Assembly: GCA_020049415.1 (NCBI GenBank)
Contig: JAIFKV010000091.1
Span: 1 to 35,621, forward strand
Reading direction: 5' to 3'
Origin: Betaproteobacteria bacterium
GTDB lineage: Bacteria; Pseudomonadota; Gammaproteobacteria; Burkholderiales; Thiobacillaceae
Length of the DNA: 35,621 bases
The notes beneath the pieces were generated by a model. That model was not told the DNA's origin, made no database searches, and saw only the letters and a list, made by a program, of their open reading frames with translations. A program made the position numbers and the translations under genes. This document shows positions 1 through 35,621 of this stretch, piece by piece (position 1 is the first letter of the stretch; every line of letters starts with the position of its first letter).

Positions 1-87
1 CTGATAGCGCGTCTCCTCTTCACGCTCGACCGGGCGCACGATGAGTGACTTCAGGGGTAAGGAAGTGGAAGCAAGGGATGTCGCCAT
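1..87 (-). CDS. DUF4338/DruA-like protein, 5' end only (partial)
   Basis: Only the first 29 codons lie in the window; the frame starts at an ATG at 87 and is still open at base 1. The visible peptide is a short Ser/Thr-rich leader followed by LIVRPVEREEETRYQ. That matches my recollection of how the DUF4338 domain begins (a conserved RPV followed by an acidic stretch and an aromatic). DUF4338 occurs in transposase-like proteins and in DruA of Druantia defence systems. The neighbouring DUF454 fragment ends abruptly at about 183, which would fit a mobile element whose end lies between 88 and 183, but no inverted repeat or target duplication can be tested here. The ribosome-binding site is weak (AAGCGGG directly before the ATG). 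The family call rests on a short N-terminus and is tentative. Confidence 0.45.
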   Translation of the reverse strand, partial: MATSLASTSLPLKSLIVRPVEREEETRYQ

Positions 88-172
88 CCCGCTTTTATAC
101 GGGTTTGCTGGTTAGCTGTCCACCTTTTGAGCTTAACCCATTGTGGCAACTATCTATTTTGGGGTGGGTAAA

Positions 173-382
173 TTAGCCGTGGTAGGCGACACGTTTGACC
201 TTGCGCGGCATGGCGCGATGGGTTTGCCATTCGTGGATGATGGGGCCGGCGATGCGGTGCACCAGCATGGCGTCATGCAGGCGCAGCGAACTGCGCGCAA
301 AACAGGCCGCCGCCAGCAGCACGAACGGCGTCGTTGGCAGCACTGGTAAGACGATGCCGACCAGGCAGGCCAGGCGAACCAG
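173..382 (-). pseudogene. DUF454 (YbaN-like) inner-membrane protein fragment
   Basis: Reading leftward from 382, 69 codons match the core of the DUF454/YbaN family: a hydrophobic VGIVLPVLPTTPFVLLAAA segment, then CFARSS, then GPIIHEWQTHRAMPRKVKR. Family members are small inner-membrane proteins of roughly 120 residues. Here there is no start codon in a suitable place: upstream the frame runs into the 3' end of the ion-channel remnant. The C-terminal transmembrane half is also missing, because the frame stops at 173 (TAA) just after the KRVA motif. Both ends therefore look truncated and I read it as a remnant. The family match is seen directly; that it is non-functional is inferred. Confidence 0.7.
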
Positions 383-407
383 ACGGGAATTTGAAGGCGC
401 GCGCCGC

Positions 408-1035
408 TCATTCCCGCGGTCGGATGAGCCGGGTTTTCAATTCGGCGATTTCGCCGCGCAATTCACGAATCTCGTTGTGCAGGTCGGTTTCGATATGTTC
501 ACGCGCTTGTTCCTCCACGTTGGCGGTGTCGCGATTCTCTTCCTCGCTGAAGGTCTGCATCGCGTTGACGATGTTCGCGATAAACAGATTCAGCATGGTG
601 AAGGTGGCGATCAGGATGAACACGATGAATAAGCCCCAGGCATAGGGGGACTGTTCCATCACCAGCCGCAAGATGCCCATCGACCAGCTTTCCAGCGTCA
701 TGATCTGAAACAGCGTGTAGAACGAACGGCCGAGCTTGCCGAACCAGTCCGGGAGGCGGTGGCGAACAGGTTGGTGGCGATCACCGCGAAGACGTAATAG
801 ATCAGCAGCAATACCCGCAGCGCGCGCAGTACCGAGAACTGGCCGGTGGCCGGCAGCAGTGCGATACCGACGACAAGGAAATCGAACACGCTCCACGGGT
901 CGCGAAAGAATGGCAAACGATGCACGTACAGCCGCAGCGCGATTTCAATGCCGAACACCGCGAGGATGGCTTTGTCGAGCAGATGGATTGCATCGCCGTA
1001 ATGGACCATCACGGTGGGCGAGGTTTCCAGGATAT
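408..1035 (-). pseudogene. Voltage-gated ion channel (Ion_trans family), decayed
   Basis: Two leftward reading frames together spell one six-helix cation channel. The upstream frame gives ETSPTVM, an S2-S3 region ([42 protein letters not shown]) and the start of S4 (VLRALRVL). It then jumps straight to S5 ([16 protein letters not shown]), so the rest of S4 and the S4-S5 linker, some 30-35 residues, are missing. Around 751-764 the frame breaks: LPDWFG, the pore helix [17 protein letters not shown]6 and a coiled-coil tail continue in another frame, consistent with loss of one C. The N-terminus is also cut, since homology begins at about 1030 where the sequence joins a universal-stress-protein fragment. 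With an internal deletion, a frameshift and a lost 5' end, this is very probably a pseudogene. Confidence 0.85.
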
Positions 1036-1039
1036 TCAA

Positions 1040-1153
1040 CGACTTTGCATCATCGGCGCCTACAGCCACTCGCCGCTGCGCAGCGTGCTGTTCGGCAGTA
1101 AGACCTCCGACCTGCTGCGCTCTTCGCTGATTCCGACGCTGTTGTTGCGTTGA
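1040..1153 (+). pseudogene. Universal stress protein (UspA family), 3' fragment
   Basis: The rightward frame ending at the TGA at 1151-1153 encodes IIGAYSHSPLRSVLFGS followed by KTSDLLRSSLIPTLLLR. This is the characteristic UspA C-terminus: a G-x-Y/H-x-H/R-S nucleotide-binding loop, a small-residue turn, then the last strand. The preceding codons of the same frame are antisense to the ion-channel remnant and do not resemble a Usp fold, so only about the last 35 residues survive. The breakpoint is near 1030-1040, exactly where ion-channel homology on the other strand begins. Confidence 0.7.
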
Positions 1154-1212
1154 GTGCTGAAGCCTCTCTCTCCGTCTGCCCGGTGTGTCAGATTTTCAGC
1201 CGCGCTTCTCAA

Positions 1213-2520
1213 CTAACCAGTTTCCACTCGGTTCCGCCCGGCTTCCTTGGCGCGATACATGGCTTGGTCAGCCTGTTGCAGTGCTTCCGAAGGTGGATTT
1301 CCAATCACTGCGCGCATTACAACAACGCCGATGCTGACGCTGACCCTGCCGTAGGGTGATAGCGCGTGCGGAATGCCCGCTTTATGGACTGCTCGGCAAA
1401 TCGATTCGGCCAAAGTGCGCGCTTTGCTGATGTCCGTGTTGGCCACCACCACGGCAAATTCTTCTCCGCCATAACGAGCAGGCAGTTCGCCGGCGCGTCG
1501 TACGATATCGTGAATGATGTGGGCTACGCTGCGTAGGCATTCATCCCCGGCGAGATGACCATAATGGTCGTTATATTTCTTGAACCAGTCGACGTCGAGC
1601 ATGATGACCCCAACTTCCCGGTTGGTTCGGGCTGCGCGGGCCCATTCCTTGGTCAAGGTGTCGTCAAAACTGCGTCGGTTGGCCAGACCCGTCAACGCAT
1701 CTGTCATGGAGAGTTCCGCCAATTTGAGGTTGACCGTTTCAAGTTCATCGTTCTGGCTGATGATCTTGCGTTCCTGCTTGTCAATGCGACTCACGAACAG
1801 CGCGATCAAGCCATAAATGGCTGAAAGAATGAGAAAGGTCACGCCGGAGAGCATATTGGCCATGGCGCTGGCGGCCGCGTTCACGCCTTTCATCGGGGCT
1901 CGGATGGAAATCATTGCGCGCACGGCGTTGGGCTTTTCATGAAAGCCGGCTTGGTCGCCATACATCTCGATCAACTCGGTCGGGGCGATCGCGGGGGCGC
2001 TGTGGCAGCGCATGCAACTGGCATCTGAGCGTTCAATGGGAAGCGCCAGATAGAGCCACTTTTCACCGTTGATCTCCAGTTGTGACTTGTACTCCTGTAG
2101 ACCCTCTTCGTTCATTCGCTTCAGCAGACCGGATTCGATTGCATCCGCCTTGTTGATGGGGTTGCGCGGATTGTCGGTTGCCAGTTTGAAGTGGATTGAA
2201 ACGAGGCCTCTCTTCGCCCGTTCGGCATTGAGAAATTCATTGATGTTGCGCGAAATGAAGGTTCGTGACATGAGAATGGGGGAAAAGTAGGCTTCATACA
2301 GCGCCCCTTCCGCCTTCAGCCGATAAATCTCCGGACGTTGAAACTTGACGACATATTCATGCGTCGCGCGGTGCACAAGAAGGGCATTGAGTGCCAGTTT
2401 TTCCGCTTCGCCCAGGGCATATTGCTCTGCCTTGTGGTGGTACAGGGTAACCAGCGCGGCAAAAGAGGCAAAAAATGGGATGAGCAACGCCAGCAGCGCA
2501 TTGCGAAAGCGTGGGAGCAT
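1213..2520 (-). CDS. Membrane diguanylate cyclase with haem-c-type DUF3365 sensor
   Basis: This 435-residue protein makes c-di-GMP from two GTP. It has an N-terminal membrane helix (about 8-27), a periplasmic DUF3365/Tll0287-like sensor region (about 30-215) with one CMRCH haem-c attachment motif at 169-173, a second membrane helix (about 222-245), a short coiled coil and a GGDEF domain (about 270-433). The active-site signature is GGEEF at 351-355. The usual inhibitory RxxD site five residues upstream reads RAGE, so product inhibition may be weak. The haem motif suggests a redox or gas signal. The ATG at 2520 starts a signal-anchor helix. The gene stands alone; upstream, 2521-2763 holds no recognised gene. 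Confidence 0.9.
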   Translation of the reverse strand: MLPRFRNALLALLIPFFASFAALVTLYHHKAEQYALGEAEKLALNALLVHRATHEYVVKFQRPEIYRLKAEGALYEAYFSPILMSRTFISRNINEFLNAERAKRGLVSIHFKLATDNPRNPINKADAIESGLLKRMNEEGLQEYKSQLEINGEKWLYLALPIERSDASCMRCHSAPAIAPTELIEMYGDQAGFHEKPNAVRAMISIRAPMKGVNAAASAMANMLSGVTFLILSAIYGLIALFVSRIDKQERKIISQNDELETVNLKLAELSMTDALTGLANRRSFDDTLTKEWARAARTNREVGVIMLDVDWFKKYNDHYGHLAGDECLRSVAHIIHDIVRRAGELPARYGGEEFAVVVANTDISKARTLAESICRAVHKAGIPHALSPYGRVSVSIGVVVMRAVIGNPPSEALQQADQAMYRAKEAGRNRVETG

Positions 2521-2763
2521 GTTGTTGGCGGGTGAAGACTGTTTCGATCGTCTGACTTTACGCTGCTACAAAACCTGCCTCAACGTATTCGGCGCCGGCA
2601 ATGGCGCGATGATGGCTGGCATGATGTCTTGCTTGGCCGACGTTGTGTCGGTCAGGTTGTTCTGAATCTGGCGCGAACATACTGCAATGTTCGCGTTTGT
2701 CGTTCGAGTCAATGATCCGCTTTACCGCGATACGCTTGGTTGCCCGTTTTCCGAATACAAATA

Positions 2764-2790
2764 AAAAAACCCCGCCAAGCGGGGTTTTTT
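2764..2790 (-). terminator. Intrinsic terminator after rpmG
   Basis: A 12-bp perfect inverted repeat, AAAAAACCCCGC and GCGGGGTTTTTT with a 3-nt loop, ends 14 bases past the rpmG stop codon. The A and T tracts on both sides let it terminate in either orientation. It should end the rpmB-rpmG transcript. Confidence 0.92.
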
Positions 2791-2804
2791 GCGGAGCAAG
2801 CAAA

Positions 2805-2972
2805 TTACTTGAGCTTGGTCTCTTTGTAAGCGACATGCTTGCGTGCGACGGGATCGAACTTGCTGATCTCCATCTTGCCGGGCATGGTCTTCTTGTTTTT
2901 GGTGGTGGTGTAGAAGTGGCCGGTGCCCGCAGTGGACTCCAGCTTGATTTTGTCGCGTCCGCCTTTTGCCAT
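2805..2972 (-). CDS. rpmG: 50S ribosomal protein L33
   Basis: A 55-residue basic protein beginning [20 protein letters not shown] and ending [13 protein letters not shown], the standard L33 sequence of proteobacteria. It belongs to the large ribosomal subunit near the E site. It is the Cys-free type, lacking the CxxC zinc-ribbon motifs found in some L33 paralogues. The ATG at 2972 has a strong AAGGAG ribosome-binding site six bases upstream. It lies 12 bases downstream of rpmB and is almost certainly co-transcribed with it, with the transcript ending at the hairpin at 2764-2790. Confidence 0.97.
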
Positions 2973-2984
2973 GATGGGCTCCTT

Positions 2985-3218
2985 TTAGAGTACGCCGCTA
3001 GCGCGTAAATCGGCCAGGACGACATCGATGCCGTTCTTGTCGATCAGACGCAGGCCGGCATTGGAAAGACGCAGACGCACCCAACGGTTCTCGCTTTCCA
3101 CCCAGAAACGGCGGTATTGGAGATTGGGCAGAAAACGGCGTTTGGTTCTATTGTTGGCGTGGGACACATTGTTCCCCACCATCGGCTTCTTGCCGGTGAC
3201 CTGACATACACGGGCCAT
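2985..3218 (-). CDS. rpmB: 50S ribosomal protein L28
   Basis: A 77-residue basic protein starting [20 protein letters not shown], with the family core [12 protein letters not shown] and [16 protein letters not shown]. It is a component of the large ribosomal subunit. Its length is normal for the family. It has AGGGG eight bases before the ATG at 3218. It is the first gene of the rpmB-rpmG pair and sits just downstream of radC. A separate sigma-70-type promoter at 3259-3287 overlaps the radC stop codon, so the ribosomal genes can be expressed independently of radC. Confidence 0.97.
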
Positions 3219-3258
3219 GATGGTTACCCCTGGAAAGTACTGAATCGGAAAGTCCGCC

Positions 3259-3287
3259 TTTATACACGAGGCTTATTCAATGGTCAA
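3259..3287 (-). promoter_or_regulatory. Sigma-70 promoter of rpmB-rpmG
   Basis: Reading leftward, TTGACC (3287-3282) and TATAAA (3264-3259) are separated by exactly 17 bases, close to the housekeeping consensus. The -35 box overlaps the radC stop codon. Transcription would start near 3252, giving a leader of about 35 nt before rpmB. Confidence 0.7.
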
Positions 3288-3958
3288 AGCCAACCTCGTT
3301 CGGCGAAAGATAAACCGTCTCTTCCCGCGACGATAAAGTGATCGAGCACCTTTACATCGATCAGGCCCAGCGCGGCTTTTAATTGGTCGGTCAGCCAGCG
3401 GTCGGCCTGGCTGGGCTCGGCCACGCCGGATGGGTGGTTGTGGGCGAGGATGACGCCGGCTGCATTCCAGGCGAGTGCTTGTTTGACAACTTCTCGCGGG
3501 TAGACCGAAGTTTGCGTCAAGGTGCCGCGAAACAACTCGGGCGCGGCGAGTACGCGGTTCTGGCTATCCAGGAACAGCACCATGAAGACTTCGTGGCCAA
3601 GGCCGCGCATCTTGAGTTGCAGAAAGTCGCGGACCGTTTGCGGTGAGTTGAGGGCATCGCCCAGGCGCATTTTTTCGCTTAGCGCGCGTTTCGCCATTTC
3701 CAGCACGGCCTGGAGTTGGGCGTATTTGGCGGGGCCCATGCCGGGTATCGAAATGAACGCGGCAATGTCCGAGGCAAACAGGTGGTTGAGTCCGTTAAAA
3801 CGATCGAGCAGTTCGCGCGCCAGGTCAACGGCGCTTTTTCCTGGCATGCCGACGCGCAGAAAAATCGCCAGCAATTCGGCGTCCGACAAGGCCGCCGCGC
3901 CACGCTCCAGCAATTTCTCGCGCGGCCGGTCGCCCGCCGGCCAGTCCATGATCGACAT
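3284..3958 (-). CDS. radC: RadC family JAMM/MPN protein
   Basis: This 224-residue protein has an N-terminal helix-hairpin-helix-like region (about 1-95, with [15 protein letters not shown]) and a C-terminal JAB1/MPN+ metalloprotease-like domain. The metal-binding signature is HNHPSG at 173-178 with a conserved Asp at 186 and Glu at 123. The name is historical; a DNA-repair role for RadC is not well supported and its substrate is unknown. An AGGGAG ribosome-binding site lies upstream of the ATG at 3958, supporting that start. It precedes rpmB-rpmG on the same strand, a neighbourhood common in beta- and gammaproteobacteria. Confidence 0.95.
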
Positions 3959-4036
3959 GTTGTTGCTCCCTGTTTGTGACTGCCCTGGTTATTCAAGCAC
4001 AGTCGCTTAGTGGTCATCTTGTGGGGGTCGAGTGAA

Positions 4037-4594
4037 TTACTCGCAAAGCATGCCGCCCTCCACCCAGGCCTCAACATCGCGCGCCCACTCTTCGTGCCCG
4101 CCGGGTACGGAGGGGAATTTGCCATTCGGTGTCATGCCATTTTCAAGCGCCCAGTGGACGCGTGCATCGTGCAGCAGATGTTCGACCAGTTTGCTGTCGA
4201 CATCGCCCGTGCCCATGTTGCGTTTGGCGATCAGGCAGGTCTCGCGCGGACTCAAGCCGGTCCAGTCCATTCTTTCATGCGGCGCCATCCACTCGCCTCG
4301 CGGCAGGCCGGTAATGCGGCTGGTATGGCAGTTGTCGCAGAGATAGCGGGATCGATGCGAGTTGTAAGCGCGGCCGTTATGGGCGCGGCTGTTGAATTGA
4401 TGACATTGCAGACAGCGCGGGTGCTGAAATTTCTTGTATAGCGCATCGCTGAATTTGACCGGTTCGGCCGCCGAGGCGACGGTTATCGAAGCCAATAGCA
4501 GGGCCACGCCCAACAGCCGGTTCTGTTGTCTGAATACGTCGGTTGAACAATTGATTATTGATTTCAGCCGTGATCGGCTTTTCGATTTCATCAT
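4037..4594 (-). CDS. Periplasmic dihaem cytochrome c-type protein
   Basis: A protein of about 185 residues with two haem-c attachment motifs, CLQCH at 61-65 and CDNCH at 86-90, placed 25 residues apart with His-rich sequence between them (FNSRAHNGRAYNSHRSRY). A hydrophobic stretch with a likely signal-peptidase site (LLGVALLLASITVASAAEP, about 27-45) points to export. The C-terminal half is conserved-looking (GLPRGEWMAP, DWTGLSPRETC, SVPGGHEEW) but I know no enzymatic role for it; electron transfer is a reasonable guess. An upstream in-frame start at 4663 would lie inside the preceding gene. I prefer the tandem ATGs at 4594/4591, five bases past that gene's stop, which implies translational coupling with it. 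Confidence 0.8.
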   Translation of the reverse strand: MMKSKSRSRLKSIINCSTDVFRQQNRLLGVALLLASITVASAAEPVKFSDALYKKFQHPRCLQCHQFNSRAHNGRAYNSHRSRYLCDNCHTSRITGLPRGEWMAPHERMDWTGLSPRETCLIAKRNMGTGDVDSKLVEHLLHDARVHWALENGMTPNGKFPSVPGGHEEWARDVEAWVEGGMLCE

Positions 4595-4598
4595 GATT

Positions 4599-5360
4599 TC
4601 AGGCGGTTGCAGTGATGCTTTCTGGCGGCTCTGCGGGGCTGAAAATGTCCTGATAGGCCGCATAGGTCGAGGTCAGCGTCCACGGCAGGAAAACCAGCAA
4701 ACCCAGGCCGAAGGGGAGCATCAGCGCAGCCATGCCGGCCAGGCCGAGGATCAGGCTGTAGGTGAGAAGCGGCCGCCAATTGCTCCAGCATGCCCAGATG
4801 CTCCACCAGAGCGCGCGGCTAGGCGGAAAACGCTCGAACAAGGCCAGGCCGGGGGCGAACCAGGTGGCCATCAACAGCGGTGTAAACAGCAGCGTGCCCA
4901 GGCCCATTGCCGGTAATGCGGTGGCCAGAATAAGTTCTGCTTGCTCGGGCGTCATTTCGGTCGGGTTCTGGCTCTGTCGCAGCAGTTCCTGCATGTCGCC
5001 TTCGGTAAAAAATTTCACCAGAGCAAAGATCAGGAAGGTTGCCAGCATGTAAAAAATACCAATCGCCAACAAGGATTGGCGGCTTTCGTTCCATCCGCTG
5101 GCAAGGTAGACGAAGGAAATGGTTTCGCCCGTGCTGCCGCCCCGGCTGGCGGCAAGGTAGCCGGCGACGATGAAAGGCGAGAGGACATGCACGGCGAGGG
5201 TGCCGACGATGGGTACCATGCCGATGCCCATCAACACCAGAAATACCAGCGCGGTCATGCCGGTCCAGGGAATCGGCGCCAGCATGAACAACCGCCAGCC
5301 TTCTTTGGTCCAGGCCAGGCCGTTGGCGGCAGGGGGATGCAAAACGGTAATCGTGTTCAT
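4599..5360 (-). CDS. BPSS1780 family integral membrane protein
   Basis: A 253-residue hydrophobic protein with about five to six membrane helices. The N-terminal part, AANGLAWTKEGWRLFMLAPIPW, and the later motifs FTPLLMATWFAPGLALF and ALWWSIWACWSNWRPLL are typical of the BPSS1780/DUF2189-like membrane family found mainly in betaproteobacteria. The loop at about 120-145 is acidic and polar. Function is unknown. It is followed at once by the dihaem cytochrome gene (start five bases after this stop), so the two are probably one transcription unit. That pairing hints at a shared role at the membrane, which is inference only. Confidence 0.8.
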   Translation of the reverse strand: MNTITVLHPPAANGLAWTKEGWRLFMLAPIPWTGMTALVFLVLMGIGMVPIVGTLAVHVLSPFIVAGYLAASRGGSTGETISFVYLASGWNESRQSLLAIGIFYMLATFLIFALVKFFTEGDMQELLRQSQNPTEMTPEQAELILATALPAMGLGTLLFTPLLMATWFAPGLALFERFPPSRALWWSIWACWSNWRPLLTYSLILGLAGMAALMLPFGLGLLVFLPWTLTSTYAAYQDIFSPAEPPESITATA

Positions 5361-5373
5361 AAACAGTGCAAAG

Positions 5374-5407
5374 AAAAAAATGGACGCCCTTGATCGACAA
5401 GGGCGTC
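5374..5407 (-). terminator. Intrinsic terminator after the DUF2782 gene
   Basis: A perfect 9-bp stem, GACGCCCTT (5383-5391) and AAGGGCGTC (5399-5407), with a 7-nt loop. On the minus strand it is followed by a T-rich tract (complement of the A7 at 5374-5380). It ends the transcript of the gene at 5451-5783 before the BPSS1780 gene begins. Confidence 0.85.
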
Positions 5408-5450
5408 ATATCGCGAGACGGCTGAGTGCGCCGAATTTACGCGGGTTGAA

Positions 5451-5783
5451 TCAAAATGCGTAAATGACCCAAAGCGGAACCTGAAAGTTCGGCGACAGAT
5501 CGTCGTACTTTCGCATCTGGCCATCGCCGCGCTGATCGATCAGAAAATAGGGTCTGCCGTGCGGAGGCGTCACCTTGATCATGTAAAGACGACCTTTGAC
5601 GCGGAACTCTTCAATCCGCTCATCGCCGCGCTGGACGATAGTGACTTGCGGCTCCAGGTCGGCGTCGATTATGCCGGGCGGCGGCGGGATTTCAGGCAGT
5701 GGTTGCAGGTTGCCGGGCGGGGCGGCGGCGGCTGCCGATGTCACCAGTAGCAGGCTGATGAGGGTGAGAGCGGATGTGCGCAT
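5451..5783 (-). CDS. DUF2782 domain exported protein
   Basis: A 110-residue protein with a signal peptide (hydrophobic ALTLISLLLVTSAAAAA, about 5-21) and then a Pro-rich segment, LQPLPEIPPPPG. A compact domain follows with QVTIVQRGDERIEEFRVKGRLY, MIKVTPPHGRPYFLIDQRGDG and a C-terminal PLWVIYAF. This arrangement is the DUF2782 family of betaproteobacteria; no function is established. It sits alone between an RlmI-like methyltransferase gene and its own terminator. Length is normal for the family. Confidence 0.85.
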   Translation of the reverse strand: MRTSALTLISLLLVTSAAAAAPPGNLQPLPEIPPPPGIIDADLEPQVTIVQRGDERIEEFRVKGRLYMIKVTPPHGRPYFLIDQRGDGQMRKYDDLSPNFQVPLWVIYAF

Positions 5784-5886
5784 GATGGAAGCCTCGAGTA
5801 GGTGTTTTTATTCTAGACGTATAGGCCGAACATGGCGGACGGCGCTTGCGCCATTCGTTGGTCATTCACCGGCCTTGCGACGACGC

Positions 5887-6927
5887 TCAAACCCGCAACA
5901 ACAGCATCTTCAGCGGTGGGTTGCCGTCCGGGCTGGGGAAGTCGGCTTCCGGCATGATCCATTCGAATTCCCGCACTTCGCGTCCGGCTTTTACCGCGCT
6001 GCGTTGTAGCTGCGCCAACCAGGCTTCGCGTTCTACTTCCGCCACGTTGTTGCAACAGATCAGCGTGCCGCCCTCGGCCGTGCTGAGCAGCGCCGGCTTG
6101 AACAGTGCCGGGTAATCGTTGACCACATCGACAACGCCAAAAATGCTCTTGGCGTAGCGTGGCGGGTCGAGAAAGACCAGATCGAAGGCGTGCTTCTCCA
6201 GTTTCGGGAACGGCGGCAGGCTGCGGCCGCGCACAAACTTCGGCTGACCAATGCCGGAATACTGGCGGGCGGCGGGGAAGAAATCGCTTTTGACGAAGCG
6301 TGGTCGTGTCGCCAATTCGTTCAGACGTGCATTTTCGCGGCCGATGGCCAAGCTGGATTCGGCGAAATCGACATTGATCACGCGGAGTGCGCCGGCCTTT
6401 GCGGCGGCGGTGCCGACGCCGCAGGTGTAGGCGAAATAATTGAGCACGGATTTGCCGGCGGCTTCCCGCATGACGCGGCGGCGACCCGCGCGCATATCTA
6501 GAAACAGCCACGGATCCTGCCCGGCATGGCGCGCCTGGATGCGGTAATTGACGCCAAGCTCCTGAAACTGACGCGGCTGCGTGGCCAGCGCCATGTCTTC
6601 GTCGGAAAGCGGATTGGCGATGCGCGAGTTGGACTGGCTGCGGTCGTTGTAAACCAGGATCAGGCCGGGCATGACTTCGCCGTAGAAGGTTTTCAGCGCA
6701 TCGAGTTGCGCCGGCTCCAGCGGGCGATGGAAGCTCTGTGCGATCAGCAGTTCGCCATAGCGGTCGATGGTCAGCCCCGGTTCACCCTCGACGCTGCCAT
6801 GAAACAGGCGATAGGCATCGGTGTGCTCGGCATGGCATTGGTTCAGCAACGCTTCACGTGCGACAAAGGCGGCGGCAAGGTGCTCAACGAGGGGGTCGAG
6901 AGGGGAGGCAATAGGGTCAGAGGACAC
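5887..6927 (-). CDS. RlmI-like class I SAM-dependent methyltransferase
   Basis: A 346-residue protein related to the rRNA cytosine-C5 methyltransferases RlmI/RlmK. The N-terminal part has [23 protein letters not shown], typical of the fold that precedes the catalytic domain; no separate PUA domain is evident, so the protein is shorter than E. coli RlmI (about 396). SAM-binding motif I is [18 protein letters not shown] (about 163-180) and the catalytic motif IV is [10 protein letters not shown] (about 252-261). The likely substrate is 23S rRNA, but the exact base cannot be told from sequence. Translation probably starts at the GTG at 6927, with CGGAG upstream. It is divergent from the chemoreceptor gene. 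Confidence 0.82.
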
Positions 6928-7246
6928 GCGAACTCCGTGTGAATTGAAAGAATGCCGGCAGGGTACACCAAGCCAGCCTCAATCCTGGAGGCCAGACCCA
7001 TGCTCGCGCCGGGATGTGCCTGTATTTCATGGTTGCCTGGCAGGCTCCGCAAGCGTCGGCTTCTGCGCCTGGCAGCGGCGCTACGGTTGCCGCATACAAG
7101 CCCGGCCACGCCGGGACGGCCAGCTCCGCGAGGTCATTTTCAAGTTTCACACCAGGCGACCGATAAGGCCAAAAGTTCCATGTATCACCTCGCCAGCACG
7201 CACCGTCTCGGTGCGATTTTTTTCTCGATTCGACAAGGTAAAAGCC
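6928..7246. other. Divergent intergenic region upstream of the chemoreceptor
   Basis: About 320 bases between the GTG of the methyltransferase gene and the chemoreceptor ATG. Rightward ORFs running through it lack family resemblance. It must hold promoters for both directions; I cannot assign them. Its most distinct element is the terminator-like hairpin at 7199-7223, just ahead of the chemoreceptor gene. Confidence 0.5.
7199..7223 (+). terminator. Terminator-like hairpin in the chemoreceptor leader
   Basis: A perfect 7-bp stem, CGCACCG and CGGTGCG with a TCT loop, is followed by A and then seven T residues on the plus strand. It ends 23 bases before the chemoreceptor ATG at 7247. No rightward gene lies upstream for it to terminate, so it would act as an attenuator within the leader. 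Confidence 0.6.
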
Positions 7247-8875
7247 ATGAAACTGAATCAACTCAGCGTGCGCGGCATGTTGGTCGCCATGACCGGTTTT
7301 GTTTTTCTTGCCATGTTGGCGCTCGCCGCCTCCAGTTTGTTCAATACCCAACGGTTGGACGGCGCCTTGCTGCAGGTCAACGATACCGGCCAGGCGCTGC
7401 GTCTGCAGATGGATGCCGACATGATGCACGATGCCATTCGTGCCGACGTGCTTGCCGCGCTGTTGGCCGCGCGTGACGGGCAGGTTGAAAAAATACAGGA
7501 AGTGCAGCGTGAACTCGTCACACACAGTTCGCGATTGAAGTCGAATATCGCCACCAACGCCAAGGCGGACCTGGGTGAGGCCGTTCATGCACAGACGCAA
7601 AATACTGAACCCAGCCTGAATCGTTATCTCGCGGCTGCCCAGGATGTCGTGGTCGCGTTAGTCGCCGGCGGTGAGGTCGACGCGGGGAAACTGGCCGAGT
7701 TTGAAAAGGACTTTGATGGGCTGGAAGTCGACATGGAAAAGCTCTCTGACCTGATCCAGCAGGATGCCGAGAATGCCAAGAACGGCGCGCATGAACAGGT
7801 GCTCGGCAGCAAACTCAATACCCTGTTTATTCTGCTCGTCAGCATTATTGCTTTCGCCCTGTTCGCACGTTTTGTCTTCGGCCGCGTGGTGCCTCCGCTC
7901 ACCGCGCTGGCGAACACCGCGCAGAACATTCGTGACAGCGGCAATCTGACGTTGCGCGCACCGCATGCGGCCAGCAACGAAATTGGTCGCAGCGTGCAAG
8001 CCTTCAATGCCCTGATCGACAACTTGCAAGCCATCGTGCGCGAAGTGCGCAGCAACAGCGAGCAGATTCACCATTCCGGCCAGACTTTGTCGAACGCCGC
8101 GCAGGACACCGCCAAGGCCAGCGAAAGCCAGAGCCTGGCGGCCAGCGGCATGGCGGCGACGATGGAACAACTGTCGGTCAGTATCGACTCGATGTCGGAA
8201 CATGCCCAGGTCGCGACGCGCGCCTCGAACGACTCCGGCCAGCTTGCCGGCGAGGGCGTCAGCGTGGTGCGGCAGGCGGGCAGCGAGATTCAACGCATTG
8301 CCGAGTCGGTGCAGGCGTCGTCGCGGACGATTCAGGTGCTGGGCGACAAAACCGACGAAATCACCCAGATCGTCAGTGTCATTCGCGACATTGCCGACCA
8401 GACCAATCTGCTTGCGCTGAATGCCGCCATCGAGGCAGCCCGCGCCGGCGAACAAGGGCGCGGTTTTGCCGTGGTGGCCGATGAGGTGCGCAAGCTGGCG
8501 GAGCGCACTGCCAAATCCACCGGCGAAATCTCGGTCATGATCAAAGAAATTCAACAAGGGGCGCAGAGTGCCGTGCAAGCCATGGAAGACGGCGTGAAAC
8601 GGGTGGAAATCGGCGTCGACCGCGCCACTCAGGCCGGCGTTTCGGTGGATCGCGTTTCTTCCGCGGCACGTGAAGCTGCCGAGGCGGTGGCCGATATCAC
8701 CAGTGCGCTGCTAGAGCAGAGCGCGGCTGGGCGTGGTATTGCGCAAAATGTGGAACAAGTCGCGCAAATGTCGGAACGCCTGCATGACACCGCGATTGTT
8801 TCCGCTGAACAGGCGCGCAGCCTGGCGCAGTTGGCGGCGGCGCTGGAATCCAGCGTCAGACGATTCACGGTCTGA
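7247..8875 (+). CDS. Methyl-accepting chemotaxis protein
   Basis: A 542-residue transmembrane chemoreceptor. It has a first membrane helix (about 10-30), a periplasmic helical sensor region (about 31-188) rich in Asp, Gln and Ala, a second membrane helix (about 190-208), a HAMP domain (about 210-265) and a long cytoplasmic coiled coil. The hairpin tip that binds CheA and CheW is conserved: [20 protein letters not shown] and [18 protein letters not shown] (about 378-414). No NWETF-like CheR tether is present at the C-terminus. The ATG at 7247 follows an AAGG-type ribosome-binding site; the frame is open further upstream but that part shows no family features. The ligand is unknown. It is an orphan receptor with no che genes nearby. 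Confidence 0.95.
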
Positions 8876-8892
8876 ACCACCGTCTTGTCGCC

Positions 8893-8920
8893 GAGTCCAA
8901 CGCAAAGTTATGCGGGACTC
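8893..8920. terminator. Possible bidirectional terminator between mcp and glnE
   Basis: GAGTCC-aa-CGCA and TGCG-GGACTC pair to a 10-bp stem with a two-base bulge and a 6-nt loop, in the 57-base gap between convergent genes. The flanks are only moderately A/T-rich (AATTAAAT on the right), so termination is plausible rather than certain. Confidence 0.35.
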
Positions 8921-8932
8921 AATTAAATCGGA

Positions 8933-11626
8933 TCAATCGGCGCCAAACACATTCACCCAAAAGGCTTTTACCGCCTGGATTTCCTGTTTCAAGCCGCCGT
9001 GTTCGGCGCGGGCGTGCTCGCCGCCTTGCAGTTTTACCGCATGTTGCCGGCGGCGGAGTTCACGGTAGGCGTCGGCGGCGGCCAGTGCGATTTCCAGCGG
9101 CAGCAGGCCGAGTTCACCGGCGCGTTTGAGCAGCGCGATGTTGCCGATGTTGGCGGTCATTTCCGGATGTAGCGCGGCATGCGCAAGAACCAGATATTGC
9201 ATCGCGAATTCGACGTCCACCAAGCCGCCGGCATCATGTTTGATGTCGAACAGACCGCTGTTGTTGGGGTGACCCGCGTGCATTTTCTGGCGCATTTGCT
9301 TCACTTCGGCACGCAGTTTCTCCGCATCGCGCGGCTGTTGCAGGACGTTGTCGCGGATTTCCGCAAAACGTTCGCCTACCGACTTGTCGCCGCAGCAAAA
9401 GCGGGCGCGGGTCAGCGCTTGATGCTCCCAGGTCCAGGCTTGATGTAGCTGGTAATCCTCGAATGCTTCGACGCTACTGACCAGCAGGCCGGCTGCGCCA
9501 TCCGGTCTCAGGCGCAGGTCGGTTTCATAGAGAATGCCGGCCGAGGTCAGCGTGCCCATCCAGGTATTCAGGCGTTTGCCGAGCTTGGCGTAGATATCTT
9601 GTGCGTCCGGGTGCGGGTCGTCATAGAGAAAAACGATATCCAGGTCGGACGCATAGCCGAGTTCTTTGCCGCCCAGTTTGCCGTAGGCGATGACCGCGAA
9701 GGCGGGGGTTTCACGATACTTGCCGGAGAGGGCATTCCAGACCAGTTGCAGCGTCTCGCCCACCAACAGGTCGGCGAGATCGGACAACTGGTCGGACAAT
9801 TTTTCCAGCGTCCACATGCCGTTGAGGTCTTGCGCCAGCAGGCGGAAGGTTTCCGATTGCTTGAAGTGGCGCAATTCGTCCATCTGGCGTTCGACGTCGC
9901 CATCGAATCCGGCCAGGCGCAGGTGCAGTGCCTGACCTGTGTGCTTCCAGTCCGGCGGCGCCATGAGTTGGCGGGAATCAAGCAATTCATCCAGCAGATG
10001 TGGTTGTCGGGTCAGATATTGCGCCGCCCACGGGCTGCTGCTGACGATGCGCGCGAGTTGTCGCAGTGTCTGTGGATATTCCTGCAACAGCGCCAGATAG
10101 GGGCCGCGGCGGGCGATGGCTTCGAGCAAGTCGAGGATGCGGGCAAGCGTGTCGGTCGAATTCGGGAAGCTCGCGGCGACTTCGATCAATGGCGGCAACA
10201 GACTGTCGAGCATGACTTTATTGCTGGCGGGAAGTCCGTTGTATCGATTGCTTTGCAGGAATGACAGCAGTTGATTCAACACCCTGGCCGGGTCGCTGTA
10301 ACCGACTTGGCCGAGGCGGATCATCGCTTCGTCTTCCGGCAGGTTTTTCAACTCGGCGCAGAGGCTGGCCAGCGGATGGCCGGACTGGTCTTCCTGTGGC
10401 GCGCCGAATACTTGCTCGAACTGGCCGGAGACTTTGCGCCGCATCGGATCGAGGCGGGCCAGCAAGTCCGCCCAGCTGGAGAAACCCATCGCTGCGGCGA
10501 CGCGTTGGCGATCTTCGTCGCCGCTTGGCAACATCTGCGTCTGCGCATCATCAAGGTATTGCAGGCGATGCTCCAGGTTGCGCAGGAAGACGTAGGCGGT
10601 TTCCAGTTCAGTTGTTTGTTGTTCTGGAATCAGCCCATACGCCGCCAGTTGATGCAGCAAGGTGCGCGTTGGCCGCATTTGTAACGAGACTTGCTGGCCG
10701 CCGCGGATAAGCTGGAAAACCTGGGCGATGAATTCGATCTCGCGGATGCCGCCCGGGCCGAGTTTGATGTTGTTCGCCTTGTCCTGACGCGCGACTTCGC
10801 GCCGGATCTGGGCGTGCAGTTCGCGCATCGAGCCGAAGGCGCCGAAATCGAGATATTTGCGGAATACGAACGGTTTGCGCAGTTTTTCCAGTTCGTCAAT
10901 TGCCGCGCCAGCGCCGGTGAGCGCGCGTCCCTTGATCCAGGCGTAGCGCTCCCACTCGCGCGCCTGGGTGTAGAAATACTCTTCCAGCATCGCGAAGCTG
11001 GAGGTCAGCGGACCAGAATCGCCGTAGGGTCGCAGCCGCATATCGACACGAAAAACGTAACCGTCGCCGGTTTTGTCGTCGATGGCATTGATCAGTCGTT
11101 TGCCAAGGCGGGTGAAGAATTCGAAATTGCTGATCTTTCTCGGTCCCGCTGTTTCGCCGTCTTCCGGAAACACGAAAATCAGGTCGATATCCGATGAGGC
11201 ATTGAGTTCGCCGCCACCCAGCTTGCCCATCCCGACGATGATCAGCTGTTGTGGCTGGCCGGCGCTGTCGATGGGTTCGCCGTGCATGCTGGCAAGGTCA
11301 CGATGATGGAAGTCGAGCGCCTGACGCAGGCTCACCTCAGCCAGTTCGGTCAGCGTCAGGGTGACTTCGGTGAGATCGGCCAGCGTATTCAGATCGCGCG
11401 TCATGACGCGCGCAAAAACACGTTCGCGCAAGCGCCGGAGTTGACGTTTGAGGTCGTCTTCGCTGGCAATCCCGTCGGCCAGAAAATCCAGCATTTCGCG
11501 ACGGGAAAACGGGCTGTCCAAGGTCTCCGCCAACCCGTCGGCGAGTTCAGGCCGGGAATTGAGGCGACCGTTCAACCAACGGCTAAAGGCGGCGGCGCGG
11601 GCAATCATTTCAGCGTGGGATGGCAT
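8933..11626 (-). CDS. glnE: Bifunctional glutamine synthetase adenylyltransferase/adenylyl-removing enzyme
   Basis: An 897-residue protein that attaches AMP to glutamine synthetase and removes it, tuning nitrogen assimilation in response to PII and glutamine. It carries the two diagnostic nucleotidyltransferase modules. The N-terminal one (adenylyl-removing) has GKLGGGELNASSDIDL at about 135-150. The C-terminal one (adenylylating) has GKLGGKELGYASDLDIVFLYDD near 650. The regulatory linker and helical bundles lie between and after them. Length is slightly below the E. coli protein (946), mostly at the N-terminus. The ATG at 11626 gives a natural start (PSHAEMIARAAAFSRWL). It is convergent with mcp, and the oprB-like gene upstream is on the same strand. 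Confidence 0.97.
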   Translation of the reverse strand: MPSHAEMIARAAAFSRWLNGRLNSRPELADGLAETLDSPFSRREMLDFLADGIASEDDLKRQLRRLRERVFARVMTRDLNTLADLTEVTLTLTELAEVSLRQALDFHHRDLASMHGEPIDSAGQPQQLIIVGMGKLGGGELNASSDIDLIFVFPEDGETAGPRKISNFEFFTRLGKRLINAIDDKTGDGYVFRVDMRLRPYGDSGPLTSSFAMLEEYFYTQAREWERYAWIKGRALTGAGAAIDELEKLRKPFVFRKYLDFGAFGSMRELHAQIRREVARQDKANNIKLGPGGIREIEFIAQVFQLIRGGQQVSLQMRPTRTLLHQLAAYGLIPEQQTTELETAYVFLRNLEHRLQYLDDAQTQMLPSGDEDRQRVAAAMGFSSWADLLARLDPMRRKVSGQFEQVFGAPQEDQSGHPLASLCAELKNLPEDEAMIRLGQVGYSDPARVLNQLLSFLQSNRYNGLPASNKVMLDSLLPPLIEVAASFPNSTDTLARILDLLEAIARRGPYLALLQEYPQTLRQLARIVSSSPWAAQYLTRQPHLLDELLDSRQLMAPPDWKHTGQALHLRLAGFDGDVERQMDELRHFKQSETFRLLAQDLNGMWTLEKLSDQLSDLADLLVGETLQLVWNALSGKYRETPAFAVIAYGKLGGKELGYASDLDIVFLYDDPHPDAQDIYAKLGKRLNTWMGTLTSAGILYETDLRLRPDGAAGLLVSSVEAFEDYQLHQAWTWEHQALTRARFCCGDKSVGERFAEIRDNVLQQPRDAEKLRAEVKQMRQKMHAGHPNNSGLFDIKHDAGGLVDVEFAMQYLVLAHAALHPEMTANIGNIALLKRAGELGLLPLEIALAAADAYRELRRRQHAVKLQGGEHARAEHGGLKQEIQAVKAFWVNVFGAD

Positions 11627-11703
11627 GGCGAGAAGTGTTCAACGAAGAGATGCCGATTTTGCGGCCGAAACGCGGAATAGGTAAGCCAGCTTGGCTGACG
11701 AAT

Positions 11704-11725
11704 CCGCCAGGAACGCGTCTGGCGG
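11704..11725 (-). terminator. Hairpin directly after the porin stop codon
   Basis: CCGCCAG and CTGGCGG form a perfect 7-bp stem with an 8-nt loop immediately past the stop codon of the porin gene. There is no T-tract on the minus strand, so it may be an mRNA 3' stabiliser or a weak terminator; glnE starts about 80 bases downstream. Confidence 0.35.
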
Positions 11726-11726
11726 C

Positions 11727-13013
11727 TCAGAGTGTGCTGAGTTCGACGCGCATGCCGAGGACTTTCACGTCGCTGAGGGCCGGATCGCCGCCGGGATGGC
11801 GGATGTACTGGTACATCGGTTGCAACGCCAGCCAGTCGCTGACCTGGTAACGATAGGTGATCTCCAGCGTCGACTCCGCCGCAGCGGTCGCGGCGCCGAT
11901 TGCCGCCTGGGACTGGCGGTATTTGTCACCCAGCCGGCCATGGCTGTAGGCGATGCCGACGATGTCGTCCTCACGTGCGTTATAAGGCGCGCGCAGACGC
12001 AAACCGATATTGATGACCTGATCGATGACGGTCGAATCGCCATCGGTGCGACTCAGCCGGGCAAAGCCGGCGAGATGGTGTACTGGACTGCCAGCCTCGC
12101 GGTACAGGGTTCTTTCGGCGAGCAGATAAGCCCCCTTGCTGCGACGCTGGACCGGATTGCCGAGGTTGTCGAGATCGACGAGATCGTCAACCCGCTCGCT
12201 GTAGCCCCAGAGCCCAACGGCAAATTTTCCGAACGACTCGTACTTCTCGTGCAGACGAATGTCCTCGCCCTGCGTTTTCGGGCTGGAGGGGTCGGTCGGC
12301 TCCATGAGATGGCCGCGTTCGGGTGGCGTATAACCGAACTCGACGATGGCGAAAGCGCCATCACCTTGGTCGAAGCGGATATGTGTGCCATGCGGATCCG
12401 CTGGATCGCCAGGCAGCCCGTCGAGCAGTGCGAGCATGGCATAACGGTCCCGCTCGGCGCCATTCCAGCGTGCGCGTACACCAAAAGCCGAGGTATTGAA
12501 GATGGATGGTCCACGTGTCATGGACAGGTCGGCCGGCGGACCATAGGCCGGATGCAGGAACAGCCCGCCTGATTCGATGACCGAAAACTCCGAGTCGATT
12601 GGATACAGACCGGCCAGCAGGCTCAATCGCTCGTCCAGATAGCTATGTTGCAACCAGGCATGGAACAGCTTGGCGGTACTGCTCGGTACCTCGATATTGG
12701 ACAGGCCCATGAAGCTGCCGGTGTGTTTGCCGTTCGGCTTGGCGCCGTGGTTGGCGAGTGCATGCAGATAGACGACAGTGTTTTTCCACCCTCTTAGCGC
12801 GTCGAGGTCGGCGCGCAACATCAAGTCCAGATTGCCTATCGCGCCCGAGGCATCATCGAGACCTCCCCGGCTGGTGAGCAGATCCAGTTTGTAGACGGCG
12901 GACATCGTGACGGCCGGCTCGCTCAAAGTGAGTTCGGCTTGCACCGGCAGCGCCATCATGCAGCCACAGAAAAACAGCAGCGTTGCAACTATCCGGGATC
13001 GGTGATGTGGCAT
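11727..13013 (-). CDS. OprB-type carbohydrate-selective porin
   Basis: A 428-residue outer-membrane protein with a clear signal peptide (about 1-27, hydrophobic FFCGCMMALPVQA before ELTLSEP). Features of the OprB family follow: YKLDLLTSRGG, NLDLMLRADLDALRGWKNTVVYLHAL near the N-terminus, HAWLQHSYLDERLSLLAGLYPIDSEF in the middle, and terminal strands YRYQVSDWLALQPMYQYIRHPGGDP. These repeated aromatic and alternating strands make a 16-stranded barrel. The family lets sugars and small organics diffuse in. No sugar genes sit beside it, so the substrate is unclear. The ATG at 13013 is the natural start of the signal peptide. Confidence 0.85.
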   Translation of the reverse strand: MPHHRSRIVATLLFFCGCMMALPVQAELTLSEPAVTMSAVYKLDLLTSRGGLDDASGAIGNLDLMLRADLDALRGWKNTVVYLHALANHGAKPNGKHTGSFMGLSNIEVPSSTAKLFHAWLQHSYLDERLSLLAGLYPIDSEFSVIESGGLFLHPAYGPPADLSMTRGPSIFNTSAFGVRARWNGAERDRYAMLALLDGLPGDPADPHGTHIRFDQGDGAFAIVEFGYTPPERGHLMEPTDPSSPKTQGEDIRLHEKYESFGKFAVGLWGYSERVDDLVDLDNLGNPVQRRSKGAYLLAERTLYREAGSPVHHLAGFARLSRTDGDSTVIDQVINIGLRLRAPYNAREDDIVGIAYSHGRLGDKYRQSQAAIGAATAAAESTLEITYRYQVSDWLALQPMYQYIRHPGGDPALSDVKVLGMRVELSTL

Positions 13014-13425
13014 GGCTTGAGTCCTCGTGGCGGGATTTCCAACTGGGGTCGATAGGCGCCGAACCAGATCCGGAAGCGTTGCAACTGGGTTTCCAGATTC
13101 TGGGCAATCCTGTTGAAAAAATATGGCGATTCAAATTCACGATTCAGTCCATTCTTCAAGCGGGATAAATACTTATCGTCTATGAATTTAGGAACTTGAA
13201 CCGATCATGGAATGGCGCTAAATAGCTTCGACGGGGCTGGTGGCATGCCATTGTTGCGGTGCAAAATGGCAAACCTCCGGAAGTGGCCTAATTTCGCGCC
13301 TTCCTTGGGGCGGCGGAGTCGTTTTCGCTTGCGCGACTAATGAATCCAGCGCCCATTTATTGGGGACGACCCGTTGCAACTATCGACTATTGCCTATCAA
13401 TTGTTCGTCTGAGGAGACGTCTGTC
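13014..13425. other. Divergent regulatory region between porin and acs
   Basis: About 410 bases without a convincing gene. The acs reading frame is open back to 13240, but that extension does not resemble an Acs N-terminus. The region must carry the promoters for the porin (leftward) and acs (rightward). A sequence at 13241-13257 looks like a sigma-54 promoter but has wrong spacing. No operator could be assigned. Confidence 0.5.
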
Positions 13426-15417
13426 ATGAGCACCAGTATCGAATCCGTTCTGCAAGAACACCGTATCTTCAATCCTTCCCCGGAATTCGTGGCGCAAGCC
13501 AACGTCTCCGGCATGGACGCTTACAAAGCCCTGTGCGCCGAAGCCGAAGCTGATTACGAAGGCTACTGGGGTCGACTGGCGCGAGAGCATATTGTTTGGA
13601 AACAGCCGTTCAGCACCGTTCTCGATGAAACCAAAGCGCCTTTTTACAAGTGGTTTCCAGATGGCAAGCTGAATGTCTCCTGGAACTGCCTGGACAAGAA
13701 TGTAGAAGCTGGCCTGGGCGATAAAACCGCGATCATCTTCGAAGCCGACCAAGGGGAAGTCACCAAGGTCAGTTACCGGGAGCTGCTGGGTCGTGTCGCC
13801 CGATTCGCCAATGCATTGAAAGGACTCGGCGTCAAGAAGGGTGACCGCGTCATCATTTATTTGCCGATGTCGATTGAGGGCGTTGTTGCGATGCAGGCCT
13901 GTGCGCGTATCGGCGCAACCCACTCGGTGGTTTTCGGCGGCTTCTCGGCGCAATCGCTGCGCGACCGCATCGAGGATGCCGGCGCGGTGCTGATCATCAC
14001 CGCCGACGAGCAATGCCGTGGCGGCAGGAACATTCCGCTGAAACCGGCGGTTGATGAGGCACTGACGCTGAGCGGCACCGACTCGATCAAGAATGTGGTG
14101 GTCTATCAGCGTACCGGCGGCCCATCGGTGATGACAGCAGGCCGCGATGTCTGGTGGCATGAGGTGGTGGCCAATCAGTCGGATGTTTGCGAACCGGAAT
14201 GGGTCGAAGCCGAGCATCCGCTGTTCCTGCTCTACACCTCCGGTTCAACCGGCAAGCCCAAAGGCGTGCAGCATTCCACCGGCGGCTATCTGCTGCATTC
14301 CATCTTGACCATGAAGTGGACCTTCGACCTGAAGCCGGATGATGTGTTCTGGTGTACCGCCGATATCGGCTGGGTGACTGGTCATACCTACATCACTTAT
14401 GGTCCGCTGGCCTGCGGCGGCACCGAGATCGTGTTCGAGGGCGTGCCCACTTTCCCCAACGCGGGCCGCTTCTGGCAGATGATCCAGAACCACAAGGTCA
14501 ATATCTTCTATACCGCGCCGACCGCGATCCGTTCGCTGATCAAGGCCGCCGAAGGCAATCCGGATGTCGCCCATCCGAAGAACTTCGACCTGACCAGCCT
14601 GCGCGTGCTCGGCTCGGTTGGCGAGCCGATCAATCCGGAAGCCTGGATGTGGTACTACGAAAACATTGGCGGCGGCCGTTGCCCGGTGATGGACACCTTC
14701 TGGCAGACCGAAACCGGCGGCCACGTCATCACCCCGCTGCCAGGTGTGACACCGCTGGTGCCAGGTTCCTGCACGCTGCCGTTCCCCGGCATCATGGTTT
14801 CCGTGGTGGACGAGGCCGGCCATGACGTGGAATGGGGCAAGGGCGGTTTCCTGGTCATCAAGCGTCCTTGGCCGTCGATGATCCGCACCATCTGGAACGA
14901 CCCTGAGCGCTTCAAGCACAGCTATTTCCCGGAAGACCTCGGCGGCAAACTCTACCTGGCCGGCGACGGCGCAGTGCGCGATGCGCAGACGGGTTACTTC
15001 ACCATCATGGGGCGCATCGACGACGTGCTGAACGTCTCCGGCCACCGCATGGGGACGATGGAAATCGAGTCCGCGCTGGTGTCGCATCCGCTGGTGGCTG
15101 AAGCTGCGGTGGTCGGCAAGCCGCACGACATCAAGGGCGAAGCGGTGGTCGCCTACGTCGTGCTCAAGCGCAGCCGTCCGGTCGGCGAAGAGGCGAAGCA
15201 GATAGTCAAGGAACTGCGCGACCATGTCGGTCATGAGATCGGCCCGATCGCCAAGCCGGATGAGATCCGCTTTGGCGACAACTTGCCGAAAACTCGTTCC
15301 GGCAAGATCATGCGCCGGCTGTTGCGCACCCTGGCCAAGGGCGAGGAAATCACCTCCGACGTGTCGACGCTGGAAAACCCGCACATCCTGGATCAATTGA
15401 AGGAAGTGGTGAAATAG
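13426..15417 (+). CDS. acs: Acetyl-CoA synthetase
   Basis: A 663-residue AMP-forming ligase that makes acetyl-CoA from acetate, ATP and CoA through an acetyl-AMP intermediate. It opens with an ACAS_N region (about 30-85). The ATP-binding loop is [11 protein letters not shown] (about 269-279). The acetate-pocket motif [10 protein letters not shown] near 425 carries the Trp that restricts the substrate to acetate. The A8 hinge [16 protein letters not shown] lies near 530. The catalytic Lys that is acetylated by Pat-type enzymes is in [10 protein letters not shown], about 625. Length matches the family (about 650). The ATG at 13426 has GAGGAG nine bases upstream, which fixes this start over the longer frame. 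Confidence 0.97.
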
Positions 15418-15466
15418 GCTGAACCAACGTTGAAAAATCCGAAAATCCTGACAAGCATCAGGACTG

Positions 15467-15486
15467 CACCCGGCATTCGCCGGGTG
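15467..15486 (+). terminator. Putative acs terminator hairpin
   Basis: CACCCGGC and GCCGGGTG make a perfect 8-bp stem with a 4-nt ATTC loop, about 50 bases past the acs stop, followed after seven bases by TTTT. The weak T-tract makes it a modest intrinsic terminator. Confidence 0.5.
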
Positions 15487-15527
15487 TAGGGTCTTTTCAA
15501 CCATCGGCCCGACAGCGAATGCCGGGT
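15468..15527. repeat. 13-bp inverted repeat overlapping the acs terminator
   Basis: ACCCGGCATTCGC at 15468-15480 is repeated exactly inverted as GCGAATGCCGGGT at 15515-15527, with 34 bases between. The left arm also forms the small hairpin at 15467-15486, so two mutually exclusive folds are possible. Confidence 0.75.
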
Positions 15528-15859
15528 ACGTTTCTTCCGCATGTCGGTGGTTGGCTCACTTGGGGTTATCCAGACCCCGGCGAATGAAGGCATAGGCGAC
15601 AAAGTCAGTTACTTAGCGATTTATTCCATTTCCCGAAAATATTATTTCGTTACTACAGATAAAATGATCGGAAATGCCGCTACAGGGATACGCAGACACG
15701 GATTACCGGTTGCGCGCATAACGCTGTTACCGCCGTTTTTTCTCACTCGAACCGCATTTTTTGCATGGCTTCCGCAATTGCTTCCAGGCCTGTACCCGCT
15801 TTCAGTTTGATGTGGCGCGCGAACGTTGCAGCCAGATCATCACTTGGTTGGAAAATGCC

Positions 15860-16777
15860 ATGACAGAGCGGCTGCCCAGAATTCTCGCCATCGACGATGT
15901 TCCGGCCAATCTTCTGACCCTGGGCGCGGCGTTGGGCGATTGCTTCGAGTTGCAAATTGCGACTTCTGGCGCGATCGGGATTGCCCAGGCGCTGCAATCG
16001 ACCCCCGACCTGATTCTGCTGGATGTGATGATGCCGGAGATGGACGGTTACCAGGCCTTGAGCACACTCCGGGCCGAGCCGACAACCCGAGATATCCCGG
16101 TCATTTTCGTCACTGCCCAGAACAGCCCGGCGGATGAGATGCGCGCGCTGGAGGCTGGTGCGGCGGATTTTATTTCCAAGCCGATCAATCCAGCCGTGCT
16201 GCGCGCCCGCATACAAACGCATCTGACCCTGAAGCGCCAGGCTGACCAGTTGCGCGCGATGGTCTTTGTCGATGGCCTGACCGGAGTCGCAAACCGGCGT
16301 CAGCTCGATGAATCCCTGCTCAACGAATGGCGCGCTTGCCGGCGTGCCCAATCGCCATTGACATTGATGATGATCGACATCGACCATTTCAAGCAGTTCA
16401 ACGATACCTACGGCCATCTCGCCGGAGATGCCTGTCTGAAGGCGGTGGCTGCGGCGATGAACGCGGGCATCGGTCGTTCGCATGATCTGCTTGCCCGCTT
16501 CGGCGGCGAAGAATTCGTTTGTCTGTTTCCCGCCACCGACCTCATCGGGGCGCGTGCCAAAGCCGAACAACTTCGTTTGGCGGTGCAGGCGCTGGCGATT
16601 CCGCATGCCGATTCGAGCGTTGCGCCGGTGGTGACCGTCAGCATCGGCAGCGCCACCACTATTCCAATGGCGGAATACAACGTCGATCCGCTGCTGAACT
16701 GCGCCGATGATCAGCTCTATCAGGCCAAGCGCAGCGGTCGAAATCGAGTCTGTTCGACCGAGCTTCAGAACGGCTGA
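15860..16777 (+). CDS. Response regulator diguanylate cyclase (REC-GGDEF)
   Basis: A 305-residue PleD/WspR-like protein that makes c-di-GMP when phosphorylated. The receiver domain (about 6-122) has the acidic pair IDD at 11-13, the phosphoacceptor Asp at 55 (LILLDVMMPEMDG) and the conserved Lys at 108 (SKP). The GGDEF domain (about 130-300) begins VDGLTGVANRR. It carries GGEEF at 215-219 and a complete inhibitory site, RSHD, at 206-209, so feedback inhibition by product is expected. The ATG at 15860 fits the receiver start; the upstream extension of the frame is not receiver-like. No partner kinase is adjacent. Confidence 0.93.
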   Translation: MTERLPRILAIDDVPANLLTLGAALGDCFELQIATSGAIGIAQALQSTPDLILLDVMMPEMDGYQALSTLRAEPTTRDIPVIFVTAQNSPADEMRALEAGAADFISKPINPAVLRARIQTHLTLKRQADQLRAMVFVDGLTGVANRRQLDESLLNEWRACRRAQSPLTLMMIDIDHFKQFNDTYGHLAGDACLKAVAAAMNAGIGRSHDLLARFGGEEFVCLFPATDLIGARAKAEQLRLAVQALAIPHADSSVAPVVTVSIGSATTIPMAEYNVDPLLNCADDQLYQAKRSGRNRVCSTELQNG

Positions 16778-16786
16778 GCCGCCTCC

Positions 16787-16805
16787 GCCCGGTCACCCGC
16801 CGGGC
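16787..16805. terminator. Hairpin between convergent genes
   Basis: GCCCGG and CCGGGC pair across a 7-nt loop in the 31-base gap between the convergent diguanylate cyclase and EamA genes. There is no T-tract; it may act as a weak shared terminator. Confidence 0.3.
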
Positions 16806-16808
16806 AAC

Positions 16809-17654
16809 TCAGGATGACCGTTTCTTCTCGTGGATGACCAGCCCGATGCCGCCAAGAATGGCCAGCGATGCCAATACCAGGCGCAGGCTGATGGGCTCAT
16901 CCAAGAGAATGACGCCGGCGAGCGCGGCAATGACCGGAACGCTGAGTTGGACGCTGGCGGCATGGGTGGCCTGCAGCCCGGGGAGCGCGCTGTACCAGAT
17001 GGCATAACCGATGCCTGAAGCCAGCGCGCCCGACGCAACCGCATACCAGAATCCGACGCTGTCGAAAGAAATCCGCTCCAGCGTCAGCAGGCTTGCCGCG
17101 ATAGCGAAAGGAATCGCGCGCAGAAAATTACCCGCGGTTACCCGGGTGGGGTCGCCAGCGCCTTTTCCGCGCAAAGAATAGATACCCCAAGCAACGCCAG
17201 CGCCCAACATCAGCAAGGAACCTTGCAACGGTGGTGCGGACAGCCCCGGCAGCAACAAAACCAGCAGTCCGCCGAGCGCGAAAAACAGGCCTACGCGTTG
17301 CCATTTCAGCAAGCGTTCACCGGCCCAGATGCCATACCCGATCATCGACGCCTGCACCGCGCCGAACAGCAGCAAGGCGCCCGTGGCGGCCGGCAAGCTC
17401 AGGTAAGCAAAGGAAAAGCCGGCGGCGTAGACAAACAATGCCAATGCCGAAAGCCAGTTGCCGGAGCCGGGTTGGGCGCTGTGCTTGAATTGCACCACCA
17501 GCCAAAGCATCAATGCGCCGGAGATCAGCCGTATGCTGGTGAAGCTGGCCGCATCCATACCGGTCTGCTTGAGGGCTATCCGGCAGAGCAGTGAATTGCC
17601 GGCGAAAGCGATCATGGCCAGAGCGGTCAGCATGGTGATGCGGGCATGGATCAT
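16809..17654 (-). CDS. EamA/DMT family transporter
   Basis: A 281-residue inner-membrane protein with about ten helices arranged as two EamA repeats (about 5-130 and 145-275). The first repeat begins TALAMIAFAGNSLLCRIAL with FTSIRLISGALMLWL. The second contains GVAWGIYSLRGKGAGDPTRVTAGN and ends SVPVIAALAGVILLDEPISLRLVLAS, a typical EamA hallmark. Family members move amino acids, sugars or other metabolites; the substrate cannot be read from sequence. Its ATG overlaps the stop of the rhomboid gene by four bases (ATGA), so the two are translationally coupled. Confidence 0.9.
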   Translation of the reverse strand: MIHARITMLTALAMIAFAGNSLLCRIALKQTGMDAASFTSIRLISGALMLWLVVQFKHSAQPGSGNWLSALALFVYAAGFSFAYLSLPAATGALLLFGAVQASMIGYGIWAGERLLKWQRVGLFFALGGLLVLLLPGLSAPPLQGSLLMLGAGVAWGIYSLRGKGAGDPTRVTAGNFLRAIPFAIAASLLTLERISFDSVGFWYAVASGALASGIGYAIWYSALPGLQATHAASVQLSVPVIAALAGVILLDEPISLRLVLASLAILGGIGLVIHEKKRSS

Positions 17655-18820
17655 GGCGGCGTCAAACTGGGCTTGGCGATTGCCGGCGGGGGCGGTTGCT
17701 TGCTTGCCTGACGGGGTGGTTTGGCGACGCTGTCCAGCGCCGCGCGGATTTGCTCCAGATCTTTCGCCCGCAGGCCTTCGACCAACGCGCGCGAGGCATC
17801 GCGACGTAGTTCGGCGTATTCGCGCAACGAAGCCAGCGCGGCGGCGGAAGGGGCCGCTGCATTCAGATGCAGTTTGGCCAGTTGCTCGAAGCTTTCCGCA
17901 TACGGGCTGCTGACTTCGCTTTCGATGCGTCCGGCCAATTCGTCGAAGCTGGGGTTTTCCTGGCGAGCGCGACCGATAATGGCCCCCCAGCGGGCGCGGA
18001 TGCGGGCATCTTCGCCGAGAAACTCATGGATTTCGCCGCGTGCCCGCACCTCTTCGCTCCAGCGATAAGTTGGCGCGGGAATGTTGACGATCAGCAGCGT
18101 CAGGCCGCCGACCAGGCCGCCGGTGGCGAGCCAGCGGCCGCGCCTGGGGTATGACGCGCCGGCCTCGAACGGACGGGCCAGCGCCACACCGGCGAGAATG
18201 CCGCCGAGCAGTCCGCCGATGTGGGCGGCGTTGTCGATGCCGGTGATTTGCAGGCCAAGCACGATGGTGATGATGGAAAAGCCGACCGCGCCCCAGAAGA
18301 ACCATTTGAATTCAGATGGATTGATATGGCTGCGTTCGCGCCAGAGAAACACCATGAAAGCGCCATAGACGCCAAAAATAGCGCCCGATGCGCCGCCGGA
18401 AACGGCGAGGTCGCCCTGTGCGATGAGTGACAGCAGATTGCCGCTGAGACCGCTGCAAAAGTAGATCAACAGAAATCGCGCCGGGCCGAACATGCGCTCG
18501 ACCAGACGACCGCCATCCCACAGCGAAATCATGTTCAAGGTCAGATGCACTATCCCGAAATGCAGGAATAACGCGCTGCCGAGTCGCCACCATTCACCGT
18601 CCTTGGTGGCCGGCCCGAAGTTCGCCCCCCAATCGAATTGCACGCTGTTGGAGGTGTGCCAGAGTCCCGCGCCAAACCAAAGCATCAGCATGAACACCAG
18701 CAGATTGATGGCAAGCAGCAGCAGCGTTATCGGCACATGCGCGACGCGCTGGCGTAATTGGTCAAGCAGAGGAAGCGGCGGCGAGTTCACAAAGTTGGCG
18801 GCGGCATCGGGAAGTGGCAA
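17651..18820 (-). CDS. Rhomboid family intramembrane serine protease
   Basis: A 389-residue membrane protease. The rhomboid domain (about 30-215) shows the conserved HLTLNM (His92, Asn96) in helix 2, the catalytic Ser145 in SGGASGAIFG and the catalytic His200 in NAAHIGG. A further membrane helix (about 232-248) leads to a C-terminal extension of roughly 140 residues, helical and charged, ending in a Pro-rich tail; this extension is beyond the core fold. The start is taken as TTG at 18820, since no ATG or GTG precedes the first membrane helix in frame and a stop lies just upstream. The stop overlaps the start of the EamA gene. Confidence 0.9.
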   Translation of the reverse strand: MPLPDAAANFVNSPPLPLLDQLRQRVAHVPITLLLLAINLLVFMLMLWFGAGLWHTSNSVQFDWGANFGPATKDGEWWRLGSALFLHFGIVHLTLNMISLWDGGRLVERMFGPARFLLIYFCSGLSGNLLSLIAQGDLAVSGGASGAIFGVYGAFMVFLWRERSHINPSEFKWFFWGAVGFSIITIVLGLQITGIDNAAHIGGLLGGILAGVALARPFEAGASYPRRGRWLATGGLVGGLTLLIVNIPAPTYRWSEEVRARGEIHEFLGEDARIRARWGAIIGRARQENPSFDELAGRIESEVSSPYAESFEQLAKLHLNAAAPSAAALASLREYAELRRDASRALVEGLRAKDLEQIRAALDSVAKPPRQASKQPPPPAIAKPSLTPP

Positions 18821-18913
18821 GAATACCGAAATTGAACGCCAGTGCCTGAGCTAGATTGTCCAATCCGCCTGGACAGGCGAAGATGCACGCCAACTCGGCA
18901 CCTACGCGCAAGC

Positions 18914-21424
18914 ATGAACCTTGGTATTCCCCTCCAGTTTTTGAGCATAAAGCCGGATTCCAGCCTGCTTTACAGCAGCTTTTATGATCCAAAACTGGTT
19001 CTGCTCTCAATATTGATCGCGATTTTTGCATCGCACGCCGCGCTCACCGTGACTGAGCAGATGCGCGGTGCGCGGCAGGCCATACAGCGTGCCGGATGGC
19101 TGTTGGTGGCGGCGTTGGTGATGGGCGGCGGCACTTGGGCGATGCATTTTATCGGCATGTTGGCGTTGCGTTTGCCTTGCCAGATCACCTATGACAGCAC
19201 CATTACCCTGTTTTCGGTGCTGCCCGGCATCTTGGCGAGCGCGGTCGCGTTGCGGCTGATCAGCCGATCCGGTTTCAATCATCTGCGCGTGTTCGTCAGC
19301 AGTCTGTTGCTGGGGCTTGGCATTGGTGTCATGCATTACACCGGCATGGCGGCGCTGCGTCTGGAAGGGCTGCTGCGTTACGACCCGTTGCTGTTTATTG
19401 TTTCCATTCTGGTCGCGGTGGCATTGGCCTGGGTTGCTTTGTCGATCAATTTCCTGTTGCGCAAGCGCGCCGATATCGCCGGCCGCTGGTTGACCCTGGC
19501 TAGCGCGGTGGTGCTCGGCGGTGCGGTCTCCGGCATGCATTACACGGCGATGGCGGCCGCCTATTTCTTGAATGACGGCGATACCAGCTTGCCGAATTCG
19601 GTTTTGAGTCCGAATGTGCTGGTCGCCATGGTCAGCCTGGCAAGCATTTTGTTGATTGCCTTGGTTCTGTTTGCCATGGCGGTGCGGCGGCATCTGGCGA
19701 TGGCGCGGCAATTGCGTCAAAGCGAACAAAAACTGCGTCGTATGCTGGAAACCACGCATGAAGGTTTCCTCATGGTCGACACCGCGCAATGCGTGCTGGA
19801 TGTAAACCCGGCGTTGTGCAACATGCTGCAATGCGTCCGCGCGTCGATCATCGGGCATAGTTTGCTCGAATTCATGGATCAGCCGAATCGCCAGATTTTT
19901 CTTGCCGCCACCGAGAATCCCGCCAGCGCCGGGCGGTTTGAGATTGCGCTGCCGCGCGCGGATGGTGAACTGCTCACTTGCGAGTTCAGCGTCACCGCGA
20001 CCAGCGATGAGGATGGCAACGCCACCGGTCAGTTTGCGTTGATTACCGACATTACCCAGCGCAAGCAGGCGGAAGCCCAGATCCGCAATCTTGCTTTCTA
20101 TGACGTTCTTACCCAGTTGCCCAATCGTCGCCTGCTGCTGGATCGGCTTGGCCATGCGCTGGCTTCCAGCCAACGATATAGCCGATTTGGCGCGATCTTG
20201 TTTCTCGACCTGGATAATTTCAAAGTCATCAACGATACCCAGGGCCACGATGTTGGCGATTTGTTGTTGAGCGAAGTCGCCCAGCGATTGCAAGCCTGCG
20301 TGCGTGAAGACGACAGCGTGGCGCGTCTGGGCGGCGATGAGTTTGTTGCCTTGCTGGAAAACTTGCACCATGACGAGGCGATTGCCGCCGCGCAGGCCGA
20401 AATGGTGGCGGAAAAAATCCGCGATGCGATCAACCTGCCGTTCAGCATTCAACGCCGTGAATTCCACAGTACGCCCAGCATCGGCATCAGTCTGTTTTTC
20501 GGGCACCGGGTCAGCATCGATGAATTGCTCAAACGCGCCGATGTGGCGATGTATCAGGCCAAGGATGCGGGGCGCAATGCAATCCGCTTCTTCGATCCGG
20601 CCATGCAGGCCGGGTTGGATGCGCGCATCGCCCTGGTGGCCGATTTGCGCCAAGCCTTGCCGCAACATCAACTGCATCTCGACTACCAGCCGCAGGTCGA
20701 TCTGGTTGGGCATATCTTCGGTGCCGAGGTGCTGTTGCGTTGGCGGCATCCGCAGCGAGGTTTGATCTCGCCGGCCGAGTTCATTCCGCTGGCGGAAGAA
20801 TGCAATCTGATCCTGGATTTGGGGCACTGGGTATTGCAGACCGCCTGCGCTCAGATCAAGGTCTGGCAACAGCAGCCGACGACCCGCCTGCTGCGGCTTG
20901 CGGTCAACGTCAGCGCGCGGCAATTTCGGCAACCGGACTTTGTCCGCAAGGTGGAGGCGCTGCTCGCCGAATACGCCATCGACCCGGCGCTGCTGAAGCT
21001 GGAACTCACCGAAAGTCTGGTACTCGACAACGTCGATGACAGCATCGCCAAGATGCTGACGCTGAAAGCGCGCGGCATCGGTTTCTCGATGGATGACTTC
21101 GGCACCGGCCATTCCTCACTGTCCTATCTCAAGCGGTTGCCGCTCGACCAACTCAAGATCGACCAATCGTTTGTGCGCGATATCGCCACTGATCCGAACG
21201 ATGCCGCCATCGTGCAAACCATCATCGTGATGGCCAAAAGCCTTGGCCTCGATGTCATCGCCGAAGGCGTCGAAACCGAGGCGCAACTCGAATTTCTGCG
21301 CCAGCGCGGTTGCGCCGCGTTCCAGGGCTATCTGTTCAGTCGTCCGGTAGCGCTGGACCAGTTCGAGGCGTTACTGTCAGCGCAGCCGGAACTTGATCCC
21401 ACTCCTTTTGCAGACCCACCATGA
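18914..21424 (+). CDS. MHYT-PAS-GGDEF-EAL c-di-GMP signalling protein
   Basis: An 836-residue membrane protein. Seven predicted helices (about 25-260) form an MHYT sensor with three repeat motifs: MHFIGM at 77, MHYTGM at 140 and MHYTAM at 208. The family is proposed to bind copper and sense O2, CO or NO. A PAS domain follows (about 270-385). The GGDEF domain has GGDEF at 473-477 and an intact inhibitory site REDD at 464-467. The EAL domain reads EVL at 605-607, with LELTES (695-701), DDFGTG (727-732) and EGVE (784-787) all present. Both cyclase and phosphodiesterase activity are therefore possible. ATG at 18914 is preferred over an upstream GTG at 18842. The stop overlaps the next gene (ATGA). 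Confidence 0.92.
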   Translation: MNLGIPLQFLSIKPDSSLLYSSFYDPKLVLLSILIAIFASHAALTVTEQMRGARQAIQRAGWLLVAALVMGGGTWAMHFIGMLALRLPCQITYDSTITLFSVLPGILASAVALRLISRSGFNHLRVFVSSLLLGLGIGVMHYTGMAALRLEGLLRYDPLLFIVSILVAVALAWVALSINFLLRKRADIAGRWLTLASAVVLGGAVSGMHYTAMAAAYFLNDGDTSLPNSVLSPNVLVAMVSLASILLIALVLFAMAVRRHLAMARQLRQSEQKLRRMLETTHEGFLMVDTAQCVLDVNPALCNMLQCVRASIIGHSLLEFMDQPNRQIFLAATENPASAGRFEIALPRADGELLTCEFSVTATSDEDGNATGQFALITDITQRKQAEAQIRNLAFYDVLTQLPNRRLLLDRLGHALASSQRYSRFGAILFLDLDNFKVINDTQGHDVGDLLLSEVAQRLQACVREDDSVARLGGDEFVALLENLHHDEAIAAAQAEMVAEKIRDAINLPFSIQRREFHSTPSIGISLFFGHRVSIDELLKRADVAMYQAKDAGRNAIRFFDPAMQAGLDARIALVADLRQALPQHQLHLDYQPQVDLVGHIFGAEVLLRWRHPQRGLISPAEFIPLAEECNLILDLGHWVLQTACAQIKVWQQQPTTRLLRLAVNVSARQFRQPDFVRKVEALLAEYAIDPALLKLELTESLVLDNVDDSIAKMLTLKARGIGFSMDDFGTGHSSLSYLKRLPLDQLKIDQSFVRDIATDPNDAAIVQTIIVMAKSLGLDVIAEGVETEAQLEFLRQRGCAAFQGYLFSRPVALDQFEALLSAQPELDPTPFADPP

Positions 21425-22875
21425 ACATACCCGCTATCCCCAACTCTCCTCTCAGCATCCAGCACTTGATGGACACCAGCGGCGTGCGCTTCGGCACCAG
21501 CGGCGCGCGCGGCCTGGCTGCGGAACTGACCGCCGAACTTTGTTTTGCCTACACCACCGCCTTTCTGCAAGTCATCGGCGCGCCCGCCGGCAGTCGCGTC
21601 GCGCTCGGCATGGACTTGCGTCCGAGCAGTCCGGACATCGCTGCCGCTTGCGTGGCGGCAATCCGGCACGCTGGTCTGGAGGCTGATTTCTGCGGCGTAT
21701 TGCCGACCCCGACGCTGGCTTTTCATGCTCAGGAAGCGGGTATTCCGGCGATCATGGTGACCGGCAGTCATATTCCGTTCGACCGCAATGGCATCAAGTT
21801 CTACCGTGCCAGCGGCGAAATCACCAAGTCGGATGAAGCCGGCATCGCCGCCGCAGCGGTGCGCTTGCCAGCCAAAATCCAGCTCGACGCCTTGCCGGCG
21901 GTCAACCCGCAAGCGCGCCAGCATTACATCGATCGCTACCTGAACTTTTTCCCGCGCAATCGGTTGGCCGGAATGCGGCTCGGTTTCTACGAACATTCCA
22001 GCGTCGCCCGCGATCTGCTGCGCGACATTCTGGAAGGACTCGGTGGCGAGGTGATTTCCTTGGGGCGCACCGACCAGTTCGTCCCGATCGACACCGAAGC
22101 GGTCGCCGAAGCGGATATTCGCCAGGCCCGCCTATGGGCGGTGGAACATCGATTCGACGCCATTCTGTCCACCGACGGCGATGCCGACCGACCGCTGCTG
22201 GGCGACGAGCGGGGCGACTATTTGCGTGGCGACGTGGTTGGCATTCTGTGCGCCCAGTATCTTGGCGCAGATGCCGTCGCCACCCCGGTCAGCAGCAATA
22301 CCGCGCTGGAAAAATGCGGCGCATTCGCGCATCTGGCGCGGACCCGTATCGGCTCGCCGTTTGTCATCGAAGGCATGGAAGCCCTCCGCGCCAACGGCGC
22401 CCGCTGTGTGGTCGGCTTCGAAGCCAACGGTGGTTTTCTGGTTGGATCGCGGTTGGAAAAAGCGGGTCATTTCCTGCAGCCCTTGCCCACGCGCGATGCC
22501 GTGTTGCCGATCGTCGCCTTGCTGGCGATGGCGCGCGAGCGTGGCGTCGCCGTCTCGCAACTGCCCGCCAGCTTGCCGTCCCGCTTTACCGCCAGTGACC
22601 GGATACAGAACTTCGCTAGCGAAAAGAGCCGCCAGTTGCTGCAAACCTTGGCCGACTCGACGGCGGCCCTGGACGCGTTTCTAGCGCCGCTCGGCGTCGT
22701 CGCCGCCAGCATTGACCAGACCGATGGCCTGCGTATCAGCCTCGCCAACGCTGAAATCGTCCACTTGCGTCCCTCCGGCAACGCCCCGGAACTGCGCTGC
22801 TATGCGGAGGCGGAAAGCCAGGCGCGGGCCATTGCGCTGGCGGCGGCGTGTTTGCAACAGGCGGGTAGCCGGTAG
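21421..22875 (+). CDS. Phosphohexomutase (phosphomannomutase/phosphoglucomutase family)
   Basis: A 484-residue alpha-D-phosphohexomutase, which interconverts hexose 1- and 6-phosphates for nucleotide-sugar and polysaccharide synthesis. It shows RFGTSGARG (23-31), the phosphoserine loop VTGSHIPFDRNGIKF (Ser116; the usual form is TASHNP), the Mg-binding loop TDGDADR (251-257), the sugar-binding loop GFEANGG (332-338) and the phosphate-binding loop RPSGNAPELR (450-459). All four active-site loops are present, but the divergent Ser and sugar loops leave the preferred substrate open. The ATG at 21421 overlaps the stop of the MHYT-GGDEF-EAL gene by four bases, so the two proteins are made together. 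An internal ATG at 21469 is a less likely start. Confidence 0.88.
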   Translation: MNIPAIPNSPLSIQHLMDTSGVRFGTSGARGLAAELTAELCFAYTTAFLQVIGAPAGSRVALGMDLRPSSPDIAAACVAAIRHAGLEADFCGVLPTPTLAFHAQEAGIPAIMVTGSHIPFDRNGIKFYRASGEITKSDEAGIAAAAVRLPAKIQLDALPAVNPQARQHYIDRYLNFFPRNRLAGMRLGFYEHSSVARDLLRDILEGLGGEVISLGRTDQFVPIDTEAVAEADIRQARLWAVEHRFDAILSTDGDADRPLLGDERGDYLRGDVVGILCAQYLGADAVATPVSSNTALEKCGAFAHLARTRIGSPFVIEGMEALRANGARCVVGFEANGGFLVGSRLEKAGHFLQPLPTRDAVLPIVALLAMARERGVAVSQLPASLPSRFTASDRIQNFASEKSRQLLQTLADSTAALDAFLAPLGVVAASIDQTDGLRISLANAEIVHLRPSGNAPELRCYAEAESQARAIALAAACLQQAGSR

Positions 22876-22981
22876 GCGAGCAGGCGTTTGCCTGTCCGCC
22901 CAAGTTGGCGTCTGACAAGCGGATTTTTTCATTAACGCTTTATTGTATTGAATTAGACACAACGCCCAACGCCGTACACCT

Positions 22982-23383
22982 ATGCGCCCGCATTTCCATA
23001 TCCCGCCGGAAGAGGTCGAAATCAGCATGATTCGCGCCCAGGGCGCCGGTGGGCAGAACGTCAACAAGGTGTCCAATGCGGTGCATCTGCGGTTTGATAT
23101 TGCCGCGTCTTCGCTGCCGGAGCCCATCCGTGAGCGACTTCTGCTGCTGAGTGATCGCCGTGTTGGCAAAGATGGCGTGGTGGTGATCAAAGCGCAGGAA
23201 TTCCGCAGCCTGGAGAAAAATCGCAGCGAGGCGATGCGCCGGCTGGAAGAACTGATAGCCAGCGTCGCCGTAGCGCCGAAAAAACGCCGGCCAACCAAGC
23301 CGACCCGTTCTTCCATCGCCAAGCGGCTGGATAACAAGTCGCGTCGAGCGATGCTGAAAGCCGGGCGCGGGAAGGTCGGCTGA
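22982..23383 (+). CDS. arfB: Alternative ribosome-rescue factor / peptidyl-tRNA hydrolase ArfB
   Basis: A 133-residue protein of the YaeJ/ArfB family. The catalytic GGQ lies at 23-25 in RAQGAGGQNVNK; it hydrolyses peptidyl-tRNA on ribosomes stalled without a stop codon. The basic C-terminal tail (KKRRPTKPTRSSIAKRLDNKSRRAMLKAGRGKVG) enters the empty mRNA channel. Length matches the family (about 140). It lies 106 bases after the phosphohexomutase gene with no clear terminator between, so it may be part of that transcript. It has no strong ribosome-binding site. It is convergent with the sigma-54 activator gene. Confidence 0.95.
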   Translation: MRPHFHIPPEEVEISMIRAQGAGGQNVNKVSNAVHLRFDIAASSLPEPIRERLLLLSDRRVGKDGVVVIKAQEFRSLEKNRSEAMRRLEELIASVAVAPKKRRPTKPTRSSIAKRLDNKSRRAMLKAGRGKVG

Positions 23384-23444
23384 CTTCGCTCACGCCGCTG
23401 ACTCTGTGGGTTGATGCTGACGCGGTGTTTTGCCCAAACGATTT

Positions 23445-24815
23445 TCACTCCAGCCCGTAGCGCTTGATCCGTCGCCACAGCGAAACCCGGTCGATGCCGA
23501 GGATGTCGGCGGCCTGGTTGCGGTTGCCGCCGGTGTATTGCAGAACCTGAGCGATATGGCTGGCTTCGGCTTTTTCCAGGCTATGCAGCACGTTGCCGAC
23601 CGGGGCGGCAACGCGTACCGACAGGTTGCGCAGGCTTTCCGGCAGATGCGCGAGTTCGAGCAATTCGCCACGCGCCAGCGCGACGCCGCGTTCGACCAGG
23701 TTGGCGAGTTCGCGCACGTTGCCCGGGTAGTCGTAACGGCTGAGCAGGCGTAGCGCCTCGGGCGCGATATCGACCACCGGTTTGGCCATTGCCAGCGCGA
23801 ATTTCTTCAGAAAATAGAACGCCAGCAACGGGATGTCGTCGCGCCGTTCGCGCAGCGGCGGCAGGGCGAGGTTGACGACATTGAGGCGGAAGAACAGGTC
23901 GGCGCGAAAGCGGCCGTTGGCGACGCTTTCCTGCAAGTCGCGATTGGTGGCGGCGATGAAGCGCACATCCACCGTCACCGGTTCGGTGCCGCCGACGCGC
24001 AGCAGTTCACGTTCCTGCAACACGCGCAGCAGCTTGACCTGCATCGCCGGCGACATTTCGGTGACTTCGTCGAGCAGCAAGGTGCCGCCCTCGGCGATTT
24101 CGATCAGGCCGCGCTTGACCCGGTCAGCGCCGGTGAATGCGCCTTTTTCGTGGCCGAACAGTTCGTTGGCGAGCAGTTCCTCTTGCAGCGCGCCGCAGTT
24201 CACCGCGACGAAGGAAGCGAAGCCGCGTTGCTCGGCGCGGCTGCTGTGGGCATGCACATAGCGCGCCAGCAACTCCTTGCCGGTGCCGGATTCGCCGCTG
24301 ATCAGCACATTGCAATCGGTCGGCCCGATCTGGCGCGCGGTATCGAGCAGGCGCAGCATCGCCGCGTCCTGGGTGACGATGTTGAGGCCGCCTTCATAAC
24401 CCTCGATGCGCCGCTTCAGGGCGCGGTTCTCGCGCTTCAACAGCACTACATCGAGCGCGCTCTTCACTACCTGGCGCACCTCGTCCAGACGGTAGGGCTT
24501 GGCAATGTAATGAAACGCGCCTTCTTTCATCGCTTCGACGGCGGAATCGAGCGTCGCATGGCCGGTTATGACGATGACCTCGCAATCCGGCTGCAGCGTT
24601 TTTGCTTGGCGCAACAGCGCCATGCCATCGACGCCCTGCATGCGCAGATCGGTCAGCAGCAGGTCGAATTCGTGCTGCTGCAAAGCGTTGAGTCCAGCAG
24701 CGCCGCTCGGGCAGGCGGTGACTTCATAGCCCTCCTTGCGCAACAAATGAGACAGATTTTTCAGCGCTGGCGCTTCGTCATCAACCGCCAGGATGCGGAT
24801 CGGGGGCGTGTTCAT
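23445..24815 (-). CDS. Sigma-54-dependent NtrC-family response regulator
   Basis: A 456-residue enhancer-binding protein. The receiver domain (about 7-120) has VDDE at 11-14, phosphoacceptor Asp56 in LLLTDLRMQGVDG and Lys106. The AAA+ domain (about 146-380) has Walker A GESGTGKE (174-181), the sigma-54 contact loop GAFTGA (225-230) and Walker B GGTLLLDE (243-250). A Fis-type helix-turn-helix closes the protein (GNRNQAADILGIDRVSLWRRIKRYGL). It hydrolyses ATP to open sigma-54 promoters. The chosen ATG at 24815 overlaps the kinase stop by four bases. Its probable targets are the two palindromes at 26292 and 26379 and the promoter at 26461. Confidence 0.95.
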   Translation of the reverse strand: MNTPPIRILAVDDEAPALKNLSHLLRKEGYEVTACPSGAAGLNALQQHEFDLLLTDLRMQGVDGMALLRQAKTLQPDCEVIVITGHATLDSAVEAMKEGAFHYIAKPYRLDEVRQVVKSALDVVLLKRENRALKRRIEGYEGGLNIVTQDAAMLRLLDTARQIGPTDCNVLISGESGTGKELLARYVHAHSSRAEQRGFASFVAVNCGALQEELLANELFGHEKGAFTGADRVKRGLIEIAEGGTLLLDEVTEMSPAMQVKLLRVLQERELLRVGGTEPVTVDVRFIAATNRDLQESVANGRFRADLFFRLNVVNLALPPLRERRDDIPLLAFYFLKKFALAMAKPVVDIAPEALRLLSRYDYPGNVRELANLVERGVALARGELLELAHLPESLRNLSVRVAAPVGNVLHSLEKAEASHIAQVLQYTGGNRNQAADILGIDRVSLWRRIKRYGLE

Positions 24816-26287
24816 TTTTCGCCTCCGCACGGCAGCCACAGGCTGAAGCAGACGCCGCCGCCGGGCGCGCTGACCACCGCGATTGCGCCGTTTTGCTCAC
24901 GCACGATTTCGGCCACGATGTAGAGGCCGAGCCCGGTGCCCTCACCCGGCGCGCGGGTGGTGAAGAATGGGTCGAAAACCTGGCCGATGCGCTCGGCGGG
25001 GATGCCGGGGCCGTCGTCGTGGATGCGGATCAATACCGCGCGGGTCGTCTCGGCTGGAGCGCCCAGTACCTGCGCTGTTCCTGTCTCCAGAGCATGGGTC
25101 ACCTCGACTGGCGGCCAGTCCTGGGCGCTGGCGGCGGTGGCCTCGATGCGGATCCGCACGCTGTCGCCGCCTGCCGCGAGTGCGTTCTGGATCAGGTTGA
25201 TGAATACCTGCTGCATGCGCTGCGGGTCCATGCACAGCAGCAGTTCCGGCGCCAGCGTGAAGCTGACGGTGTCGGCCTTGGGCAGGCGCGGGCGCAGCAA
25301 AAGCAAGCTTTTCTCCAGTACTTCGCGCAGCGGCGTTGGCGGGTTGCTCTGGCTGGGGCGGCGGCTGTAATCGAGCAGGGTATGCACGATACGACGGGCG
25401 CGTTCGGTTTCCTCGTCGATCTGGGTCAACCAGGCGCGCAATTCTGCGCGTGCCGCTGGTGGCAAAGACAAGGGCAGGGTTTCGATTTCCTCCAGCGCAA
25501 TCTGCGCCGCGCCGGAAATGTTGCCGAGCGGGTTGTTCAGTTCGTGCGCGACACCCGAGGCCAAGGTGCCAAGTGAAGCGAGTTTTTCCGATTGCAACAC
25601 TTGCCGGCGGCGCAATTCGAGCTCGCCCAGCATGCGGTTGAGCGCTAGGGTGAAGGACACCATTTCACGGTCCTTCGAAACCATGCTGAAGGCGCGAAAG
25701 TGTCCCTGCGCCAGCGGCGCGAGTTGTTCTTCCAGTTGCTGCAGCGGCCGTCCCACCACCCGGTACAACACTTGGCCGCCGGCCAGCGCCAACAGCACCA
25801 GCACCGCCACCGACCCGAGCAGGAAATGGCGCGATTGCCGTGCGCCGGCAACCAGACTGGCGCGCTCACGGTTACCCAGGTTTTCGCTTTGCGTCAGGAT
25901 GGCATGCCCGGTCGCGCGCAGCACATCGTCGTTGACGGTCGCGCTGGTGAGTTGTGCGCGGTAGAGCGCCAGCGTCCGCGCCAGCATCGGCAGTTCGTCG
26001 TTGCGGGTCAGTTCGGCCAGGATGGTCTGATCCTTCACCAGCAGGCGTTCCAGTTCGGCGGCCAGATTACGTGCCGCATCGAGGTCGGCCTGCGCCCGGT
26101 AAAGGAAGAAATTTTTCTCGTGTCGGCGCATTTCCTGAGCGGTTTCCTGGAACGCGGCGATCGCCACGCCCTCGTTCACGCGCTGCTCCAGATAGCGCAA
26201 GTTGTATGACGCGAACAGCACAAAAGCGCCGACGCCAAGCGCCAAGGCGAGGTAGATGAGGATGATTTTGCCGCGAATGCTGGTCAT
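24812..26287 (-). CDS. Membrane sensor histidine kinase
   Basis: A 491-residue kinase with two membrane helices (about 8-28 and 157-177) enclosing a helical periplasmic sensor (about 29-156), then a HAMP-like linker (about 178-230). The HisKA domain has phosphoacceptor His248 in GVAHELNNPLGNISG. The HATPase domain carries the N-box (NLIQNAL), DDGPGIP, FFTTR and GTGLGL. It matches the kinases that pair with NtrC-type regulators. The stop overlaps the regulator start (ATGA), making the two a translationally coupled pair. It is divergent from the Usp-like/SulP operon. A 18-bp palindrome begins five bases upstream of the ATG, so the regulator may also control its own operon. Confidence 0.93.
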   Translation of the reverse strand: MTSIRGKIILIYLALALGVGAFVLFASYNLRYLEQRVNEGVAIAAFQETAQEMRRHEKNFFLYRAQADLDAARNLAAELERLLVKDQTILAELTRNDELPMLARTLALYRAQLTSATVNDDVLRATGHAILTQSENLGNRERASLVAGARQSRHFLLGSVAVLVLLALAGGQVLYRVVGRPLQQLEEQLAPLAQGHFRAFSMVSKDREMVSFTLALNRMLGELELRRRQVLQSEKLASLGTLASGVAHELNNPLGNISGAAQIALEEIETLPLSLPPAARAELRAWLTQIDEETERARRIVHTLLDYSRRPSQSNPPTPLREVLEKSLLLLRPRLPKADTVSFTLAPELLLCMDPQRMQQVFINLIQNALAAGGDSVRIRIEATAASAQDWPPVEVTHALETGTAQVLGAPAETTRAVLIRIHDDGPGIPAERIGQVFDPFFTTRAPGEGTGLGLYIVAEIVREQNGAIAVVSAPGGGVCFSLWLPCGGEK

Positions 26288-26291
26288 GTCG

Positions 26292-26309
26292 TGTTTCTTT
26301 CTGGAAACA
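26292..26309. promoter_or_regulatory. Activator-binding palindrome, copy 1
   Basis: TGTTTC-TTTCTG-GAAACA, a perfect 6-6-6 dyad, lies just upstream of the kinase ATG. It is identical in both half-sites to copy 2 at 26379-26396. Its centre is about 187 bases before the predicted start site of the sigma-54 promoter. At this place it could also repress kinase translation or transcription. Confidence 0.7.
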
Positions 26310-26358
26310 TGTTTCGATTTCTCAACATGGCATATGAATCCATATAAATCAGATGGTT

Positions 26359-26388
26359 ATAGTATCCAGCTTGCTTGTTGTTTCACAA
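26359..26388 (-). promoter_or_regulatory. Possible sigma-70 promoter for the kinase-regulator operon
   Basis: Leftward, TTGTGA (26388-26383) and TACTAT (26364-26359) are 18 bases apart in the A/T-rich part of the intergenic region. The -35 box lies inside palindrome copy 2, so the bound regulator could block it. Confidence 0.35.
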
Positions 26389-26396
26389 TAGAAACA
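26379..26396. promoter_or_regulatory. Activator-binding palindrome, copy 2
   Basis: TGTTTC-ACAATA-GAAACA, again a perfect 6-6-6 dyad, centred about 100 bases upstream of the predicted start site. That is a usual enhancer distance for NtrC-type activators. Centre-to-centre distance to copy 1 is 87 bases, about eight helical turns. Confidence 0.75.
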
Positions 26397-26460
26397 TTTA
26401 GGGCCGTGTTTGATTTTGTGTATTGTCCATAAAAACAACAGCTTGCGGGTAAAGAAGGGT

Positions 26461-26476
26461 TGGCATGCTGCTTGCA
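26461..26476 (+). promoter_or_regulatory. Sigma-54 (-24/-12) promoter of the Usp-like/SulP operon
   Basis: TGGCATGCTGCTTGCA matches the sigma-54 consensus TGGCAC-N5-TTGCW almost perfectly, with exactly ten bases between GG (26462-26463) and GC (26474-26475). Transcription should begin near 26487, about 24 bases before the Usp-like ATG at 26511. The adjacent sigma-54 activator gene and two upstream palindromes support it. Confidence 0.88.
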
Positions 26477-26510
26477 AAAGAGATGCGCCCCCTTTTCCGG
26501 ACCCATTGCC

Positions 26511-27157
26511 ATGAAAAAACTGGCTGATCAGATCAAGCAAGCATTCAGCGCCCTGGGAGCCTGTCGGACTTTGGTCGTCGATAGCGAAAATCGACCCCGC
26601 CGAGGCCGTTTTTTGCCGGATTCGCCGCAGCATGGTTGTTCCATGGTGCAATCCTGGCCAATGCCGACATCGGCGAGTGGAGCGGACGTCGTGAGATGCA
26701 TGCCGCGTTGTTCCCGCCTCAGCCTGACAATGAACTGTCTGCAGTTCCGGCGCACCCGGCCACCACACAAAAATGGATCGCCCTGGGGGTCGGTGACACG
26801 CTGCCGCCCCACGTCATGGCCTATGTTATTGGCGCTTGCCGCCGCATGCGGGCGAATCTGTTGCTGATCTCGCTTGATGCGATGCGGGTGCGGGCGCTGT
26901 TGGCGGACTATCTCCCTGATTTGCAGGGCATTACCTGCGTCACCGAAGAACTCGCCAGCGCTTCCGCCGCCGCCGTCCTGCAAGCGCTGAACCTGCATCA
27001 CAGCGTGTTGTTTGCAGTTTCCGGCGCGGAAAACGACCCCTTGCGGCCATTGCTGCGCGCTCGCCGCAACCGGCGTTCGCCGGTGCCGATAGTGCTGGTG
27101 ACGCCGAAGCCGCCGACCTCGAACGCGGTCGGTCGGCAGAAAGTCGCGCAAAACTGA
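26511..27157 (+). pseudogene. UspA-like protein upstream of SulP, apparently frameshifted
   Basis: The first ORF after the sigma-54 promoter starts at the ATG at 26511 (MKKLADQIKQAFSAL), a beginning I associate with Usp-like genes next to SulP transporters. The rest of the product is in another frame: AAWLFHGAILANADIGEW, then a Usp-like core (KWIALGVGDTLPPHVMAYVIGACRRM, and the closing VPIVLV strand) to the stop at 27157. The switch from the first to the second frame falls at or before a T6 run at 26609-26614. One more T there would give a continuous ORF of about 216 codons. In the first frame this run also reads T TTT TTG, a classic -1 slippery heptamer. It could be a real mutation, a homopolymer read error or programmed slippage. 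No ribosome-binding site is evident. Confidence 0.6.
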
Positions 27158-27266
27158 ACCGCTTGCAGCCGTCTTCGACGCGATTTTTCGATCTCCCATT
27201 CAGCTTGTTTCATGCCGCGTTGTTTTGGCTTAACCACGACCCAATTTCCCTCCTGTCGCTATACAA

Positions 27267-29072
27267 ATGACCCTGCCCCGTATTGAAAGTTTGCCACTCT
27301 GGATTCGTCCATTCTTCCCGTTTCTGTCCTGGTTTCCGCGCGTCAATCGCGGCACTGTCAAAGCCGATGCGATGGCCGGACTGACCGGCGCGCTGGTGGC
27401 GCTGCCGCAAGGCGTGGCGTTCGCCACCATCGCCGGCATGCCGCCGGAATACGGCCTCTACGCCGGCATGATTCCGGCGGTCATCGCGGCGCTGTTCGGT
27501 TCCAGTTGGCATCTGGTCTCCGGCCCCACCACCGCCGCTTCCATCGTGCTGTTTTCGGTGCTGTCGCCGCATGCCGAGCCGGGCACCGCGCAATACGTCA
27601 GCCTGGCGCTGACGATGACCTTTCTGGTCGGTCTGATCCAGGTCACGATGGGATTCGCCAAACTGGGCACCCTGGTCAATTTCATTTCGCATTCGGTGGT
27701 GACCGGTTTCACCGCCGGCGCGGCGATTCTGATCGCCACCAATCAGGTCAAGCATTTCACCGGCCTGAGCATGCCGCGCGGCTTGTCTTTTACCGACACC
27801 TGGAGCATGGCGATAACCCACCTTGCCGATATTCAATCCGGTGTGTTTCTGGTGGGTTTGTTTACCTTGTTGCTCGGTATCGCGGTGAAACGCTGGCTGC
27901 CGAAATGGCCGTACATGATCGTCGCCATGCTGGCCGGTTCGCTGCTGGCGGCCGCGCTGACCGCCTGGAAGGGCATCACGCTGCCGACAGTCGGCGCGCT
28001 GCCCGCCGTATTGCCGCCGTTGTCCGCACCGGCGTTCGACGCCGAAAGCATTCGCGCGGTGGCCTCCGGCGTGGTCGCCGTGACGCTGCTGGCCTTGACC
28101 GAGGCGGTGTCGATCGCGCGCGCGTTGGCGGCGCGCTCCGGCCAGCATGTCGATGGCAATCAGGAATTTGTCGGGCAAGGTTTGTCGAATCTGTTTGGCA
28201 GTTTCTTCTCCGGCTATGTTGCCACCGGCTCGTTCAACCGCAGCGGCGTCAACTATGCGGCTGGCGCCAAAACTCCTATCGCCGCCATGCTGGCTGGCAT
28301 TTTTCTGTTGGTGCTGGTGCTGTTTGTCGCGCCCTGGGCACAATTTCTGCCCAACGCGGCGATGGCCGGTATCCTGTTTCTGGTGGCTTGGGGCTTGATC
28401 GATTTCAAGGAGATTTTTCATGTTTTCAAGACCAGCCGCGCGGAGACGACGATTCTCCTTTCTACCTTCGCCAGCACCTTGTTCCTGACCCTGGAGGAAG
28501 CCATCATCATCGGCGTGCTGTTGTCGCTGTCGTTGTATCTGTCGCGCACTTCCAAACCGGATGTGCGCGTACGCGCACCGGACCCGAACAGTCCAAAGCA
28601 CAAATTCACCGATGCCGCCAACGCCACCGAATGTCCGCAGCTTCGCTTCATTCGCATCGACGGTTCCCTGTTCTTCGGCGCTACTTCGCATATCCGCGAA
28701 GCACTGGCGGCGCAGGATCAGGCCAATCCGGAGCAGAAACATGTCGCCGTGGTTGCGCACGGCATCAACTTCCTTGATCTGGCCGGTGCGCATTACCTGG
28801 CCGAGGAAGCCGAACGCCGGCATGCGCTGGGCGGCGGCCTGTACTTTATCCGCGTCAAAGACACCGTGCAGGAGCAGATGGCAGAAAGCGGCGCGCTGAA
28901 AATCATCGGCGGCAATAATCTGTTCGACTCCAAGACCGAGGCTATCGAGGAGATTTGCCGACGTCTGGACCACTCGGTCTGCGCCACTTGCAAGGCGCGC
29001 ATCTTCCGCGAATGCGGTGCGGTCAGCGTCGGCCCGGCGCCAGTCATCGGCGCCGAGATGGCGCATGCCTGA
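27267..29072 (+). CDS. SulP family inorganic anion transporter with STAS domain
   Basis: A 601-residue SLC26/SulP transporter. The membrane part (about 15-430) opens with RVNRGTVKADAMAGLTGALVALPQGVAFA and PPEYGLYAGMIPAVIAALFGSSWHLVSGPTTA, the family's signature region, and runs to about 12-14 helices. A cytoplasmic STAS domain follows (about 455-560). The tail has CATCKARIFREC (Cys at 572, 575 and 583), a possible metal-binding motif. Family substrates include sulfate, bicarbonate and other anions; which one is used here is unknown. It lies 109 bases after the Usp-like gene and is probably transcribed from the sigma-54 promoter at 26461. It is convergent with the next gene. Confidence 0.93.
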   Translation: MTLPRIESLPLWIRPFFPFLSWFPRVNRGTVKADAMAGLTGALVALPQGVAFATIAGMPPEYGLYAGMIPAVIAALFGSSWHLVSGPTTAASIVLFSVLSPHAEPGTAQYVSLALTMTFLVGLIQVTMGFAKLGTLVNFISHSVVTGFTAGAAILIATNQVKHFTGLSMPRGLSFTDTWSMAITHLADIQSGVFLVGLFTLLLGIAVKRWLPKWPYMIVAMLAGSLLAAALTAWKGITLPTVGALPAVLPPLSAPAFDAESIRAVASGVVAVTLLALTEAVSIARALAARSGQHVDGNQEFVGQGLSNLFGSFFSGYVATGSFNRSGVNYAAGAKTPIAAMLAGIFLLVLVLFVAPWAQFLPNAAMAGILFLVAWGLIDFKEIFHVFKTSRAETTILLSTFASTLFLTLEEAIIIGVLLSLSLYLSRTSKPDVRVRAPDPNSPKHKFTDAANATECPQLRFIRIDGSLFFGATSHIREALAAQDQANPEQKHVAVVAHGINFLDLAGAHYLAEEAERRHALGGGLYFIRVKDTVQEQMAESGALKIIGGNNLFDSKTEAIEEICRRLDHSVCATCKARIFRECGAVSVGPAPVIGAEMAHA

Positions 29073-29108
29073 CTTTGGCAGCATCGGCGGCGAATGGCCG
29101 GCGTCGGC

Positions 29109-31988
29109 TTATGCGTTCTGGCTTGAGCTTGAAACGGGCGGGGAGTGGGTATGCGGTGTTGGCAGGGCGGCATCGAGGCGAGTCAGCCCGCGCAGTATCG
29201 CCACCAGAGCATCGGTCTGCGTGTGCAATTCCGCACAGCCCAGCAGGGCTTCCGCTTGGCGTCCCTGCTGGAAGAGGCTGAGCAGTTCGGCCGCCAGCGC
29301 ATGTATTTGTTGATGTAGCGGGTCGATCGCCTGGAAGCCGGGAAGCTCGCCAAGGCGTGCCAGCCCGTCATGGTCATGCCAAGCGCCAAAGCGGCATTGG
29401 TGCGCGTCCATTGGTGGCGGCATTTCTCGCTCGCCCTTCAGGCAGCTTTCAATGTTCTTTACCCAGGCGCGGTGTTCCACTTCGGCAAACAGCAACGGCA
29501 GCGTGTTACGGTTTACCCCTCTGTCCCGCCAGCAGGTCCAGGCGGGGTGGGGATGCCAGGTAGTCACCCAATCGGGCAATTCGGTTGCCGGCATTGGCCG
29601 GGCGATACCAAAGCCTTGTGCATGGTCACATCCAAGCTGCAACAACAGTTCGCCATGCGCCACGCTTTCGACGCCTTCGGCGATGACCTGGCGGCGAAAG
29701 GCCAGGGCCAGACCCAACACGCCTTCGACGATGGCCAGGTCATCGGGATCGTCGAGCATGTCATGGATGAAACTCTGGTCGATTTTCAGCACATCCGCCG
29801 GGAGTCGCTTCAGGTAGGTCAGCGAGGAATAGCCGGTGCCGAAATCGTCCAGCGCGAAGCGCACGCCGATCTCGCGGCAGGTCCGCATGATTGTGGAGAC
29901 GCCGGCCATGTCCTCCAGCGCGCTGGTTTCCAGGACTTCCAGTTCCAGCAAGCGCGGTTCGACCTCGGCGTGAGCCGCCAGGCTGAGGCGTAGATGCGAG
30001 ACAAAATTGGCCTGCTGCAAATGCCGCGCGGCGATGTTGATGCTGATCGGTATCTCCAATCCGCTTACCCGCCAGGTGTCCAGTTGCGACAGCGCGGTGT
30101 CGAGCACCCACTCGCCGATTTCAACGCCGAGCTGATGATCTTCGACCATCGGCAGGAAAGCCGCCGGCGGCAACAGGCCGCGTTCGGGGTGTTGCCAGCG
30201 GATCAACGCTTCGGCGCCGATCACCTCGCCGGTCTTCATGTTTACCTTGGGTTGGTAATGCAGCACGAACTCGTTGCGGCCGATTGCGTTGCGGATGTGT
30301 TCCAGCGATTCGCGCTGGTTTTTTACCGCCATGTCCTTTTCTACATCGAACAGATGGTAGCGATTCTTGCCGGCTTGCTTGGCCAAATACATGGCTTGAT
30401 CAGCATGCCGGATCAACTGATCCGGGTCGCTGCCGTCATGCGGGTAAATGGTCACGCCGATGCTGGCGGAGATGCGCAACACCGCCTGGCCCACCGTTAC
30501 CGGGTCGGCCGCCGCCAACAGCAGTCGGGACAGCACCAGTTCAGTGTTCTCCGGTCGATCCAGATCCGCCAGCACGGCGACGAATTCGTCACCACCGATG
30601 CGCGCCAGGGTATCGCCATCACGCAGCGCGGCATTCATCCGATGTGACACGGTGATCAACAGTTCGTCGCCGATATCGTGGCCATAGTGGTCGTTGATGG
30701 CCTTGAAGCCGTCCAGGTCGAGATAGGCGACCGCGAGCTGTTTGCCGCGTCGCTGCGATTGCGCCATGGCTTGCTGCAATCGGTCGGCGAGCAGCACACG
30801 GTTGGGTAGATTGGTGAGCGCGTCGTAATGCGCGATATGTTCAAGCTGCTGTTGATGATTCTTCAGCGCGGTGATATCGGTGAACAGCGCAACGTAATGC
30901 CGGGTTTGCCCGTTATCGTCGCGCACCGCGCTGATGTTGAGCATTTCCGCATACACCTCGCCGCTCTTGCGTCGGTTCCAGACTTCGCCATACCAGTGGC
31001 CTTTGATCTGCAAAGCCTGCCACATCACCGCATAGTATTCCGCCGACTGCCGGCCGGATTGCAGCATGCGCGGGTTCTGCCCCAGTGCCTCTTCGCGCGA
31101 ATAACCGGTAATGCGGGTAAAGGTTTCGTTGACATCGACAATAGTGCCCAGTGCATCGGTGATCAAGATGCCTTCGCGGGCGTTGCTGAATACGCTGGCC
31201 GCCAGTTTCAGCTCGTTCTCGGCGCGCTTGCGTTGGGTGATGTCATGCCAGGTACAGAGCACGACCGGCTGATCATTCAGGGTCACTGGTTGCAGGCTGA
31301 CGGCGGCGATCAGTTCGTCACCGTCAGCGCGTAGATAAACCCATTCGAAGCGTTGTGATTCTCCCGCCGCCGCCAGGCCGATCAGCCGCATCGCCTTGCT
31401 GCCGGAGGCTTCGCCGTCAGGTTGCAGCGCCGGCGAAAGGGCTGCGGGTTCGAGTCCGAGCAAGGCGCTACGGTCCGGATAGCCGAGCATCCGCGCGGCG
31501 GCGAGATTGCAGTCGGAATGCTTGCCATTGGTGAGGATCCACATCGGCTCCGGCGCATGCTCGAAAATGGCGCGCAGGCGGATTTCACTGGCGCGCAATT
31601 CCGCCTCGAAGTGTTTCAAGCGAAGTTGTGTGCGTACCCGCACGCGGACAATTTCAATATCAAACGGCTTGACGATGTAGTCGACCGCGCCAAGCTCGAA
31701 ACCTTCCTTCTGATCGAGAAAGTCGCCTTTGGCGGTGACAAAGATGACCGGGATATCCTGACTGGCCGGGTTTGCCTTCAATCGCCGGCAGACTTCAAAA
31801 CCATCCATGCCGGGCATCATCACATCCAGCAGAATCAGGTTCGGCGCAGCCTGTGCGATCAGCTCCAGCGCCTGCGGGCCGGAAGTCGCGAAGCGGATGT
31901 CGTAATCCTGGTCCAGCGCCCCGGCAAGAATCTGGATGTTCGCCGGGATGTCATCAACCAGCAGCAGATTGGCGCGGGTGGTCATCAT
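29109..31988 (-). CDS. REC-PAS-PAS-GGDEF-EAL-CZB response regulator
   Basis: A 959-residue soluble c-di-GMP protein. The receiver (about 6-122) has Asp55 and Lys107; two PAS domains follow (about 132-255 and 262-378). The GGDEF domain carries GGDEF at 465-469 and an intact inhibitory site RDGD at 456-459. The EAL domain has EAL at 593-595, LEVLETSAL (683-691), DDFGTG (714-719) and EGVE (771-774). A C-terminal CZB domain (about 835-935) keeps the probable zinc ligands His839, Cys865, His892 and His896, spaced much as in DgcZ. Both catalytic domains look intact. The ATG at 31988 overlaps the kinase stop by four bases (ATGA), so it is the coupled response partner of the hybrid kinase. Confidence 0.93.
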   Translation of the reverse strand: MMTTRANLLLVDDIPANIQILAGALDQDYDIRFATSGPQALELIAQAAPNLILLDVMMPGMDGFEVCRRLKANPASQDIPVIFVTAKGDFLDQKEGFELGAVDYIVKPFDIEIVRVRVRTQLRLKHFEAELRASEIRLRAIFEHAPEPMWILTNGKHSDCNLAAARMLGYPDRSALLGLEPAALSPALQPDGEASGSKAMRLIGLAAAGESQRFEWVYLRADGDELIAAVSLQPVTLNDQPVVLCTWHDITQRKRAENELKLAASVFSNAREGILITDALGTIVDVNETFTRITGYSREEALGQNPRMLQSGRQSAEYYAVMWQALQIKGHWYGEVWNRRKSGEVYAEMLNISAVRDDNGQTRHYVALFTDITALKNHQQQLEHIAHYDALTNLPNRVLLADRLQQAMAQSQRRGKQLAVAYLDLDGFKAINDHYGHDIGDELLITVSHRMNAALRDGDTLARIGGDEFVAVLADLDRPENTELVLSRLLLAAADPVTVGQAVLRISASIGVTIYPHDGSDPDQLIRHADQAMYLAKQAGKNRYHLFDVEKDMAVKNQRESLEHIRNAIGRNEFVLHYQPKVNMKTGEVIGAEALIRWQHPERGLLPPAAFLPMVEDHQLGVEIGEWVLDTALSQLDTWRVSGLEIPISINIAARHLQQANFVSHLRLSLAAHAEVEPRLLELEVLETSALEDMAGVSTIMRTCREIGVRFALDDFGTGYSSLTYLKRLPADVLKIDQSFIHDMLDDPDDLAIVEGVLGLALAFRRQVIAEGVESVAHGELLLQLGCDHAQGFGIARPMPATELPDWVTTWHPHPAWTCWRDRGVNRNTLPLLFAEVEHRAWVKNIESCLKGEREMPPPMDAHQCRFGAWHDHDGLARLGELPGFQAIDPLHQQIHALAAELLSLFQQGRQAEALLGCAELHTQTDALVAILRGLTRLDAALPTPHTHSPPVSSSSQNA

Positions 31989-34138
31989 GATTGGGGTGTT
32001 TCCATCGTCTTCAGCCACCTGTCGAGACGCTCAAGTGCGTTGGTGTAGTCAAGTTGGCGTACCGCCTTGGCCAGGCTGCTGCATTCTCCAGCAAGCGCGG
32101 TCGCAGAGCATGCCGATTCCAGTTCCGGCAGGCAATGGTGGGCGGAAAAACTTTGTTGTGACAAGTGATCCCGCAGTTCAAGCAGGAGCGCGCGCAGATG
32201 CGCGGGATCAGGCCCGCCAGCAAGCTGCGCCAGCTCCGGCACTGTTTTGCTGTTGCCGCTGGCGGCTGTGCCCATTTGTTCCTGCGACAACCATTGGGCC
32301 AGTTTGTCACGCAGATCGTTGATGCTGACCGGCTTCGCCAGAAAGTCGTCCATGCCGACCGAAAGACAATCTTCCCGGTCATCCTCAAAGGCATTTGCGG
32401 TGACCGCGATAATCGGCAGATGGGTGCGGCCAGACTGGTTTTCCCAGAGCCGAATCTGCCGTGTCGCTTCAAATCCGTCCATGATCGGCATGCGGCAATC
32501 CATCAGCACCAGATCCGGCGTCAGCCCCGCCTGGATCGCCGCGACAGCTGCCTGGCCGTTTTCGCTGCTTTCAACCTGTATGCCGATCTTCTGTAGTTGC
32601 TTCATCAACACTTTGCGATTGATCGGGTTGTCTTCAACGATCAAAACTCGGGCCGGTTGCATCTCCGTCACCTGCATTTCAGGCCAGGCCAGCTCGCTCG
32701 GGAGGGGCCGTTCGCCGCTGTCGAATTCTGTGTCGGTGTGCAGTATGTCGACGTGGGCGCTGAACCAGAAGCGCGCCCCGTGGCCGAACGAACTCTCGAC
32801 CCCCGCCTCGCCGCCCATCAGCCTGGCCAGTTTTTGCACAATGGATAACCCCAGGCCGGTGCCGCTGAATTGCCGGCTGGCGGAACTGTCCACCTGCGAA
32901 AAAGGCCTGAACAGCAAGGCTTGTTTGTCTTCGGCAATGCCAATGCCGCTGTCTGCCACGGCAAAGGTCAATACCGCCGTGTCATCCTGCGCCGCAACTG
33001 CCGTGCCTTCGATGCGGATAAAGCCTTGATCGGTAAATTTGATGGCGTTGCTGACCAGATTCGACAGCATTTGACGCAAGCGGGTTGGGTCGGACCAATA
33101 GCGCTGCTTGGGTCCATGCCAAACCGTCTGGATTTGCAAATTCTTGCTTTGCGCCAACTCGCTGAACAGCGACAGGGTTTCATGCATGATCTGCTCGGGG
33201 TCGACCATCGCACGGTTGAGTTCGAGTTTGCCCGCTTCCACTTTCGACAGATCAAGGATGTCGTTCAGCAGCGTCAGCAGGGTCTGCCCCGAGTTCAAAA
33301 TGGTGCGGGCATATTCGCGTTGATCCTGCGGGCTGCAGCCTGGCATCAGCAACAACTGGCTCATGCCGAGGATGCCATTCATCGGTGTGCGCAATTCATG
33401 CGACATGGTGGCCAGAAACTGACTTTTTGCCAGATTGGCCGCCTGAGCGGATTGATTCGCATCGATCAAGGCGGCCTCGTTATTGCGTACCGAATTGCGC
33501 ATATCGGCAAAGCTTTGCACCAGACTGCCGATTTCATCCTGTCCAGCCATCGGCAGTGTTGCCGCATAGTCATGGTTTGCCATGCGCGAGGCGGCTTCGC
33601 TGAGCACGCGCGTGCGCCGGCCGACCAGCAGTTCAAAGCTGAGGGCAACCGCCAGCATGGTCAACAGAAAGGTGGCCGCGATGATGCTGGCGACGATATG
33701 CGATTCTCTGACGGCTTCGCGATGATGGTCATTGAAGTCGATCCGCGCAGTCAGCACACCTTGGGTGAAACCGCGAAAAACGATGGGGTGGGAAAATTGC
33801 TTGATGCTTTTACCCTCCGGCACGGGTTTCGCGCCAAGCGGGTAAAGACGGCGATTTTCGGCATCGGTCAGTTCGATATGCAGCCAGTTGGGCTGCCGCT
33901 CGCGCAGTATGTCGAGATTTTCATGAATAGCCGCATACTGGTTCTGAATCATGAATGGCAGTAAACCATCCGCCACAATGTCCATCTGTTGACGGACGCT
34001 GTCGTTATCAAGACGATCCAGAGTCGCCACCAAACGCGGCTGCACCACCAGCAAAATCACGCTGATGCTGGCGAGTCCGAGCAGCAGCAGCAGAAACGTG
34101 ATCTTCAACCTGAGGGAATAGCGGATTTCCCGAGGCAT
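31985..34138 (-). CDS. Hybrid histidine kinase (sensor-HAMP-HisKA-HATPase-REC)
   Basis: A 717-residue inner-membrane kinase. Membrane helices at about 13-33 and 149-170 bracket a periplasmic region (about 34-148) that could contact the binding protein encoded just upstream. HAMP (about 171-225) is followed by HisKA with His247 (MSHELRTPMNG), HATPase with N-box NAIKF, DSGIGI and GTGLGL (about 350-460), and a receiver domain (about 497-615) with Asp547 and Lys602. The last 95 residues are helical with HH at 667-668, but are not a recognisable HPt domain. The start at 34138 follows the preceding gene's stop at 34194; the longer upstream frame overlaps that gene and has low-complexity Asn-Thr repeats. 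Confidence 0.92.
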   Translation of the reverse strand: MPREIRYSLRLKITFLLLLLGLASISVILLVVQPRLVATLDRLDNDSVRQQMDIVADGLLPFMIQNQYAAIHENLDILRERQPNWLHIELTDAENRRLYPLGAKPVPEGKSIKQFSHPIVFRGFTQGVLTARIDFNDHHREAVRESHIVASIIAATFLLTMLAVALSFELLVGRRTRVLSEAASRMANHDYAATLPMAGQDEIGSLVQSFADMRNSVRNNEAALIDANQSAQAANLAKSQFLATMSHELRTPMNGILGMSQLLLMPGCSPQDQREYARTILNSGQTLLTLLNDILDLSKVEAGKLELNRAMVDPEQIMHETLSLFSELAQSKNLQIQTVWHGPKQRYWSDPTRLRQMLSNLVSNAIKFTDQGFIRIEGTAVAAQDDTAVLTFAVADSGIGIAEDKQALLFRPFSQVDSSASRQFSGTGLGLSIVQKLARLMGGEAGVESSFGHGARFWFSAHVDILHTDTEFDSGERPLPSELAWPEMQVTEMQPARVLIVEDNPINRKVLMKQLQKIGIQVESSENGQAAVAAIQAGLTPDLVLMDCRMPIMDGFEATRQIRLWENQSGRTHLPIIAVTANAFEDDREDCLSVGMDDFLAKPVSINDLRDKLAQWLSQEQMGTAASGNSKTVPELAQLAGGPDPAHLRALLLELRDHLSQQSFSAHHCLPELESACSATALAGECSSLAKAVRQLDYTNALERLDRWLKTMETPQS

Positions 34139-34150
34139 GCTGTGCTGGAT

Positions 34151-34177
34151 GGTTGCGTTGGTTGCGTTGGTTGAGTG
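34151..34177. repeat. 9-bp triple tandem repeat between binding protein and kinase genes
   Basis: GGTTGCGTT occurs twice in perfect tandem (34151-34168), followed by a diverged third unit, GGTTGAGTG. It occupies the 55-base gap between the PhnD-like stop and the kinase start. Confidence 0.8.
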
Positions 34178-34193
34178 GGTCAAGTTATTAAAG

Positions 34194-35039
34194 TTAGTCA
34201 CTGGCTTTGACGTAGTACTTTTCCAGGTTCCATTCGGCCAGAATCGCATATTCCTTTTCACTCGCCGGCACCGCCTGAAGAATCGGCACCTTGGCCAGCA
34301 GCGCCGCACCTTCAGGGGTGCCGGCAAGTTCGAGAAATGCGTTCTTTACGCGTAGCCGGTGCGCGTCAGTCACCCGCGGATGCGCTACCACCGGGTGGGG
34401 CGGTGATTTTCGAGTTTCATAAATGATGCGCAGATTGTCGCGCAGATCGCTTTTTTGTCGATCAAAGGTGGCCTTGACTCCCCCGCTGGCTTCCGATATC
34501 CCCAATGCGGTGTTCAGATAGGCGGAGGTATGGGTTTGTGCATACAGCGGGGTGAATTTGATTTTGAACAGCGCATCCAGGTCTGCTCGCATCAGCAGCG
34601 ATGCGCCGAGCGCGTTGGGCGCCGGAAAAGAGATCTTCTTGCCGTGTAGATCCTTTACCTGCTGATAAGGGCTGTTTTTCGCCACGGCCAGTACGCCATA
34701 CAACGGTGTGGCATCGCGCAGCAGTGGGATGTAGCCCTGTTTGCGCGCGGCGATCATGGCGTGATACGGATTCATATAAGCGAAATCGAATTCGCCGGCC
34801 TGAAATGCGGCCTCGAAATCGGGAATGCGCGGCGCGCCCTTCATCGTCAATTTCAGTCCGGATCGCTGCGAGACTTGCTCAAGAATCGGCGCCCAGACGG
34901 CGGCTAATTCGCGCGCCTCGAATTGCGGCACTACGCCAAAGCTGTAACTTGCATCGCCCCGCGCCAATCCAAACGGCGCCAGCAGGATCGCGCAGAGCCC
35001 GCCGCTGATTACGGATTTGTTGAACAGTGTGTGCATCAT
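34194..35039 (-). CDS. PhnD-type phosphate/phosphonate periplasmic binding protein
   Basis: A 281-residue exported solute-binding protein of the PhnD family. The signal peptide (about 1-28) is hydrophobic around ISGGLCAILLAPFGLARG. The mature protein shows YSFGVVPQFEARELAAVWAPILEQ (about 32-55), FDFAYMNPYHAM (about 84-95) and GKKISFPAPNALGASLLMRADL, the ligand-contacting segments of the family. An AGAGGG ribosome-binding site precedes the tandem ATG at 35039/35036. No permease or ATPase gene is nearby. The next gene, in the same direction, is a hybrid kinase with a periplasmic domain. I infer a sensory, not transport, role, with phosphonate, phosphate or a similar oxyanion as candidate ligand. 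Confidence 0.88.
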   Translation of the reverse strand: MMHTLFNKSVISGGLCAILLAPFGLARGDASYSFGVVPQFEARELAAVWAPILEQVSQRSGLKLTMKGAPRIPDFEAAFQAGEFDFAYMNPYHAMIAARKQGYIPLLRDATPLYGVLAVAKNSPYQQVKDLHGKKISFPAPNALGASLLMRADLDALFKIKFTPLYAQTHTSAYLNTALGISEASGGVKATFDRQKSDLRDNLRIIYETRKSPPHPVVAHPRVTDAHRLRVKNAFLELAGTPEGAALLAKVPILQAVPASEKEYAILAEWNLEKYYVKASD

Positions 35040-35621
35040 GTTCCCTCTAAAATTTCATCGGTACGGTACGTCGATAAGATGCAATGGGTCATTTGGGGGG
35101 CGCCGCCAGCGGGTTTGCAGCGCGCAATAGTCGCAGCGGAGCGTTATATCGGCTGTTTTTTGAATTGTCTGAATTGTCTGAATTGCCAACGAGCAGGCAT
35201 GCCGGTTCACGCTGTTAACGGCGGTCAGATTCCGTAGAAATCTGTCGTTGAGCGCCATACGGGGGCCGCTGAGCACCGACAGTCGGCTTTGTGTCGCTCC
35301 GCCATGCGACCGATTCAATCGGCGCCACTGATTTTGTTGATCTGAACTTCGGCTATGCAGCGAGAACGGCCATTGGCTGGCATGATGAATCGGCGAGGCG
35401 CTGAGCGTCAGCTTACTGAGCCCAGCAGTCGTTCCAGGGGGTAGGACATGATTCAGATGGGGGGCGGGAGTCGGCCAGTTTCAGACGGCCAGGTGAGTGA
35501 CGTGGGCGTCTCTTAATCGGCCTTTCCGGTCAGTCACGGTCGCCACATTGCGGCCGTTCGCCAATGTCTGCTCCTTCCCGCGTTTGCCAACAAAGCCGAT
35601 GTCCACCCTTAATCAATCAAA
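35040..35621. other. Right-end region without a recognisable gene
   Basis: About 580 bases. The part next to the PhnD-like gene should hold its promoter and ribosome-binding site and contains the triple repeat at 35161-35187. The ORF at 35055-35318 on the minus strand lacks family features and overlaps that repeat. From about 35270 to the edge I see only scattered short dyads (for instance CCGAT-TCA-ATCGG near 35320) and no gene or clear mobile-element end. Confidence 0.5.
35161..35187. repeat. 9-bp triple tandem repeat upstream of the PhnD-like gene
   Basis: TGAATTGTC occurs twice in perfect tandem (35161-35178) and once more with one mismatch (TGAATTGCC, 35179-35187). It lies about 120 bases upstream of the PhnD-like ATG, in the likely promoter region. 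Confidence 0.85.

Follow-up and report, generated by a model that had tools for sequence, protein, structure and literature searches.

A candidate detachable PhnD-type sensor encoded with a hybrid histidine kinase and a c-di-GMP enzyme

Organization of the operon

The window, meaning the whole 35,621-nucleotide stretch of DNA that was analysed, is the entire contig C19 and carries three minus-strand genes within 29109-35039 in the order P0003, P0001, P0002, as called from open reading frames and Pfam (Table 1). Coordinates and Pfam agree with the first-pass annotation, which had described three same-strand genes with 55-base and ATGA junctions, a PhnD-type gene first and no transporter. The junction between P0003 and P0001 is 55 bases, P0001 and P0002 overlap, and 29109-35039 holds no ABC ATPase or permease gene. 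Directly ahead of the P0003 ATG stands AGAGGG, and farther upstream about 580 bases without a minus-strand ORF of at least 100 aa lead to the contig end. A promoter and terminator scan returned a single promoter-like site, inside phnD, and nothing useful; the same was true of Rfam and tRNA scans.

Table 1. Genes, domains and junctions of the operon and its downstream neighbor
Feature	Position	Strand	Basis or remark
P0003, orphan PhnD-type (PF12974) periplasmic binding protein, 281 aa	34194..35039	-	Pfam E=2e-49
SBP domain of P0003	34248-34940	-	
P0001, membrane hybrid histidine kinase, 717 aa	31985..34138	-	HAMP-HisKA-HATPase-REC (Pfam)
Receptor input module of P0001	33554..34138	-	hydropathy; model pLDDT 93
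TM1 of P0001	34046-34102	-	hydropathy
Cache/PAS-like periplasmic domain of P0001	about 33698-34033	-	fold match of model
TM2 of P0001	33641-33697	-	hydropathy
HAMP of P0001	33485..33619	-	Pfam
HisKA of P0001	33230..33430	-	Pfam
HATPase_c of P0001	32756..33091	-	Pfam
Receiver of P0001	32300..32647	-	Pfam
ATGA stop/start overlap, P0001/P0002	31985..31988	-	4 bases, sequence
P0002, soluble REC-PAS-PAS-GGDEF-EAL-CZB, 959 aa	29109..31988	-	Pfam
Receiver of P0002, presumed phospho-acceptor	31641..31964	-	Pfam
GGDEF of P0002	30360..30833	-	Pfam + motifs
EAL of P0002	29595..30299	-	Pfam + motifs
CZB (zinc-binding) of P0002	29283..29474	-	Pfam
SulP-family permease with STAS domain	27267-29072	convergent	downstream of operon

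P0003 covers the whole PF12974 profile (positions 1-242 of 242; 168.6 bits, cut-off 27), and its hydrophobic N-terminus is predicted to be an export signal. Its AlphaFold2 model (pLDDT 92) has the fold of PhnD, PtxB, XAC2383 and ArrX. Single-sequence search and Foldseek E-value both place E. coli PhnD, which belongs to a transporter, closest among solved structures; comparison with closed PhnD, PtxB and HtxB structures gave Z values of about 22-25, and comparison with XAC2383 gave Z 25.1 (rmsd 2.6, 248 residues). By sequence, the match of the P0003 profile (A1) to the XAC2383 structure 5ub3 is weak (E 0.16), and the top profile match in the PDB is ArrX (E 6e-22). A profile built from seven PhnD proteins of the window's bacterial family that are paired with GGDEF-EAL matches XAC2383 (E 2e-12) and fits PtxB better (E 5e-22). 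P0003 fails the TIGR03431 PhnD equivalog, scoring 44.9 bits against a cut-off of 261.1.

In P0001, pattern searches found the H-box SHELRTP and the receiver motif DCRMP; Pfam identified a kinase and a receiver, with neither an Hpt nor a GGDEF domain. The periplasmic domain of P0001 has no Pfam match over the cut-off and resembles Cache domains by fold alone, with VIA-align Z values of 10.5 for CitA, 10.2 for WalK and 9.9 for CdgS9 and a single Foldseek match at E<=0.001. P0002 contains the motifs RxxD and GGDEF, EAL, DDFGTG, KIDQS and CRFGAW by pattern, and no TM-like segment by hydropathy.

Receptor pairing and signal output in related genomes

The pairing of a PhnD-type gene with a membrane sensor gene is widespread. 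Scanning the genomes of 84,980 species yielded 508 hits. A same-strand kinase or GGDEF gene lay downstream of 71/80 PhnD-type genes with a called downstream neighbor in the scan loci, versus 21/735 control ORFs of at least 150 aa from the same loci; neighbors were called with home-made profiles, PhnD-bearing ORFs of at least 560 aa were excluded, and L149 and L079, which have no PhnD call in the ORF pipeline, stand outside the counts. In loci from related genomes, 28/30 PhnD-type genes have such a downstream partner, where one split gene (L093) is counted twice. L072 and L179 share a contig, and the partner in L032 is called by the home-made kinase profile only. The reciprocal survey, of loci chosen by the partner's input domain alone, found a PhnD-type gene alongside in 27/30 (26, plus L183 by coordinates) and none in 3; these are the best locus per genome with 1500-base flanks rather than all matches. 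Record titles of loci with the pairing range from Rhodobacteraceae to Nitrospirae.

The partners also share their input domain. By their N-termini, the kinase-type (58) and GGDEF-type (22) partners belong to one family (hhalign 100%, E 2.7e-41; alignment A3 holds 46 loci and the window). Distances between PhnD proteins correlate with distances between partner N-termini (n=66, r 0.64; highest of 2000 permutations 0.13), a correlation that still contains shared species history; in the kinase subset (n=45) the partial r given the kinase core is 0.69. A tblastn search of P0003 against plasmids returned 15 records. Two neighborhoods were examined, both from plasmid relatives in Vibrionaceae (36% identity). 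In each, an ATP-binding gene comes after the SBP gene and EAL is close by; the Vibrio plasmid relative has HD and Hpt genes there as well.

How far does the pairing extend to c-di-GMP? Of the gene order, it is the two-gene SBP-receptor cassette that is kept in relatives; the full three-gene operon was found elsewhere only in L102, from Accumulibacter. There, a PhnD protein (74%) and a histidine kinase (47%) are followed through an ATGA junction by a REC-PAS-GGDEF-EAL protein, which is without CZB, has one PAS domain fewer, and shows 49% identity to P0002 over residues 1-138, the receiver end. In the wide sample, a c-di-GMP gene is near 8/54 kinase-type pairs versus 22/164 control genes, so signaling through c-di-GMP is not something that kinase-type pairs generally share. 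The first-pass proposal that c-di-GMP is the output finds no support from enrichment near such pairs, although it is plausible for the window's operon, judging from its ATGA-coupled REC-GGDEF-EAL gene and the L102 operon.

P0001 and P0002 might not be partners at all. P0002 would then be merely co-transcribed and take phosphate from other kinases, with P0001 driving an unlinked regulator. The hybrid architecture of P0001, which has its own receiver and no Hpt in the Pfam result, points that way, as does the scarcity of linked c-di-GMP genes in kinase-type relatives. However, P0001 overlaps an output gene that bears a REC domain, and Accumulibacter keeps this gene order, with similarity at the receiver end of the output protein; both points argue for partnership, and we regard the separation of the two proteins as rather unlikely.

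Binding pocket of P0003

What does P0003 bind? The first-pass annotation had favored a phosphonate- or phosphate-like ligand, a proposal that the pocket does not support. AioX residues Y88, Y131, S161, S163 and D210 align with I72, L113, A143, G145 and a Val in P0003, by sequence alignment at ~16% identity rather than by structural superposition. The same I, L, A, G and V are present in 48, 48, 45, 48 and 46 of 48 homologues (alignment A2, made up of P0003 and 47 of the 80 loci from the scan), with Ser at the A143 position in 3/48. The sole retained oxyanion-contact residue is H170. AioX Cys106 corresponds to Asn90 in P0003, and the invariance of this Asn is a selection effect because the scan pattern required it. 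E. coli PhnD and PtxB retain Y, Y, S, S at the pocket positions, and the PhnC-linked PhnD of L159 retains S, S and His but lacks the two Tyr.

It is quite improbable, therefore, that P0003 presents the kinase with phosphate, phosphonate or some other phosphorus oxyanion and so couples phosphorus status to c-di-GMP: phosphite oxygen contacts are reported to be a Tyr/Ser/Thr/His set (PMC5700983), and all but the His are replaced in P0003 and conserved in their replaced state. In favor of a phosphorus ligand are membership in PF12974, the retained His170, and HtxB, which is described as binding hypophosphite with three contacts replaced (PMC5700983). A contrary hint also comes from L112, where a phoU-pstC-pstA-pstB operon lies immediately upstream of the pair, in 1/80 loci. 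XAC2383 reportedly prefers phosphate-containing compounds. On balance, these sequence comparisons suggest that the ligand of P0003 is probably a small molecule other than canonical phosphate or phosphonate.

Neighbor-gene clustering of the scan loci found no shared metabolic neighbor that could serve as a clue to the ligand. The clustering placed phoU-pst at L112 only and ABC-type ATPases in 9 loci, and in five Rhodobacteraceae relatives the adjoining protein is one that we take to be a chromate-type transporter. Some paralogues in the window's own genome have a different pocket: L020, beside a GGDEF-EAL gene, retains Tyr, Tyr, Ser, Ser and His, and L034 retains Tyr, Ser, Ser and His. Binding of phosphorus oxyanions is therefore quite possible for some of these siblings.

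Sensor function, known systems and significance

The window's genome encodes 18 PF12974 proteins over the Pfam cut-off, 16 of which are fused to or lie beside kinases or c-di-GMP enzymes. Three non-fused cases fall outside the downstream-pair count: L020 has its partner upstream, L021 is at a contig end, and L036 has receivers next to it. One weak PF12974 match, L037, was rejected because neither Pfam (E up to 1e-5) nor the home-made profile shows a PhnD domain in it. No PhnC or PhnE over the curated cut-off is encoded in this assembly, which is 84% complete. The weak PhnE-like permeases at C150 are not phn genes but parts of an ABC system of the amino-acid type, which has an SBP of its own. 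Across 23 same-genus genomes there are 245 PF12974 matches (E<=0.001) versus 3 PhnE over cut-off, in 2 genomes. An ABC-type ATPase lies within 3 genes in 5/79 loci with a called PhnD, in a search for ATPases only, and L159 has the one true PhnC, adjoining a separate second PhnD.

These findings bear out the first-pass expectations that gene order is conserved in relatives, for the full set of three genes in one other locus only, and that the genome holds no phnCE-type transporter elsewhere, the latter for an 84%-complete assembly. The absence of PhnC and PhnE over cut-off, the conserved SBP-receptor pairing and the shared input domain of the partners lend good support to the idea of a detachable sensor, and P0003 is very probably such a subunit rather than part of a transporter. 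Although most characterised members of the superfamily serve ABC transporters as binding proteins, the assembly is incomplete and a phoU-pst operon adjoins L112, it is very improbable that P0003 is an orphan transport SBP feeding a distant ABC permease, set beside the kinase for regulatory convenience and serving both uptake and sensing, given the missing phn genes, the nature of the C150 system, the breadth of the receptor pairing, the few nearby ATPases and a pst link in just 1/80 loci.

Detachable PhnD-type sensors have precedents in a few other bacteria. The periplasmic Cache domain of XAC2382 is said to bind the SBP XAC2383 and to recur with varied outputs. As in that system, a PF12974-type SBP adjoins a membrane receptor and no transporter. 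The periplasmic domain of P0001 is Cache/PAS-like, by fold only (Z about 10). XAC2382 is itself a membrane c-di-GMP protein, whereas P0001 is a hybrid kinase without GGDEF and the c-di-GMP enzyme is a separate receiver protein. In NspS-MbaA, TorT-TorS and LuxP-LuxQ, a periplasmic binding protein likewise governs a kinase or c-di-GMP enzyme in the membrane, but NspS, TorT and LuxP belong to families other than PF12974 and the output resides on the receptor itself, unlike the split between P0001 and P0002.

The AioX, ArxX and ArrX sensors, which work with AioS, ArxS and ArrS kinases and a response regulator of the AtoC or CitB type (PMC5908839), form the same trio of SBP, histidine kinase and response regulator. 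The window differs in its hybrid kinase and in its REC-PAS-PAS-GGDEF-EAL-CZB regulator, and P0003 differs from AioX in having Asn90 for the arsenic-binding Cys106 and in the other listed contacts except His. From PhnD, PtxB and HtxB, the ABC transporter SBPs whose fold and Pfam family it shares, P0003 differs in its replaced pocket, its genome without phnC or phnE over cut-off and its failure against TIGR03431. A survey of Azospirillum reports PF12974 domains in two-component sensors, in two strains only, like the fused paralogues of the window's genome; its passage on these domains mentions no c-di-GMP partner (PMC4618731). No description of a PhnD-type protein with both a separate kinase and a separate c-di-GMP enzyme was found in the portions of the literature searched.

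We consider it likely that this transporter-less operon encodes a relay from the periplasm to c-di-GMP. P0003 would be exported, bind a small ligand and dock on P0001 at its Cache-like periplasmic domain. This contact would alter the kinase/phosphatase activity of P0001 through TM2 and HAMP, with a presumptive direction of control. The P0001 histidine may then phosphorylate the P0002 receiver, either directly or by way of the P0001 receiver and a separate Hpt protein. Phosphorylation would shift the GGDEF/EAL balance of P0002, the sign of the change in c-di-GMP being likewise presumed, and zinc would act on P0002 separately, via CZB. More tentatively, P0003 may represent a PhnD-fold family that has exchanged the oxyanion pocket for another strictly kept one and functions only as the detachable half of a two-gene cassette, whose Cache-like input is joined to kinases, hybrid kinases, GGDEF and GGDEF-EAL proteins. 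Such a family could share one common, probably uncharged or hydrophobic ligand, and here feed a two-step relay to c-di-GMP.

Ten Vibrio and Salinivibrio plasmid relatives are annotated as 'phosphate/phosphite/phosphonate ABC transporter substrate-binding protein'. With 245 PF12974 matches against 3 PhnE in the genus, and 16 of 18 such proteins linked to kinases or c-di-GMP enzymes in the window's genome, the one surveyed locus by locus, inferences of phosphonate uptake from genomes may be mistaken in lineages like these. The main question raised by P0003 is its conserved, non-canonical pocket. If pocket and receptor domain are indeed shared, a single ligand screen would inform on a large number of kinases and diguanylate cyclases that have no assigned signal.

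The operon and its binding-protein paralogues

As the first-pass annotation described, the three genes lie on one strand, with 55 bases between P0003 (the PhnD-type binding protein) and P0001 (the hybrid histidine kinase) and a 4-base ATGA junction between P0001 and P0002 (the output protein), and the operon has no transporter gene. A SulP-family permease gene lies downstream and is convergent. Pattern matching found the H-box, GGDEF with RxxD, EAL, and CZB motifs in P0001 and P0002. Hydrophobic segments at residues 13-31 and 148-166 of P0001 flank a domain of ~115 residues, and no hydrophobic segment was seen in P0002.

Genes of the operon and other signaling genes of the window
Feature	Coordinates	Strand	Description
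P0003	35039-34194	minus	281 aa; Phosphonate-bd PF12974, E 2e-49 (Pfam)
P0001	34138-31985	minus	717 aa; HAMP-HisKA-HATPase-REC (Pfam)
P0002	31988-29109	minus	959 aa; REC-PAS-PAS-GGDEF-EAL-CZB (Pfam)
Additional HK and sigma-54 response regulator pair	23445-26287
MHYT-PAS-GGDEF-EAL protein	18842-21424

The window's own genome contains 19 PF12974 matches, 18 of them above cut-off, and 16 of these 18 proteins are fused to, or adjoin, a kinase or c-di-GMP enzyme. Five (L027, L028, L030, L031, and L033) are fusions to kinase, GGDEF, GGDEF-EAL-CZB, or GAF-HD-GYP parts; in L033 (3914-6595) the PhnD-type domain is joined to GAF and HD-GYP, a direct c-di-GMP phosphodiesterase-type fusion. Ten genes, P0003 included, have a kinase or GGDEF-EAL gene next on the same strand, the partner in L032 being assigned from a home-built kinase profile only. 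In L020 (5509-8768), a GGDEF-EAL gene lies upstream and its end overlaps the PhnD-type gene; the PhnD-type gene of L036 (7539-9593) encodes PhnD-type and rhodanese domains in one protein followed by two single receivers, and that of L021 stops at a contig edge. At L023 (1665-5351), a PhnD-type protein, a histidine kinase, and a sigma-54 regulator form an AioXSR-like trio, in which the PhnD-type protein has Tyr, Cys, Tyr, and Ser at AioX positions 88, 106, 131, and 161. hflX-hflK-hflC adjoin this trio, and no arsenic enzyme was present among the eight genes scanned.

Neither PhnE nor PhnC reached its curated cut-off in this assembly (3.72 Mb, 228 contigs, 84% complete). Two weak PhnE-like matches were rejected, since they belong to an ABC system of the amino-acid type that has a binding protein of its own. 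Across 23 same-genus genomes there are 245 PF12974 matches at E<=0.001. PhnE matches at that threshold occur in 19 of the 23, most of them far under cut-off, as to other permeases. Only three, in two genomes, exceed the cut-off, and each has a same-strand PF12974 match within 1.5 kb. Therefore, real transporters are detectable and rare.

Pairing with a shared input domain

How general is the pairing of this binding protein with a signaling partner? A scan with the P0003-family alignment covered one genome from each of 84,980 species, and 80 of 508 relatives were kept; neighboring genes were called with profiles made from the Pfam-defined domains of the window's own genome. Downstream of 81 PhnD-type genes (79 loci) we found a hybrid kinase in 37 cases, a kinase in 17, GGDEF-EAL in 10, GGDEF in 7, HAMP/PAS only in 4, a gene on the opposite strand in 2, a contig end in 1, an ABC gene in 1, and other genes in 2. 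A same-strand kinase or GGDEF gene follows 71 of 80 PhnD-type genes with a called neighbor, compared with 21 of 735 other ORFs, and a kinase or GGDEF gene lies downstream in 28 of 30 related-genome loci. The one ABC neighbor is in L159: this locus has an additional, separate PhnD, next to a true PhnC that scores 316 bits (cut-off 266). A search confined to ABC-type ATPases placed one within three genes in five wide-sample loci.

Two further observations concern these loci. A typical PhnD and HAMP-GGDEF-EAL pair lies on a contig labeled as a 'Halobacteria archaeon' MAG (L156), a bin that may be contaminated. At five Rhodobacteraceae-type loci (L121, L124, L125, L129, and L168), a conserved membrane protein and another gene precede the pair; by eye, we take these to be chromate-transporter-like and sulfotransferase-like, respectively.

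The partners share their periplasmic input domain. The pre-HAMP regions of 58 kinase-type partners and 22 GGDEF-type partners (6 from the window's own genome, 12 from relatives, and 62 from the wide sample) belong to a single family (hhalign probability of 100%, E 2.7e-41), and W85 and P100 are invariant across the 47 rows of its alignment. The window's domain has no Pfam match above cut-off. Its predicted structure (pLDDT 93) suggests one domain of Cache/PAS-like fold flanked by long helices, with Z scores of 12.4 (a WalK model), 10.5 (CitA), 10.2 (WalK), and 9.9 (the LapD orthologue CdgS9); Foldseek gave a single match at E<=0.001.

When the input-domain alignment alone was searched against 101 related genomes, a PhnD-type gene lay alongside in 26 of the 30 loci examined (25 upstream and 1, L206, downstream) and, from coordinates, in L183 as well; none lay within the flanks of L188, L198, and L209. 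PhnD and input-domain distances are correlated (n=66, r 0.64; permutation maximum 0.13), with shared species history still included. In the kinase subset (n=45), with that history likewise included, the input domain is the closer correlate of PhnD (partial r 0.69, against 0.44 for the kinase core).

Ligand pocket and precedents

The predicted structure of P0003 is PhnD-like (pLDDT 92), with Z scores of 25.2 to PtxB, 25.1 to XAC2383, 24.6 to ArrX, and 22.4 to AioX. Its top match is E. coli PhnD by Foldseek E-value and by single sequence, and ArrX by sequence profile (E 6e-22). The AioX pocket described in PMC5908839 (Y88, C106, Y131, S161, S163, H192, and D210) aligns in sequence with I72, N90, L113, A143, G145, H170, and V188 of P0003. 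Among 48 homologues, these positions hold I (48), N (48, a residue that the scan pattern required), L (48), A (45) or S (3), G (48), H (48), and V (46) or I (2). E. coli PhnD and PtxB retain Y, Y, S, S, and H, residues of a type that PMC5700983 reports as holding phosphite oxygens, and the PhnC-linked PhnD of L159 retains S, S, and H. Thus, judging from these shared replacements, the P0003 family appears to lack the canonical phosphate/phosphonate site and to conserve a different one, which argues against the phosphonate- or phosphate-like ligand originally proposed. However, HtxB is described as binding hypophosphite with three contacts replaced (PMC5700983), and in Candidatus Thiodiazotropha (L112, 3850-11808) phoU-pstC-pstA-pstB lie just upstream of a PhnD and HAMP-GGDEF-EAL pair, an arrangement found at none of the other loci of the 80.

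Pocket residues vary among the own-genome paralogues. L020 retains the full Y, Y, S, S, and H, and by its sequence this sibling sensor may well bind a phosphorus oxyanion. PF12974 proteins are not restricted to oxyanions, as exemplified by BstB (PDB 7t1m), a sterol-transport protein grouped with phosphonate-type binding proteins in PMC10942540.

In the XAC2383-XAC2382 study, a PF12974 binding protein reportedly signals through a membrane partner. AioX, ArxX, and ArrX are described as doing so too (PMC5908839), and Azospirillum two-component proteins as carrying a PF12974 sensing domain (PMC4618731). These precedents lower the novelty. In the open literature searched, we found no description of a hybrid kinase with a separate GGDEF-EAL-CZB protein, of the scale of PF12974 expansion in this genus, or of the altered pocket.

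Proposed cyclic di-GMP output

The only other exact three-gene case among the loci examined is Accumulibacter L102, which encodes PhnD (74%), HK-REC (47%), and REC-PAS-GGDEF-EAL, the last of them at an ATGA junction. Over its first 138 residues, the output protein shares 49% identity with P0002; home-built profiles detected no CZB in it and one PAS domain fewer than in P0002. A c-di-GMP gene lies within two genes, on either strand, of 8 of 54 wide-sample kinase-type pairs compared with 22 of 164 control genes, so such neighbors are not enriched there, and a c-di-GMP output is therefore proposed here on the strength of the operon's own third gene. Among the kinase-type pairs of related genomes, 16 of 23 have a nearby c-di-GMP gene, 13 of which are one recurring REC-HD-GYP gene just upstream.

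Other arrangements were also seen. The L026 cluster (2570-9744) encodes REC-HD-GYP, a PhnD-type protein, a hybrid kinase, a ~180-aa protein that in L026 is a haem-NO-binding H-NOX (Pfam), and HK-REC-REC; its gene order recurs in L073, L078, L080-L084, and L087. A Vibrio coralliilyticus plasmid (L212, 1-8738) has genes for H-NOX, Hpt, HD, and EAL proteins in the neighborhood of a binding-protein gene and an ATP-binding gene. Such clusters suggest that a PhnD-type sensor is connected to a nitric-oxide/c-di-GMP network. At L099 (1343-5178), a PhnD-PAS-HK fusion stands in tandem with a solo PhnD; HK, REC, and REC-PAS-PAS-GGDEF follow the latter.

We propose that P0003, liganded or unliganded, most likely docks at the Cache-like domain of P0001 and so resets this kinase. 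Because P0001 has its own receiver and no Hpt was detected, phosphate would then pass either directly or through a separate Hpt to the receiver of P0002 and shift its GGDEF/EAL output, for which zinc, via CZB, would be a second input.
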